Assembly: GCA_003243965.1 (NCBI GenBank)
Contig: QHBO01000031.1
Span: forward strand, 26,455-90,454
Direction of reading: 5' to 3'
Length of the DNA: 64,000 bases
Source of the DNA: Chloroflexota bacterium
GTDB lineage: Bacteria > Chloroflexota > Limnocylindria > QHBO01
Of the stretch, positions 1 through 64,000 are shown one piece after another; position 1 is the first letter of the stretch, and each line of letters opens with the position of its first letter. Made by a program: the position numbers and the translations under genes. The notes under the pieces were generated by a model, which saw only the letters and a program-made list of their open reading frames with translations, did not search any database and was not told the origin of the DNA.

Positions 1-1346
<1,346 letters not shown>

Positions 1347-1395
1347 TTACCGATTCTATCACCGGCCACCCCGGCGACTAGACTTCCCGGCGCAC

Positions 1396-2253
1396 ATGGG
1401 CCGTTGTCAGCCGCGCCGATCGCCCACCGCCAACCGCCTCGTGGCGGCGGTTCGCCTCGTCCATCCCGCGCCGGCCGCGGCGGTGGTCGCCCTGACCGTC
1501 GCGCTGGCGGCCATCCTCACCGCACAGAGCGGCCGCCCGCCGGGGCTGCGCCTGCTCCTCACGGTGCTCAGCGTCGCAGGCTCGCAGATCGCCACCGGCG
1601 CCTTCAACGACCTGGCGGATCGTCATCGCGACGCCCGCGCGCGACCGGAGAAGCCGATTCCCGCCGGCGAGCTCGGCCCACGCGCGGCGGCGCTCATCGG
1701 GCTCGGCGGGCTGGCGCTCCACGCAGCGAGCAGCGCGGCGCTCGGCGGGCTGGCGCTCGTGCTGGGCGCGACCGCCACCGGCTCGGCGCTGCTCTACGAC
1801 TTCGCCCTCTCACGTCGGCCGGCGTCGGTGGTCCCCTATCTCGTCAGCTTTGGCATCCTGCCGGCGTGGATCGCGGCCGGGATCGAGGTGCCTCTCTCCC
1901 GGGTGCTGCCGGCGATGCTGCTGGTCGCCCCCTTTGCCGCCGCCGCGCATCTGGCGAATGCGCTGCGGGACTTTGAGGCCGATCGAGCGGGCGGCTCGCG
2001 CAGCCTCGTCCAGGTGCTTGGCCGCGGGCGCAGCCGGGCGGCGGCACTGGCGCTGGCGCTCGGGGTGGGAGTAGCCGTGGGAGTGGCATTCAGCCTCGGA
2101 GGGCAGCTGCGCCCGCTACCCCTCGCGCTGGGCGCGCTCGGCCTCGCCGCCGTGGCGCAGGGTGCGTGGAGCGCCCGACGGCTGTGGTACGGAATGCTGC
2201 TCGCGGCCGTCTGCTGGACCGCGGGGTGGGCACTCGCCACCGGCGGCCTTTGA
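1396..2253 (+). CDS. UbiA-family prenyltransferase
   Basis: Multi-TM protein with NDLADRHRDARARPEKPIPAGEL (NDxxDxxxD motif of UbiA prenyltransferases). Start chosen inside ORF 1207..2253 because the upstream part overlaps pyrG. Confidence 0.8.
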   Translation: MGRCQPRRSPTANRLVAAVRLVHPAPAAAVVALTVALAAILTAQSGRPPGLRLLLTVLSVAGSQIATGAFNDLADRHRDARARPEKPIPAGELGPRAAALIGLGGLALHAASSAALGGLALVLGATATGSALLYDFALSRRPASVVPYLVSFGILPAWIAAGIEVPLSRVLPAMLLVAPFAAAAHLANALRDFEADRAGGSRSLVQVLGRGRSRAAALALALGVGVAVGVAFSLGGQLRPLPLALGALGLAAVAQGAWSARRLWYGMLLAAVCWTAGWALATGGL

Positions 2254-2266
2254 ATCCGACGATCGT

Positions 2267-2419
2267 TCAGATGGTGTCGTCGAGCTCCATCGCCTCGTCG
2301 TCGCTCTCTTCGGTCAGCTTCAGCCAGACGAAGAGCCCGGCAAGGATGGTGAGCGGCACGATGATCAGCGCCGCGAGGAGCGCTCCGATGCTGATCATCA
2401 CGATCTTCAGCGCCTTCAT
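2267..2419 (-). CDS. Small single-pass membrane protein (50 aa)
   Basis: Reverse strand reads MKALKIVMISIGALLAALIIVPLTILAGLFVWLKLTEESDDEAMELDDTI*; one hydrophobic helix plus acidic tail. Below the ORF-track length cut-off. Confidence 0.55.
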   Translation of the reverse strand: MKALKIVMISIGALLAALIIVPLTILAGLFVWLKLTEESDDEAMELDDTI

Positions 2420-2604
2420 GTTGGTACTCCTGCTCCTGGTGCGTTCCGGTTCTCGACTTTGGTGGTCATCGGTCCACGACCGAGGTTCATACGCGGTGGA
2501 TCGGCAATGGGATCCGGATCAGCCGAGGGATCCGATGGAAGGGTTGGGATTGGCGGCGCCCGGGGTCGGAGCAACCGATCGGCGCTTGCAAGCCCGGGTG
2601 CGAG

Positions 2605-3102
2605 TCATCGGCCCCGTCGCTGGTCCGGCGCGTTCTCGATCATAGCCAGAATCTCCTCGCGGGTGAACTCGGCGAGCTCGTGTGCGATCGCCCCGTTCGA
2701 GCTGACGGTGAGCATCCGCAGCACGAATGATCCCTGCTGCTCGAAGAAGAACAGATCGCGCGGCTTGCGCCCATCGACGTACCCTCCAAGCACGCGGAGT
2801 GCCTGCTCGTAGTAGTTCTGGATCCCGGCGTGCGGGTGCTCCTCCTCCGAGCTGCGGCGCTCATCGGTGCGCTCGTCCATCAGCTGACCAACCTGCTCAT
2901 CGGTGATCTCGTGGGTCTGCTTGGAGAGGGGTACCGATTCGGACCAGCCGCCGCCACCCGGGACCCCGAGACCCTGGAGCAGGAAACCGCCGTTGATCTC
3001 CAGGAAGAGGATCTCCTTGATGCGCTGGCGGTCCGCGAACGCGCCGATGCTGCGCAGCACCTCCTCCCAGTCCTGCCGCGGGCTGCCCTCGTAGATGCGC
3101 AT
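2605..3102 (-). CDS. Conserved hypothetical protein
   Basis: 165 aa ORF with a globular protein-like composition (MRIYEGSPRQDWEEVLRSIGAFADRQRIKEILFLEINGGFLLQGL..); family not recognised. Confidence 0.65.
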   Translation of the reverse strand: MRIYEGSPRQDWEEVLRSIGAFADRQRIKEILFLEINGGFLLQGLGVPGGGGWSESVPLSKQTHEITDEQVGQLMDERTDERRSSEEEHPHAGIQNYYEQALRVLGGYVDGRKPRDLFFFEQQGSFVLRMLTVSSNGAIAHELAEFTREEILAMIENAPDQRRGR

Positions 3103-3160
3103 GCCGATCCCTCCCTGACGGCGACGATCGTCGGCCTCACGATCCCCCGAAGCATACGGC

Positions 3161-4081
3161 CTAGCGTCCGCTGAGCGCGACGGCGACCTCGGCTGCGACG
3201 CGCGCGTTGTTGACGATCAGACCGATGTTGGTGCGCAGCGTCCGACCACCCGACGAGGTGGCCATCCTGCCCAGGACGAAGGGCGTGACCCGGCCCGCCG
3301 TCACTCCTGCCGCCGCCGCCGCTCGCAGCGCCTCGGCGATCCAGCCGTCGACCTCGTCACCGGCGATCGCGAGCTCGGCCGGAGGCGGCTGCACGAAGAG
3401 CAGGCCACCTGCGCCCGGCAGGCGCAGGTGGAGATCGACGACCGCCGCCGCCTCGTCCGCGGACTCGACCCGGTGGGTGAGCGCGAGTCCACTCGTGGCG
3501 GAGTAGAAGGCGGGCAGCTCGCCGACCCGAAGGCCGATGACCGGCACGCGTCGCGTCTCGAGCAGCTCGAGCGTGGCGGGCAGATCGAGGATCGACTTCG
3601 CGCCGCTGCAGACCACGGCCAGTGGCGTCACCGCCAGCTCCTCGATGTCCGAGCTGACGTCGAAGCTGGCCGCCGCCCCGCGGTGCACCCCGCCGATGCC
3701 ACCGGTGGCCAGAACCCGGATCCCGGCCAGGTGCGCGATCCGCAGCGTGGCGCTCACCGTCGTGGCGGCCAGCCGCCCCGTGGCCAGCAGGACGCCGAGG
3801 TCCCGCGAGGCCGCCTTCGCGGGTCCGCGCTCCGGGTCGGCAAGGCGCTCCAGAATGGCGGACTCGGCGCCGACCAGCAGCCGGCCGTCCTCGACGGCGA
3901 TGGTGGCCGGGACGGCCCCCGCTCCTCGTACCGCCTCCTCCGCCATGCGCGCCGCCTCGAGGTTGTGCGGCGGTGGCAGGCCCTGGGCGATCAGGCTCGA
4001 TTCCAGCGCCACCACCGCGCGGCCGGCCGCGAGCGCCGCGTGGACCTCCGCCGAGACGGACAGCCGATCGAAATGCCTCAT
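3161..4081 (-). CDS. psuG: Pseudouridine-5'-phosphate glycosidase
   Basis: VVALESSLIAQGLPPPHNLEAA.., VLATGGIGGVHRGA..FDVSSDIEEL, VCSGAKSILDLPATLELLET; PsuG/IndA family signatures. Confidence 0.92.
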   Translation of the reverse strand: MRHFDRLSVSAEVHAALAAGRAVVALESSLIAQGLPPPHNLEAARMAEEAVRGAGAVPATIAVEDGRLLVGAESAILERLADPERGPAKAASRDLGVLLATGRLAATTVSATLRIAHLAGIRVLATGGIGGVHRGAAASFDVSSDIEELAVTPLAVVCSGAKSILDLPATLELLETRRVPVIGLRVGELPAFYSATSGLALTHRVESADEAAAVVDLHLRLPGAGGLLFVQPPPAELAIAGDEVDGWIAEALRAAAAAGVTAGRVTPFVLGRMATSSGGRTLRTNIGLIVNNARVAAEVAVALSGR

Positions 4082-5091
4082 CCGGACGGCGACCGTTCAT
4101 CCGGATGCGCCTCGTGGACCCGGCCCTGGGCGCCGACCACTTCCACGGCCGCGGCGCCGGCCTCGGCCGCGAGGCGCATCGCGGCGCGCAGCTCCGTGTC
4201 GGTCGGTGGCCAGGAGGCAGAGCGGCGCACCAGCTCGGCGAGGAGCGCCGCGACGTACGCATCCCCTGCCCCGGTGGCATCCACCGCGCGGCGAGCGGCG
4301 CTTGCCACCTCCAGGCAGCCGCCCGGCCAGGCGGCCGCCGCTCCGCGCGGCCCGTCGGTGATCACCACCAGCGTATGGGCAGCGGTCACCCGCTCGGCCA
4401 GCTGACCCCCGAGCGATGCCGCCAGCTCCGGGACGCTGCGCGCGGCCGGCGCGGTGCCGCGGACCAGCGCGACCGCCTCATCGCGGCTGACCACCAGGAG
4501 CTGCGGACAGGCGCGCCCGATCAGGTCCAGCGCTCGGTGTGTGACCGTCACGTCGTCCCGGATCGAGCCGCCCGCGATGCTGCAGCGCACATCCGGCGGA
4601 CGCGCGCCGAGCGCCGCCGCCAGGTCGCTCCCGCCGGAGGGATCGAGCAGCGCATAGCCCGACACATGGACCCACGCCGTGCCGTATCCCAGCTCCGCCG
4701 GCTGGGGAGCGGCACTCGGCGGCCGCTGGCTCAGCATCGTTCGCTCCCCCTGCGCATCGAGGAGCACCACCACGCAGCCGGTGGGCGGGCCACCGTCCGG
4801 CGGCGTCACCAGATCGACGCCCTCCACCGACAGGAGGTCGCGCAGCAGGCGTCCGCCGGCATCGGTCCCGGTGGCGGCAACCAGCCGGACCGGCAGGCCG
4901 CGCCGGGCGAGCCCGACCGCCACATTCGCCCCCTGGCCGCCGGGGCCAACGCTGATCTGCGCCGGGCTGTCCGTCCCCACGGACCCGGCAGAGGAGGGTC
5001 GAACGAGGACATCGAGCAGCGCATCACCGATCACCGTCACGCGCCGCGCGCGCCGGTCATCGGTCAGTGCCGTCTCGGCATCGGTCACCAT
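4078..5091 (-). CDS. PfkB-family carbohydrate kinase (probable pseudouridine kinase)
   Basis: VTVIGDALLDVLVRP.., GPGGQGANVAVGLARRG, C-terminal DATGAGDAYVAALLAEL; 4-bp ATGA overlap with psuG. Confidence 0.85.
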   Translation of the reverse strand: MVTDAETALTDDRRARRVTVIGDALLDVLVRPSSAGSVGTDSPAQISVGPGGQGANVAVGLARRGLPVRLVAATGTDAGGRLLRDLLSVEGVDLVTPPDGGPPTGCVVVLLDAQGERTMLSQRPPSAAPQPAELGYGTAWVHVSGYALLDPSGGSDLAAALGARPPDVRCSIAGGSIRDDVTVTHRALDLIGRACPQLLVVSRDEAVALVRGTAPAARSVPELAASLGGQLAERVTAAHTLVVITDGPRGAAAAWPGGCLEVASAARRAVDATGAGDAYVAALLAELVRRSASWPPTDTELRAAMRLAAEAGAAAVEVVGAQGRVHEAHPDERSPSG

Positions 5092-5480
5092 GGCTTCCGA
5101 CTGACGTAGCCCTCGTTGGTCGCGTGCCAGAACGCCACCTCCGGATCGGACAGGCGCCAGCACAGCCAGACCCGTTCGCCATCGCGGTCCGCGGGAAAGT
5201 CGACCAGGCCCATCTCGAGATCACGGACCTGGATGCCCATGGCGGCGAGAAGGCGGAGCAGCCCGCCCATGCCCTCCGCGATCTCGGCAATCGCGGCTTC
5301 CCGGCTTCGCGTCTCGGCCGCGTGATCGGGGCTGCCGTTCAGGTCGGTATGCGCGCGATGTGCCTGCATCGCGTCGTTCAGCCGGCGCTGCTCGACGGCG
5401 AGCTGCAGGAGCGTCGCGCGCACCTGGGGCACGAGAGCGTTGGCCTCGGCCAGCGTGTAGACCCTGTCGTCGGCCGGCAT
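5085..5480 (-). CDS. DUF2203-like protein
   Basis: MPADDRVYTLAEANALVPQVRATLLQLA...LRLLAAMGIQVRDLEMGLVDFPADRDGERVWLCWRLSDPEVAFWHATNEGY resembles DUF2203 proteins. Confidence 0.7.
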   Translation of the reverse strand: MPADDRVYTLAEANALVPQVRATLLQLAVEQRRLNDAMQAHRAHTDLNGSPDHAAETRSREAAIAEIAEGMGGLLRLLAAMGIQVRDLEMGLVDFPADRDGERVWLCWRLSDPEVAFWHATNEGYVSRKPW

Positions 5481-5589
5481 CAGTGCCCGATGGTAGCGCG
5501 CTCTGCTAGCATCGGCCCGCCCGCCGGCAGGTCTGCTCCGCTTCGCGACGGCGCCTGTCTGCTGTTCGCTGGAGGCATTGCCTTCACCG

Positions 5590-6750
5590 ATGTCCGACGA
5601 GCACCCGCCGCACGGCACCGACGAGGCCCCCCGCACCGACGAGGCCCCCCGCACCGACGAGCCGCAGCGCGTCGTGGGCCCCAACGACGAGCATCTGCCC
5701 ACCGGGCTCGACCCGTACACCGCGTACGACGACTTCAACCTGCCGAGCTACGTCGGCAGCACCACCTTCCAGAAGCTTCCGCTGCTGACCGATGTCGACG
5801 TGCTGGCCGCGCTGCGGCCCGACGTGGCGATCATCGGCGCTCCGCTCGATGACGCCGTCAGCAACCGACCGGGCGCCCGCTTCGGCCCGCGCGCCATCCG
5901 GGCCGCCACCTACCACTCGGGCTCACTGAACTCCCTGCAGCTCGATATCCAGCCCTTCGAGTGGCTGGTCGCGGTTGACGCTGGCGATGCCCCGATCGTG
6001 CCCTCGGACATCGACCGAGCGCACGCGGTGATCCGCCGCAAGGTGCTGGAGGTCGCGTCGAGCGGTGCGATCCCGATCGTGCTCGGTGGCGACCATTCGA
6101 TCACGTTCCCCTCGGCGTCGGCGGTGGCCCAGGCGGTCGCGCCGCGGCGGCTGGGGGTCGTCCATTTCGACGCCCACGCCGACACCGCCAACAACACCTG
6201 GGGCAACCTCCGCTCGCACGGCACGCCGATGCGCCGCCTGATCGAGTCCGGGGCGGTGGCCGGCCGCAACTTCGTCCAGGTAGGGCTGCGCGGCTACTGG
6301 CCGCCGCCCGAGACGCTGGACTGGATGCGGAGCAGCGGCCTGCGCTGGCACCTGATGACCGAGATCGAGGAGCGGGGCGCGGAGGCGGTCGTCGCCGACG
6401 CGATCGCGCAGGCCCTGGACGGCCCGGACGTGGTGTACCTGTCGATCGACATCGACGTCGTCGATCCGGGCATGGCGCCAGGAACCGGCACGCCCGAGCC
6501 CGGAGGCCTGCTCGCGAGAGAGCTGCTGCGCGCCATCCGCCAGATCGTCGCGCAGGTCGAGATCGCCGGAATGGACGTTGTCGAGGTCGCGCCGGCCTAT
6601 GACGTATCGGATCTGACCGCCGCACTGGCCCACCGATGTGTGATGGAGGCGATCAGTGCCCTCGCCGCGCGCCGCCGGGACCGCGGCGAACCGCCTCGCA
6701 GCGCGCGGCCGTCCCGCGCATCGGGGATATCCGGGCCCGGCGGCGGCTGA
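5590..6750 (+). CDS. speB: Agmatinase/arginase-family ureohydrolase
   Basis: IGAPLDDAVSNRPGARFGPRAIR, LGGDHSITFPS, VVHFDAHADTANN, LSIDIDVVDPGMAPGTGTPEPGG; metal-binding motifs of the ureohydrolase family. Exact substrate not determinable. Confidence 0.88.
   Translation: MSDEHPPHGTDEAPRTDEAPRTDEPQRVVGPNDEHLPTGLDPYTAYDDFNLPSYVGSTTFQKLPLLTDVDVLAALRPDVAIIGAPLDDAVSNRPGARFGPRAIRAATYHSGSLNSLQLDIQPFEWLVAVDAGDAPIVPSDIDRAHAVIRRKVLEVASSGAIPIVLGGDHSITFPSASAVAQAVAPRRLGVVHFDAHADTANNTWGNLRSHGTPMRRLIESGAVAGRNFVQVGLRGYWPPPETLDWMRSSGLRWHLMTEIEERGAEAVVADAIAQALDGPDVVYLSIDIDVVDPGMAPGTGTPEPGGLLARELLRAIRQIVAQVEIAGMDVVEVAPAYDVSDLTAALAHRCVMEAISALAARRRDRGEPPRSARPSRASGISGPGGG
5617..5661 (+). repeat. 18-bp in-frame tandem repeat (ACCGACGAGGCCCCCCGC x2.5)
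   Basis: Two exact copies plus 9 bp of a third, encoding TDEAPR-TDEAPR-TDE in the N-terminus of the agmatinase-like protein. Confidence 0.85.
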
Positions 6751-6796
6751 TCGACCGAGCGGCTGATCGACCGAGCGGCTGATCGGCCGAGCGGCC
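6744..6796. repeat. Short tandem repeat (about 16 bp, GGCTGATCGACCGAGC, about 3 copies)
   Basis: ggcggctgatcgaccgagcggctgatcgaccgagcggctgatcggccgagcggc spans the agmatinase stop codon. Confidence 0.8.
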
Positions 6797-6811
6797 GAGC
6801 GAGCGCATCGG

Positions 6812-7963
6812 TCAGCGGACCGTGAAGGACGTCTCCCCGGCCGCCGTTCCGTTGCGATTGACGCGCAGCTTGTAGGTGCCGGGGGTCAGCCCGGAGAAGC
6901 GAACCTTGATCCATCCGTTGCAGGTCTGTTGGCAGCCGATGCTGGCCAAATCCCGGCTCGCGTCACCCTGGGACGCGCCGGCCTTATCGACCAGGGTGAC
7001 TCCCAGGGTGTCCGAGGCGCTGCCCTTGGTGAATCCCACCCAGGCCCACACCTCCCCGCTCGAGACCGTGGTGCCGCTCGAGTCGCAGCCGTTCGGTCCC
7101 TGCGGCTCCGAGGCGCAGGGCTGGATCTCCGCGGTGAACCCGTCGGCAAACGTGGCCGGTGTGCCGCTCGGCTGGCCGCTGGCGCTCGGTGCGGGGGTGG
7201 GAGATGGAAGCGCGGTGGCGCTGGCCACCACGCTGGCTGACGCAGTTGGCGAGGCCTTGGCCGCGCCGCCGGCGATGATCCGCGAGAGGAGACCGCCGCC
7301 CAACAGCGCCAGCACGGCCAGCACCACCAACGCGCCAATGATCAGGGGCCCGCTGCCGGAACGCCGCGGCTCCTCGGTCGGTCGGTAGTACTCGTACCCA
7401 TCGTCGTCGGGCTCCTCGTACGTGTCCTCGAACGGGACGGGGCCGCGGCCGGCGTCCGGAGCGCCGGGGCCCGAAGCCGGTGCGGCCGCGGCGGCCGCAC
7501 CGGCGACCGGGGTGGCGGCAGCGGGCTCGTCGACCGCGCGGCCACGACGCAGCGGCGCCTGCGGCTGCGTGGCGCCGTCCGCAGCCGCCTCCTCGCGGAC
7601 CGTCGGCCCGGACCGCTCCCACGGACGCGCCCCTGCGGAGGAGCGCTCGCCGGGCGGCGGTTCGACCACGTTGTCGACGCGCGGCTCCGAGGCTGCAGCC
7701 TCTCGCCGTGCGAGACGATCCTCGGGCTCCGGGACGAACGGCTCGGCCATCGGAGCGTCGCCTGGGCCGGCGCCGCGACGGAACGGCGTGTCGCCCGGGC
7801 GCCGCGATCGGATGCGATCCTGCAATTCCTGGCGGTCCATCCCGCGCGGACGCGACATGGCGGCCGATGGGAGGGGCGCGCCGCACTGCGTGCAGAACGC
7901 GGCAAGCGCGGTGGCACGGCCGCAGGTCGGGCAGCGCGTCTGTCCGGGCTTCGGCGTCGACAT
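6812..7963 (-). CDS. Zinc-ribbon membrane protein with extracytoplasmic C-terminal domain
   Basis: N-term TRCPTCGRATALAAFCTQCGAPLP (double CxxC), a long disordered region, one TM (PLIIGALVVLAVLALLGGGLLSRIIAGG), TPSPTPAPS linker, and a C-terminal beta-rich domain. Confidence 0.75.
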   Translation of the reverse strand: MSTPKPGQTRCPTCGRATALAAFCTQCGAPLPSAAMSRPRGMDRQELQDRIRSRRPGDTPFRRGAGPGDAPMAEPFVPEPEDRLARREAAASEPRVDNVVEPPPGERSSAGARPWERSGPTVREEAAADGATQPQAPLRRGRAVDEPAAATPVAGAAAAAAPASGPGAPDAGRGPVPFEDTYEEPDDDGYEYYRPTEEPRRSGSGPLIIGALVVLAVLALLGGGLLSRIIAGGAAKASPTASASVVASATALPSPTPAPSASGQPSGTPATFADGFTAEIQPCASEPQGPNGCDSSGTTVSSGEVWAWVGFTKGSASDTLGVTLVDKAGASQGDASRDLASIGCQQTCNGWIKVRFSGLTPGTYKLRVNRNGTAAGETSFTVR

Positions 7964-8030
7964 CACGCCGCATTCTGCGCCGCGGGACGCGTTGCTGCAT
8001 CGCTGCCGGGCATTGGGGTGCCGGCGCGGG

Positions 8031-8687
8031 TCAGGCGCCCGGCCGCTTCCACTCGCTGCCGTCGGCGAAGCGTTCTCGCTTCCAGACCGGCAGCCGCTCC
8101 TTGATTGCCTCGATCACGAAGCGATTCGCCTCATACGCCTCGGCCCGGTGCATCGCCGCGGTCACGATCGCCACCGCGACGTCGCCGATCGGCACGGTCC
8201 CGATCCGGTGGACGACCGCCGCCTCTGTCCCGGGCCACCGCTCCCTGACCCCCGCGACGATCTCGGCCAGGACCCGCTCCGCCATCTCGGGATACGCCTC
8301 GTAGTCCAGCTCGACCACGATCCGGCCGTCGTCGGCGAGCTCGCGGGCACGCCCGACGAAGGTCACCACCGCGCCGTGCGGCCGGCCTGCGACCTGCGCC
8401 TCGAGCGCCGCCACGTCGATCGGTCGATCGGTGAGGAACGCGTCGTCGCCGCCGGACACGGGGGGCAGGAATGCGACCTCGTCACCGTTGGTCAGCGGCG
8501 TCTCCCAGCGCGCGAAGGCGGCGTTGCGGGCGGTGAGCACGTAGCGGCGATGCGGCTCGAGCCCGGGGTGGATGCGCGCCAGCGCACGCCACGCATCGTC
8601 GAGGGTGGCGCCAGGTGGCAGCTCGAGTTCGGTGCACGCGGCGGACACCTCCCGGAGCGATGCGAAGCATCGGGCCTGAACGCGCAT
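8031..8687 (-). CDS. Molybdopterin synthase MoaD-MoaE fusion
   Basis: N-terminal MoaD-like ubiquitin fold (MRVQARCFASLREVSA..LTNGDEVAFLPPVSGG) fused to MoaE (GAVVTFVGRARELADDGRIVVELDYEAYPEMAERVL...VHRIGTVPIGDVAVAIVTAAMHRAEAYEANRFVIEAIKERLPVWKRE). Confidence 0.92.
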   Translation of the reverse strand: MRVQARCFASLREVSAACTELELPPGATLDDAWRALARIHPGLEPHRRYVLTARNAAFARWETPLTNGDEVAFLPPVSGGDDAFLTDRPIDVAALEAQVAGRPHGAVVTFVGRARELADDGRIVVELDYEAYPEMAERVLAEIVAGVRERWPGTEAAVVHRIGTVPIGDVAVAIVTAAMHRAEAYEANRFVIEAIKERLPVWKRERFADGSEWKRPGA

Positions 8688-8690
8688 CGG

Positions 8691-9470
8691 TCAGACCGGA
8701 ACCCCGGTCAGGTAGCTGAGTGACGCGCCGGCGATGCAGCCCGCCATCACCAGCGCCAGACCGATGTACAGCAGGCCGGTGCTCGCCTGCAGCGAGGCGG
8801 CCCGGGTCGCAAGCATGGCCAGCACCACGGTCGCGATGGGCAGCAGCGTGCCGGCCACGAGGCGCAGCCAGACGAGCCAACCGATGCCGCTGCCCAGCGG
8901 CGTCGGGCCAACGGTGAGCTGCGCGATGCCGAACGCGAGCGCCTGGGCGCTCAGGCCGACGATCGCCACCCCGATCAGCCGCCGCAGCGGGAGCGGGGAC
9001 AGCCGCGGGGTGACCAGGTACCAATGCCCGAGCAGCATGGCGGCGGTCACCGAGCCGAGCACCACGGTCGCCAGCGTCAGCTGGAGCGCAAACAGCGGCG
9101 CGCTGCGGGTCCCTCCCGCGACCGCAAGGAACAGGAGCGCCCCCAGACCGATGGCCCCGCCCAGCAGCGCCAATCCTGAACGCGGCGCGCGGAGCACGGA
9201 GCCGAGCAGGTAGGCGGCCGCCGAGGCGACACTTCCGATCACCAGCCAGCGGCGGATTCCCGCGGTGGCATCCGCGACCGTTTCGGCCGGTAGGTTCAGC
9301 TCGCTCAGCAACAGGATCGCGGCGAGCGCAGCTGCGAACCAGGCCATGAACAGCCGATAGCCGCGGGTCGTGCCGCCCAGCAGCTCGGTGGCACCCGTGG
9401 CGAGCAGTGTCCCCGAGGCGAGGCTCGCCCAGAAGATCCAGTTGACGAAGGGGAGCGCCTCGATTCGCAC
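8691..9470 (-). CDS. Multi-pass integral membrane protein
   Basis: 259 aa with about 8 hydrophobic segments; family not recognised. Confidence 0.65.
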   Translation of the reverse strand: MRIEALPFVNWIFWASLASGTLLATGATELLGGTTRGYRLFMAWFAAALAAILLLSELNLPAETVADATAGIRRWLVIGSVASAAAYLLGSVLRAPRSGLALLGGAIGLGALLFLAVAGGTRSAPLFALQLTLATVVLGSVTAAMLLGHWYLVTPRLSPLPLRRLIGVAIVGLSAQALAFGIAQLTVGPTPLGSGIGWLVWLRLVAGTLLPIATVVLAMLATRAASLQASTGLLYIGLALVMAGCIAGASLSYLTGVPV

Positions 9471-9495
9471 GGCTGGCGAGTATACCGACGCACCC

Positions 9496-9846
9496 TCAGC
9501 GCCCCGCCAGCAGGGAGCCGGTCAGCCCGATCTCCACGTATCCGCCATTGACCCTGGTCGGGAAGGTCTCCACCGGATCGGTCGCCGGCGGGACGGTGGC
9601 GGCGCCGGTGCGCACGTCGAAACAGCCGCCGTGCCAGGCGCACACCAGGTAGCCGTCTCGGGCGTCGAAGCCGGCCTCGGAGAGCGGGAAGTCGCGGTGG
9701 CTGCAGTTATTCTGGACCGCGAAGAATGCCCCGCGGTGGCGGACCAGGACCAGCGGCGTGCCGTCGATCTCGACCGGGATCAGCTCGCCGTCGCGCAGCT
9801 CCTCGACCGGGATCACCCGCACGAAACGGGTCGCGGCCGCGGTCAC
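9496..9846 (-). CDS. Rieske [2Fe-2S] ferredoxin-like protein
   Basis: NNCSHRDFPLSEAGFDARDGYLVCAWHGGCFDVRTG: CxH...CxxH Rieske cluster motif. Confidence 0.9.
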   Translation of the reverse strand: MTAAATRFVRVIPVEELRDGELIPVEIDGTPLVLVRHRGAFFAVQNNCSHRDFPLSEAGFDARDGYLVCAWHGGCFDVRTGAATVPPATDPVETFPTRVNGGYVEIGLTGSLLAGR

Positions 9847-9854
9847 GACCTGCG

Positions 9855-11297
9855 TCAGAGGGGTCGGGCGAAGGCGAGCAGGCGCGGCTCGGTCATGTCC
9901 TCGATCGACCAGCGCAGCCCCTCGCGTCCCAGCCCCGAGTCCTTCACCCCGCCGTACGGCATCGGGTCGATGCGCCAGGTGGGGACGTCGTTGACGATCA
10001 CGCCGCCGACCTCGAGCTCGTCGTGGGCGGTCAGCGTCCGCTCCAGGTCACCGGTGAAGACGCCGCACTGCAGCCCGAACTGGCTGTCGTTGATCTGGGC
10101 GATGGCATCCGCGAACGAGTCGACCGGGAAGAGGTTGACGACCGGCGCGAACACCTCCTCGCCGCACACCCGCGCGTCGCGTGGCACGTCGACGAGGACC
10201 GTGGCCGGGTAGAAGAGGTCGCGCGGCTCGCCCCCCACCAGGGCGCGCGCGCCGGCGTCGAGTGCCTCGTGGACCCACTGATCGGTGCGCGCCACCGCCT
10301 TGCGGTCGACCATCGGTCCGAGATCCGTGGCCGGATCCAGCGGGTCCCCGACCTTGACCTCGCGGACCTTCTCCACGAACCGGCGCGTGAACTCCTCGTA
10401 CACCCCGCGCACGACGTAGATGCGCTGGACGCTGATGCACACCTGGCCGGCGTAGGCGAACGAGCCGAAGACCAGCCGCGCCACCGCCCAGTTGAGGTCC
10501 GCCGTCTCGTCGACGATGGCCCCGGCGTTGCCGCCCAGCTCGAGCACGACCTTCTTCTTGCCCGCCTCGGCCTTCATCTTCCAGCCGACCGACGGGCTGC
10601 CGGTGAAGCTCAGCAGCTTGAACCGATCGTCGGACACCATCCGGTCGCCCGTCGGCCGGTCCATGGGCAGGATGCTCACCGCGCCCCTTGGCAGGCTCGT
10701 CTCACCGATGTAGCCGGCGACCCGAAGCATGACCAGCGGGTCCTTGCTGGGCGGCTTGAGGACGATGCTGCAGCCGGCGGCGATTGCCGGGGCCACCTTG
10801 TGCGCGGCGAGGTTGAGCGGAAAGTTGAAGGGGCTGATCCCTGCCACCGGCCCAATCGGGTAGCGGCGCACGATCCCGCTCCGGCCCCGGTTGGCAGCGT
10901 TCCAGTCGAGTGGGATCCACTCGCCGTTGATGCGCAGCGCCTCCTCGCCGGCCACGCGGAAGGTGAGCGCGGCACGCGCCACCTCTCCCTTGGCGTCGCG
11001 GATCGGCTTCCCGGACTCGCGGGTCAGCAGCTCGGCGAGCTCATCGGCCTCTGCGGCGATCCGATCGGCGACGTGCTGCAGGACGTTCCGCCGCTCAAAG
11101 CTGGCGAGCCGCCGCATCTTGGGGGCGGCCTCGACCGCGGCCGCGGTGGCTCGCTCCAGCTGCTCGGGCCCCGCCTGCCAGGTGGTGGCCACCAGCTCCC
11201 CGGTGGCGGGGTTGCGGACCTCGAGCGGCGTCCCCTCGTCGACGAACTCGCCGCCGAGGAAGATGGGGGTCGTTTCTGAAGCGAGGCGGGTGGTCAC
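9855..11297 (-). CDS. Aldehyde dehydrogenase family protein
   Basis: FNFPLNLAAHKVAPAIAAGCSIVLKPPSKDP, LSFTGSPSVGWKM, VLELGGNAGAIVD, AGQVCISVQRIYV (catalytic Cys). Confidence 0.93.
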   Translation of the reverse strand: MTTRLASETTPIFLGGEFVDEGTPLEVRNPATGELVATTWQAGPEQLERATAAAVEAAPKMRRLASFERRNVLQHVADRIAAEADELAELLTRESGKPIRDAKGEVARAALTFRVAGEEALRINGEWIPLDWNAANRGRSGIVRRYPIGPVAGISPFNFPLNLAAHKVAPAIAAGCSIVLKPPSKDPLVMLRVAGYIGETSLPRGAVSILPMDRPTGDRMVSDDRFKLLSFTGSPSVGWKMKAEAGKKKVVLELGGNAGAIVDETADLNWAVARLVFGSFAYAGQVCISVQRIYVVRGVYEEFTRRFVEKVREVKVGDPLDPATDLGPMVDRKAVARTDQWVHEALDAGARALVGGEPRDLFYPATVLVDVPRDARVCGEEVFAPVVNLFPVDSFADAIAQINDSQFGLQCGVFTGDLERTLTAHDELEVGGVIVNDVPTWRIDPMPYGGVKDSGLGREGLRWSIEDMTEPRLLAFARPL

Positions 11298-11419
11298 GGC
11301 GGAGCCTCATCGATGGAAGCGAATGCTGCGCCGATTCTACGACCCGTCACCGATCCAGCTTCAGACGCGCCAGCCAGGCACTCCGGGACGGTACCGAGCC
11401 TCTCTCCTATCATCGGTCC

Positions 11420-12394
11420 GTGAATCCCCTGTACGTGGGCCTCGAGCTCGGCGCCGGCGGGTTCTTCGTGCTCGCCGCGGTCGCGGCCGCGCGCCGCGGC
11501 AGGCTGCCGCTCCTGGAGCTCCTGTCCGCCGCGATGTTCGGCATCCTGCTCGAGGAGGGGGACCAGCTGATCTTCGGCTCCTACCACTACGCCGCGGACT
11601 GGATCCTGAAGCTCGATCGCGCACCCATCGCCATCGGTCTGACCTGGGCGCTGATCCTGGCCGGCGCCATGCGCATCACCGATGCGCTGGGAGTTCAGCG
11701 CCGATACGCGCCGTTCGTGGACGCGCTGCTCGCCATCTCGCTGGACCTGGCCTTCGACGCGATCGCGATCCGCATCGGGCTCTGGACCTGGCGCGGCGTC
11801 CCGAGCAACGAGGGCTGGTTCGGCGTCCCGGCCGGCAACTTCTACGCCTGGCTGTTCGTGGCGCTCGGCTTCAGCCTCGTCACCCGCTGGCTGCGGGTGC
11901 CCGCCACCCGTCGGCCGAGGCTCGCCTGGCTCCAGCTGCTCGCGCCGATTCCGGCGTACGCGATCCTGATCGGCGGCCTGATCCCGTTCATCGTCCTCAA
12001 GCCGATGGTCGACCAGACGCATGGCGGCGGACTCAGCCTGTTCGGGGTGACGCTGGTCGCGTTTGCCGTGCTGGCGGGGCGTGGCATGCTGATCGCGGAG
12101 CGCGAGGCCGCCCACGCGGCCGATCGGGCCATGCTCGACCTCCGGATGGCGTTTCTCAGCCGGCTGGCGATCCACGCCTTCTTCCTTGCCGCGCTCCTGG
12201 TCCTGGGCCTCGCGACGCGCGAGCCGGTGCTGCTGGCCGCCGCCGTTGCGCTGCTGGCGGCCGAGCTGCCGCTCGCCTGGCTGGTGCGCGCACGCACCAC
12301 TCGAGCGCCCCTGATGCGCGGGGCCGAGGCCAAGCCCGTGCCGCAGACAGCCGCCGATGGGGCTCGGCCCGAGACGGCGGGCACGTGGCCGTGA
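11420..12394 (+). CDS. Membrane protein, possibly carotenoid-biosynthesis (DUF422/CruF-like) family
   Basis: Multi-TM; DALLAISLDLAFDAIAIRIGLWTWRGVPSNEGWFGVPAGNFYAWLFVALGFS resembles the D..W.W..yfGvP..Nf.gW core of DUF422. GTG start. Confidence 0.55.
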   Translation: MNPLYVGLELGAGGFFVLAAVAAARRGRLPLLELLSAAMFGILLEEGDQLIFGSYHYAADWILKLDRAPIAIGLTWALILAGAMRITDALGVQRRYAPFVDALLAISLDLAFDAIAIRIGLWTWRGVPSNEGWFGVPAGNFYAWLFVALGFSLVTRWLRVPATRRPRLAWLQLLAPIPAYAILIGGLIPFIVLKPMVDQTHGGGLSLFGVTLVAFAVLAGRGMLIAEREAAHAADRAMLDLRMAFLSRLAIHAFFLAALLVLGLATREPVLLAAAVALLAAELPLAWLVRARTTRAPLMRGAEAKPVPQTAADGARPETAGTWP

Positions 12395-12402
12395 GGTCGT
12401 CG

Positions 12403-13794
12403 ATGGGACTACGCATCGACTGGGCGCGCGCGACCGACGAGTGCGTCACCCACCTCCGCGAGCTGATCCGCATTCCGAGCGTCAACCCACCGACCCTGCG
12501 CGACGGGGCGGCCGGCCGCGACCCGGCCGGAGGCGAGTCGGCGGCAGCGCGCTACTGCGCGGAGGTGCTCTCGGGGGCCGGGATCCACGCCGAGGTCCTG
12601 GAGACCGAGGCGGGCCGGGGCAGCTGCTTCGCGCGGCTGCCGGCGACGATCGACACTCCCGAGCCCCCGCTGATCCTGCTCAGCCACCTCGACGTGGTCC
12701 CGGTCGACGCGGAGGCGTGGTCCCGCGATCCATTCGGCGGGGAGCTGGTCGACGGCGTGGTCTGGGGTCGTGGGGCGGTCGATATGAAGGACATGGTCGC
12801 CATGGAGCTCTCGGTCCTGCTTGCGCTGCGACGTTCCGGGGCGGAGCTGCGACGCGACGTGATCTTCGCCGCGGTGGCCGACGAGGAGGCCGGCGGCCGG
12901 GCAGGAGCGCAGCACTGGGTCGACGCCCGGCCGGACCTGTTCGCCTCTGATGCGGGGCCGGCTGCGGCCGCGCTCAACGAGGTTGGTGGCTACTCAATCG
13001 AGCTCAACAGGCATCGGTACTACACGATCCAGGTTGCCGAGAAGGGAATCGTGTGGACCCGGCTGCGGGCCACCGGGACCCCTGGCCACGGCTCGATGCC
13101 GCACAACGACAATGCCGCCGAGAAGCTTGCTCACGCGGTGAGCCGAATCGCCTCCGCCCAACGCCCGGCGCGCGTCACGCCGCTGGTGCGTGACTTCCTC
13201 GCCGCGCTGGGCCTGGGGGAGGTGGCCGAGCTCGCCGAGCGCACGCCGAATGCGGCCGCGAGCGCACTCGAGCGGCTCGTCGACGACCCGGTGCTGCGCC
13301 GCTCCTTCGACGCCATGCTGCGCGACACGGTGACGCCCACCGTCCTCCAGGCGGGGAGCAAGGTGAACGTCATTCCCGGACGCGCCACCGCGGAGCTCGA
13401 TGTCCGCACCCTGCCGGGCACCGACCCGGCGGAGCTCCTCGCCAGCCTGCAGCACATCGCCGGCGACCTCGCCACCGTCGACGCGGTGATGTCCATGCCG
13501 CCGGTCGAAGCCTCCGCGCAGGCCGAGATCGTGGAACTGATGCGGGTGGCGCTGCTGGCGGCAGATCCGGACGCCACGCCGCTGCCGATGATGATCACGC
13601 CCGGTACCGATGCCAAGGCGCTGGCGCGCCTGGGGATCCCGACCTACGGCTTCGCGCCGCTTCGGCTCGGCGCCGATGTCCCCTTCCTCGCGCTCTTTCA
13701 CGGGCACGACGAGCGAATCCCGGTCAGCGCGCTGGAGTTCGGGCTGCCCGTGCTCTTCGAGGTGGTGCACCGCTTCGTGTCCGCGCCGGCGTAG
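12403..13794 (+). CDS. M20-family metallopeptidase/amidohydrolase (ArgE/DapE-like)
   Basis: LILLSHLDVVPVDAEAW..DPFGGELVDGVVWGRGAVDMKDMVAMEL, ADEEAGG. An in-frame GTG at 12391 overlapping the upstream stop (GTGA) is an alternative start. Confidence 0.9.
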   Translation: MGLRIDWARATDECVTHLRELIRIPSVNPPTLRDGAAGRDPAGGESAAARYCAEVLSGAGIHAEVLETEAGRGSCFARLPATIDTPEPPLILLSHLDVVPVDAEAWSRDPFGGELVDGVVWGRGAVDMKDMVAMELSVLLALRRSGAELRRDVIFAAVADEEAGGRAGAQHWVDARPDLFASDAGPAAAALNEVGGYSIELNRHRYYTIQVAEKGIVWTRLRATGTPGHGSMPHNDNAAEKLAHAVSRIASAQRPARVTPLVRDFLAALGLGEVAELAERTPNAAASALERLVDDPVLRRSFDAMLRDTVTPTVLQAGSKVNVIPGRATAELDVRTLPGTDPAELLASLQHIAGDLATVDAVMSMPPVEASAQAEIVELMRVALLAADPDATPLPMMITPGTDAKALARLGIPTYGFAPLRLGADVPFLALFHGHDERIPVSALEFGLPVLFEVVHRFVSAPA

Positions 13795-13877
13795 CGCCAC
13801 TCGCCGAGCCCGGCGCCCACGGCGGGCCGAGCACGGCTGCGGCTATACTCCGGCGACCACCAGGGACCGATTCTTCG

Positions 13878-14912
13878 ATGACTGAACACAGCGATCCAAA
13901 GGGAGCCCCGGTCGCCGAGGCTCCTCGCGTCCGCGCCTTCGTCTTCCCGGGCCAGGGCTCCCAGTATGTCGGGATGAGCTCTGCCCTCCTCGAGCGCTCG
14001 CCGGAGGCAGCCAGCGTCATGGAGCGTGCCGATGCCGCGCTGGGCTTCCCCCTGTCGCGGCTGATCCTGGAGGGACCCGCCGAGGAGCTCGACCTCACCG
14101 TCAACGCCCAGCCGGCGATCCTGGCCACCAGCGTCGCGTACCTCGAGGCGCTGCGCCGCGAGGCCAGCGATGCGGCCGTGGAGCTCAAGCCGGTTGCGCT
14201 GGCGGGTCATTCGGCCGGGCAGTACGCCGCCGCGGTGGCGGCCGACGCCATCGACTTCGACGACGCCATCCGCCTCGTCCGCGAGCGGGGTCGGATCATG
14301 CAGGAGCGCGGCATCGCCGGCGGCATGGGGGCGGTGGTCGGCCTCTCCGACGAGCAGGTGGACGACATCGTCGCGCAGGCGCGCGAGCACGGGGAGATCT
14401 CGGTCGCGAACCAGAATGCCCCCGGCCAGATCGTGCTCTCGGGCGTCATCCCGGCCCTCGTCTTCGCGCTGGAGATGAGCAGGACCGTGGGCGCACGCAA
14501 GGCCGCGCGGCTGACGGTCAGCGTCGCCAGCCACTCCCCACTGATGCGCCGCGCCCGCGAGGACTTCAGCGCCATCCTTGCCCGGGTCGCGTTCCGCGAG
14601 CCCAAGATCCCGCTCCTCGGCAACGTCCACGCCAGCGTGATCCGCACCGCTGACGGGCTGCGCAACGAGCTGAGCGAGCATCTCGTCCACGGCGTGCAGT
14701 GGACCGAAACGGTGCGCCGCATGGCGGCCGGCGGCGTCACCGACTTCGTCGAGATCGGACCGGGACGGGTGCTGAGCGGGCTGATCAAGCGCATCAGCCC
14801 TCAGTCGCGCACCTTTGCCGTCGACGGCAACCGGACCGAGGGGATGTGGGATGCGCCGGCGACCCCGGAATCGGAGCCGGGCGAGCAGCCGGGGCAGCAG
14901 CACACGGCGTGA
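13878..14912 (+). CDS. fabD: Malonyl-CoA:ACP S-malonyltransferase
   Basis: AFVFPGQGSQYVGMSS, LAGHSAGQYAA (GHSxG), NQNAPGQIVLSG, SVASHSPLM. Confidence 0.94.
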   Translation: MTEHSDPKGAPVAEAPRVRAFVFPGQGSQYVGMSSALLERSPEAASVMERADAALGFPLSRLILEGPAEELDLTVNAQPAILATSVAYLEALRREASDAAVELKPVALAGHSAGQYAAAVAADAIDFDDAIRLVRERGRIMQERGIAGGMGAVVGLSDEQVDDIVAQAREHGEISVANQNAPGQIVLSGVIPALVFALEMSRTVGARKAARLTVSVASHSPLMRRAREDFSAILARVAFREPKIPLLGNVHASVIRTADGLRNELSEHLVHGVQWTETVRRMAAGGVTDFVEIGPGRVLSGLIKRISPQSRTFAVDGNRTEGMWDAPATPESEPGEQPGQQHTA

Positions 14913-16198
14913 GCGACCGGCGCGTCGTCGTCACCGGGCTCGGCGTCGTCTCCCCGGTCGGCATCGGAGCCGATGTTGCCTGGGAAGCGCTGGTCGCCGG
15001 CCGCTCCGGGATCACCGACATCACCCTCTTCGACACCACCGACTACGACATCCACGTCGCGGGCGAGGTGAAGGGCTTCGACGCCGCCGACCACATGGAC
15101 GGCAGGGACGCGCGCCGGCACGATCGGAACACCCATTTCGCGGTGGCCGCCACCGGCGAGGCGCTGCGCGACGCAGGTCTGCTGGGCGCGGACGGCGCGG
15201 TCGACCGCGGACAGGCGGACCCGGACCGCTTCGGGATGGTGGTCGGCACCGGCATCGGCGGGATCGGGATGATGAGCGATGGGATCAAGACCCTCAACGA
15301 ACGCGGGCCGAGCCGCATCTCTCCCTTCCTGCTGGCGCACATGATCCCCGACGCCGCCTCGGGAATGGTCGCCATCCAGTACGGCATCCGCGGGCCGAAC
15401 ATGGCCGTGGTGAGCGCGTGCGCAACCGGCGGGCATGCCGTCGGTGAAGCGATGGAGACCATCGTGCGCGGACAGGCGGACCTGATGCTCGGAGCCGGGA
15501 CCGAGGCGGTGGTGGTCCCGCTGGCGCTCGCCGGCTTCAGCCAGATGAAGGCGCTCGGCACCCCGATCAACCCCGACACCGGAGAGTACGACCCCACCCA
15601 GGCGAGCCGGCCGTTCGACGCGACCCGCAACGGATTCGTCGTCTCCGAGGGCAGCGCGGTGCTGATCCTCGAGGAGCTCGAGCACGCCAGGGCCCGCGGC
15701 GTGCGCATCCATGCGGAGGTGATCGGGTACGGAAGCGCGGCCGATGCGTTCCACATGGTGGCGCCCGCCGAGCGCGGCGAGGGCAACCAACGCGCGATGC
15801 GGATGGCCCTGCAGCGCGCGGGCATCGGTCCGGAGGAAGTCGACTACATCAACGCCCACGGCACCAGTACGCCCCTCAACGACCGATACGAGACGGTCGC
15901 CATCGAGACGGTCTTCGGCGAGCATGCGCGGCAGATGATGGTCTCCTCCACGAAGTCGATGACGGGCCACCTGATGGGCGCCGCGGGCGCGCTGGAGGCG
16001 TTCGTCTGCGTCCGCGCGGTCGAGACCGGCTGCATCCCGCCCACCATCAACTACCGGCACCCCGATCCGGACCTGACCCTCGATTACGTGCCGAACACCG
16101 CGCGCCAGACCGATGTGCGGGTCGCGCTCTCCAACTCGATGGGGCTCGGCGGACACAACTCGACGGTCATCGTGCGTCGCCACGAGGGAGGCGGATGA
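14909..16198 (+). CDS. fabF: Beta-ketoacyl-ACP synthase II (copy 1)
   Basis: VVVTGLGVVSPVG.., VVSACATGGHAV (active-site Cys), NAHGTSTPLND, STKSMTGHLMGAAGALEA; GTG start overlaps fabD stop. Confidence 0.94.
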   Translation: MSDRRVVVTGLGVVSPVGIGADVAWEALVAGRSGITDITLFDTTDYDIHVAGEVKGFDAADHMDGRDARRHDRNTHFAVAATGEALRDAGLLGADGAVDRGQADPDRFGMVVGTGIGGIGMMSDGIKTLNERGPSRISPFLLAHMIPDAASGMVAIQYGIRGPNMAVVSACATGGHAVGEAMETIVRGQADLMLGAGTEAVVVPLALAGFSQMKALGTPINPDTGEYDPTQASRPFDATRNGFVVSEGSAVLILEELEHARARGVRIHAEVIGYGSAADAFHMVAPAERGEGNQRAMRMALQRAGIGPEEVDYINAHGTSTPLNDRYETVAIETVFGEHARQMMVSSTKSMTGHLMGAAGALEAFVCVRAVETGCIPPTINYRHPDPDLTLDYVPNTARQTDVRVALSNSMGLGGHNSTVIVRRHEGGG

Positions 16199-17445
16199 GT
16201 CGCGACCCGTCGCGCCGCGCGGTGGTCACCGGCATGGGGGCCATCACGCCGATCGGCAACGACGCGGAGACCTACTGGCGCAACCTCGTCGCCGGGGTGA
16301 GCGGTGTGGCCGCCATCCGTGCCTACGACGCCAGCGGCGAGGAGGTGCGCATCGCGGCCGAGGTCAAGGACTTCGACCCCGCGACCTGGATCGACTTCAA
16401 GCAGGCTCGCCGTATGAGCCGCTTCAGCCAGCTCGCGGTGGCGGCGGCGGCCCAGGCCATCGAGTCGTCCGGCCTGAAGGTGACCGATGCCAACCGCGAC
16501 GACATCGCGGTCGTGGTCAACACCGGCGGCGGCGGCATCGGCGAGGTGGCGACCGGAGAGCGGGTCTACCTGGAGCAGGGCGGCAAGCGAGTCAGCCCGT
16601 TCATGGTCCCGATGCTCTCGCCCTCGATGGCGGCCTGCCAGATCAGCATCCAGAACCGGCTGCGCGGACCGGTGATCACCAGCGTCGCCGCCTGCGCATC
16701 GGGGGTGCAGGCCTTCGTCGAGGCGCAGCGGCTGATCGAGCACGGTGACGCGGAGGTGGTGGTCGCCGGCGGCACGGAGAGCGCGATCCTGCCGGTCGCC
16801 TTTGCCGCGCTGGCCAACATGGGCGCCCTCTCCAAGCGCAACGACGATCCCCAGCGCGCCTCGCGACCGTTCGACGCCGGGCGTGACGGGTTCGTGTTCG
16901 GCGAGGCCGCCGGCATCCTGGTCGTCGAGTCGGCGGCGCATGCGGAGGGCCGCGGCGCTCCGATCCTGGCCGAGGTGGCCGGCGGGGCGCTGACCGGCGA
17001 CGCGTTCCACATCAGCGCTCCCGAGCCGTCCGGCCACGGCGCCACGCGGGCCATGCAGCGCGCACTGCGCGACGCCGGGCTCGAGCCGGAGCAGATCGAC
17101 TACGTGGTGGCGCACGGCACCAGCACGCAGCTCAACGACGCCACCGAGTCGCTCGCGATCCGCAACGCCTTTGGCGCCGCCGCGGATCGACTGGCGGTGA
17201 GCAGCAACAAGAGCATGATCGGCCACACGCTCGGAGCGGCCGGGGCGATGAGCGCGCTCGCCGCGGTGATGGCCATCCGCGAGGGCGTCATCCCGCCGAC
17301 CATCAACTACGAGGCCGCCGACCCCGCCTGCGATCTCGACTACGTGCCCAACGTCGCCCGGCGCACGCCGGTTCGTGCCGCCATCGTCAACGGGTTCGGG
17401 TTTGGCGGGCAGAACGCGGTAGCGGTCTTCCGGGCGTACGAGTAG
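16195..17445 (+). CDS. fabF: Beta-ketoacyl-ACP synthase II (copy 2)
   Basis: VVTGMGAITPIGNDAETYW.., SVAACASGVQAF (active-site Cys), VAHGTSTQLND, SNKSMIGHTLGAAGAMSA; ATGA overlap with copy 1. Confidence 0.93.
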   Translation: MSRDPSRRAVVTGMGAITPIGNDAETYWRNLVAGVSGVAAIRAYDASGEEVRIAAEVKDFDPATWIDFKQARRMSRFSQLAVAAAAQAIESSGLKVTDANRDDIAVVVNTGGGGIGEVATGERVYLEQGGKRVSPFMVPMLSPSMAACQISIQNRLRGPVITSVAACASGVQAFVEAQRLIEHGDAEVVVAGGTESAILPVAFAALANMGALSKRNDDPQRASRPFDAGRDGFVFGEAAGILVVESAAHAEGRGAPILAEVAGGALTGDAFHISAPEPSGHGATRAMQRALRDAGLEPEQIDYVVAHGTSTQLNDATESLAIRNAFGAAADRLAVSSNKSMIGHTLGAAGAMSALAAVMAIREGVIPPTINYEAADPACDLDYVPNVARRTPVRAAIVNGFGFGGQNAVAVFRAYE

Positions 17446-17493
17446 CCGCGCCCGCCGTGCGAAACCGCTGCACCGCGTAGCATGTGATGCACC

Positions 17494-17518
17494 GCGGCTG
17501 CTCCAAGAGAGCAGCCGC
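17494..17518 (+). terminator. Terminator-like hairpin after the fab operon
   Basis: GCGGCTGCT-ccaagag-AGCAGCCGC, perfect 9-bp stem, 49 bp after the fabF2 stop; no clear T-tract. Confidence 0.5.
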
Positions 17519-17598
17519 AACCCAGTCGAGGAACAACCCTGGGCGACTACCTCAATCTGGCTGCCGCAATCCTGGGTGGCGCACTCGGGCTATTCCTG

Positions 17599-17856
17599 AT
17601 GTTCCGCCTGGACGTCGTTCGCAATCGTGGCGAAGGGCGAGAGCCGGTTGTCCGTGAGCCGAAGGTCCTAACCCATCACGCCAGGACGCAACCGTCGTCC
17701 GTTGCGCCGATCCTCGCCGCGCTGGGAGTGTCGCTGCTCGGCGTCGGCCTCGCGATCGGGTCCCATCTGGAAGGATTCGGCTTGCTGCCGCTGATCGCCG
17801 GGGTCGCGTTGCTGGCCGGTGCGCTGATGGCGGCGCTCCGAGCGCGCTCGACCTGA
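17599..17856 (+). CDS. Small membrane protein
   Basis: Two C-terminal hydrophobic helices. The frame stays open upstream with another helix (LGDYLNLAAAILGGALGLFLMFRLD), so the true start may be CTG at 17539 behind 'gagg'. Confidence 0.45.
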   Translation: MFRLDVVRNRGEGREPVVREPKVLTHHARTQPSSVAPILAALGVSLLGVGLAIGSHLEGFGLLPLIAGVALLAGALMAALRARST

Positions 17857-17879
17857 GACGGGTCCAGCCGACCGCGTTG

Positions 17880-18183
17880 CTGGAGCATCGACGAACTTGG
17901 CGGCCTTCATCTGTTCGAGGCCTACCAACGCTTCCGATCAGCGCCGGAGGTCCTGGGATTGCCGATCCTGGCGGTGGCGGTCGTCGGGCTCGGCATCAAC
18001 CGGGTGTCGGCGCGCCTGCTGTTCGCCGGCCAGAAGTCGAGCCTCGACCTGCGCGGCGCCTTCTACGAGGTCGTCGGCGACGTGTTGGGCTCGGTCGCGG
18101 TCATCGCTGCCGGCATCGTCATTGCCCTGACCGGCTGGTGGCTGGCGGACCCGATCGCCTCGGTGGCCATCGGTTTGCTCTGA
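17880..18183 (+). pseudogene. Truncated cation diffusion facilitator (CzcD-like) remnant
   Basis: LHLFEAYQRFRSAPEVLGLPILAVAVVGLGINRVSARLLFAGQKSSLDLRGAFYEVVGDVLGSVAVIAAGIVIALTGWWLADPIASVAIGLL* matches the internal TM portion of CDF transporters. The N-terminal TM helices and C-terminal cytoplasmic domain are absent. Confidence 0.8.
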
Positions 18184-18198
18184 GCTCGACCACGTCCG

Positions 18199-18780
18199 TC
18201 AGCCCGGGTCGTCTCCGCGGATCACCAGGTCCGGCCGGTAGCGCGGCTCGTGGCCCGGCTGGGTCACGAGCCAATCGCGGAGCGCGCTCTCGGCGGTGGT
18301 GAATGCCAGCTCGGCCCACGGGATCTGGTCCGGACCAAAGTCGCGAACCTCGCTCGTCTCCGCGGCGGGCAGCGGCTCGCCGCCGACCACGGTCGCCTCG
18401 TAGATCAGGGTCACGATCCCCACCCGGGGGCGCGAGTAGACGCCGATCAGCCGGCCCACCTCGATCCGCAGCCGGGTCTCCTCCTCCGTCTCGCGGCGCG
18501 CGCCCTCCTGCGCCGATTCACCGAGCTCGAGGAAGCCGCCGGGATAGCTCCACAGGCCGGCTCCGGGCTCGATGGCCCGCCGCGCCAGGAAGACGCGGCC
18601 ACCGCGGACGGGCAGGGTGCCGACCACGAGGCGCGGATTGCGCCAGGTGACGTGGCCCTCGGGGCAGACGAGGCGCGGCCGATGGTCGCCCTCCAGCTCT
18701 TGCTCGCTGACCGGCTTCCCACACGCCGGGCAGAATCGCGGCTCAGCCCCGAGGGCGAGCGGCAGCTCGGTCTCCTCCAT
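18199..18780 (-). CDS. Zinc-ribbon NUDIX hydrolase
   Basis: N-term CPACGKP...CPEGH, then Nudix box GGFLELGESAQEGARRETEEET. Confidence 0.92.
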   Translation of the reverse strand: MEETELPLALGAEPRFCPACGKPVSEQELEGDHRPRLVCPEGHVTWRNPRLVVGTLPVRGGRVFLARRAIEPGAGLWSYPGGFLELGESAQEGARRETEEETRLRIEVGRLIGVYSRPRVGIVTLIYEATVVGGEPLPAAETSEVRDFGPDQIPWAELAFTTAESALRDWLVTQPGHEPRYRPDLVIRGDDPG

Positions 18781-18822
18781 GGTGCCATGGTAGGCGGCGG
18801 ACCCCGACTAGAATGAGCTCCC

Positions 18823-20307
18823 GTGCCTGACCTGCTCGATCCGCCCGACCTGGCCGACCTGCCTGACCCGCGCGACCCGCCCGCACTGCGCCTCTACAAC
18901 TCGCTGGGTCGCCACGTCGAGCCCATCGAGCCGGTGACGCCCGGTCGCGTCACGATCTACACCTGCGGCAGCACGGTGTATCGCTATGCGCACATCGGGA
19001 ACCTGCGCACCTACCTCGCGGCGGACATCCTGCGCCGGGCCCTGGAGTACCTCGGCTACCAGGTCGTGCATGTCAAGAACATCACCGATGTCGGCCACAT
19101 GCGCGATGACACCTTCGACACCGGCGGGGACCGGCTGGAACTGGCGGCCGAGGTGGAGGGCAAGACGCCGCAGCAGATCGCCGACTTCTACACCGCCGCC
19201 TGGCTGGAGGACGAGGCGCTCCTCAACTTCCTGCCGGGCAGCGTGATGCCGCGTGCGACCGACCACATCGGCGAGATGCTGGAGCTGACCGCCACCCTCG
19301 TGGAGCGTGGTCTGGCGTACGAGGCGGACGGCACGATCTACTACGACGTCAGCGAGTTTCCCGACTACGGCAAGCTCTCCGGGCAGCGGCTCTCCGACCT
19401 GCGCGCCGGGCATCGGGTCGAGGTCGAGACCGACAAGCGCGACCCCGAGGACTTCGCGCTCTGGAAGCGGGCCGGAGGTGGACGCCTGATGCGCTGGCCG
19501 TCACCGTGGGGAGACGGCTTCCCCGGGTGGCACATCGAGTGCTCGGCGATGTCGATGAAGTACCTCGGCGAGCGCTTCGACGTCCACACCGGCGGGATCG
19601 ACCTCAAGTTCCCCCATCACGAGGACGAGATCGCGCAGAGCGAGGGCGTGGTCGGCCACCGGGTGGTGAGCCACTGGATGCACAGCGAGTTCCTGACCCT
19701 CGCCGACGCCAAGATGGCCAAGTCGGCTGGCAACATCATCCGCGTCAGCGACCTGGCCACCAAGGGCTTCGATCCGATGGCGTTCCGCTACCTGGCGCTG
19801 ACCGCCCACCACCGCAGCAAGCTGGACTTCACGACCAGCGCCATGGAGGCGGCCACCGCGGGCCTGCGCCGCCTGCGTCGTGCTGCGGCATCTCCCGCCC
19901 AGACCGATGGAGCCGCCGCGCCTATGGAACTCTCCGGTCCTGCCGCCCCGCCCGGGGCTGTCGCGTACCGGGATCGGTTCGTCACCGCGATCTCCGATGA
20001 CCTGGCCATGCCCCAGGCGCTGGCGGTGGCCCATGCCGTCGCCTCCGCCGACGATCTCGACGCTGCCGAGCGCCGCGCGCTGCTGCTGGACTTCGACCAG
20101 GTGCTCGGTCTGCGCCTGGGCGAGGCCGAGATACCGATGGCGTCCGGGGAGCTGCCCGTCGGCGCCCAGGAGCTGCTCCAACGACGGGCCGCCGCCCGCG
20201 CCGATCGGGATTTCGCGACCGCCGACACGCTGCGCGACCAGCTGGGCGAGATGGGCGTCGAGGTGCGGGACACACCCGAGGGCCAGGTGCCGAGCCTCCG
20301 CCGCTGA
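18823..20307 (+). CDS. cysS: Cysteinyl-tRNA synthetase
   Basis: [75 protein letters not shown] (KMSKS variant). Confidence 0.94.
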
Positions 20308-20312
20308 ATAGG

Positions 20313-20345
20313 CTGGGGTGCCGCCCGTCGCGGGCGGCACCCCAG
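20313..20345. terminator. Bidirectional terminator-like hairpin between convergent genes
   Basis: CTGGGGTGCCGCCCG-tcg-CGGGCGGCACCCCAG, perfect 15-bp stem between cysS and the convergent DUF2382 gene. Confidence 0.75.
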
Positions 20346-20352
20346 GCATCGG

Positions 20353-21051
20353 TTACTCCCGGGTCCGATCCGAGGCGGGCGCGATGTCCCCCTCGTGCTC
20401 GACATCGAGCTCCTCACGGCGCACGGGCTCGCTGACCTGCTGCGTCTCCTGGTGCGCGGTCTTGCCAACCGCCACTTCCTCGACCACTCGTGGCTCCTTG
20501 GTGATCTCGACCTCCTCGGCCATCACCGGAACGCTCACCTGTTGCTCGCTGAAGGCGTCGGCCGAGTCCGCGGGCCGGTCGACCCGGGTTCGCTGGATCT
20601 CGACCTCTTCGTGATGGACCGGAACGTCGATCGACTGCTCCTCCTCGACGACGTCCTTGGAGAGACGCACCTCACCGGTCTGCACCGGGCGGGTCCCGGC
20701 CTGGAGCTGCTCCTCCCGCAGCTCGATGCGCTCGCCATCGCTGGCGCGAACATCGGTCTGTCCGGTCGCCGCCGTCTCACGCTCGTAGGCCGAGGCTGTA
20801 TCGGGCGCGGCCTCGGGAGCGGCATCCCAGCCCATGCCTTCGATCGAGTCCTTGGTGGCGTCCACCGTCAGGCCGTCATCGGCCGTATCGGTGATCGCGC
20901 TCTCGGGGATGTAGATGTCCTTCGGGAAGAAGATGCCCTTGCTGACCACAACGTAGTTCGGACCAATCTCCGACACGTTGCCGATCTTCTCCCCGTCGCT
21001 GCCGTAGACCGTCGCTCCGTCCTGGATCTGGCCCATGAACGAGTCCTTCAT
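20353..21051 (-). CDS. DUF2171/PRC-barrel-like plus DUF2382 (YsnF/AvaK-type) stress protein
   Basis: N-term MGQIQDGATVYGSDGEKIGNVSEIGPNYVVVSKG..; C-term repeats of the type 'LREEQLQAGTRPVQTGEVRLSKDVVEEEQSIDVPVHHEEVEIQR'. Confidence 0.82.
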   Translation of the reverse strand: MKDSFMGQIQDGATVYGSDGEKIGNVSEIGPNYVVVSKGIFFPKDIYIPESAITDTADDGLTVDATKDSIEGMGWDAAPEAAPDTASAYERETAATGQTDVRASDGERIELREEQLQAGTRPVQTGEVRLSKDVVEEEQSIDVPVHHEEVEIQRTRVDRPADSADAFSEQQVSVPVMAEEVEITKEPRVVEEVAVGKTAHQETQQVSEPVRREELDVEHEGDIAPASDRTRE

Positions 21052-21124
21052 TGGTGTTCTCCCCTTCTGCGTTGTGCGTTGTCCCGCCGCGACTCGGCGG
21101 CTGGTTGAAATATCGGCGCCCGGC

Positions 21125-21640
21125 TCAGCGCCGGGTCATCAGCTTCTGGACCGCCATGGCAGCGATGCCGCCCAGCACCGCCCTGCCGATCCCGCCGCCG
21201 AGGAGACCACCGCCGCTCCCGAGGTTGGCTCCGGTCCCCGCCTGCGCTCCGGCGCCACCCATGCCTCCGGCGCCCAGCAACTGGGCGAGGAGACCGGGCT
21301 GCTGCTGGTGGAGGCCGGTGGCAATCTGCGCGAGCGACCCGGGGTCCTGAAGGGACTCCGGCTGCCCGCTGTAGCCGGGCAACTCAACGCCCTGCTGGTT
21401 GGCGCTCTGCTGCAGCTGCTGGCCAAACTGCGCGCGCTGGTCCGGCGACAGGCGCGAGAACGCCTCCTGCGCCGATTGCTGGTAGACGTCGGCCGGAAGC
21501 TGCGGCGCGACCTGCTGATAGTGGCTCACCGCCTCGGCATCGGTGATGCCGTCCTGCGGAGCGCCCTGGTTGTAGCGCTGCGTGAAGTCTTCGAGGCCGG
21601 CGCCCTGCCCGCCGGACATCAGCTTGCCGAGAAGATCCAT
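21125..21640 (-). CDS. Hypothetical Gln/Gly-rich protein
   Basis: MDLLGKLMSGGQGAGLEDFTQRYNQGAPQDGITDAEAVSHYQQVAPQLPADVYQQSAQEAFSRLSPDQRAQFGQQLQQSAN..; start ATG at 21640. Confidence 0.65.
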   Translation of the reverse strand: MDLLGKLMSGGQGAGLEDFTQRYNQGAPQDGITDAEAVSHYQQVAPQLPADVYQQSAQEAFSRLSPDQRAQFGQQLQQSANQQGVELPGYSGQPESLQDPGSLAQIATGLHQQQPGLLAQLLGAGGMGGAGAQAGTGANLGSGGGLLGGGIGRAVLGGIAAMAVQKLMTRR

Positions 21641-21657
21641 GGGTGCTCCCCCTGCGG

Positions 21658-21685
21658 TTTGATGCCCCCCATTTGATGCCCCCCA
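21658..21685. repeat. 14-bp perfect tandem duplication (TTTGATGCCCCCCA x2)
   Basis: tttgatgccccccatttgatgcccccca, about 18 bp upstream of the ATG at 21640. Confidence 0.8.
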
Positions 21686-21729
21686 ATTGCAGGGTCCGTG
21701 CCGTGCGTCGCGCAGGACGCCGGCACGCG

Positions 21730-21759
21730 AAGAGGCCGGCTCATCGGAGCCGGCCTCTT
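21730..21759 (-). terminator. Terminator-like hairpin
   Basis: AAGAGGCCGGCTC-atcg-GAGCCGGCCTCTT, perfect 13-bp stem downstream of the minus-strand gene ending at 21813. Confidence 0.75.
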
Positions 21760-21812
21760 TGACGGGTCTTGGTGAGCCGCCGACGTTCGCCGGCTCGAGT
21801 CGGGGCGGGTGG

Positions 21813-22877
21813 CTAGGCGCGCCGCCCGCGGAGGTTGAGGGTGAACAGACCCAGCAGCGAACCGAGGAACAGAGCCGCGAAGAGCGGCAGCCACGGGCCG
21901 TTGGAGGTCGAGGAGAGCGCGGTGTTCGGGACACCCCCCGGGGTTCCGGTGGCACCCTGCACCGACTGCTGGGGCGCCGTGCTCCCCTTGGGGCTGGGGC
22001 TTGGAGTCGAGGTGCTGCCGCTCACGCTCTGGGTGGGCGTGGGCTTTGGGGTCGGTGTGCTGACCGCGCACAGGCCGAAGTCAGCCCGCGCGTTGTAGTA
22101 CTTGTGCCGATCGAGGCCGCTGTTGGCCTCCTCGACCATGACCTGGATCTGGTTCGAGAAGGACGTCGAGCTGCCCGGCGCAAAGGTCACCGAGTAGGGT
22201 TCCTGGATGGCCGTCGTCCCGGGGTTCATGACGGCGCCGACGAGGCCCGCCACCGAGGTCTGGCTCAGGATGGTCGCCCCGGAGTAGACCGTGTCACGCG
22301 CGACGCGGACCCGGATGGCGACCGAGTTGGGGTTGCCCGCCGGCGTGTGCCGAACGATGGTGATGGCGCCGGTGACCGTCACCGTGCCGTCGGTGTTGGT
22401 GGTTGCGCAGCTCGCCGTCTTGCTGACGCCGACGCTGATCTTGCTGCCGCTCGAGGGATTCGGCACGGCGCCCCCACCTGCGCAGAAGCCGATCTTGCTG
22501 AGCTCGCCGGTTGAGCCCTTGACGTCACTGGCCTTGACCGTCCCCGCGGTCTCAGGAGCGTCGAGGGTGTAGTTCTGGGTGATGGACCCCGAGGTGATCA
22601 CCAGACCGATGATCTTGCTGGAGCTCCACCACTGGGCGGTCATGCCGTCACCGGCGACGACGACGCCGTTCGGGGCGCCGCTGGTCCATGAGCCGCCGGA
22701 CTGGTTGAAGGTCGCGACGAGGGACGTCGAGCCGGGGCAGCCCTCGACGGCCGCGGGGGTCTGTGATTGGGCGAAGGCCGGAATCGCGAACGCGGCGACC
22801 GCGAGCGTGGTTCCGAGAGATAGGGATGAGATGAGCGCGCGGAGACCCGAAGATCTAGACCTAGTACGTGTGAACAT
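21813..22877 (-). CDS. Secreted surface protein with C-terminal sortase-signal-like anchor
   Basis: Signal peptide (ISSLSLGTTLAVAAFAIPAFAQ), T/P/S linker, then C-terminus GVPNTALSSTSNGPWLPLFAALFLGSLLGLFTLNLRGRRA (xPxTx + TM + basic tail). Confidence 0.75.
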   Translation of the reverse strand: MFTRTRSRSSGLRALISSLSLGTTLAVAAFAIPAFAQSQTPAAVEGCPGSTSLVATFNQSGGSWTSGAPNGVVVAGDGMTAQWWSSSKIIGLVITSGSITQNYTLDAPETAGTVKASDVKGSTGELSKIGFCAGGGAVPNPSSGSKISVGVSKTASCATTNTDGTVTVTGAITIVRHTPAGNPNSVAIRVRVARDTVYSGATILSQTSVAGLVGAVMNPGTTAIQEPYSVTFAPGSSTSFSNQIQVMVEEANSGLDRHKYYNARADFGLCAVSTPTPKPTPTQSVSGSTSTPSPSPKGSTAPQQSVQGATGTPGGVPNTALSSTSNGPWLPLFAALFLGSLLGLFTLNLRGRRA

Positions 22878-22893
22878 CGATCGCCAGTTCCTC

Positions 22894-22944
22894 CCTGGTC
22901 GCAAGTGCCATTCCGCGAATGGCATCGGTTACGTCCTTGCCAGG
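22894..22944 (-). promoter_or_regulatory. Structured 5' leader candidate
   Basis: Minus strand: CCTGGCAAG ... TGCCATTC-GCG-GAATGGCA ... CTTG(CGA)CCAGG. Nested 9-bp bulged stem plus 8-bp hairpin, ending at the GGAGG Shine-Dalgarno of the 22877 gene. Confidence 0.5.
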
Positions 22945-23168
22945 CGCGATGGCGCAAGACTAGGACATCCGGGACCGGGCGACTAGTACTTTGGAGGGGC
23001 GGAGACCCAGATTACGGTGCCGAACCGCAACGAACCGATAGGCCTGCTCCCCACACACGGCGTCCCCAGCTGACACCGCCGGGCCGTACCACCCATAACC
23101 CTCCGGGATCGCATCGTGCCGGCACTCACCGCTCCGCAGCGCACCCCCGCGCGGGCCGACCGATGGTC

Positions 23169-24431
23169 CTAGCTCGCGTCGGTCTCCGATGGACCGGGGA
23201 GGACCGTCTCTGACGGAGCGGGCGCGCCGCTGGGCAGCGGCCGCGGGGTCCCGGAGCCGGACGGCGGGGCGGCGTGGCAGGTGCCGGTGCCCGAATCGGT
23301 GAAGGTCTCGCCGGCGACCGGGACGAAGTCCCATCGGTATGCCCCCTTGCCCAGCGTCAGCTTCAGGACGCCGAAGGTGGGCTGGTCGCGGACCTCGCTG
23401 TTGGCGCGGATGGTATGGAATCGGTAGTGGTTCTTGCCGCCGGTGCCGACCACGAACTCGCGGACTCCGAACCCCGGGTCGGCCTGGGCGCTCGGGTCCT
23501 GGGGCGCAAAGCGCTCGTAATCATGGTCGTGGCCGTTGATCACGATCTCCGCGCCCGCGTCGTACAGGGTCCGGAAGATGTCCTTCATGATCGGGTCGTT
23601 GCCGTGCACGCCGGAGCTGAAGACCGGGTGGTGCCAGTACGCAACCACGCACTGGGTGGGGTGAGCGCGCAGATCGTCCGCCAGCCACTGCTGCTGGGCT
23701 GATCCCATTCCGCAGCCGCCGATCTTGGCGCAGTTCGAGTTGAGCGCGTAGACCCGCCAGCCGGCGATGTCGAAGGCATAGAAGCCGCGGTTGATGGCCC
23801 CCGCCGCGGGGCCCCAGTAGTCGAAGTAGCCGGCCGCGCGCGGAGTGCCGTACTCGTGGTTGCCCGGGACCGGCCGCGTGCGGTCGCGGAAGCGTCCCCA
23901 GGTGGGGTCGTAGCAATCGGCGAACTGCTTGGCGGTGCCGCTGTTGTAGGCAAGGTCGCCCGCCACGATGACGGTGCCGGAGATGCCGGATACCAGGCTC
24001 GCGGTCCTGGAGTCGGCCGGCTCGCTGCACGAGGCCACGTCGCCGGCGGCGATCAGGACCGGGGCATCCGCCGTCGCGGTGGGCGTGCCGGTTACCTCCA
24101 GTGAGGTGGTGGCGGTGACGTTGCCGACCACGGCCTCGATCCGATAGACGCCGGCCGCGGTGGTGTCCGGGACGATCAGCCGCGTGGAGAAGGCGCCGGA
24201 GGCGATGGTCCGGAACCGAACGACGTGAGGCGTGGGGCCTTGGAGGGTCAACGTTCCGTCGACGTCCGGCGGGAAGCCGTTGCCGGTGACGCTGACCTCC
24301 TGCGCGGGCGTTGCACTTCCCGGGTTGAGCGCGACGTGCGGATCGGTCAGCAGCTTGGCTGCGATCAGGCCGCCGGCGAGCAGGAGCAGGGCGACGAGGA
24401 GAACGAGACGTCTGACGGGGGGTCGCTGCAT
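23169..24431 (-). CDS. Exported metallophosphoesterase (purple acid phosphatase-like) with N-terminal Ig-like domain
   Basis: N-term TM/signal; Ig-like DPHVALNPGSATPAQEVSVTGNGF..; AAGDVASC, AGDLAYNSG, GNHEYG, NGHDHDYERFAPQ metallophosphoesterase motifs. Confidence 0.88.
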   Translation of the reverse strand: MQRPPVRRLVLLVALLLLAGGLIAAKLLTDPHVALNPGSATPAQEVSVTGNGFPPDVDGTLTLQGPTPHVVRFRTIASGAFSTRLIVPDTTAAGVYRIEAVVGNVTATTSLEVTGTPTATADAPVLIAAGDVASCSEPADSRTASLVSGISGTVIVAGDLAYNSGTAKQFADCYDPTWGRFRDRTRPVPGNHEYGTPRAAGYFDYWGPAAGAINRGFYAFDIAGWRVYALNSNCAKIGGCGMGSAQQQWLADDLRAHPTQCVVAYWHHPVFSSGVHGNDPIMKDIFRTLYDAGAEIVINGHDHDYERFAPQDPSAQADPGFGVREFVVGTGGKNHYRFHTIRANSEVRDQPTFGVLKLTLGKGAYRWDFVPVAGETFTDSGTGTCHAAPPSGSGTPRPLPSGAPAPSETVLPGPSETDAS

Positions 24432-24593
24432 CGGGGGAAGGCTCCATGCTCACCCGCTGCGGACGGGCTGCCAGCGGGTGGCCGGGGGATGATAGCCGCG
24501 ATCCGGGGAAGGGTTCTGTGGCCCTATCGAGCCAGTACCCGCTAGGCGCTCAGCGGCCGATGGCCTGGGCGGCGGGCGCCCGGTCGCTCCCTG

Positions 24594-27008
24594 TCAGGGA
24601 CCGATGCGCGAGGTATCGAACACCACGTCGTCGTAGGTGACGTTCCAGCTGCCGCCAGTCGCGACCTCACCGATCTGCAGCTTGCCGATGGGGGTCGTGC
24701 CCCAGTCCCCGGTGAGCGGCGGGTTGAAGGCCACCAGGCTGCCGTCCAGCCACACGTCGGCGGAGCTGCCGGCGCCGCTGACCGAGAGGCGGATCTCCAG
24801 GGAGTGCCACGCGTCGGAGGTGAAGGCGGTGGCGCTGTCGGCCACCGTGGCGCACGGCGTCGGGTAGTCACGGCACAGCCGCAGCTTGCCGTTCAGCACG
24901 GAAAGTGTCAGCAGCGAGACGTCGGCGGCCGTCCGCAGGCGCATCAGCTTCACCTCGGCTGACGATCCGGAGGCGAGGTAGATATAGCTGCGGAAGTAGC
25001 CAGTGGCGACCGCCACGCTCAGGTTGCGCTTCGCGTACGCGGCACCGGTGGTGGTGATCGCCTGCGCCGCAAAGCTGCCGGCATGGACGCGCGCGCCCTG
25101 CACGGTCCACTTGCCGCTGGTGCCGCTGCTCGTCCAGTTGGTCATGCTGCCGAGCTCGAAATCATCGGAGAAGACGGCGTTCGCGGCCGCCGAGGCGGGC
25201 GTGGTGACCGGCGCCGGGGCGCTGAACGCTGACCAGTTGCGGGCAGCATCGCGCGCGCGAACCGTGTAGCTGTAGGTGGTCGCGGCCCGCGCGGTGGTAT
25301 CGGTGTAGGTGAGTGCCGTGCCGACGACGGTGGCGATCGGCTGTCCATCGCGGTCGATCTCGTAGCCGGTGACCGCAACGTTATCGGTCGAGGCGCTCCA
25401 GGACAGGTCCACCGCGGTCGGTGAGCTGGCGGTGGCGGTCAGGCCGGACGGAACGCTGGGCGGAGAGGTATCGGTGCTCGAGCCGCAGCTGGCCGTGCCG
25501 GAATCGGTGAACGTGGCGCCGGAGACCGGCAGGAACTGCCAGTCGTAGCGGCCTGCCCCCAGGGTCAGCTTCAGCGCCCCGAACGTTCCGGTGTCCCGCA
25601 CCTCGCTGTTGGCCTGGCTTGTCAAGAACCCGTAATGGCTCTTGCCGCCGGTGCCCACCACAAACTCGCGGATGCCGCTTGGATCGGCCGTTCCCAAGGC
25701 GTCCTGGGGCGCGAAGCGCTCGTAGTCGTGGTCGTGCCCATTGAGCACCACGTCGGCGCCCGCGGTGTACAGGTCGGCCCAGATGGCCTGCATGAAGGTC
25801 GCGTTCCCGTGCTCGCCGGAGGTGAAGCGCGGGTGGTGCCAATACGCCGCGATGCACTCGGCCGGGTGCGCGGCCAGATCCGCCTTCAGCCACTGCTCCT
25901 GCGCCGATCCGGCCCCACAGCCCCCGATCGCGCTGCAGTTGGAGTTAACCGCCACGATGTGCCAGGTCCCGATGTCGTAGCTGTAGTAGCCCTTGGTGGG
26001 GTCGCCGGCCAGCGCGCCGAAGTAGTCATAGTAGCCGGCCGCGCCGGGTGTCCCGTACTCGTGGTTCCCCGGGGCGGGCTTGGTGACCCCCAGAAATCGG
26101 CCCCACGTCGGCGCAAACGCGGCGTTGAAGTTCGCCAGGCTGCCGGTCTCGTACTGGTTGTCGCCCAGGAGCAGGACGGCGTTCGGACTCTCGGCCGCGA
26201 TCAGGTTGGCCGTCGCCGCCTGCTGGCAGGTGGTGGTGGTCCCCAGGCCGCCCCTGTAGCTGGGGTCCGCCGGGTCGCAGGAGATGTCGCCGGCGGCCAT
26301 GATCACCGGCTCGGCCCGATTCGGCGGGGTCGGTGCCGGCGTGCTGCCCGGGGGTGTCGGCGTCGGCGAGAGAGTGGGTGAAGCGGTCGTCGTGGGCGTC
26401 GGGGTCGGCGAGGGCGTCGGAGCCGGGGGCGGCGTGAAGGTCACGACCAGCTGTGGGCCGCGGCCCTGCGTATCCTCGCGCGATGCGTAGTTGGCGCCGT
26501 CCGCCGACGTGCTCGACGCGCGGAAGCTGTACGTCCCGTCCGCACGGACCGCGCTCGTGACGTCGAGCTCGTACCAGCCGCCCGTGGCTACCGCACCGAG
26601 CGTTCCGACGGTCGTGGTGCCCGCCGGCGCGTTGTTCCAGGTTACCGATGACTCGCTCCAGGCGGTGGCCGTCAGCGTGAAGGTGCCGCCCACGCGCGAG
26701 GGATCGGTGGCGTACAGGCGCAGCCTGGCGCTGTCGACCGTGCCGAGGCCGATCCCTGTCAGCGTGAACCCCACCAGGAAGTTCTTCACCGGGCTGTTGT
26801 CGACCTGCAGGCTCGAGGCCGAGCCGGCGTTCGTCGAGGGCTTCGACTTCTGGATGTAGGCGTCCGCCACGGCCAGTGCGGTGATGGCGCTCGGCGAGGC
26901 GGCGGCTGCGGCGAGCTGCCAGCTGGTGCCCACCGAGCCCAGGGAGAAGGCGACGAACACCGCGCCGACGACCAGAGTGGCGACGCGAGACTGCCTGAAC
27001 GGGCGCAT
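24594..27008 (-). CDS. Secreted multidomain metallophosphoesterase (DNRLRE/CBM96-like + MPE + FN3 + concanavalin-like C-terminal domain)
   Basis: Signal peptide; ADAYIQKSKPSTNAGSASSLQVDNSP..ARLRLYAT (DNRLRE-like); AAGDISCD, GDNQYETG, GNHEYG, NGHDHDYERFAPQ; FN3 (PSVPSGLTATASSPTAVDLSWSAS..); C-term FSDDFELGSMTNWT.... Confidence 0.88.
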   Translation of the reverse strand: MRPFRQSRVATLVVGAVFVAFSLGSVGTSWQLAAAAASPSAITALAVADAYIQKSKPSTNAGSASSLQVDNSPVKNFLVGFTLTGIGLGTVDSARLRLYATDPSRVGGTFTLTATAWSESSVTWNNAPAGTTTVGTLGAVATGGWYELDVTSAVRADGTYSFRASSTSADGANYASREDTQGRGPQLVVTFTPPPAPTPSPTPTPTTTASPTLSPTPTPPGSTPAPTPPNRAEPVIMAAGDISCDPADPSYRGGLGTTTTCQQAATANLIAAESPNAVLLLGDNQYETGSLANFNAAFAPTWGRFLGVTKPAPGNHEYGTPGAAGYYDYFGALAGDPTKGYYSYDIGTWHIVAVNSNCSAIGGCGAGSAQEQWLKADLAAHPAECIAAYWHHPRFTSGEHGNATFMQAIWADLYTAGADVVLNGHDHDYERFAPQDALGTADPSGIREFVVGTGGKSHYGFLTSQANSEVRDTGTFGALKLTLGAGRYDWQFLPVSGATFTDSGTASCGSSTDTSPPSVPSGLTATASSPTAVDLSWSASTDNVAVTGYEIDRDGQPIATVVGTALTYTDTTARAATTYSYTVRARDAARNWSAFSAPAPVTTPASAAANAVFSDDFELGSMTNWTSSGTSGKWTVQGARVHAGSFAAQAITTTGAAYAKRNLSVAVATGYFRSYIYLASGSSAEVKLMRLRTAADVSLLTLSVLNGKLRLCRDYPTPCATVADSATAFTSDAWHSLEIRLSVSGAGSSADVWLDGSLVAFNPPLTGDWGTTPIGKLQIGEVATGGSWNVTYDDVVFDTSRIGP

Positions 27009-27247
27009 GCGCTCCCCCTGAGGGTCGGGCCAGCCGGCTTGGCCAGCCACCGACCGGACTGGTACGAATGGTACGCCGCCAGGCGCGGTACGTCACCCTG
27101 AACGCCAGAGGTACCACCTCTTCCGTTGCCTCCTGCCAACATCTTGTGCACAAATCCGGCACGTATCCACACCGCGGGCGGTCTTCGCCAGTAGACGGCC
27201 AGTACCCGCGATGGTTAAATGGTCCCGGCCGAATTAACGGACCTCTA

Positions 27248-29989
27248 GTGCCAAACCGACTGCCCCGGGGGAACCTCTTGTTCAAACTCCGCGCCATCGT
27301 GACGCTGTCGCTCGTGTGTACGCTCCTGTTGCCGGGTGCGATCCGCGCCGCCGCGAGCCCGCCGCTGCTCGTAGTCGCGCAGGGCCTGACGGACATCACG
27401 ATTGAGGTCACCTGGACGGCGGTGCCGAACGCCACGAGTTACACCCTGGTCCGCGACGGCACGCCGATCGCCACTCAGAACGGCACGCTGTACGACGACA
27501 CGGGCCTGGTTCCGCTCTCGACCCACAACTATGCCGTACAGGCAACGGTCGGCGGCGTCCTGTCGTCCGCATCGAGCTCTGCGACGGCCACGACGCAGGC
27601 GGCGCGAGATGCAGCTCCGCCGGGTGCGACCGGAGCCATCTCCGTGACGAGCATCACGTCCAGTTCAGCTGCCCTGAGCTGGACGCGGGCGTCGGACAAC
27701 GTTGGGATCGAGGGTTATCGGATCATGCGTGGACCCGGCGGCGCATCGCCGTCCGGGCTGACGGACATCTGGACGACGGACGATGTTGCCTCCTACCAGG
27801 CGACGCATCTTCAGGCTCGCAAGAGCTACACGTTCGGCGTGGTGCCGCTGGATGCGGCCGGGAACACCGGACCGATCACAACGGTGACCTTCACGACACT
27901 CGCCTCGTCTGACACCACGGTCCCGGCGGCGCCATCGAGCACCAGCGTTGCCGCCAAGGCGTTTTCGTCCTCCCGGATTGACCTGCTGTGGGCGAGCAGC
28001 AGCTCATCGGACATCGCCGGCTACCAGATCTCGCGAGACGGCACCGCGAACGTGATCGGGACCGTGCTTCTGCCTCTGCGCAACAACTTCTCGGACAACG
28101 GGCTGGCAGCGGCCAGCCAGCACAGCTACGCCGTGCGGGCGTTTGACTCCGCAGGAAACGTCTCCTCCTGGACGTCCGGTCGGATCGCAAGGACGCTCGC
28201 GAGCGGGACCGTTCAGATCGCCCGCGGGCCGTATGTGCAGTCCACGACAGCGACATACGCCCGGATTGCATGGTGGACGAACCTGGCGGTGAAGAGCGTC
28301 GTGAACTACGGGCAGGGTGCGCTGACCGGCCAGCTGGTCGACCCGGTGGCTCGGACTGAACATGCGATGCTGGTCGGGCCCCTGGCGGGCGGCGCAACCT
28401 ACCAGTATACGGTCGGCGACGGAATAGTCGCGGCGGCCGGCAGCTTCCGCACCGCACCCGCGCCCGGGACGGCGTTCACGTTCGCGGCCATCGGGGACTT
28501 CGGCGGCGCGAGCGCAGCCGAAACGCAGAACGCCAACCTGATCGCCAGCTCCGGTAGCGACTTCCTGCAGACCTTGGGCGATAACGTCTATCCCGAGGCG
28601 CAGGACCCCAGCTTCGCCACCCAGTACTCGGACTTCGACGGCCGCTACTACAAGCAATTCGGATCGGCATTCGCGAAGATGACACTGTGGGCTGCGAACG
28701 GCAACAAGGAGTACTACGGCAACGGCGCCTTCTGGACGCACATGTGGCTCCCGAACAACGAACGCTGGTACAGCTACGACTGGGGCAACGCGCACATCCT
28801 TGTGCTGGACACCGAGCAGCGGTACGACTCTGCCTCGCCGCAATACGCCTTCGCTCAAGCGGATCTTGCGGCCCACCAATCATCGACGTGGCGGATCGTG
28901 GCGGTCCAACGGCCGCCGTACAGCTCCGCGACCGCCAACTCGAGCTCGGTCGGGGTGCGGCAGTACTTGGTCCCGCTCTTCCAGCAGCAGAACGTCCAGC
29001 TCGTGCTGTCCGGCAACACGCACAACTACGAACGCACGTATCCACTCATCAACGGCGCGCCGCAGGCCCGCGGCGTGACATACGTCGTCTCGGGCGGTGG
29101 CGGCAATGGGCTCAACGGGTTCAGCCTCGCGGCACCCTCATGGAGTGCGTTTCGGAAGGCGACCTACGAGTACGTGGCGGTCGACGTCGCCGCCGGGGCC
29201 CTGACCGTTCGGGCGATCAACAGCGCCGACGGGACGGTGCTCGACTCGACGACGATCACCGCCCCAGGTGGTTCCGGGACGCCGACCCCGACCGCCAGCC
29301 CATCGCCGGTCCCGACACCGACGCCAACGCCCGCGGCATCGGTGTCCCCGACGCCCGGGCCAACGCCCATGGCCCCGATCTTCAGCGACGGCTTTGAGTC
29401 GGGAAGCATGGGCAGCTGGACCACGAAGAGCACCAACTGGGCATTCCCGAGCTCCCCGGTCCACTCTGGCACCAAGTCGGCCCAAGTCACCACCACAGCG
29501 GGTGCGAGCTTTGCCAAGAAGGTGCTGCCCTGCGTGGCGCCGTGCAGCGGCGGCTACGCAGGCGGCTACTTCCGGACCTGGGTGTACATCACCGGGAATC
29601 ACAGTCAGATCAACCTCATGCGCCTGCGCTTCGGCAGCGACAGCTCGCTCGGCTACCTGTCGGTCACCGCCCAGGGCAAGCTGCAGCTGCGCAGCGACAT
29701 CGGCGCCACGACCTGGACCAGCACCACCGACTTCCCCACCTCCCTGGGCTGGCACAGCCTGGAGCTGCACGTCACGGTCAACGGCGCGACGGGCGGCTCA
29801 AGCGAGGTGTGGCTCGACGACGCCAAGGTCGCCGACCTGTCGCTGACCGGCGTCAACTGGGGCGTGGTCGGCACCAACAACATCACCAAGATCCAGATCG
29901 GTGAGGTCGCTCCCACCGGCTCCTGGACGGTGGCCTTCGACGACGTGGCCTTCGATACGGCCAAGATTGGGCTGGCACCGGTCCCGTAG
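27248..29989 (+). CDS. Secreted multidomain metallophosphoesterase (FN3 repeats + PAP-like + concanavalin-like C-terminal domain)
   Basis: Signal sequence LFKLRAIVTLSLVCTLLLPGAIRAAA; FN3 repeats; GDFGG, LGDNVYPE, NGNKEYYG, SGNTHNYERTYP; C-term FSDGFESGSMGSWT. Start GTG 27248 or TTG 27278. Confidence 0.85.
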   Translation: MPNRLPRGNLLFKLRAIVTLSLVCTLLLPGAIRAAASPPLLVVAQGLTDITIEVTWTAVPNATSYTLVRDGTPIATQNGTLYDDTGLVPLSTHNYAVQATVGGVLSSASSSATATTQAARDAAPPGATGAISVTSITSSSAALSWTRASDNVGIEGYRIMRGPGGASPSGLTDIWTTDDVASYQATHLQARKSYTFGVVPLDAAGNTGPITTVTFTTLASSDTTVPAAPSSTSVAAKAFSSSRIDLLWASSSSSDIAGYQISRDGTANVIGTVLLPLRNNFSDNGLAAASQHSYAVRAFDSAGNVSSWTSGRIARTLASGTVQIARGPYVQSTTATYARIAWWTNLAVKSVVNYGQGALTGQLVDPVARTEHAMLVGPLAGGATYQYTVGDGIVAAAGSFRTAPAPGTAFTFAAIGDFGGASAAETQNANLIASSGSDFLQTLGDNVYPEAQDPSFATQYSDFDGRYYKQFGSAFAKMTLWAANGNKEYYGNGAFWTHMWLPNNERWYSYDWGNAHILVLDTEQRYDSASPQYAFAQADLAAHQSSTWRIVAVQRPPYSSATANSSSVGVRQYLVPLFQQQNVQLVLSGNTHNYERTYPLINGAPQARGVTYVVSGGGGNGLNGFSLAAPSWSAFRKATYEYVAVDVAAGALTVRAINSADGTVLDSTTITAPGGSGTPTPTASPSPVPTPTPTPAASVSPTPGPTPMAPIFSDGFESGSMGSWTTKSTNWAFPSSPVHSGTKSAQVTTTAGASFAKKVLPCVAPCSGGYAGGYFRTWVYITGNHSQINLMRLRFGSDSSLGYLSVTAQGKLQLRSDIGATTWTSTTDFPTSLGWHSLELHVTVNGATGGSSEVWLDDAKVADLSLTGVNWGVVGTNNITKIQIGEVAPTGSWTVAFDDVAFDTAKIGLAPVP

Positions 29990-30073
29990 CGCACAGGGGA
30001 GACGACGGCTACGGTCGCCGATCGGGGCCTGGCCGACAACGGTAGGTTGACCACACCCGGGAGGGGAGGGGAC

Positions 30074-31498
30074 ATGGGGGTGACCGTTGGACGTCGAGCC
30101 TGGATGCTGGCCGCGGCCGTGGTTTCGCTGTCGATGGTGCTGCCACCGCTGCAGCCGACCGCCAACGCCGCGGTGTCCACCTCACTCCGCCGCTACCCCT
30201 ACCTGACCGATGTGGTCGGCCCGTACGCCACCGTCAACTGGGCGACCGCCACCTCGGGAACCGCATCGGTCAAGTACGGGATCTCCGGCAGGGAATCGTG
30301 CACCGCGCACAGCGTGGCTGCCACGCGCCTCGGGATCGTGGTCAACGGCAAGGCCGAGTCGCAGTGGAAGGCGCAGCTCACCCTTTCGCCCAACACGACG
30401 TACTGCTACCGGGTCTTCCTGGGCAGCACCGACCTGCTGGGCAGTGATGCCTCGCCCAAGTTCGTGACGCAGCTGCCGGCCGGCTCGACGTCGGCGTTCT
30501 CGTTCGCCGTCTTCGGCGACTGGGGCCAGGGACCATCGTCCAACACGCACCAGGCCAACATCCTGAAGCGGATCGCGCAGAGCGGGGCGCGCTTCGCGAT
30601 CACGGTCGGCGACAACGGCTATCCCTCGGGCAGCCAGACGAACTACGGGGACCTGGTGCAGGACGGCACGAACGTGAGCGGCGTCTTCGGCCCGAACTTC
30701 TGGCGCGTGGCCGGCGCCTCGCTGCCGATCTTCCCGGCCATCGGCAACCACGGCTTCGTCCGCTCTGACGCCGTGCATCCTCACTTCGCCAACTGGCCCC
30801 AGGACCGGGCGGTCGCCACCTCGGGCGGCACCTACCGCACGGAGACCTACTGCTGCGTCAGCGGCTCCACGTCGGTCAAGGCGCCGTCGGCCTGGTACGC
30901 ATTCGATGCCGGCAACGCGCGCTTCTACGTCCTGGAGGCCGCCTGGACCGATACGAGCGTCAGCAACGACACCGCCTACCAGCGCGACCACAGCTACCAC
31001 TGGCTGCCGGGGAGCCCGGAGTACGAGTGGCTGGCGAAGGACCTGGCGGCCAATCCCACCAAGGCCAAGTTCGCGTTCTTCCACTACCCGTTCTACTCCG
31101 ACGACAGCACGGAGCCGTCCGATCCGTACCTGCTCGGAGCCCAGAACCTGGAGGGCCTGCTGGGCAGCAACGGGGTGCGGCTGGCGTTCACCGGGCACGC
31201 TCACATCTACCAGCGCAACCGCCCCTCACCGATGGGCGTGGTCACCTACGTCACCGGCGGCGGCGGAGCCAAGATGGAGCCGGTGGCGGGCAAGGGCTGC
31301 AGCGCCATCGACGCATACGCCATCGGCTGGGCGTACGCCAGCAATCGTGGCAGCGCCTGCGGCGCCGCCACGCGGCCGACCAGCCTGGATCAGGTGTTCC
31401 ACTTCCTGAAGGTGACGGTCAACGGCAAGTCGGTGACGGTCACGCCCATCGACGAGATGGGGCGCGTCTTCGACCAGCAGACCTATACCCTGCCCTGA
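30074..31498 (+). CDS. Secreted purple acid phosphatase-like metallophosphoesterase
   Basis: Signal peptide; RYPYLTDVVGPYATVNWAT N-terminal PAP Ig-like domain; FGDWGQG, VGDNGYPSG, IGNHGF, TGHAHIYQRNRP. Confidence 0.87.
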   Translation: MGVTVGRRAWMLAAAVVSLSMVLPPLQPTANAAVSTSLRRYPYLTDVVGPYATVNWATATSGTASVKYGISGRESCTAHSVAATRLGIVVNGKAESQWKAQLTLSPNTTYCYRVFLGSTDLLGSDASPKFVTQLPAGSTSAFSFAVFGDWGQGPSSNTHQANILKRIAQSGARFAITVGDNGYPSGSQTNYGDLVQDGTNVSGVFGPNFWRVAGASLPIFPAIGNHGFVRSDAVHPHFANWPQDRAVATSGGTYRTETYCCVSGSTSVKAPSAWYAFDAGNARFYVLEAAWTDTSVSNDTAYQRDHSYHWLPGSPEYEWLAKDLAANPTKAKFAFFHYPFYSDDSTEPSDPYLLGAQNLEGLLGSNGVRLAFTGHAHIYQRNRPSPMGVVTYVTGGGGAKMEPVAGKGCSAIDAYAIGWAYASNRGSACGAATRPTSLDQVFHFLKVTVNGKSVTVTPIDEMGRVFDQQTYTLP

Positions 31499-31505
31499 GC
31501 GGCGC

Positions 31506-31531
31506 GATGGGGGCCGTCGCCGGCCCCCATC
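31506..31531. terminator. Bidirectional terminator-like hairpin between convergent genes
   Basis: GATGGGGGCC-gtcgcc-GGCCCCCATC, perfect 10-bp stem. Confidence 0.75.
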
Positions 31532-31538
31532 GGTTCGG

Positions 31539-33131
31539 CTAGCGGAAGAAGTCCCGCATCGGTGCCGCCGAGGCATCGCCGCCGGCCAGGGGCGCAAGCC
31601 CCCACGAGGTCTCGACGGTCCTCAGGAGCGAGTAGTGGTTGTACGCCGTCGACCGACGCCCCGGGTTGACGGAGCTGCCGACCATGATCGTCGCCACCTG
31701 GTTGACGGACGTGAAGTCGTCCTCGTCCCAGGTGATCAGCAGCAGCGAGTTCTGTGTCCGCCAGGCGGGTGACGCGAAGATCATCGACGTCGCGCTCCGC
31801 AGCCAGGCGTCGCCGGTGGCCACCGAGCAGTCGTGCATGTCGTTGCACACGTTGGGAGTGATCCACACGAAGTTCGGCGTCGTGACCGCGCTGGCCAGGT
31901 CACCGGCAAGCCCCGTGTACGGAACGTCGTGCGCCGCGCAGCGTGCCGTGTTGGAGCGGAACGGGGTGAAGTACACGAACGGGTTGTGCTTGGCGGCATA
32001 GCCGTTGCCATTGGTCGTGCCGCACGGCGCCGACATGCCCTCCATGTAGGCCCGCCAACTCTTGCCGGCCCCCTCGATCCGGTCGCCGATCATCAGGCCG
32101 TTGACCGGGCAGGAGCTCGGCGAGCAGTCACTGGTGATGCCGTAGGTGCTGCCACCCACCATGGCGATGTAGTTCGGCAGGCTCGGATGGGTGATCGCCC
32201 GATAGTTGGTGGCCAGCCCGTAGCTGTTGGCCAGCGAGTTCAGGTAGGGCGCCGACGCGTTGCCGATCACCTGGTTGAAGGCCCTGTTCTCCTCGACGAT
32301 GACGAAGATGTGGTCGAAGTACGGGACCCGGCCGCTGCTCGCGGGCGGCGGCTTGGGCGTCGGCTTGGGGGTGGGTCTTGGCGTCGGCCTGGGAGTCGGC
32401 GGTTGCGTGGGCTCCGGCGAGGGTGTCGCGCCCGGCTGATCGCTGGGCCCGGGGCCGCCGGGTGTCGCACCGGGACTGGCCGATTGATCAGGGCCGCCCC
32501 CGACACCTGCCGTTGTCTCCGGCGCCACGGCCGGCCGGCCGCCGACGAAGGTGCGGGCCACCACGGCCGAAGAGGCGGGGGGCCTGGCAGAGGAGCCCTT
32601 GGAGGAGCCTCTGGCCGACGCCCGCGGGCTTGCCGTCGGCTGATAGGTGCCGTTCGGCGCAGGGGTGGCAGCCGGCTCGATCACGGTCAGTTGGACCGAA
32701 GCCAGCGTCTGTCGGGGCGAGCCGGAGACCGCCGAGACCGCGTGCGCTCCCAGCGCGGACCCGGTGGGCACGCTGATGCGCAGGCTGAACGTCCCGGTCC
32801 GGTCAGCGGCGAAGGTGGCGAACTTCGCCTGGGAGTCAAAGCTCAGGAAGCCGCGCGATTCCGCGGCAAAGCCGGTGCCCCGCACCTCGACCGTGCCGCC
32901 CGCCGACTGCGCCGCCGGGTTCAGCGTCAGCCTGGGACCTGCTGCATCGGTCACCAGCCGCGGAATGATCAGGGCGGGCACGAGGAGGACCATCGCTATC
33001 GTGGCCGACCAGGTGGCGAACGCGTGCGACCCCGCGGACGCCGTGGTCGACGCCCTGGCTGCCGCAGTGCCGTGCGCCGGCGGCGCCGGCGGGTTGTGAC
33101 GGGTGAAGGGTGACAGTGACTTCTGTCGCAT
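31539..33131 (-). CDS. Exported PF04185-type phosphoesterase (phospholipase C/acid phosphatase-like) with Ig-like domain
   Basis: TM/signal; AGPRLTLNPAAQSAGGTVEVRGTGF Ig-like; T/P/K linker; FDHIFVIVEENRAFNQVIG..APYLNSLANSYGLATNYRAITHPSLPNYIAMVGGS..; LLLITWDEDD. Confidence 0.85.
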   Translation of the reverse strand: MRQKSLSPFTRHNPPAPPAHGTAAARASTTASAGSHAFATWSATIAMVLLVPALIIPRLVTDAAGPRLTLNPAAQSAGGTVEVRGTGFAAESRGFLSFDSQAKFATFAADRTGTFSLRISVPTGSALGAHAVSAVSGSPRQTLASVQLTVIEPAATPAPNGTYQPTASPRASARGSSKGSSARPPASSAVVARTFVGGRPAVAPETTAGVGGGPDQSASPGATPGGPGPSDQPGATPSPEPTQPPTPRPTPRPTPKPTPKPPPASSGRVPYFDHIFVIVEENRAFNQVIGNASAPYLNSLANSYGLATNYRAITHPSLPNYIAMVGGSTYGITSDCSPSSCPVNGLMIGDRIEGAGKSWRAYMEGMSAPCGTTNGNGYAAKHNPFVYFTPFRSNTARCAAHDVPYTGLAGDLASAVTTPNFVWITPNVCNDMHDCSVATGDAWLRSATSMIFASPAWRTQNSLLLITWDEDDFTSVNQVATIMVGSSVNPGRRSTAYNHYSLLRTVETSWGLAPLAGGDASAAPMRDFFR

Positions 33132-33236
33132 AGGATTTGACCTCCCGGGGGATGGCCGTCCCTTTGGAAGGGCGACCGAGGGGGACGAATGAAAACGAGT
33201 GCGGCCGATGGGCCGCCGGCGGTCAGCCGGCAGCCA

Positions 33237-34721
33237 TCAACCGGCGGCGATCAACCGCGCAAGCTCGTTCAGGTACGTCCGTCCGTAGCGGAGGGTCGGC
33301 TCCAGGTAGGAGTTCTCGACGAACTCGTTCCAGCTGACGCCGAACCACCCGTTGGGGTTGGAGGGCCGGTTCAGGTTCCAGACCGCGTCCAGCGTGGCCA
33401 CTCCCCTGCGCGGGATGCAGCTGCTGCCACCGATCATCTGGGTGTTGTAGCCGGGGGTGAAGGGCGCGAAGAACGCCTTGCCGGCGGCGCGAACCTTGGC
33501 CGCCAGCATCTGCACCTGTGAGCCGGACTGTGGGTTCTGCCACGGGTCCTGGCTCGACCAGTAGAAGCCGGTGCCGTCGAACAGCGCCGCATCGCGGGCC
33601 CAGGAGATCCAGGTGTTGTCGCCGACCAGGAACAGCCTGCTCTTCTCCACGGCACTCACCGCCGCGACCGTCGAGTACGAGAACTGGCGGCTGGCGATGA
33701 ACATCGTCAGCGGCTCGGTGCTGTAGCTGTTGCCGAACGCGGGGTTGTTCCCGTAGCGAAGGCGGAAGTACTCGAGGTCGTTGATGACCTGGGACGCCGG
33801 ACGGCCGTAGTTGCCGTACGCCTCGAGGCCGAGCGCCAGCCGGAACCGGGTGCCGTGCGACGCGTTGAAGGCGTTCACGCGGGCCACCAGCAGATCGAGC
33901 CTCGCGTTGTAGCCCGATGACGACGGGCTCTGGCCCGGCTGCCCGGTCCCCTGCCAGCTCACCAGGAAGCCGGTGATCCGCGCGGAGACCGCATCGGCGA
34001 TGTGTCGATCGAAGGTGGCGCCGTTGCCCTGGTCGTACAGCCCCTCGGTGGGAACATCGGTCAGACGTCCGCCGGGGTACACGGACCGCGGGTTGCAGCC
34101 GGTGCCGTCAAGGGTGGCGGGCAGCGGCAGCCTGGCGGCGGCCATCGGGTATCCGTTCCCGAGCCGCTCCGCCCAGTGGCGCGGCGTCCACCACAGGTAG
34201 TAGTGGATGTACACCTGCTGTCGCGCGGCCGCAGGCACGATCGGCTGGCCGACCGGGGGCGGCACGGGCTTGGGCGTCGGCTTCGCGCTCGGCCGGGGAG
34301 TCGGCTTGGGTGCGACCACGGCAACCGGTGCGGAGACCACACGACTGGTGGTCCCATTCCCGCCATCGGCCGGGGCCGTGGGCTGGGGTGAGCGGCCGGG
34401 GGCGCGCGAGGTGCCGGACTGCGTCCGTGCGCTGGCACCCGCGGATGCCCCGGGGCCGGTAGTCGGCTGCGAGGAGCCGTTCGTGCTGGGCGCCGCGGCG
34501 ACGCCGTTGCCGCCGGCTTGCGAGCTGCCGGTCGCGACGGCCTTGGGGGTCACGTCGGGGCTCGGCGAATCGGAGCGGGCGGCGAGCATCGGGATGACGA
34601 GCACAGGCACCATGGCGATCGCCGACAGCCCCACCCAGGGACGTCGTGATGCGGTGCTGCGTCGGTTGGTCGTGGTTCCCTCCGGGCGTGGGCTACCCGG
34701 CGGTGGGGGTGTGTGCAGCAT
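33237..34721 (-). CDS. Exported GH99-like glycoside hydrolase domain protein
   Basis: N-term TM; VYIHYYLWWTPRHW.., ITGFLVSWQGTG, VSWNEFVENSYLEPTLRYGRTYL (WNEF.E...EP...YG signature of GH99-like proteins). Confidence 0.75.
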   Translation of the reverse strand: MLHTPPPPGSPRPEGTTTNRRSTASRRPWVGLSAIAMVPVLVIPMLAARSDSPSPDVTPKAVATGSSQAGGNGVAAAPSTNGSSQPTTGPGASAGASARTQSGTSRAPGRSPQPTAPADGGNGTTSRVVSAPVAVVAPKPTPRPSAKPTPKPVPPPVGQPIVPAAARQQVYIHYYLWWTPRHWAERLGNGYPMAAARLPLPATLDGTGCNPRSVYPGGRLTDVPTEGLYDQGNGATFDRHIADAVSARITGFLVSWQGTGQPGQSPSSSGYNARLDLLVARVNAFNASHGTRFRLALGLEAYGNYGRPASQVINDLEYFRLRYGNNPAFGNSYSTEPLTMFIASRQFSYSTVAAVSAVEKSRLFLVGDNTWISWARDAALFDGTGFYWSSQDPWQNPQSGSQVQMLAAKVRAAGKAFFAPFTPGYNTQMIGGSSCIPRRGVATLDAVWNLNRPSNPNGWFGVSWNEFVENSYLEPTLRYGRTYLNELARLIAAG

Positions 34722-34886
34722 CTCCCCTCACTTGGGCTACAGGCCTCATTGTGACAGTCATCGAGGCGTAGGTCGAGGCTAAGGGCAAGGCCGGGAGGGC
34801 GACACCCTCCCATATGTACGGTTCGCGTGGCGGGATGGTCACTGTTGCCGGCGGGAAACGGCCCGCGGCACAGCGAGGTCTTCCGG

Positions 34887-36113
34887 CTAGGGTGCGCGCC
34901 CCCTGCGACGACGCATGATGACCACGAAAATGCTCACCGCCACGATCGCGGCCAGCACCGCGACGCCGCCGGCCGCGCTGGCCGCAAAGTACTCCCGGGT
35001 GTCGACCGGGGCCTGGGGTGCCGGGGTTGGCGTGGAGGTGTCGACGGGCAGCGACTGGGGTGGCGCTGACGCGGCTCCGGTCAGCTGCCGGGTCAGCTCC
35101 AGGTAGGTGGTGCCGTAGTTCTTGCTGGGCTCGATCTGGGAGTTCTCGCTGAACTCGTTCCAGCTGATGATGCCGATGGCGTCAGGATTGCTGACCGATG
35201 CGCCGCGCCACGCGGCGCGGAACGTATCGCCGTTGCGGCGGTCGATGATCGTGGTCCCGCCCACCAGGCGGGCATCGAAGCCGGGTGCAGCCGGCGCGAT
35301 CCACTTCCCGTTGTTGGCATGGACCGCAGACGCGAGATCGTCGAGGCGCTTCTGGTAGCCGCCGGTCTTGAGCGGATCGGGCGACGACCAGTAGTACGAG
35401 TCACCGTCGAACGCGTCCTGCTTGGCCTGGTAGTCGGTGGCGCTCTTCTCCGAGCCGAGGAGCAGCATCTTCGACGGCGCGCCGATTGCGGTCCGCACTC
35501 CCTGGATCTGCTGCAGGCTGTACTTCCAGGTTCCGCTCCATACCACCGCCGGCTTGCCCCACACCCCGAAGACCGGGCTCCTGCCGTAGGTGGCGTAGAA
35601 CCATTGCATGTCGGCAGCGATCCGCTTGGGATCGAGCGGGTTGCGGCCGAAGTCCAGGCCCTGGTAGAGCAGGATCAGCTTGAAATTCTGCCGCTCCGCC
35701 TCGGCGACCAGCTTGGCGAGAGGGTCATCCAGACGCTTCTCGTGCTTCCAGCTGACGATGAAGCCGTCGATCCCCGCCTTCTTCGCGGCCTGAACGTGGT
35801 CATAGATGATGTACTTGTCGTTGCTCGAGTACTTGCCGGCGGTCGGCAGGTCCGTCTTGGCCCGGTCCCAGCTCTTGGCCGCGTACCAGATGTAGTAGTA
35901 GGCGAACACCAGCGGCTTTGCCGGCGCGGAGACGCCCGGCGGCGGCGGCGAGCCGGACGAGCGTGGCGTAGTGGCAGCCGTCTGCCCGGCGGCAGCCGTC
36001 TGCCCCGCGGCCGGGCCGGCACACGCCACCAGGACGAACAGGAAGACCAGCAGAGCTCGGCCACCGGCCGGAAGCGACGCGGCCAACGGCCTGCGCGCGA
36101 CGTTGATGCTCAT
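34887..36113 (-). CDS. Exported, membrane-anchored GH99-like glycoside hydrolase
   Basis: Signal peptide; VFAYYYIWYAAKSWDRAKTDLP, IDGFIVSWKHE, ISWNEFSENSQIEPSKNYGTTYL; C-terminal TM (GGVAVLAAIVAVSIFVVIMRRRRG). Confidence 0.78.
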   Translation of the reverse strand: MSINVARRPLAASLPAGGRALLVFLFVLVACAGPAAGQTAAAGQTAATTPRSSGSPPPPGVSAPAKPLVFAYYYIWYAAKSWDRAKTDLPTAGKYSSNDKYIIYDHVQAAKKAGIDGFIVSWKHEKRLDDPLAKLVAEAERQNFKLILLYQGLDFGRNPLDPKRIAADMQWFYATYGRSPVFGVWGKPAVVWSGTWKYSLQQIQGVRTAIGAPSKMLLLGSEKSATDYQAKQDAFDGDSYYWSSPDPLKTGGYQKRLDDLASAVHANNGKWIAPAAPGFDARLVGGTTIIDRRNGDTFRAAWRGASVSNPDAIGIISWNEFSENSQIEPSKNYGTTYLELTRQLTGAASAPPQSLPVDTSTPTPAPQAPVDTREYFAASAAGGVAVLAAIVAVSIFVVIMRRRRGRAP

Positions 36114-38080
36114 GCGATCGGCTTCGCCTGGGGCATGGGTTCCCCGCACACACCGCAGTATCGGGCGCGGGCGGGCACCGCGTGGTGACATCGGCGACAG
36201 ACGGCCTGACCGCTGCGCTTCGCGTCGCGCGCAGCCGCCCGCGCCGCCGCATCTGCCACGCGGCGGCCGGTGCGGGTCGCCGTGTTCGCTGCGGGCTGTG
36301 CGGCTGCCGGCGGTGCGGCGGGCGGCGTCGCAGCCGCGGGGTGTCCGGTGAGCGGCGCCACGGCGGCCTGCTCCTGCTCCAGCGTCCAAGCCGCTGCATC
36401 GGTCTGCGGAGCCGGTGCCGCGGCCCCCACCCCGGCGGATGGCCGCGCAGCCCGGCCCGCCGCCGCCAGCGTTGCGGGCACCGGTTCACTGACCCGGGGT
36501 GCCGCATCGGCTGCGGGCGAGCCCCCCGGCTTGGCCGGACGGTTGCGACGGACCGCTCGGAACAGCGCCCGGGCGCTCGCCAGCTGTCGCCACCTCGGCT
36601 CGCGGCGAGGAGCATCGAAGGCTGCGGCGGTGGCTGCACCGGGCGCCAGGCCGCGCCGCGCAGCCCGGCGGGCACGCAGCGAGTTGGCCACCGCCAGGAT
36701 CTGCTGCCGTCGGCCGAGCCACAGGAGCACCGCCACCACGATCAGCATCAGCGTCGCGCCGACCGCGAGGTCCAGGTAGGTGATGACCCGGACGACGGCC
36801 ACCTGGCTGCGAGAGAGCGTGACCGGCGTGGGCGGAACGATACCGCCCGCGTGCAGGTTCAGCGTGTAGTCGCCACGCGGCAGGCGCGGGAAGAGGACCT
36901 GCGAGCTGCTGCCGCCGAGCGCGGCGGTGCGCACCGTCCCGTCGGGGAAGACGATGTCGAGCTTGCCCCCGACTGCCGAGCCGAACAGCGCGTCCTGCGC
37001 CTGCACGCCAAGGTCAAAGAGCAGCAGGCTGATCTTCAGTGGTTTCCCCGTCGGGGCCGGGGCGAAGATCTGTGCCCCTCCGGTCACCACGTTGCTGCCC
37101 GCCATGCGGACGTCCAGCACGCGCCAGCTGCGCGGGACCGCCTCCAGGAAGCCGGCGCGCTTGATCGCCGTGGCCGACTCGAGCCACCAGTTGTCGTAGG
37201 TCGCGTACCGGCACGGAGTGGTGACCGCCGGATCCGAGGTGCACTGGATCCCCGCGGTGCCGGTCACGGTGAGCGCCTGGATCTGATCCGGCGGGACGAT
37301 GTTGCCGCTGCCGTCGTGGAACTCGAACGAGCTGCGGTAGCTTACGCTCAGCCCCAGCTGGAGCGTCATATCACCCCTGACCTCCACCACGCGCTCCCCG
37401 GAGAAGACCTCGTCGCTCCAGCGCACGAACGAGATGCGGGTGTTGCTGCCCGGAGTCCCGTCGCTCGGCCGACAGAGGAGCGGCTTGCCCTTGGGGTCGA
37501 CGCAGGCACGCATCGGATACGAACCCAGCCTGTCGACCGAGAAGCGCACGCTACCGGCCCGCGTGACGGCCGTCGTCCCCCCGAACGTGATCGGGATGCC
37601 GTCGGTGACCGGCACCGTGTCGACCCGGAGCGTCACCGGCAGGAGGCGCAGGTAGAGCATCGATCGCGAGGCGGTCACCAGCCGGCTCCCCGGGTAGCTG
37701 ACCACGATCGTCGCCACCCCGGCCGGCGACACCTCGGCCGCCCGAATCTTGAAATCGGCGACCCCGCCGCTGACGCTGGCGGTGTGCACCGGGCCGCCGT
37801 TGATCGTCAGGAGCAGGAGGCGGGAGCTGCCCGGCGAGCCGGAGGTGGTGAAGACCGCCCTCACCGTCAGCTCCTGCCCGATCTTGCACTCCGGCAGACC
37901 CGAGGGTCCGTACGGACAGGACTTGCCGGTCGCGTCCCTGGGCACCTGGATACCGATGGCGCTGGTGGCCGGCGCGATCGCCGCGACCGGCCGGGCGGCG
38001 ACCAGGATTATCCCAGCCATCAGCGCCCCACCCAGGGCGGTCAGCAGCGCGGCCTTCACCAGCCGATTCCGAAGCCTCAT
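36110..38080 (-). CDS. Uncharacterised exported membrane protein with C-terminal cytoplasmic zinc ribbon
   Basis: Signal/TM N-term; about 400 aa extracytoplasmic region; TM (YLDLAVGATLMLIVVAVLLWLG); C-term VCRRCHHAVPARARYCGVCGEPMP. ATGA overlaps with both neighbours. Confidence 0.75.
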   Translation of the reverse strand: MRLRNRLVKAALLTALGGALMAGIILVAARPVAAIAPATSAIGIQVPRDATGKSCPYGPSGLPECKIGQELTVRAVFTTSGSPGSSRLLLLTINGGPVHTASVSGGVADFKIRAAEVSPAGVATIVVSYPGSRLVTASRSMLYLRLLPVTLRVDTVPVTDGIPITFGGTTAVTRAGSVRFSVDRLGSYPMRACVDPKGKPLLCRPSDGTPGSNTRISFVRWSDEVFSGERVVEVRGDMTLQLGLSVSYRSSFEFHDGSGNIVPPDQIQALTVTGTAGIQCTSDPAVTTPCRYATYDNWWLESATAIKRAGFLEAVPRSWRVLDVRMAGSNVVTGGAQIFAPAPTGKPLKISLLLFDLGVQAQDALFGSAVGGKLDIVFPDGTVRTAALGGSSSQVLFPRLPRGDYTLNLHAGGIVPPTPVTLSRSQVAVVRVITYLDLAVGATLMLIVVAVLLWLGRRQQILAVANSLRARRAARRGLAPGAATAAAFDAPRREPRWRQLASARALFRAVRRNRPAKPGGSPAADAAPRVSEPVPATLAAAGRAARPSAGVGAAAPAPQTDAAAWTLEQEQAAVAPLTGHPAAATPPAAPPAAAQPAANTATRTGRRVADAAARAAARDAKRSGQAVCRRCHHAVPARARYCGVCGEPMPQAKPIA

Positions 38081-39558
38081 CCCGGGCGGCGCCGGAAACG
38101 GAGCCGGCGGAGGCGTGCGCGCGAGAACGGCAGGGCCAGCAGGCCGATGAGCATCAGCGCCACCACCGCGGCGTAGATGCTCATCAGCGTCAGCCGGGTG
38201 CTCTGCGGCGCCGACTCAACCGCCGCGTAGTTCTGCGCGGGGAAGATCGGCGGCGCCGGGGGCCCGCGAAAGTCGAGGCGGGAGGCGATGCTGTTGGCCG
38301 TCTTGTCGCGGATTGCGATCGGCGCCACCCGCCAGTTGTCCTCGATGAAGCGCAGGATCGACGTGTAGTCGTACACCGTGCTGTCGATCGTCCCACGCCG
38401 AACGAAGGGCGAGATGAAGATCGCCGGCACGCGGAACCCGTACCCGTCGAGGTCCGGCAGCTGACGAGGGACGACGTGGTCGTAGTAGCCGCCCCAGTCG
38501 TCATGGGTCAGCACGAACAGGCTGCTGTTCCATGCGCTGCTGCGCATCACCGAGGTGACCAGCGAGGCGCCGAAGTTCTGCCCGACGGTCACGTTGCCCG
38601 GCGGATGCTCGCTCGAGCTGCTCGGGACGATGTAGGAGACCGCCGGCAGCGTGCCGTTCTTCAGGTCGGTGTAGTACTGGGACAGGTCGACGATGTTCTT
38701 GTACAGCGCCGGCGTGTCGAGGAAACGCGGGAAGGCGAGCAGCGGCGCCCACACCACCTGCGGCGCTGCGCCGCCCCCGCCCGGCCGCTTTGGGCAGGTC
38801 TTGGCCTGCAGGCAGCGGTACGTGATCCGCGGGTCGTAGTTCTGGATGTACATCTTCCAGCTCACCCCCGCGGCCTGCAGGCGGTCGAAGATGGTGGTCG
38901 CGGTGAAGCCACCCTTTGGGATCCCGCCGTGCGAGCCGGCGGCCTGGCCGGCGACCCAGAACAGGTGATTGGTCTGACTGCCGCCCCACGCCGAGCTGAA
39001 AAACCGGTCGGCCAGCACATAGTCCTTGGCGAGGTTCCAGTAGAGCGGTAGGTCGCGCCCGTCCCAGTAGCCCATCGGTGCATTCTCGTCACGGGCTCGC
39101 GCCCGTTGGGCATAGACGAAGCCGTTCATCGCGCCGCTGTTGTAGGCGGCCAGCGCAGACGCCTTGCCGTGGTCCGGGTCGGCCGTGCCGCGCGTCGCGA
39201 TGTGATACGGCTTGATGCAGCCGGTGGCCGGCGGCAAGGACGGCTGCGCCGGCGTCGGGACCGGAGTCTGCTTCGGCTTCACGGTCGGGGCACTGGATCT
39301 AGACGGGCTCGGCGAGGGCGTCGCGAGGGTCAGTGCGCGCGGCATGCAGGCGTCGGAGGGAATCCCGTCAGCGCCGGGGAACGTGCCGAAGTAGTTGTCG
39401 AAGGTGTGGTTCTCCTGCATCAGCACCAGCAGGTGCTCGATCTTGGTCGCTGGCTTCGGCTCCGGGCGAGGGCTTGCCGCCTGGGCCGAGGAGGGCAGCA
39501 GGGTGACCGCCGAGATGATGGCCGCGAGCGCCATCCTGCCGAGCGTGCGGCTGCTCAT
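38077..39558 (-). CDS. Exported, membrane-anchored PF04185-type phosphoesterase (phospholipase C-like)
   Basis: Signal peptide; KIEHLLVLMQENHTFDNYFGTFPGADGIP (diagnostic PF04185 N-terminus); VLTHDDWGGYYDHVVP; C-terminal TM. Confidence 0.9.
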   Translation of the reverse strand: MSSRTLGRMALAAIISAVTLLPSSAQAASPRPEPKPATKIEHLLVLMQENHTFDNYFGTFPGADGIPSDACMPRALTLATPSPSPSRSSAPTVKPKQTPVPTPAQPSLPPATGCIKPYHIATRGTADPDHGKASALAAYNSGAMNGFVYAQRARARDENAPMGYWDGRDLPLYWNLAKDYVLADRFFSSAWGGSQTNHLFWVAGQAAGSHGGIPKGGFTATTIFDRLQAAGVSWKMYIQNYDPRITYRCLQAKTCPKRPGGGGAAPQVVWAPLLAFPRFLDTPALYKNIVDLSQYYTDLKNGTLPAVSYIVPSSSSEHPPGNVTVGQNFGASLVTSVMRSSAWNSSLFVLTHDDWGGYYDHVVPRQLPDLDGYGFRVPAIFISPFVRRGTIDSTVYDYTSILRFIEDNWRVAPIAIRDKTANSIASRLDFRGPPAPPIFPAQNYAAVESAPQSTRLTLMSIYAAVVALMLIGLLALPFSRARLRRLRFRRRPG

Positions 39559-41201
39559 GCCTGCTTCTTCTCCACGAACGGCTGCAGCGAGTAGATGCGG
39601 ATCACGGTCTCCAGCTGCTTCTTGCCGCCGGCGTCGATCACCTCTGCCTTCTGCTCGTAGACGAGCACGCCGTTGTACTTCTTCACGTAGTTCATCAGCA
39701 CCTTGTCGAAGTGGGGCGAGCGGGCCGCGGACCAGATATCCCAGGCCGCGTAGTGGAGCTTGAGAGTGCGGATCGCCAGGTCGGGGTTGATGATCGGGTC
39801 ATAGGCCGGGTTGCGGTGCAACGGGTTGGGGCTGACGCTCAGGCCCTGCGAACGACGATGACCATAGAACTGAATGAGGTTCGAAAGCGTTGGCCCGATG
39901 GTCATGAACGCGGCGCCCTCTGGTACGTGGTTCTCGATCCACGTTCCGGCCTCGCGACCACCTGGGAGCCCACCGGTGCCGGCCAGCGACCCCGTCGCCG
40001 AGCCGCCGCCAAGATTGCCGAGACTTGCCACGCCGATGCTCGCCACCAGGGCCACCGAGATGACCGCGGCCACGCTCCGACCGATGGTCGCGCTCCGTCG
40101 CGGCTCCATGCCGCGCCGCGCGGCCAGCCAGCCGGCAAGCCGGTCGGGCACCACGTCGATCAGCCGGCAGGCGACGATGATCAGCGCCGGCGTGATCGGG
40201 AGCAGGTACTGGTAGCCCTTCACCGGCCAGAACTGGAAGAAGATGAGCGGGACGAAGATCCAGGCCAGCAGCAGGCGGTCCTGCCACGAGGCACGCCGGA
40301 TGGCGAGCACCACGCCGGCGATGGCCGCCAGCAGGAGGAGCCAGCCGAGCGCGGTGGGCAGGATCTCCGCGTAGAACGTGAAGGTGTGGTTCGGCCGGCG
40401 GAGGAGCTGCCAGACGAGAAACTGCCGGGCGGTGCCGGACGCATTGCTGATCATGATCGAGATCGGGTAGGGCGACAGCGCGACCACGAACGCGAGCAGC
40501 GCGACCACCGCCCGCCGCCAGCCGAGGTGCACGCTGGGCGTCATCAGGATGAAGGCGACGGCCACCGGAAGGACCAGGATGGCCGTCTCCTTGGCCAGGA
40601 AGGTCAGCCCCGCGGCGAACGCGGCGACGTACAGGTAGCGCACCCTGTCCAGGGCGACATAGCGCGCCAGCAGCAGCATCGTCAGCAGGAAGAGGGTCGT
40701 CTCCGGGCCGTCGAGCAGGACCTGGCGCGTGACGCTGATGTGATACGGAAGGATCGCCAGGATCAGCGCTGCGCCGGCGCCGACACGGCGGTTGAAGAGC
40801 TGTGCCCCAAGGAGATAGATAATCGGGATGGCAGCCACGCCAAAGGCGACCGAGACCATTCGCGCGGCCGTGTCGCTAACTCCGGATTGGAAGACCAGCG
40901 ACAGGAGAAACTGGACGAGGAGCGGGTGCGCGCGGAAGATTGCGAAGAACTGCGCGTACTCCGGATTGCCGGCGAGCGCGGCCGCCTGGCCGGCGTACAC
41001 CGCCTCGTCGCTGTTGAAGCCAACCGCGCCGAGGCCATATGCACGAAGAACGGCGGCGGCAATCACCGCTACCGTCACCACTGCCCAGGGGACGATGAGG
41101 TCGACCCGGAGACCGGGTGACACGCGCGTTCGCGCGATCGGTGCTGCCTCCACGCTACTCGTGACAAAGCGCTCGGGGGTGGCGCCGGTGCGTTCAGTCA
41201 T
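39555..41201 (-). CDS. Integral-membrane GT39/PMT-like glycosyltransferase
   Basis: Multi-TM; AYGLGAVGFNSDEAVYAGQAAALAGNPEYAQFFAIFRAHPLLVQFLLSLVFQ (acidic luminal loop of GT-C/PMT), KETAILVLPVAVAF; 4-bp overlap with the next gene. Confidence 0.85.
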   Translation of the reverse strand: MTERTGATPERFVTSSVEAAPIARTRVSPGLRVDLIVPWAVVTVAVIAAAVLRAYGLGAVGFNSDEAVYAGQAAALAGNPEYAQFFAIFRAHPLLVQFLLSLVFQSGVSDTAARMVSVAFGVAAIPIIYLLGAQLFNRRVGAGAALILAILPYHISVTRQVLLDGPETTLFLLTMLLLARYVALDRVRYLYVAAFAAGLTFLAKETAILVLPVAVAFILMTPSVHLGWRRAVVALLAFVVALSPYPISIMISNASGTARQFLVWQLLRRPNHTFTFYAEILPTALGWLLLLAAIAGVVLAIRRASWQDRLLLAWIFVPLIFFQFWPVKGYQYLLPITPALIIVACRLIDVVPDRLAGWLAARRGMEPRRSATIGRSVAAVISVALVASIGVASLGNLGGGSATGSLAGTGGLPGGREAGTWIENHVPEGAAFMTIGPTLSNLIQFYGHRRSQGLSVSPNPLHRNPAYDPIINPDLAIRTLKLHYAAWDIWSAARSPHFDKVLMNYVKKYNGVLVYEQKAEVIDAGGKKQLETVIRIYSLQPFVEKKQA

Positions 41202-41282
41202 TGGCGTTCCCGAGAGTCTAGAGCAGGTAGAGAACTGCCGCCGGAGCGGTCTTCAGGCCGGTCGGCGGCAGCGGATGCCCGA

Positions 41283-41315
41283 GGCTGGCGCGCCGGGGGG
41301 GGCGACGCGCCAGCC
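41283..41315 (-). terminator. Terminator-like hairpin
   Basis: GGCTGGCGCG-loop-CGCGCCAGCC just downstream of the minus-strand gene ending at 41329. Confidence 0.6.
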
Positions 41316-41328
41316 CTGGTTCAGTACC

Positions 41329-43023
41329 TCACCCAGCGGTCCGGATGGAGCCTTCCTCGACCGTTTCGACGGCGGCGTCCGGGCTGATGGGGATGGCGAT
41401 CACCTCCGCGAGGTGAGGAGCGTTCTCCGGGGTCACATAGCCGTCGGCGAAGACGAGGGGAAGCACCTCGGCCCACTCATGACCGGGGACCCGGATCCGC
41501 CACATCGAGGCGTTGCCGAGTGCCTGGCGCAGGAGCTTCTCCTCCTTCTCCCGCAGCGCCGGGTAGTCGGACTCGCCGATACGGATATGCGGGGCGAAGG
41601 TGGAGAACGGCGGGAACCCGTACGCGTCGTCGGTGTTGTCGATCAGCTGCGGGACCGCATCGTCACGGGTGATCCGCTCGCGCAGTGACTCGCCCCGCTC
41701 CATGATCACCACATGTCCGATCGGCGCCTCGGTGCCGATCTGGCAGTCGAGGAGCGTGTTGATGTGGTACTTGGGCGGCGGAACCAGGATCTGAACGACC
41801 GAGTTGACCGACATGATCGGCAGGTTCAGGTTGCCCATGAAGCGACCCACCGAGCGGCCCGACTTCGAGTGGAGCCGGCTCTGGATGGCGAGCGCCGCGC
41901 GCTGTCGGCGCGGGAGCTCTCCGCCCTTGATCGACGCCATGGTGTGGTAGCTGAGGGTCATCGGCTTCGGGTAGCAGACCGCGCGGCCGTCCGGGGTGAT
42001 GATCGTCATGTCGTCGCTCAGGAAGTGGTACGCGTGGTCGCGAACCAGCTTGATGACCGTGCTGGTCTTGCCGGTATCGGTCTGCGCCGAGAGGAGGACC
42101 GCCTTGCCATCGACGACGAGCGACGCGGAGTGCAGCAGCACGTGGTCGCGCGACACGAGCAGGAAGCGGAGCAGCGCCTCGATCACGTTGGTGTACAGCA
42201 CGTGGCGCGACTGGGCCAGGAGCGGCGTGACGTCCACCTTGATCGGGTCACCCATCGTGATCCGGAAGTTGGCGCCGGCCATTCCCAGGTGCTCGAAGTA
42301 GCTCAGCTTGGTGTCCTTCTGCTCGAAGCGCGTGTGCATCGAGGGGAAGGCGCCAACCCGGGCGACGCGGATCTGGATGTCCGCCTTGCCGCTGGTCTCG
42401 GTGCGGAAGTAGCGCAGCTCCGGAAGCTCGACGTCCGAGTCGAGGCGAATCACGCCGGCGACGTCGTACACGAACTCGAAGGCTGAGCTGGGGCCAACCG
42501 CGCTGAGATGACGCTTGGGGGCGTCGGCCCCGACCACGCCGAGGTCACCGAGCGGCTTGTCCGCGACGACGGCCCAGATCCAGCCATCGGCCACGACGTA
42601 GCGCACCATGAACAGCGCGACCAGGGTGAAGAGGTTCGCCATCAGCGGGTTGAACCCGATGACGCTGGCCAGCAGCCAGAGCATCGGTACGCGCAGCAGC
42701 AATGTCGCGTTGTTGAGGCCGAGGAACGAGACGAACCGAGAGACCGCTCCACGTCGGGCGGTTCGACCGCCGAAGGCCCAATGCTCGACGCCAACGAAAT
42801 TCCAGGTCGAGGAGAATTGGGTGGCGACCACGGCGGCCACCAGGATGTTGATGTTGAACGGTGCGGATGTCAGCAGCGCGAACGCCAGCTGGTTGACTAC
42901 AAGCCCCGACAGCCCGACGAGGGCGAAACGGAACGCAGGAGGAACCGGGCGGGGAAGGGCGAACGAGCGTGTGGCCAACGGAATAAAACCCCCAATGTCT
43001 TTAGCCGCCGGAAGGGCACCCAT
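41329..43023 (-). CDS. GtrA-like membrane domain fused to HprK/P-loop kinase-like domain
   Basis: N-term FRFALVGLSGLVVNQLAFALL...TQFSSTWNFVGVEHWAFGG (GtrA). C-term LLHSASLVVDGKAVLLSAQTDTGKTSTVIKLVRDHAYHFLSDDMTIITPDG (Walker A AxxxxGKT; HprK/PEPCK-like). Start is uncertain. Confidence 0.8.
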   Translation of the reverse strand: MGALPAAKDIGGFIPLATRSFALPRPVPPAFRFALVGLSGLVVNQLAFALLTSAPFNINILVAAVVATQFSSTWNFVGVEHWAFGGRTARRGAVSRFVSFLGLNNATLLLRVPMLWLLASVIGFNPLMANLFTLVALFMVRYVVADGWIWAVVADKPLGDLGVVGADAPKRHLSAVGPSSAFEFVYDVAGVIRLDSDVELPELRYFRTETSGKADIQIRVARVGAFPSMHTRFEQKDTKLSYFEHLGMAGANFRITMGDPIKVDVTPLLAQSRHVLYTNVIEALLRFLLVSRDHVLLHSASLVVDGKAVLLSAQTDTGKTSTVIKLVRDHAYHFLSDDMTIITPDGRAVCYPKPMTLSYHTMASIKGGELPRRQRAALAIQSRLHSKSGRSVGRFMGNLNLPIMSVNSVVQILVPPPKYHINTLLDCQIGTEAPIGHVVIMERGESLRERITRDDAVPQLIDNTDDAYGFPPFSTFAPHIRIGESDYPALREKEEKLLRQALGNASMWRIRVPGHEWAEVLPLVFADGYVTPENAPHLAEVIAIPISPDAAVETVEEGSIRTAG

Positions 43024-43321
43024 GCGGCAGGGCACGGTTGGATACGAAACGCTGCCTTCCCACAACGCCTCGCTGCGAGGACTGGAACCTGGATATGAGT
43101 GCAAGCGGGCGGCACTTCCACGGCGCAGATACCTGCGTGGTCGATGGGAGAAGGGAGTACCTTCCGCGATCCGCAGACTAGTACTTCTGGGCTATGCGCG
43201 TCAACCGAAACCGCGCCGAAACGTTGCTCGCCTGCACCGTGGAACGGGGCTTGCTCGAGGACCCGGTGAGCGCCGAAACATTAACGCTCGACTCACTGGT
43301 TGATAATCAAGCCCACCTAGC

Positions 43322-43561
43322 ATGAACCGCATGTTCCAAGGGCTCGACTGGCTGCTGCGGCGTTCGCAGACCGCGCTGGACGCGGCGATGCCGCGCGCAC
43401 GCCGCGAGGAGCAGCTGGAGTCGCTTCCGTGCTCGCTGTGCGGAGCGCCGGCGACGGGCTGGATCTTCACCACCGACATGCGAGGCGGGGTGCAGGAGAT
43501 CGAGGGGTCAGCCGTGTGTGCGGCTCACCAGCGCGAGACGATCAGGAAGGTGGCTGGGTAG
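43322..43561 (+). CDS. Small CxxC protein
   Basis: MNRMFQGLDWLLRRSQTALDAAMPRARREEQLESLPCSLCGAPATGWIFTTDMRGGVQEIEGSAVCAAHQRETIRKVAG; convergent 20-bp overlap with the next gene. Confidence 0.6.
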   Translation: MNRMFQGLDWLLRRSQTALDAAMPRARREEQLESLPCSLCGAPATGWIFTTDMRGGVQEIEGSAVCAAHQRETIRKVAG

Positions 43562-44351
43562 CCTCCGGACGACGGCGCCGACCACGTCGCGTCGGAAAGG
43601 TCGCGAGCCGCAGGCGGAGCACCATCAGCAGCGCCTCGCGCATGATCGCCCCACTCATCTTGGAGTTGCCGGCGACGCGATCCCGGAATGTGATCGGGAT
43701 CTCCACGATCCGTGCGCCGCGCCGGAACGCGGACCACGTCATCTCGATCTGGAACCCGTACCCGTTGGCGTAGCCCGACGAAAGGTCCTGCGCGGCGAGC
43801 GTGTCGCGCCGCCACGCCTTGAAGCCGCCGGTCAGGTCGCGAAACGGCAGGTGGAGCACAGTGCGCGCAAACAGGCTGCCACCGCGGCTGATCACCCGCC
43901 GCTTGGTGCTCCATCCCGGCGTCCCGCCCCCGGCCACGTACCGGCTGCCGATCACCAGGCCGACCCGCGGGTCGTCGACGAGCGGCTTCAGCAGGCGAGG
44001 CAGATCCGATGGGTCGTGACTGAAATCGCAGTCCATCTGCACGACATACTCGATCCCGGGTCGGGCGAGCGCCTCTCGGAACCCGGCGCGATAGGCCGCC
44101 CCCAGGCCTTCCTTGCCCTGCCGATGAAGGACGCTCACCGTCGGGCTGGCGGCAGCCAGGCCGTCGGCCAGGACGCCGGTGCCATCCGGCGAGTTGTCGT
44201 CGACCACCAGGATGTTGATGCCCGGCGCCGCTGCTCCGATGGCGCCCACCATCTTCTCGAGGTTCTCGCGCTCGTTGTAGGTGGGAAGCACCACGCAGGT
44301 CGCGCTGTACATATGCCCGTCCGCTTCCAGATCCGTCAATTGATCCCCCAA
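43542..44351 (-). CDS. GT2-family polyprenol-phosphate mannose synthase-like glycosyltransferase
   Basis: VVLPTYNERENLEKMVGAI, ILVVDDNSPDGTGVLAD, VVQMDCDFSHDPSDLPRLL, DLTGGFKAWRR; DPM1/Ppm1-type signatures. Confidence 0.9.
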   Translation of the reverse strand: MGDQLTDLEADGHMYSATCVVLPTYNERENLEKMVGAIGAAAPGINILVVDDNSPDGTGVLADGLAAASPTVSVLHRQGKEGLGAAYRAGFREALARPGIEYVVQMDCDFSHDPSDLPRLLKPLVDDPRVGLVIGSRYVAGGGTPGWSTKRRVISRGGSLFARTVLHLPFRDLTGGFKAWRRDTLAAQDLSSGYANGYGFQIEMTWSAFRRGARIVEIPITFRDRVAGNSKMSGAIMREALLMVLRLRLATFPTRRGRRRRPEATQPPS

Positions 44352-44436
44352 GGTGCCCGACTATGGATGCCGCCCGGCGCGGCCGCCACCGGACGAAAGG
44401 GTGAGAGGGTACCAGTGCGGGGTGGTCAGCTCCCGA

Positions 44437-44802
44437 TCACCGCCGGGCGCCGCCGGCAGATCCCGCGGCCAGGCGGGCGGCCAACTCATCACGGAGGCGC
44501 GACCGCGCGATCATCGGTCCCAGGCCGGCGCGGCGGGCTGCCGCGTGACCGTCGAGGTCGCGATGCGGGCCGAAGAGCAGGATCGCAGGCCCGGCGGGTC
44601 CGGCCTCATCGCGCCAGTCGCTGAGGGTGGTCCCCCACCCCGGCTGGCGCTCGCCCCAATCGACGACCAGTAGCTCGACGCCGCCAGCCGGGGGCAGCTC
44701 GTCCGGTGCCGCCACCCGACGCACGGTGACGCCCGCGCGGGCAGCCGCGTCCTCGATCCACGACCCGGCGATCAGGTCGGGGACGAGGGCGACAATGCTC
44801 AT
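44437..44802 (-). CDS. Hypothetical receiver-like protein
   Basis: 121 aa, alternating alpha/beta pattern (VALVPDLIAGSWIEDAAARAGV..ELLVVDWGE..AILLFGP..); ATGA overlap with the upstream gene. Confidence 0.55.
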   Translation of the reverse strand: MSIVALVPDLIAGSWIEDAAARAGVTVRRVAAPDELPPAGGVELLVVDWGERQPGWGTTLSDWRDEAGPAGPAILLFGPHRDLDGHAAARRAGLGPMIARSRLRDELAARLAAGSAGGARR

Positions 44803-45245
44803 TTGGAGGCCGCGTTCGGTCCGTTGGAGCCGGTGGCGGCCGCAGTGGTGGCGCCGTCCGGGTCGCGGGCCGGCGGGGTCTGCGCGAGCAGCCCGATCGC
44901 CTCCGGATAGCCCAACGGACGCAGCCCCTGGTGCGCGTGGCCGTTGGCGGCGGGCTCGTACCCGTACCGCGAGATGCGCATCGGATAGATCCCGATCGCC
45001 ACCGGCGCCCGCACCTCGACCGACAGCTCGAGGCCGATCTCATCGCGGTTCCAGAGCTCCCCGAGTTTCGCGGCTTCACGATCCGGGAGCCCGATGAAGG
45101 CGACGGTCCCGTTCCGCTGCAGACGCGACATCGCGTCGGGATCGTCGAGTCCGAATCTTCGGCGGAGCTCCGCGACCGGGACATATGCGCGCGAGCTGAT
45201 GAATCGCCGAAGGCTCGAAGTGCTCGGCCGCTTGCTGGCATTCAT
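44799..45245 (-). CDS. Hypothetical protein
   Basis: 148 aa; operonic overlap with 44437..44802. Confidence 0.55.
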   Translation of the reverse strand: MNASKRPSTSSLRRFISSRAYVPVAELRRRFGLDDPDAMSRLQRNGTVAFIGLPDREAAKLGELWNRDEIGLELSVEVRAPVAIGIYPMRISRYGYEPAANGHAHQGLRPLGYPEAIGLLAQTPPARDPDGATTAAATGSNGPNAASK

Positions 45246-45294
45246 GAGGTTCCCGCCAGTGTACCGGCCATCGCCATCGGTCGCTCCGCGGGGC

Positions 45295-46233
45295 TCAGCG
45301 GCGCTCGCCGAACATGGTCCGCATCACGAACAGCACGTTGGCCGGCCGCTCGGCGAGACGCCGCATGAAGTACGGATACCACTCGGTCCCGTATGGGACG
45401 TAGATCCGCAGCCGATACCCCTCCTCGATCAGCCGTCGCTGCAGATCACGGCGGATGCCGTACAGCATCTGGAACTCGAACCGGTCCGGACCGATGGCGT
45501 GCTGGCGGACGTGCGCCAGCACGTCCGCGATCATCCTCGGGTCGTGGGTCGCCACCCCGGGATAGGCGTCGGCGTCGAGCAGGGTCGTGACCAGCTCGAC
45601 GAACGAGCGATCGATCTCCTCGCGCCGCTGCCATGCGATCGACTCGGGCTCTGCATACGCACCCTTGCACACACGCACCCGCACGCGGGCGGCGGCAAGC
45701 TCGGCGACATCGGTCCGCGACCGGTGGAGGTAGGCCTGGATCACCGGCCCCACGTCGCAGCCATCGGCTCGCAGGCGCCGAACGACCTCGAGGGTCCGAT
45801 CGGTGTCGCGAGACGACTCCATGTCGATCCGGACGAAGATCCCGTGCCGTCTGCCGGCGGCGACCACCGGACCGATCACCTGCAGGCAGGTCTCCACACC
45901 CAGGTCGAGCCCCATCTGGGTCAGCTTGACGCTGACGTTGGCGTCCAGCCCGTCCGCCGCGATGCGCTCGATGGTCGCCACGTACGCGGCCGCGGCGGCG
46001 TCGGCGGTGGCTCGGTCGCTGACGCTTTCGCCCAGGACGTCGAGCGTGGCGCTCGCCCCGGAGGCGTTGAGCGCGCGGACCGCTTCGGCCGCCTCGGCCA
46101 GGGTGGTGCCGGCCACGAAGCGGAGCGCCACGCGGCGAAGGCCGGGCGTGCGCAGCGCGAGACGAGCCACCCAACGTCGATGCGAGAGCCACAGGAACAA
46201 TGCGCGGAGCGGCCCGTCGAGCATCGCGGCCAT
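45295..46233 (-). CDS. Proline dehydrogenase
   Basis: ATLDVLGESVSD.., NVSVKLTQMGLDLG, FVRIDMESSRDTDRTL, VIQAYLHRSRTDV, VRVCKGAYAEPE, EFQMLYGIRRDLQRRL, VPYGTEWYPYFMRRLAERPANV. Confidence 0.93.
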   Translation of the reverse strand: MAAMLDGPLRALFLWLSHRRWVARLALRTPGLRRVALRFVAGTTLAEAAEAVRALNASGASATLDVLGESVSDRATADAAAAAYVATIERIAADGLDANVSVKLTQMGLDLGVETCLQVIGPVVAAGRRHGIFVRIDMESSRDTDRTLEVVRRLRADGCDVGPVIQAYLHRSRTDVAELAAARVRVRVCKGAYAEPESIAWQRREEIDRSFVELVTTLLDADAYPGVATHDPRMIADVLAHVRQHAIGPDRFEFQMLYGIRRDLQRRLIEEGYRLRIYVPYGTEWYPYFMRRLAERPANVLFVMRTMFGERR

Positions 46234-46242
46234 GCTAGCCGC

Positions 46243-46587
46243 CTAGCGGCCGTCCGACCGGCGCCCGTGGCCCCAGCCGCGCGCCCGCTCCACGGCGCGT
46301 CGGATCATCTCCTTGGTCGGCACATTCGACGGGCTGTCCGCCTGCGCCGGATAGGCCCGCAGGGCCAGGGCCGGGGTCGCTGTGGCGCCGTCAGGCTCGA
46401 TGTCCCGGCCATCGATCCGAATCGTGGGTGACCCGGGAAAGCGGAGCAGCTCGGCGTCCTCCGCCGAACTGACGGCGACCATCTGGATCGGCGTCTCGAA
46501 GGCGTCCTCGGTGAGCACCTCCACGAGGCGCTGGCGCGTCTCCATGTAGTGCGGGTCGCCATCCCAGAACAGGAGCTCGCAGCGCAC
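46243..46587 (-). CDS. Thioredoxin-like/DsbA-like small protein
   Basis: CELLFWDGDPHYMETRQRLVEVLTEDAFETPIQMVAVSSAEDAELLRFPGSPTIRIDGRDIEP resembles thioredoxin-fold proteins with a cis-Pro (SPTIR) loop; GTG start. Confidence 0.65.
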   Translation of the reverse strand: MRCELLFWDGDPHYMETRQRLVEVLTEDAFETPIQMVAVSSAEDAELLRFPGSPTIRIDGRDIEPDGATATPALALRAYPAQADSPSNVPTKEMIRRAVERARGWGHGRRSDGR

Positions 46588-46589
46588 GG

Positions 46590-46868
46590 CTACCTCGAGC
46601 CGGTGGCGGCGAAGAAGGCGATCACGCCGAGCAGCGCGACCCCTCCCAGCGCGGCGCCGATCCATACCCGCCGGCGCTCCGCCCCGGTCATCCCCTCCCG
46701 GAGGCCTGCAGGCCGGTTCCGGTCGGCGCGGCCCCGCCAGGCGAGATAGCGCTCCGTGTTGAGGTCGCGCGCGTCGCGGTGCCGATAGGCGGACCATGCC
46801 GGCCAGCCAATCGCGTAGGCGGCTGCGCCGGCGACCGCGGCGACCACCAGCCAGATGAGCGGCGTCAT
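46590..46868 (-). CDS. Small two-TM membrane protein
   Basis: MTPLIWLVVAAVAGAAAYAIGWPAWSAYRHRDARDLNTERYLAWRG...RRRVWIGAALGGVALLGVIAFFAATGSR; ATGA overlap with pgl. Confidence 0.65.
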   Translation of the reverse strand: MTPLIWLVVAAVAGAAAYAIGWPAWSAYRHRDARDLNTERYLAWRGRADRNRPAGLREGMTGAERRRVWIGAALGGVALLGVIAFFAATGSR

Positions 46869-47620
46869 GCGCGCAGCGTAGCGTTCGGCCCGCTCTCCGC
46901 GGCCTGATCGACGAGCCACGTCACTCGCTCCCCGCGCACTCGGCCCGCCGGCAGCGCCGCCCCCGAGCGCACGCCGCGCAGCGCGTCCGCCTTGTCCGCG
47001 CCGGTGACCGTGAACAGGGCGAGCCGCGCGGCGTCGAGCACCGGGAAGGTGAGCGTCATCCGCCACGCGGCGGGGCCGGGCGCCCAGTTGGCAACCACCC
47101 AGCGATCGGCCACGGTCAGCGCCGCGCTCTCCGGAAAGAGCGATGCGGTGTGCCCATCGGGTCCCATGCCCAGGCAGATCAGGTCGAAGCGGGGCGGTTC
47201 GGCTCCCCGCGCCTCAAAGGCGAGGCGCAGCTCTCCCTCGTAGGCGAGCGCCGCGCCGTCCAGATCGGCGACCTCCGCCTGCATGCGGTGCACCGCGTCG
47301 GCACGCACGCCGCGAGGACCGCCGGTCAGCGGCGCGATGAGCATCTGGTACGCCACGCCGAAGTTCGACTCCGGGTGGTCCGGCGGCACGGCGCGCTCGT
47401 CGACCCAGAAGAACTCGACACGGCTCCAGTCGATCTGCGCGCGCCGGGGCGCCGACACGAGGAGCGGAAAAACCAGCTTGGGCGTGGAGCCGCCCGAGAG
47501 GGCGACGCGGAAGCGGCCGCGTTGCTCGATGGCCGCCTGACCCTCGGCCAGGAAGCGGTCGGCGGTGGCCGCGGCGACCGCCGACGGATCCGGGTAGGTG
47601 TCGAAGGTCGGGACGCTCAC
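46865..47620 (-). CDS. pgl: 6-phosphogluconolactonase
   Basis: FRVALSGGSTPKLVFPLL, FFWVDERAVPPDHPESNFG, LICLGMGPDGHTASLFPES. Confidence 0.93.
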   Translation of the reverse strand: MSVPTFDTYPDPSAVAAATADRFLAEGQAAIEQRGRFRVALSGGSTPKLVFPLLVSAPRRAQIDWSRVEFFWVDERAVPPDHPESNFGVAYQMLIAPLTGGPRGVRADAVHRMQAEVADLDGAALAYEGELRLAFEARGAEPPRFDLICLGMGPDGHTASLFPESAALTVADRWVVANWAPGPAAWRMTLTFPVLDAARLALFTVTGADKADALRGVRSGAALPAGRVRGERVTWLVDQAAESGPNATLRA

Positions 47621-48948
47621 TCGGTACCGCTGTCGCCCGGTTGCGCCGAGGCGAGCAGGATGGCCGCGGCACGCAGCGCCGCCTCGTAGACGAGCTCGTG
47701 GCTCTCGACCACCAGCTGCTGGCTGAGGAGGTGCGACTCGGTGTCCTCCGGAACCGCGGTCCGCCGCAGGGAGGCGGTCATCCCGTCGGCGTTGGTGGCC
47801 ACCGTCGCCTGCCGGGCATCGCGGTCGATGATGAACTCGGCGGCCCCGGTCTCGCCCAGGGAGCGGAGACGCAGCTGCACGAGCTCTCCGGGAGGCAGCT
47901 GCTCGACCGGCTGCGGCTCGATGATCAGGTCGACCATCTCGTAGCGGCCCTCCAAGCGGAGTCGCGCGGCGCCATCGGTCAGCGGCTGGATGGTCCGGTA
48001 GCGCTTCCAGCCCAGGCGAGTCGCCAGCCAGCCCGCGTACAGCATCGCCTGGCTCAGGGGAGACGCGACCCCCGGGGCAACGTCGTCGCCGCTCGCCACC
48101 ACGTGCTCGGGCCTCCCCTGCGGCCCGGCCGCGTAGCGGATCAGCAGCCGGTTGAGATTCGGCAGGTACCGGCGGAACCGAGGCGTGTCGAAGAACTGCG
48201 CGGTGAGCTCCTGCAGCGGCCCCAGTCGCTCCCAGCTGAGGTCGCCGACCCCGGTCCGCCGCCGCAGCGAGCCGAGCCGCCTGAACCCGACCAGCAGGTC
48301 GCCGAAGTCCGAGCTGTCGACGATCAGCCGGTCCGCGATCCCGACCAGCTGCTCAAAGACGGGGTGACCGATGGGCGGCGCCCCGGGCCACCAGACGAGG
48401 GTCGGTAGATCGTGGATCAGCAGCGGCGCGACCACGCCGGCCAGGTGGCTCGCCGCCTCGCCGCGCACGGTGAGGATCACCTGCTCGTAGCAGACGCGCT
48501 CGCCACCACCGGTCGGAGTCTGGCAGTGGACGCTGATCCGGGCATCGACCGAGTCGCCGGACGCCTCGTGGTTGGCGACCAGCACGATGGCGCGGGACGG
48601 ATGGCGTGCGCCGAGCCCCATCATCGTCTTCACCACGCGTTCGGCCGCCGATTCGTCGAGGACGGTCACGATCAGGTTCAGGACCGATGCACGCGCGTGC
48701 GCGAGCTCGGTGGTGTCCACCGACTCGTCCCCCTGGATCAGCTGCCGGACGGGAACGTGCCAGAGCGTCATCAGCTGCGCCTCCACCGCCCGCACGGTGG
48801 TGCCCCGCTGCTCCCAGACCGGCGTGGCGAGGGTTTCGCCCTCGCCGAAGCGCATCAGGCGCCGATGGACCGCCTGCTCGCGCTCGGCCCCATCAGCGAC
48901 CGGCTGCGGCTTCCCCGGCTGCTGCTGCGGGGCGTCCGGGTTGGTCAT
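47617..48948 (-). CDS. opcA: Glucose-6-phosphate dehydrogenase assembly protein OpcA-like
   Basis: Located between zwf and pgl; ARASVLNLIVTVLDES.., PLLIHDLPTLVWWPGAPP, VGIADRLIVDSSDFGD; OpcA family. Confidence 0.9.
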   Translation of the reverse strand: MTNPDAPQQQPGKPQPVADGAEREQAVHRRLMRFGEGETLATPVWEQRGTTVRAVEAQLMTLWHVPVRQLIQGDESVDTTELAHARASVLNLIVTVLDESAAERVVKTMMGLGARHPSRAIVLVANHEASGDSVDARISVHCQTPTGGGERVCYEQVILTVRGEAASHLAGVVAPLLIHDLPTLVWWPGAPPIGHPVFEQLVGIADRLIVDSSDFGDLLVGFRRLGSLRRRTGVGDLSWERLGPLQELTAQFFDTPRFRRYLPNLNRLLIRYAAGPQGRPEHVVASGDDVAPGVASPLSQAMLYAGWLATRLGWKRYRTIQPLTDGAARLRLEGRYEMVDLIIEPQPVEQLPPGELVQLRLRSLGETGAAEFIIDRDARQATVATNADGMTASLRRTAVPEDTESHLLSQQLVVESHELVYEAALRAAAILLASAQPGDSGTE

Positions 48949-48958
48949 CGGTCCGGGA

Positions 48959-50599
48959 TCAGGGGCGGCGCCACTGGCGCCCGTCCCGTTCCAGCAGCTC
49001 GTCGGCCGCCGGCGGCCCCCACGTTCCGCCCGCGTAGAAGTGCAGCGCCCCGCCCTCGCCGCCGGCCCAGGCCTTCAGGACCGGCTCGAGGATCTCCCAG
49101 GCACGCTCAACCTCGTCACCCCGGGTGAAGAGCGACGGATCGCCGATCATCGCGTCGAGCAGCAGGGTCTCGTAGGCATCGGGCGAGTCGACCGCAAACG
49201 ACGATCCGTAGCGGAAGTCCATGTTGACGCTGCGAATCTGCAGCCCCTGGCCCGGCACCTTGGCGCCGAAGCGCAGCAGGATGCCCTCATCGGGCTGGAT
49301 GCGGATGGCCAGGATGTTCGGGTCGATGGCCGGCGTGCCGGCACGCGCGAAGAGCGCCAGCGGCGCGCGCTTGAACTGGACGCTGATCTCGGTCGCCCGG
49401 GTGGCGAGCGTCTTACCGGTGCGGATGTAGAACGGCACGCCGGCCCAGCGCCACGAGTCGATGGCGACCTTCATGGCCACGAACGTCTCCGTCTGCGAGT
49501 CGGGCGCCACCTCCGGCTCGTCCCGGTAGGCGTGCACCTTCTCGCCCTCGACCCACCCGGAGACGTACTGGCCGCGCACCACGTTGGCGGCGACGTCCGA
49601 GCGGGTCATCGGCTTCACCGCGCGCAACACCTTCACCTTCTCGTCGCGGAGGTCCTGCGCCTTGAACTCGACCGGCGGCTCCATGGCGAACACGGTGAGC
49701 AGCTGGAGCCCGTGGTTCTGCACGATGTCGCGCAGCGCGCCCGTCTGGTCGTAGAACTCGCCGCGACCCTCGACGCCGACCGTTTCGGCGACGGTGATCT
49801 GCACCGAGTCGATGTAGCGGCGGTTCCAGATTGGTTCGAAGAGGCCGTTTCCGAAGCGGAAGACGGCGAGGTTCTGGACCGTCTCCTTCCCGAGGTAGTG
49901 GTCGATGCGGTAGACCTGCGACTCGTCGAAGACCTGGTTGATCTCGCGGTTCAGCTTGCCGGCCGAGACGAGGTCGAAGCCGAACGGCTTCTCCACGATC
50001 ACGCGGGACCAGCCGCGCTTGGTGCCCTCCGGGCGCTCCTCGCCGCTGGCGGTCAGTCCGGCGGCCCCGAGCTGCTTGACGATCTCCGGATACAGCGTCG
50101 GGGGAACGGCGAGGTAGAAGAGGCGGTTTCCCGAGGTCCCGCGGTCGCGATCGAGCCGATCAAGCCGCTTGGCCAGCTCCTGGTACGCCGCGGGATCGTG
50201 GAACTCGCCGCGGTGGTAGGCGACCCCCTGAGCGAACGAGTCCCACACCGCGGCGTTGACCGGGCGGTTGCGGCTGTACTCGTTGATGCCCTCGAGCAGG
50301 TGATCGCGGAACTGATCGTCGGTCATCTCCCGGCGGGCGAAGCCCACCACGCTGAACTCCCCGGGCAGGAACCCGCCGAGCATCAGGTTATAGAGCGCCG
50401 GCCCGAGCTTGCGAAGGGTCAGGTCGCCGGTGGCACCGATGATGATCATCGTGCACGGCTCGGGCATGCGATCCAGGCGCAGCCCTTCGCGCAGCGGATT
50501 CGGCGACGGGCGCTGGCCGTTCCCGTCGCGCTGGGGGCGTGCGTCGGCGGAGATGTCGGGCTCGGTGACGCTCGTCGCCGGCGTGGCGCGGGTGGTCAA
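48959..50599 (-). CDS. zwf: Glucose-6-phosphate 1-dehydrogenase
   Basis: MIIIGATGDLTLRKLGPALYNL, VIVEKPFGFD, YRIDHYLGKETVQNLAVFRFGN, IRTGKTLATRATEI. Start TTG at 50599 is plausible. Confidence 0.94.
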   Translation of the reverse strand: MTTRATPATSVTEPDISADARPQRDGNGQRPSPNPLREGLRLDRMPEPCTMIIIGATGDLTLRKLGPALYNLMLGGFLPGEFSVVGFARREMTDDQFRDHLLEGINEYSRNRPVNAAVWDSFAQGVAYHRGEFHDPAAYQELAKRLDRLDRDRGTSGNRLFYLAVPPTLYPEIVKQLGAAGLTASGEERPEGTKRGWSRVIVEKPFGFDLVSAGKLNREINQVFDESQVYRIDHYLGKETVQNLAVFRFGNGLFEPIWNRRYIDSVQITVAETVGVEGRGEFYDQTGALRDIVQNHGLQLLTVFAMEPPVEFKAQDLRDEKVKVLRAVKPMTRSDVAANVVRGQYVSGWVEGEKVHAYRDEPEVAPDSQTETFVAMKVAIDSWRWAGVPFYIRTGKTLATRATEISVQFKRAPLALFARAGTPAIDPNILAIRIQPDEGILLRFGAKVPGQGLQIRSVNMDFRYGSSFAVDSPDAYETLLLDAMIGDPSLFTRGDEVERAWEILEPVLKAWAGGEGGALHFYAGGTWGPPAADELLERDGRQWRRP

Positions 50600-50601
50600 G
50601 G

Positions 50602-51558
<957 letters not shown>

Positions 51559-51590
51559 CGTCGCCTCCGTCGTTCCTTCGTCCGTTTCGA

Positions 51591-53264
51591 CTACGCCTGC
51601 ACGCTTCCCGCCAGCGCACCGTCCACCATCGCCAACAGCCGGTCGAGGCCCTCTTCGAGCGACGCGAGGTGGACCCGCAGCACGCGCCGATTGCGCCGCT
51701 GCAGCGACTCCAGGTCGCCCAGCGCCTGGGCCGCGATCAGCGTGCCGAAGCTCTCTTCCCACCCGGGGATCGGGAGGTCCTTCGCCGGTTCCGCGGTCAG
51801 CTGCAGGTAGACCCCGGACGGCGGTCCGCCCTTGTGCAGCTGCCCGGTCGAGTGCAAGAAGCGCGGGCCGAACCCCAGCGTGGTGGCGGTTCCCAGGGCG
51901 TCACGCGTCCGCTGCCGGATCCGCTGCAGCTGGTCGCGGACCGGCGGCTCCATCGGCAGGTAGGCGAGGATCGCCAGGTAATCGCCGGCGCGCACCAGCT
52001 CGAGCAGCTGGCGCACCGCACCCTCGACGCTGTACGGCGAGTCGCCGAGGGCGGAGGCATCGGCGTAAGCGGCGAGGCCCGGCTCGGCGACGATCGGCGC
52101 CGGGGCGGGCAGCGCGCCGCGCTCGCGGTAGCGCTGGAGGAGGGCGCTAGTGGCGTCCTTGCTCTCCTGCACGTTGGGCTGGTCGAAGGGATCGATGCCC
52201 AGCACGATGCCCGCAGCGGCGGTCGCGATCTCCCAGCGGACGAACTCGGCGCCGATGTCGAGCGGAGCCTGCAGACCGATGCGCTGCACCGGGTGCCCGG
52301 CCGATTCCAGCTGGCCGGCGAGGCCGTCGAGGGACTCGTCCTCGTCCCCGGCCAGCGACAGGACGACGAAGCAGCGGTCGGTGCCATACGCCGACGCGTC
52401 CGCGAGCGGCTCCCCGACCACCGGCACGATCCCGGTTCCCTGCTTGCCGGTGCTCTCGGCGATGAGCTGCTCCGCCCAGTCGCCAAAGCTCGCCAGGCGC
52501 GGCGTGGTCAGGATCGTCAGCTTGTCGCGTCCGGCCCGCGCCGCCTCGCCGAGTGTGGCGCCCAGCTGAAGCCCGGGGTTCTCGTTCGGCGGGCGGCGGC
52601 ACGCCTCGGCCATGCGTCGCGCGGCGTCAAGCAGCCCAGCGAGGTCGACCCCGTGGAGGGCGGCGGGCACCAGCCCGAAGACGCTCAGCGCCGAATACCG
52701 GCCCCCGACGTCCGGCGGCGCCTCGAGGATGCCGCGGAACTCCTGGGAGCGGGCGACGTCGACCAGCGCGGTGCCGGGGTCGGTGATCGCCAGGAAGTCG
52801 AGGGCCGGCGCGACCTCGGCCATCGCGGCGTGGTAGGCATTCGGCTCGGTGGTCGTCCCCGACTTGCTGCTGACGCAGAAGATGGTCCGGGCCGAGGCGC
52901 CCCACTCGCGGAAGCCGCGCACCACGTCCGGATGCGTCGAGTCGAGGATCCGCAGCGTGACGTCGCCGTCCGGGAACGTGCGGCTGAACAGCTCGGGGGC
53001 CAGGCTGGAGCCTCCCATCCCGAGCACCGCCGCACGGCGGTAGCCATCGGCCCGGACCGCGTCGGCCAGGTGCCCGAGCTCATTGACCCGGGACCGCATC
53101 GTCTCGGGCAGATCGAGCCAGCCCATCCATCGGGCAAGATCTTCAGGGGCCTTGCCGGAAGCGGCCCACAGGCTGCCGTCCTTGGCCCACAGGCGGGTGG
53201 CCACATCGTCGGCTGTCCAGGCGCGGAGGCGCGCCGCAACCGCCTCGGCGAGTTCCTGGCTCAT
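51591..53264 (-). CDS. pgi: Glucose-6-phosphate isomerase
   Basis: AVLGMGGSSLAPELFSRTFPD, FCVSSKSGTTTEPNAYH, RYSALSVFGLVPAAL; ATGA overlap with tal. Confidence 0.9.
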   Translation of the reverse strand: MSQELAEAVAARLRAWTADDVATRLWAKDGSLWAASGKAPEDLARWMGWLDLPETMRSRVNELGHLADAVRADGYRRAAVLGMGGSSLAPELFSRTFPDGDVTLRILDSTHPDVVRGFREWGASARTIFCVSSKSGTTTEPNAYHAAMAEVAPALDFLAITDPGTALVDVARSQEFRGILEAPPDVGGRYSALSVFGLVPAALHGVDLAGLLDAARRMAEACRRPPNENPGLQLGATLGEAARAGRDKLTILTTPRLASFGDWAEQLIAESTGKQGTGIVPVVGEPLADASAYGTDRCFVVLSLAGDEDESLDGLAGQLESAGHPVQRIGLQAPLDIGAEFVRWEIATAAAGIVLGIDPFDQPNVQESKDATSALLQRYRERGALPAPAPIVAEPGLAAYADASALGDSPYSVEGAVRQLLELVRAGDYLAILAYLPMEPPVRDQLQRIRQRTRDALGTATTLGFGPRFLHSTGQLHKGGPPSGVYLQLTAEPAKDLPIPGWEESFGTLIAAQALGDLESLQRRNRRVLRVHLASLEEGLDRLLAMVDGALAGSVQA

Positions 53265-54364
53265 GCCGGCGCGAGCGACTTCCGCTGGCTGTCGATCGTC
53301 TGGATCAGCTCATCGAACGACTCGCCGAAGGCGGCGACCCCCTCCTCGATGAGCTCGCCGGTCACCCGCTCCATCGAGATCCCCATCGCCTCCAGCGCTC
53401 CGAGGTCCGCATGCGCCTCGTCGAGCCGCGCGTCCAGGGTGCGCTCCAGCCTGCCGTGATCGAGGAATGCCCTGATCGTATCGAGCGGCATGGTGTCGAC
53501 CGTCTCCGGACCGATCAGCTCCTCGACGTACAGCACGTCGCGATACTCCGGATTCTTGGTCGAGGTGCTCGCCCACAGGCAGCGCTGCACGTGCGCGCCG
53601 GCGTCACGCAGCTCCGCGAACTCGTTGCCCCCGAAGATCTTCGCGAACGACTCGTACGCGAGCTTGGCGTTGGCGATCGCCGCCTTGCCGCGCAGCTCCC
53701 GCGCCTCGGGCGTGCCCATCTCGTCGAGCCGCTTGTCGACCCTGGTGTCGACCCGGCTGACGAAGAAGCTCGCGACCGATGCGATCCGGCTCACGTCTTC
53801 CCCGCGCTCTTGGCGCTGGCGAAGGCCGGCGATGTAGGCGCGCGCCACGTCCTCATAGACCTGCACGCTGAACATCAGCGTGACGTTGACGTTGATCCCC
53901 TCGCTGATGGCGCGCTCGATGGCCGGTACGCCGGCCGGCGTGGCCGGGATCTTGATGAACACGTTCGGGCGCGCCAGCCGCGTCCAGAGGTGCCGGGCGC
54001 GCGCCAGGGTCCGCTCCGTGTCTTCGGCGACGTCGGGCTCGACCTCGATCGACACGAAACCGTCGGTGCCGCCAGACTCGTCGAACGTGGAGCGCAGCGC
54101 GTCCGCGGCATCGCCGACATCGGCCACCGCGATCGCCTCGTAGATGTCCCGGGTGTCCCGTCCATCGTCGAGCATCCGGGAGATCAGCTCATCGTATTGG
54201 CCGCCGGCGACCGCCTTGGCGAAGATCGTCGGGTTGCTGGTCAGGCCGCGGATTCCGTCGCGGACCATCTGGGCGAGCTTGCCGCTCGCGATCAGGTCAC
54301 GATCGATGAAGTCGATCCACGGGCTCTGGTCCTGCTCGGCGTGAAGCCGCTGCAGCGTGTTCAT
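53261..54364 (-). CDS. tal: Transaldolase
   Basis: SPWIDFIDRDLIASGKLAQMVRDGIRGLTSNPTIFAKAV, NVFIKIPATPAGVPAIERAISEGINVNVTLMFS, LWASTSTKNPEYRDVLYVEELIG. Confidence 0.94.
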   Translation of the reverse strand: MNTLQRLHAEQDQSPWIDFIDRDLIASGKLAQMVRDGIRGLTSNPTIFAKAVAGGQYDELISRMLDDGRDTRDIYEAIAVADVGDAADALRSTFDESGGTDGFVSIEVEPDVAEDTERTLARARHLWTRLARPNVFIKIPATPAGVPAIERAISEGINVNVTLMFSVQVYEDVARAYIAGLRQRQERGEDVSRIASVASFFVSRVDTRVDKRLDEMGTPEARELRGKAAIANAKLAYESFAKIFGGNEFAELRDAGAHVQRCLWASTSTKNPEYRDVLYVEELIGPETVDTMPLDTIRAFLDHGRLERTLDARLDEAHADLGALEAMGISMERVTGELIEEGVAAFGESFDELIQTIDSQRKSLAPA

Positions 54365-54376
54365 CGGTTTCCTCCT

Positions 54377-56233
54377 TCAGGCCGGGGCGCCGACCGCCGC
54401 GCGCGCCAGCGAGCGCGCCGCGTCCGCGATGTGCTCGGCGTCGATGCCGGCCGCGGCCATCTGCTCCATCGGTTTGCCCGAGCCGGGCATGTGGCGCACC
54501 GCCAGCTTCACGATCTTCGGGTGCGGGTCCGCATCGGCAAACACTTCCAGGACGGCGTCGCCGATCCCGCCCTCCGGCCAGTGGTCCTCGACGGTGATGA
54601 TCGCTCCAGTCTCGCGACCGGCTGTACGCAGCGTCTCGGCGTCGATCGGCTTCACCGAGTACAGGTCGATGACCCGCGCCCGGATCCCGTCCTCGGCCAG
54701 CGAATCGGCCGCCTTGAGCGCCTCGTGGAGGGTGATCCCCGCGCCCACCAGGGTCACCCGGTCCTCGTCGGAGCGCTTCACCACCCGCGCGCCACCGACA
54801 GGGAACTCCTCGCCCGGCGCGTAGATGACCGGCAGCTTCTCGCGCGTGGTGCGCAGGAAGATGATCCCCTCGCGGTCGGCCATCTGCGCCACCAGCTGGG
54901 CGGTCTGGTTCGGGTCGGACGGGTAGAGCACCGTGCTGCCGTACACCGCCCGCAGGCTCGCGATGTCCTCCAGCGCCATCTGCGACGGGCCGTCCTCACC
55001 GATGCTGACGCCCGCGTGACTGCCGACCAGGCACAGGTTTGCCTGGCTCACCGCCGCCATGCGCACGAAGTCGTAGGCGCGGCTCAGGAAGGCGGCGAAG
55101 GTCGAGGCGAACGGTCGCCAGCCACGAGCCTGCAGCCCGACCGCGGCGGCCACCATCTGCTGCTCGGCGATGTACATCTCGAAGTAGCGCTCGGGGAAGG
55201 CCTCCTTGAAGAGGTCCGCGTAGGTGGAGTTGCTGACCTCGCCGTCGAGCACCACCACGTCCCCGCGTGTGCGCCCGATGGCCGCCAACGCTTCCCCGTA
55301 CGCCTTGCGGGGTGCCTCCGCGCCGCCGAGCTCGTAGCGCGGCAGCTCCAGCGGCGCGTCGGCGTCGAACCGATGCGGCTCGCCACCCTGGTCAGGGCGG
55401 GCCACGTCCACGTGAATGTGGCGGATGCCACCCAGCTCGGCGATATCGGCCTCCGGGTGGGGCACCGGCTTGCCGTGCGCGCCGTTCTTGTTGGCCACCT
55501 CGCCGACGCCCTGCCCTTTCACCGTGCGCGCCACGATGACGGTCGGCCGATCCCGGCTGGCCACCGCCTCCGCATAGGCGCGGTCGATCTGCGCCACGTC
55601 ATGCCCGTCGATCTCGATCGCGTTCCAGCCGCACGAGCGCGCGCGGCCGGCGTAGTAGTCGAGGTCCCAGCCGTGCATCGTCTCCCCGGTCTGGCCGAGC
55701 CGGTTGACGTCGATGATCGCGGTCAGGTTGCTCAGCTTGTTGAACGCGGCGTGCTCGAACGCCTCCCACATCGAGCCCTCGGCCATCTCCGAGTCACCGC
55801 ACAGCACCCAGACCCGGTACGGCAGCCGGTCGAGCCGCTGCCCGGCGAGCGCGACGCCGACACCCACCGGCAGCCCCTGCCCCAGCGAGCCGGTCGCGAC
55901 GTCGACCCATGGCAGCACCGGGGTCGGGTGGCCCTGGATGCGGCTGCCGAACTGGCGGAAGGTGAGCATCTCCTCGTCGGAGATCGCACCCGCCGCCTTG
56001 TAGATGGCGTACAGCAGCGGTGACGCGTGACCCTTGCTGAAGATCAGATGGTCGTTGTGCGGATCCTCGGGGCGACCGAAGTCATAGTGCAGGTGCCTGC
56101 TGATCAGGACCGCCATCAGGTCTGCGGCGGACATCGAGGAGGTCGGGTGGCCGGACCCGGCGGCCGAGCTGGACCGGATGGAATCGACGCGGAGCTGCTG
56201 CCCCAGCTCTCGCCACTGCTCGAGGTCGTTCAT
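54377..56233 (-). CDS. tkt: Transketolase
   Basis: AGSGHPTSSMSAADLMAVL, GSLGQGLPVGVGVALAG, VLCGDSEMAEGSMWEAFEHA, SHAGVSIGEDGPSQMALEDIA. Confidence 0.94.
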   Translation of the reverse strand: MNDLEQWRELGQQLRVDSIRSSSAAGSGHPTSSMSAADLMAVLISRHLHYDFGRPEDPHNDHLIFSKGHASPLLYAIYKAAGAISDEEMLTFRQFGSRIQGHPTPVLPWVDVATGSLGQGLPVGVGVALAGQRLDRLPYRVWVLCGDSEMAEGSMWEAFEHAAFNKLSNLTAIIDVNRLGQTGETMHGWDLDYYAGRARSCGWNAIEIDGHDVAQIDRAYAEAVASRDRPTVIVARTVKGQGVGEVANKNGAHGKPVPHPEADIAELGGIRHIHVDVARPDQGGEPHRFDADAPLELPRYELGGAEAPRKAYGEALAAIGRTRGDVVVLDGEVSNSTYADLFKEAFPERYFEMYIAEQQMVAAAVGLQARGWRPFASTFAAFLSRAYDFVRMAAVSQANLCLVGSHAGVSIGEDGPSQMALEDIASLRAVYGSTVLYPSDPNQTAQLVAQMADREGIIFLRTTREKLPVIYAPGEEFPVGGARVVKRSDEDRVTLVGAGITLHEALKAADSLAEDGIRARVIDLYSVKPIDAETLRTAGRETGAIITVEDHWPEGGIGDAVLEVFADADPHPKIVKLAVRHMPGSGKPMEQMAAAGIDAEHIADAARSLARAAVGAPA

Positions 56234-56313
56234 GACTGCTCAGCCTCCGCAAGTTGTCTGCCGAAGGGCGTGCGGAACCATCATACGAGCCGCCTCGGCG
56301 AGCCGCGGAGAAG

Positions 56314-56347
56314 CGAAGAGCGGCGCTCCGGCGGACGCCGCTCTTCG
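56314..56347 (-). terminator. Terminator-like hairpin
   Basis: CGAAGAGCGGCG-ctccggcgga-CGCCGCTCTTCG, perfect 12-bp stem downstream of the gene ending at 56371. Confidence 0.7.
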
Positions 56348-56370
56348 GCTGCCTGACGGGTGGCGCCGGT

Positions 56371-56733
56371 CTAGCCCCGCACCAGCCGGAAGCAATCGCT
56401 GCAATACACCGGTCGGGCACCGGTCGGCCGGAATGGAACCTGCGTCTCCTTGCCACAGCGCGCGCAGGTTGCATCGAACATCTCCCGCGGCCCACGGCTG
56501 TAGCCGCCACCGCCGTAGCCGCCGCCACCCCCGTAGCCGCCGCCACTGCCGTAGCTGCTGGCCCCGGTGCCGGCCCCGCCGCCGCCAGTCGCACGTCGCT
56601 GCGCACGGCAGGACGAGCACCGCTTGGGCGCAGAGGCAAAGCCCTTCTGCGCGAAGAATTCCTGCTCGGACGCGGAAAAGACAAAGTCGACGCCGCAGTC
56701 GCTGCAGGTGAGCACCTGGTCGGTATAGGCCAC
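56371..56733 (-). CDS. Double zinc-ribbon protein with Gly/Tyr-rich linker
   Basis: LTCSDCGVDFVFSASEQEFFAQKGFASAPKRCSSCRAQRR - GGGGAGTGASSYGSGGGYGGGGGYGGGGYSRG - FDATCARCGKETQVPFRPTGARPVYCSDCF; GTG start. Confidence 0.85.
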   Translation of the reverse strand: MAYTDQVLTCSDCGVDFVFSASEQEFFAQKGFASAPKRCSSCRAQRRATGGGGAGTGASSYGSGGGYGGGGGYGGGGYSRGPREMFDATCARCGKETQVPFRPTGARPVYCSDCFRLVRG

Positions 56734-56943
56734 GAGGACCCCTCCCTGAGTGATGACCACGTCGGGCAAACGACGTTCTTGTGTCGACGCCGGCCACGGG
56801 TCTTGCCGCTACCCCGTGAGCCGACGATTGCCGTGGTGGGAGGGGAGGGAAGGCTGCAGGCGCCGCACGAGCGGCCCGACGCGGCGGAGTATACCCATCG
56901 CGCTCCGCAGCGCAAGAGGTTTGTACCGGCTAGCGTACGCATC

Positions 56944-57135
56944 ATGGTGAGGACCGCCGGATTCGTGATTGGCGCGCTGGCCACCGCAGCCGGGCTGATC
57001 TGGCTGCTCCAGGGTCTGAACGTGCCGTTCGCGCCGCGCTCGTTCATGACCGCGGACCGCGCGTGGGTGGCGATCGGCGCGGTGACGGCCTTCGCGGGCA
57101 TCGCGCTGGCCGCGTGGAGCCGGCGACACACCTGA
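56944..57135 (+). CDS. Small two-TM membrane protein
   Basis: MVRTAGFVIGALATAAGLIWLLQGLNVPFAPRSFMTADRAWVAIGAVTAFAGIALAAWSRRHT. Confidence 0.65.
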   Translation: MVRTAGFVIGALATAAGLIWLLQGLNVPFAPRSFMTADRAWVAIGAVTAFAGIALAAWSRRHT

Positions 57136-57147
57136 GGCCGCGGCGCG

Positions 57148-57804
57148 CTAGCCGTCGGGGCGCAGCTCCACGCCCGCCGCGGCCATCTCGTCCAGCGCTC
57201 GCTCGCCGTCCCCGGGACGCAGGCTGACCGCGGCCACCGCATCGGTCAGCACCGCCGTCTCGAAGCCGAGGCGCATCGCGTCGAGGGCCGTGGCTCGCAC
57301 GCAGTAGTCGGTGGCCACTCCGCAGATCACCACCCGCGTCACGGCGCTGGCACGCAGCAGGTCCTCGAGCTCCGTGGCGCCCTCCGCGCCGGTCAACGGA
57401 TCGCGCACGCTGAATGCCGAATAGCCGTCCTCGCCGTTGACGCCCTTGCGGATGCGGGGCACGTAGGCAGACACGCGCAACTCCGGGTGCAGCTGCGCGC
57501 CCCACGTCTCGGCCACGCAGTGGACCGGCCACCTGCCGCCGTCCCTGGCGAAGTGGGGCGTGGAGGGCGGGTGCCAGTCCTGCGTGCAGACGACCAGCGA
57601 CCCGGTCGAGGCGGCACGCGAGATCTCTCGGTTGACCCGCGGCAGAAGCCGCGCTGCACCCCGGACCGCCAGGCTGCCCCGCGGGTCGACGAAATCGTTC
57701 TGGACGTCGACGACGACCAGCGCATCCCGGCTCGGCTCGGTCGGCGGGTGAGTCGGAGGGCGAGTCGGAGATCCGACCGGGGCATCGGAGCGAGGCAGCC
57801 GCAT
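57148..57804 (-). CDS. Nicotinamidase/isochorismatase-family hydrolase
   Basis: DALVVVDVQNDFVDPRGSLAV, VCTQDWHPPSTPHFA, CVAETWGAQLHPEL, RVVICGVATDYCVRATALDAMRLG; PncA-like. Confidence 0.9.
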   Translation of the reverse strand: MRLPRSDAPVGSPTRPPTHPPTEPSRDALVVVDVQNDFVDPRGSLAVRGAARLLPRVNREISRAASTGSLVVCTQDWHPPSTPHFARDGGRWPVHCVAETWGAQLHPELRVSAYVPRIRKGVNGEDGYSAFSVRDPLTGAEGATELEDLLRASAVTRVVICGVATDYCVRATALDAMRLGFETAVLTDAVAAVSLRPGDGERALDEMAAAGVELRPDG

Positions 57805-57923
57805 CGGTCGATCTTACGATCGCGACCGGCGCGCCCGATGCACGGCCGGTCGCCCCGCCTGGGCTTCGCCTTTCCGGTCCGGGGGAAGCTTCACGACGTT
57901 CCGGGGCGTAGGATAGGAAACGG

Positions 57924-58670
57924 ATGCATCCGCCGCTGAAAGCCCGCCGGGTCGTGTACGCAGCCCTGCCGATTGCAGTCGCGACGGCTCTCGCGCTGGG
58001 CGGATGCACGGCCAGCCCGGCCACCGCCGAGGCCAACAGCGTGGCGTGGCTGTACAACGTCTTCCTCGCCGCCGCCGGGGTCGTCTTCGTGGTGGTCGCA
58101 GCCCTCATCGGATGGAGCGTGATCCGTTACCGCGGCCAGGCGGGGGACGCCTCACTGCCTCCCCAGACACACGGAAACCTCATCCTGGAGGTGGTCTGGT
58201 GGGCACTCCCGACCCTGCTGGTGATCGGCCTCTTCGTGATCAGCGCCCAGGTCCTGAACGCCACCGACAAACGGTCCCCCAGCGGAGCGGTCCGGGTCCG
58301 GGTCGAGGGCTTCCAGTGGCAGTGGCGGTTCACCTACCTCGACAGCGGGGTGCAGCTCGTCGGCCTCCCCGACCGGCCGCCCCAGCTCGTGCTGCCGGTG
58401 GGTGAGCAGATCAGCTTCGAGCTCGTCTCGGCCGACGTGATCCACTCGTTCTATATCCCGCACTTCCTGCTGAAGCGCGACACCATCCCCGGTCTCGCCA
58501 ATCGCGTCGACCTGACCATCGACCGGGCCGGCACCTACGGCGGGCAGTGCGCGGAGTTCTGCGGCCTGCTCCACGCCCGGATGGTGTTCAGCATCCGGGC
58601 CGTGGCACCCAGTGACTTCCAACGCTGGCTGAGCGAGCAGCGCGCCTTGCCGCCGAGTCCGTCGCCGTGA
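57924..58670 (+). CDS. ctaC: Cytochrome c oxidase subunit II
   Basis: Lipobox [32 protein letters not shown]; CuA site [15 protein letters not shown]. Confidence 0.94.
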
Positions 58671-60367
58671 CCACGGCCGAGCTGCAGACCCCGCGTCCGG
58701 CCCACGGCGAGCCACGCGCCGGCATGGTCGAGTTCCTGACCACCACCGACCACAAGCAGATCGGCCTGCTCTACATCTTCACCTCCCTGCTCTTCTTTGG
58801 GCTCTCCGGCGTGCTGGCGCTCCTGATGCGCGCCGAGCTGACCGCGCCGGGGCTCCAGCTGATGAACGAGTCGACCTACAACCAGCTCTTCACCATGCAC
58901 GGCACCGGGATGATCTTCTTCTTCGGCTCGCCGCTGGTCGTCGGCCTGGCCAACTACTTCGTCCCGCTCCAGATCGGTGCGCCGGACGTCGCCTTCCCGC
59001 GGCTCAACGCGCTGACCTACTGGCTCTTCCTGGCAGGCGGCCTGATCGCGTTCAGCGGCTTCCTGACCACCAGCGGGGCCGCCGCCTTCGGTTGGACCGC
59101 CTACTCGCCGCTCTCCGACAGCGTCTACTCGCCCGGGGCGGGGCCGACCCTGTGGATCGTGGGCGTCCTGCTCGGCGGCGCCTCCAGCATCCTCGGCGCG
59201 GTCAACTTCATCGCCACCATCTTCACCCTGCGCGCGCCCGGCATGACGATGTTCCGGATGCCGATCTTCACCTGGAACATGCTGGTGACCTCGCTCCTGA
59301 TCATGGTCAGCTTCCCGGTCCTCACCGCGGCGCTGGCAATGCTCTTCCTGGACCGAGCCCTCGGCGCACACTTCTTCGCCGGCGGTGACGCGATCCTGTG
59401 GCAGCACCTGTTCTGGTTCTTCGGTCACCCCGAGGTCTACATCCTGATCCTGCCCTTCTTCGGGATCGTGACCGAGATCATCCCCGTCTTCTCCGGCAAG
59501 CCGGTCTTCGGCTACCGAAGCTTCGTCTTCGCCACGATGCTGATCGCCGCGTTCAGCTTCAGCGTCTGGGCGCACCACATGTTCGCCACCGGGTTCGTGA
59601 ACAACCTGTTCTTCGCCATCACCTCGATGGCGATCGCCATCCCCACCGGCGTGAAGTACTTCAACTGGATCGCGACCATGTGGCGTGGGCACATCCGTCT
59701 CCAGACGCCGATGCTGTATTCCATCGGCTTCCTCTTCATGTTCCTGGTTGGCGGCATCACCGGGCCGTTTCTGGCCTCGCCGGCGATCGACTACGCGGTG
59801 CACGACACCTATTACCTGGTGGCCCACTTCCACTACGTGCTCTTTGGCGGCACCGTCTTTGCGGCGTTCGCCGGCTTCTACTTCTGGTTCCCCAAGATGA
59901 CGGGGCGCATGCTGAGCGAGCGGCTCGGCCACCTCCAGTTCTGGCCGATGCTGATCGGGATGAACATGACCTTCTTCCCGATGCACATCCTGGGGCTCAA
60001 CGGCATGCCCCGACGGGTCGCGGACTATCCGGCCGATGCCGGGTGGACCGGGCTGAACGTGATCGTCACCATCGGGGCGGTGATCACCGCACTCTCGATC
60101 GGAGTCTTCGTCTACAACGTCGTCGTCTCGGTCTTCCTGCGGCGGGGCGCTCCGGCGCCGCCCGATCCGTGGGGCGGGTACAGCCTCGAGTGGTGGACCA
60201 CCTCTCCCCCGCCGCACCACAACTTCACCTCGCTGCCACCCATCCGCAGCGAGCGGCCGGTCTTCGACGCCCGCCAGGCCGCCGCCCCCGGCGCCATCCC
60301 GGATCGGACGATGGCCGGCGGCGACGTGGCGCACCGGCCCGTGCGGCCCGGCGGCACCGATGGCTGA
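58667..60367 (+). CDS. ctaD: Cytochrome c oxidase subunit I
   Basis: [103 protein letters not shown] start overlaps ctaC stop. Confidence 0.95.
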
Positions 60368-60809
60368 GGAGCTGCGCTTCTTTCTGCGGACGGCGCTCTA
60401 CTCGGTCTTCATCGGAACCGTGTACTGGCTCGTCAGCTACGAGGTGGCCGGCAGCGTCCTGCTGGCGTTCGTCGTCCTCGCGGCCGGCTCCGTGGTGGGC
60501 GTCAGCCTGGTGCTGGCACGCAGCGCGGCCGGCGAGATCGTGCCTGTGGGCGACGGACCGGCGCACCGGTTGCTGGGCGCGGCCATGCGCGTCGTGGGCT
60601 TCACCGAGCCGGGATCGCCGGCACTCAGCCAGCCGCTCGAGGCGCGGCCACAGCCGTTCCCGCGTTCCAGCATCTGGCCGCTGGTGGCCGGCTTCGCGAC
60701 CCTGCTCGCGGGGCTGGGCCTGGTGTACGGCCCGTGGCTGCTGCTCCCGGGAATCGCGGTCGGCGCGCTGGCCGGGTGGGGCTGGCTGACGCAGATGGAC
60801 AGGCCGTAG
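60360..60809 (+). CDS. Cytochrome c oxidase subunit IV (CtaF)-like membrane protein
   Basis: Overlaps ctaD; about 4 TM segments, typical position of the actinobacterial-type subunit IV. Confidence 0.6.
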
Positions 60810-60824
60810 GCTCACTCGGCCGGT

Positions 60825-60850
60825 GGTCGCGCGGCGGTCGCGCGGCGGTC
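60825..60850. repeat. 11-bp tandem repeat (GGTCGCGCGGC x2.4)
   Basis: ggtcgcgcggcggtcgcgcggcggtc at the 3' end of the MFS gene. Confidence 0.75.
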
Positions 60851-62490
60851 TACTCGAACGCCGGCATCGCCCCGCGCTGCTCGGCCTGCCCCGGCACCTG
60901 TCGGCGCAGCGGAAGCTCATGCAGGAGCAGGGTCGAGATGACGGCGAGCGCCATCGCCCCCACGCCCAGCCACAGCGCGTTCGCCAGCGCGATGCTGAAC
61001 GCTTCGTGGAAGGCGGTGGCGAACGCGGCGCGGAACTGCGGCGGCACCTGCGACAGCGTGCCCGCGGCTCCGGAGCCGACCTGGGTCAGCGCCCCCGGAT
61101 CGAAGCCGGCCGGAGCCGCAACCGGCACGAACTGGGAAGGCAGACCGTTGGCCATCAGCTGCTGACGGATCAGGTCCCAGTTCAGATTGCCACGGAACAG
61201 GGTGAAGCCGAGGGTCAGGCCCACGGTTCCGCCGATCTGGCGAAAGAGGGTCAGATCGCTGGTCGCCGCCCCGAGCTTGGAGAAGGGCACCGCGTTCTGG
61301 ACGATGATGGTGAAGACGGCCATCGTCGGACCGATTCCGATGCCCATCATGAGCATCCAGATCCACAGCAGCGGCACGGGCGTGTCGGCCCGCACGTTGG
61401 TGAGCAGCAGGAGCCCGATCGCGGCCACCAGCAGCGAGGCGCTGGTCAGCCACTTGTAGTGGCCGGTGCGGCTCACCACCTGTCCCGCGACGATCGAGCT
61501 GCCGATCAGCCCGAAGAGGAACGGCAACAGGTCGTATCCGGAGGCGGTGGCGCTGGCGCCCTTCACCACCTGGAACCAGAGCGGCAGGAAGATCACCGCG
61601 CTGAAGAAGCCGAACATGGCCAGGAAGACCGCCACCATCGAAACCGCGAAGGTCCGGACTCGGAACAGGTCGAGGGGGATCATCGGCTCCCGGGCGCGGG
61701 ACTCGACCCAGATGAAGACCGCCCCGAACACGAAGCCGGCCACCAGCAGGCCCCAGACCCGCGGGTCGGACCAGTTGCCGCTCTGCGCGTTCGTCAGGCC
61801 GACCAGGATCGGGACCACCGCGGCGGTGAAGGTGGCGACGCCCAGCCAGTCGATCGAGGGCCGCGCCCCGCTGCGTCGCACGGTGGGCAGCAGCCGCCAG
61901 ATGACGGTCAGCGCAACCAGGCCGATGGGCAGGTTGACGTAGAAGACCCAGTGCCAGCTGAACGTGTCGGTCAGGAAGCCGCCCAGTCCCGGCCCGACCA
62001 GGAAGGCGACGCCGAAGACGGCGCCGAAGAGACCCTGGTACTTACCGCGCTCGGCCGGGCTGAAGAGGTCGCCGATGACCGCCAGGCTGATCGGGAAGAG
62101 CGCGCCGGCACCGAGTCCCTGGATGCCGCGGAACAGGATCAGTTGCCACATCGTCTGTGACAGCCCCGACAGGGCGGACCCGACCAGGAAGAGGCCGATG
62201 CCGACCATCAGCATCGGTCGCCGGCCGTACAGGTCGGAGAGCTTGCCGTAGATGGGGACCGTCACCGTGCTGGTCAGCAGGTACGCGGTCACCACCCAGG
62301 TGTAGTAGTCGGCGCCGTGCAGGTCGGTGACGACCCGCGGCAGGATCGGCCCGACGATGGTCTGATCGAGGGCGGAGAGGAAGAGTCCGAGCAGCACCGC
62401 AAAGAGGATCTCGAAGCGGGCACGCCGGGTCACGTGGATCGGCGCGTCATTCTCGAGGGGGAGCGATGCGGATTGGCTGGGGGATGACAT
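60850..62490 (-). CDS. DHA2-family (14-TM) MFS efflux transporter
   Basis: LFLSALDQTIVGPILPRVVTDLHGADYYTWVVTAYLLTSTVTVPIYGKLSDLYGRRPML; many TM segments; EmrB/QacA type. Confidence 0.92.
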   Translation of the reverse strand: MSSPSQSASLPLENDAPIHVTRRARFEILFAVLLGLFLSALDQTIVGPILPRVVTDLHGADYYTWVVTAYLLTSTVTVPIYGKLSDLYGRRPMLMVGIGLFLVGSALSGLSQTMWQLILFRGIQGLGAGALFPISLAVIGDLFSPAERGKYQGLFGAVFGVAFLVGPGLGGFLTDTFSWHWVFYVNLPIGLVALTVIWRLLPTVRRSGARPSIDWLGVATFTAAVVPILVGLTNAQSGNWSDPRVWGLLVAGFVFGAVFIWVESRAREPMIPLDLFRVRTFAVSMVAVFLAMFGFFSAVIFLPLWFQVVKGASATASGYDLLPFLFGLIGSSIVAGQVVSRTGHYKWLTSASLLVAAIGLLLLTNVRADTPVPLLWIWMLMMGIGIGPTMAVFTIIVQNAVPFSKLGAATSDLTLFRQIGGTVGLTLGFTLFRGNLNWDLIRQQLMANGLPSQFVPVAAPAGFDPGALTQVGSGAAGTLSQVPPQFRAAFATAFHEAFSIALANALWLGVGAMALAVISTLLLHELPLRRQVPGQAEQRGAMPAFE

Positions 62491-62493
62491 GGG

Positions 62494-62994
62494 TCAGTGC
62501 TCCGGGTGGTTGGGGTGGTCGGAGGCGCTCTCAGCGGCGAACGCGACGCGCAGATCGCGAACTGCCTGCAAAAGGTTGGCCTGTTGGCTCTCGTCGAGCC
62601 GACGGACGACGGCATTGAGGCGGTCGAGTCGGATGCGTTCCAGCTCGGAGATCAGCCCGGACCCCGCCGATGTCAACCGGGCGAGCACCACCCGCCGATC
62701 GGCGGCGTCTGCCACGCGCTCGACGAGCCCGCGTTCGGCCATGCGGCCGATGATCCCGCTCACGCTCGGCAGCGACACATCGAGCGTCTCCGCCAGGCGG
62801 GACATCGAGACGGGTCCCTCCTCGTCCAGCAGCGTCAGGACCTGGAGGTGCGTGATCGACACGCCCCGGGCGTGGCAGCGTGCCGCCCATGCGCCGCGCT
62901 GGCGGCTCAGCAGCGGCGCGATCTCGTCGAGGATGTCGCGGCTGAGCGGTGTCGTGGCGAGGGTCAATCGAGCTCCGCTTGTTATCGTGGACAA
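62494..62994 (-). CDS. MarR-family transcriptional regulator
   Basis: ITHLQVLTLLDEEGPVSMSRLAETLDVSLPSVSGIIGRMAERGLVERVADAADRRVVLARLTSAG; wHTH with wing DRR motif. Confidence 0.92.
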   Translation of the reverse strand: MSTITSGARLTLATTPLSRDILDEIAPLLSRQRGAWAARCHARGVSITHLQVLTLLDEEGPVSMSRLAETLDVSLPSVSGIIGRMAERGLVERVADAADRRVVLARLTSAGSGLISELERIRLDRLNAVVRRLDESQQANLLQAVRDLRVAFAAESASDHPNHPEH

Positions 62995-63090
62995 TGGTTC
63001 ATATGGGGTGGAAGGTTAGGGTGCCATGAATCATACCATGGAGCCGATGGCGGCGCGCAACGCGGCGCGCAAGGGCGTGCTGGGGGCCGA

Positions 63091-64000
63091 TTGACTATCG
63101 TCCCCGGGGTGCGGACCGCCAGCCTGACACCCGATGACCTCGCGCTGCGCGTGGACGAGACCCGGCCGCACCCTTGGCTCCGGGAGGCCCTGGCCGTGGA
63201 TCCCGGTGCCCCGTGTCCACCGCTGCGCCGGCGGCTGGAGGCGGACGTCGCCATCGTCGGGGGCGGGTACACCGGCCTGTGGACCGCGTACCACCTGCTC
63301 GAGCGTGACCCGGGCCTGCGAATCGCGGTGCTCGAGCAGGACGTCTGCGGCGGTGGCCCCTCCGGACGCAACGGCGGCTTCGTGAATTCCTGGTGGGACG
63401 AGCTGGCGAGCCTGGTCGAGGTATGGGGACCGGATGGCGCGCTGGCCGCCGCACGCGCCGTGTCCGAGTCGGTGGACGCCATCGGTGCGTGGTGCACCCG
63501 GCACGGCGTCGACGCCCACTACCGGCGCGCCGGGATGCTGATGGTCAGTACCTCGCCGCTGCACGACGGCGCGTGGCGCGCCGACATCGCGGCGGCCGCG
63601 CGGCTCGGAGAGGCGGCCCGCTACCGCGAGTTGACGGCCCGGGAGGTGGCGGACCGCTGGGCCTCGCCGGTCGCTCGCGGCGGCGCGCTGATGCCCGGCG
63701 GCGCCACGGTCCAGCCTGCACTGCTTGCCCGCGGCCTGCGCCGAGTCTGCTTGGAACGCGGGGTCGCCATCTTCGAGGGGACTCGTGTTCGCGGCGTGCG
63801 CGGTCGCGGCCTTCCCCGGCTGCGGATCGTGACCGACGAGGGTGAGATCAGCGCGCGGCGGGTGGTGCTTGCGGTCAACGCCTGGGGCGCCGGGTGGCCG
63901 GGAATCCGGGGACGCGTGCTCACCTGGAGCAGCTACATGGTGCGCACCGAGCCGATCCCCGAGCGACTGGCCGAGCTCGGCTGGGTCGGCGGCGAATCGA
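63091..64000 (+). CDS. FAD-dependent oxidoreductase (DAO family), truncated by window end
   Basis: ADVAIVGGGYTGLWTAYHLLERDPGLRIAVLEQDVCGGGPSGRNGGFVNSWW; Rossmann GxGxxG and GxSGRNGG motif of glycine/gamma-glutamylputrescine oxidase-like enzymes. Start TTG 63091 or GTG 63109. Confidence 0.88.
   Translation, partial: MTIVPGVRTASLTPDDLALRVDETRPHPWLREALAVDPGAPCPPLRRRLEADVAIVGGGYTGLWTAYHLLERDPGLRIAVLEQDVCGGGPSGRNGGFVNSWWDELASLVEVWGPDGALAAARAVSESVDAIGAWCTRHGVDAHYRRAGMLMVSTSPLHDGAWRADIAAAARLGEAARYRELTAREVADRWASPVARGGALMPGGATVQPALLARGLRRVCLERGVAIFEGTRVRGVRGRGLPRLRIVTDEGEISARRVVLAVNAWGAGWPGIRGRVLTWSSYMVRTEPIPERLAELGWVGGES

Follow-up and report, generated by a model that had tools for sequence, protein, structure and literature searches.

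A four-helix membrane domain of the GtrA/DPMS family joined to a predicted HprK/PEPCK-fold kinase in a conserved, probable surface-glycan gene cassette of Chloroflexota and Actinomycetota

Results

Main finding

In a 64,000-nucleotide stretch of DNA from a Chloroflexota bacterium, hereafter the window, we identified a gene that joins a four-helix membrane domain of the GtrA/DPMS family to a predicted kinase of the HprK/PEPCK fold. The domains themselves are known; their conserved combination and the gene system around them are undescribed as far as our literature search found, which returned no characterisation of a GtrA + HprK fusion, no paper on an 'HprK-related kinase' and no description of the gene system. 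Tentatively, and at something below an even chance, we propose that the fusion supplies the membrane and kinase portions of an assembly that synthesises a polyprenyl-phosphate-sugar, and that it phosphorylates a lipid-linked sugar or a glycan precursor from which a surface (phospho)mannan is made.

The fusion gene

Positions 41329-43023 contain the gene on their minus strand, as a single uninterrupted frame encoding 564 residues from the ATG at 43023; the plus-strand reading of this segment was rejected as not being the gene. The frame is open up to this ATG and to a TTG at 43104, and the true start is probably the TTG at 42978 (41329..42978, minus strand, 549 residues), because the protein from ORF residue 16 on (MATRSFALPRP...) aligns with the start of the orthologue at locus L001 (MSTRVFALRRI...). 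The latter carries the same fusion and shares 61% identity with the window protein. Between the two, dN/dS is about 0.23 for the membrane part and about 0.19 for the kinase, indicating purifying selection on both. The tail and the linker (residues 151-183, 42475..42573, minus strand) are unconstrained, with pN close to pS in the linker and a pLDDT below 50 over residues 146-179. An assembly or frame artefact was rejected on the basis of orthologues with the identical fusion and of these dN/dS values. The frame is intact across about 42480-42560, where a first, sequence-only reading of this DNA had advised checking it, and an assembly error there is excluded because independent genomes share the junction.

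The membrane domain

PF04138 matched residues 32-150 (42574..42930, minus strand) with E = 1.7e-16, the fusion protein scoring 60.9 bits against a curated cut-off of 26.1, and the AlphaFold model places four transmembrane (TM) helices at residues 29-52, 60-83, 93-122 and 126-153. The GtrA-like four-helix N-terminus recognised by the sequence-only reading is thus borne out; its label 'flippase' found no support as such, since this part is an equally good match for the membrane domain of DPMS from Pyrococcus furiosus (PfDPMS; phmmer 1.1e-4, Foldseek 9ep0/5mlz at probability 1.00) and adjoins a DPMS-like GT2 gene. Because of this match in both sequence and fold, and of a DPMS-like GT2 that is adjacent or fused, we favour reading it as the membrane domain belonging to a polyprenyl-phosphate-mannose synthase of the PfDPMS type, which is at least as likely as a flippase. 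The PfDPMS-type layout, GT2 followed by the four-TM domain, occurs as neighbouring genes in the window and as a single chain in nine loci with an intact kinase. In PfDPMS the TM domain is dispensable for catalysis in detergent (PMC5526996).

The kinase domain

Pfam gave no significant match on the C-terminal half, and phmmer against the PDB likewise failed to recognise it. Single-sequence searches being blind to this half, profile and fold comparisons were needed. The region assigned by them spans residues 184-525 (41449..42474, minus strand). Its AlphaFold model, computed for the kinase alone, reached pLDDT 80 and pTM 0.80 (pLDDT 74 for the whole protein). The best 28 Foldseek matches of this model were all PEPCK or HprK/P, the next being noise, and the whole-protein model matched PEPCK, HprK/P and the TM domain of PfDPMS. 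TM-scores were modest, at most 0.54 on HprK cores, and we therefore regard the kinase as a divergent representative of its superfamily. When a profile built from 22 relatives was compared with solved proteins, HprK ranked first, with a weak E of 0.58 and with the His, the Walker A Lys and the Asp-Asp pair in register. HprK_rel_A (TIGR04352) matched the region at E = 7e-6, its 25-26 bits lying below the cut-off of 200, and matched 16 of the 22 aligned members, at best with 7e-9. The ScmC profile matched weakly; TIGR00679 gave 12.7 bits against a cut-off of 240, so that the protein does not classify as a canonical HprK/P. A plasmid search returned only weak HprK-related matches, covering 24-47%.

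The Walker A motif AQTDTGKT (residues 313-320, 42064..42087, minus strand) fits [AG]x4GK[ST], and the Asp-Asp pair in FLSDDM (residues 337-338, 42010..42015, minus strand) aligns with the DD motif of HprK. Conserved motifs in the 22-member alignment are LLHxA, [AG]xTDTGKT, F.SDD, PKP.T.S.HT, QSRLHS..GR, PPPKY and DAY.FPP; the conserved residues are mostly polar, and the Walker A motif with its Lys/Thr, the His and the Asp-Asp pair are kept in 21 of the 22 homologues, the exception being locus L048. By its predicted fold together with these Walker A, His and Asp-Asp motifs, the C-terminal half belongs to the PEPCK/HprK P-loop kinase superfamily. The HprK/PEPCK-type P-loop C-terminus claimed by the sequence-only reading was thus confirmed by the AlphaFold and Foldseek comparisons that it had called for, and by the motifs in register.

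L048 (7585-9822, genome G376) encodes a divergent GT2-TM-kinase fusion with Walker A changed to GDMGYG and the His lost, likely a pseudokinase, to judge from its sequence, in a different polysaccharide locus. That this lineage keeps the domain despite the loss of both motifs would agree with a non-catalytic nucleotide-binding or scaffold module. We hold such a role to be very unlikely, as the other 21 aligned homologues keep the His, the Lys/Thr and the Asp-Asp pair and as purifying selection, measured between the window and L001, is strong.

Distribution and architectures

About 25 loci in Chloroflexota and Actinomycetota carry the GT2, TM and kinase parts. Relatives were found in 20 of the 399 sampled Chloroflexota genomes, with L001, L002 and L006-L008, and, within Actinomycetota, in Leekyejoonella, Flexivirga, Micromonospora and Phycicoccus; the actinomycete count of 3/398 comes from a sample centred on one carrier, that carrier included. 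As genome contigs were scanned with short peptide patterns, distant relatives outside the two phyla may be missed. Three arrangements were observed. The parts are split as GT2|TM|kinase in L006 and L007, with a stop, AGGAGG and a new start between them; they form a double arrangement, GT2|TM-kinase, in the window, L001, L002, L035 and L050; and they are fused into one GT2-TM-kinase chain in L003-L005, L009, L042, L043 and L045-L047. L041 has a TM-kinase fusion with no GT2 match nearby. At L044 (7548-9907, G346) a frame change appears to separate GT2 from TM-kinase, which could reflect a genuine split or an error in the sequence. At every locus that allows judgement the kinase gene adjoins the TM gene or is fused to it. 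In the tree the window clusters with other double forms and the triple forms fall in two places. These results indicate natural fusions and splits of three shared parts, and a fusion that is real and old. The sequence-only reading knew of no characterised protein joining the two families, and we found none in the literature; the fusion is, however, not unique, as it recurs within the clade.

The conserved cassette

Across Chloroflexota families and Actinomycetota the genes recur in the order GT2-TM-kinase-transferase-PF04185-Ig-GH99, with metallophosphoesterase or PHP-type genes sometimes inserted in or near the cassette. On the minus strand of the window, the upstream partner of the fusion is a polyprenyl-phosphate-hexose (mannose) synthase-like GT2 (43542..44351; PF00535, 6e-27). 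On its other side, also on the minus strand, lie a GT39/PMT-like GT-C transferase with FNSDEAVYAGQA and a DE motif (39555..41201; PF13231, 5.6e-19), a secreted PF04185 phosphoesterase with a C-terminal membrane anchor (38077..39558; 6.6e-76; TM 458-476), whose position in the cassette is conserved, an Ig-like membrane protein with, here, a Zn-ribbon tail (36110..38080; TM 438-456; a weak Big_3_5 match and co-located homologues), and a GH99/GH71-like, endo-alpha-mannosidase-like protein with a C-terminal TM segment at 382-400 (34887..36113; PF16317, 2.3e-12). These last four genes are linked by successive ATGA overlaps. The transferase is assigned to the GT39/PMT-like type by its PMT_2 match and by a DE motif that lies in its first outer loop, within an invariant N-x-DEA.

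More loosely associated are a second, GH99/WbsX-like secreted protein (33237..34721, minus strand; PF14307, 0.0018; homologues at L038 and L039), a second PF04185 phosphoesterase (31539..33131, minus strand; 1.9e-31) and secreted metallophosphoesterases at 23169-24431 and 24594-27050 on the minus strand and at 27068-29989 and 30047-31498 on the plus strand (PF00149/PF14008/PF16656/CBM96), homologues of which occur near several cassettes. Positions 23169-34721 thus form a dense run of secreted enzymes, one of the four metallophosphoesterases bearing the CBM96 domain. Upstream of GT2, at 44437-45245, stand two small unannotated genes (148 and 121 residues); their counterparts in L001, of 67% and 42% identity, likewise precede GT2. 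PHP-type metallohydrolases, a third phosphoesterase-like class, were seen near the cassette at L046 (16382-19258, CehA/McbA-like) and L038 (8116-8817), and in Phycicoccus (L009, 7412-12050) two transferase genes flank the GH99-like gene.

The cassette transferase subfamily (membership at E<=1e-60) occurred in 16 of the 399 Chloroflexota genomes, and all 16 carried the kinase. Conversely, the kinase is intact in 19 genomes, and three of these lack the full transferase: in G239 and G375 the contig ends, and in G271, which bears L041, a GT87-like GT-C gene stands beside the kinase. The L048 locus has none of the cassette transferase, PF04185, Ig and GH99 genes, and another PMT-like gene lies upstream of it.

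The sugar is likely mannose, because the window GT2 found its best solved match in PfDPMS (E = 4e-33), the GH99-like protein is nearest to the Bacteroides-type endo-alpha-mannosidase 4acy/4acz (7e-11), and at L038 a ManC-like guanylyltransferase and a mannose-6-phosphate-isomerase-like cupin are encoded upstream of GT2. The probable product of the gene set is a sugar coat on the cell surface that contains mannose and may be phosphorylated.

Discussion

Proposed mechanism and alternatives

In the mechanism that we propose, GT2, as a separate protein, would charge the lipid at the cytosolic face and the four-TM domain would hold the lipid-linked sugar and perhaps help to move it. The domain of HprK/PEPCK fold, presumably cytosolic and catalytically active, would move a nucleotide phosphate onto a hydroxyl within the pathway, most likely on a lipid-linked sugar or glycan precursor; the phosphorylated precursor would be added outside the cell by the GT39-like transferase, and the anchored phosphoesterase and the GH99-like enzyme would trim the product, making up a surface (phospho)mannan system. 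With four TM helices, the kinase should face the same side of the membrane as GT2, in agreement with PfDPMS (PMC5526996). This proposal is consistent with the kinase fold, the motifs kept in 21 of 22 homologues, the three GT2/TM/kinase architectures, the cassette order, the 16/16 co-occurrence with the transferase and the mannose clues, as well as with L048, where loss of the kinase motifs goes with a locus devoid of the cassette transferase, PF04185, Ig and GH99 genes. By analogy, it has a precedent in HprK homologues that phosphorylate hydroxyls of non-HPr substrates, sugars being added onto that phosphate in pseudomycoidin (PMC8498205). Against it, the phosphoesterases may serve phosphate scavenging, the split-form kinase itself lacks any membrane segment, and the L041 partner is a different, GT87-like GT-C. 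To our knowledge, moreover, the characterised HprK-type kinases target Ser of proteins or peptides and never sugars.

The kinase could instead be regulatory, sensing, like HprK/P, the state of energy or metabolites, and phosphorylating Ser/Thr of GT2, the TM domain, the Ig-like tail or another protein so as to switch the supply of mannose-lipid. Its nearest characterised relatives are indeed Ser kinases, HprK/P acting on HPr (PMC9138534) and the lasso-peptide kinase, an HprK homologue, on lasso precursors (PMC8498205), and it is tethered to the enzyme that it would control. However, HPr was not found in 7 of the 25 carriers, three of these being 99%-complete genomes, and a canonical HprK in none of the 25 (PF07475, none over cut-off); HPr was therefore rejected as an obligate substrate, and the HPr loop is not what the kinase generally serves. 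The kinase furthermore tracks the transferase cassette, and no conserved protein target was identified. We judge regulation to be rather unlikely.

Carrier recycling, which we rate as unlikely, would have the kinase re-phosphorylate polyprenol inside the cell after the anchored phosphoesterase has dephosphorylated it outside, GT2 then recharging it in a closed polyprenol cycle. It accounts for kinase, GT2 and TM domain on one chain and for outer-face phosphoesterases in the operon. PF01219, the family to which undecaprenol kinase belongs, was present in 1 of 19 intact-kinase Chloroflexota genomes versus 190 of 379 others (Fisher p = 7e-5) and, counted by genus, in 1/9 versus 103/214 (p = 0.04); the degenerate-kinase genome G376 has PF01219. 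The contrast is suggestive but confounded by kinship: in families f1 and f2 the genomes listed are without PF01219 whether or not they carry the cassette, and G375 combines PF01219 with the kinase. The mostly polar character of the conserved kinase residues also speaks against a polyprenol substrate, and we know of no HprK-fold lipid kinase.

It seems improbable to us that the kinase phosphorylates, ahead of export, a peptide or protein acceptor destined for secretion that the transferase then glycosylates. Lasso-peptide kinases of the superfamily do phosphorylate peptides (PMC8498205), and the kinase region matches HprK_rel_A and ScmC weakly. Among the neighbours scanned, where small ORFs were covered non-exhaustively, we nevertheless saw no recurrent small precursor ORF in the cassette and no precursor peptide, cyclase or PqqD-like gene. 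HprK_rel_A and ScmC are presumably families that belong to peptide cassettes.

With modest confidence we thus rank phosphorylation of a lipid-linked sugar or glycan first; protein regulation and polyprenol recycling also fit. The sequence-only reading had imagined lipid-linked sugar transport coupled to phosphorylation: lipid-linked sugar handling joined to phosphorylation fits the conserved cassette, and the flippase label is the part that found no support as such.

Significance

These natural fusions connect an HprK-type kinase with the first membrane step of extracellular glycosylation. The known substrates of the kinase superfamily are HPr, peptides and oxaloacetate. Action on a lipid-linked sugar or on the lipid carrier would widen this range and reveal that Chloroflexota and some Actinomycetota possess a surface-glycan system not characterised so far. 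We see nearly an even chance that a kinase of this fold, built into a mannose-lipid synthase, acts on a polyprenyl-linked sugar or the polyprenol carrier, which would give the superfamily a substrate class that is new to it, within a bacterial system for (phospho)mannan or carrier recycling that is undescribed. Should it regulate the synthase, it would connect metabolic state directly to glycan supply. The system is testable, since its carriers include named actinomycetes (Leekyejoonella antrihumi C5-26, Flexivirga endophytica CGMCC 1.15085 and Micromonospora sp. RP3T).

Comparison with known systems

The kinase shares with HprK/P the superfamily fold and the Walker A, His and Asp-Asp motifs, but it is sub-cut-off in Pfam and NCBIfam, membrane-tethered, present in seven carriers where HPr was not found, and marked by the additional conserved motifs PKPLTIS.HT, QSRLHS..GR, PPPKY and NTDDAYGFPPF. 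HprK_rel_A, HprK_rel_B and the lasso-peptide kinases are its nearest named sequence families, yet the score lies far under the cut-off (25 versus 200 bits) and the kinase here sits in a glycan cassette. PEP carboxykinase provides the best Foldseek matches (E 2e-5) but is a longer enzyme, of about 10% identity and in another gene context. PfDPMS (5mlz/9ep0) has the same GT2 catalytic domain and four-TM domain, in the order shared by the triple fusions; it stops at the TM domain (PMC5526996), whereas here a kinase follows and the window GT2 is a separate gene. With GtrA of the GtrA/B/C O-antigen glucosylation system, finally, the fusion has in common PF04138 and a nearby polyprenyl-phosphate-sugar synthase and GT-C transferase, and it differs by its C-terminal kinase, a DPMS-like GT2, another transferase and the added phosphoesterases and GH99-like enzyme.
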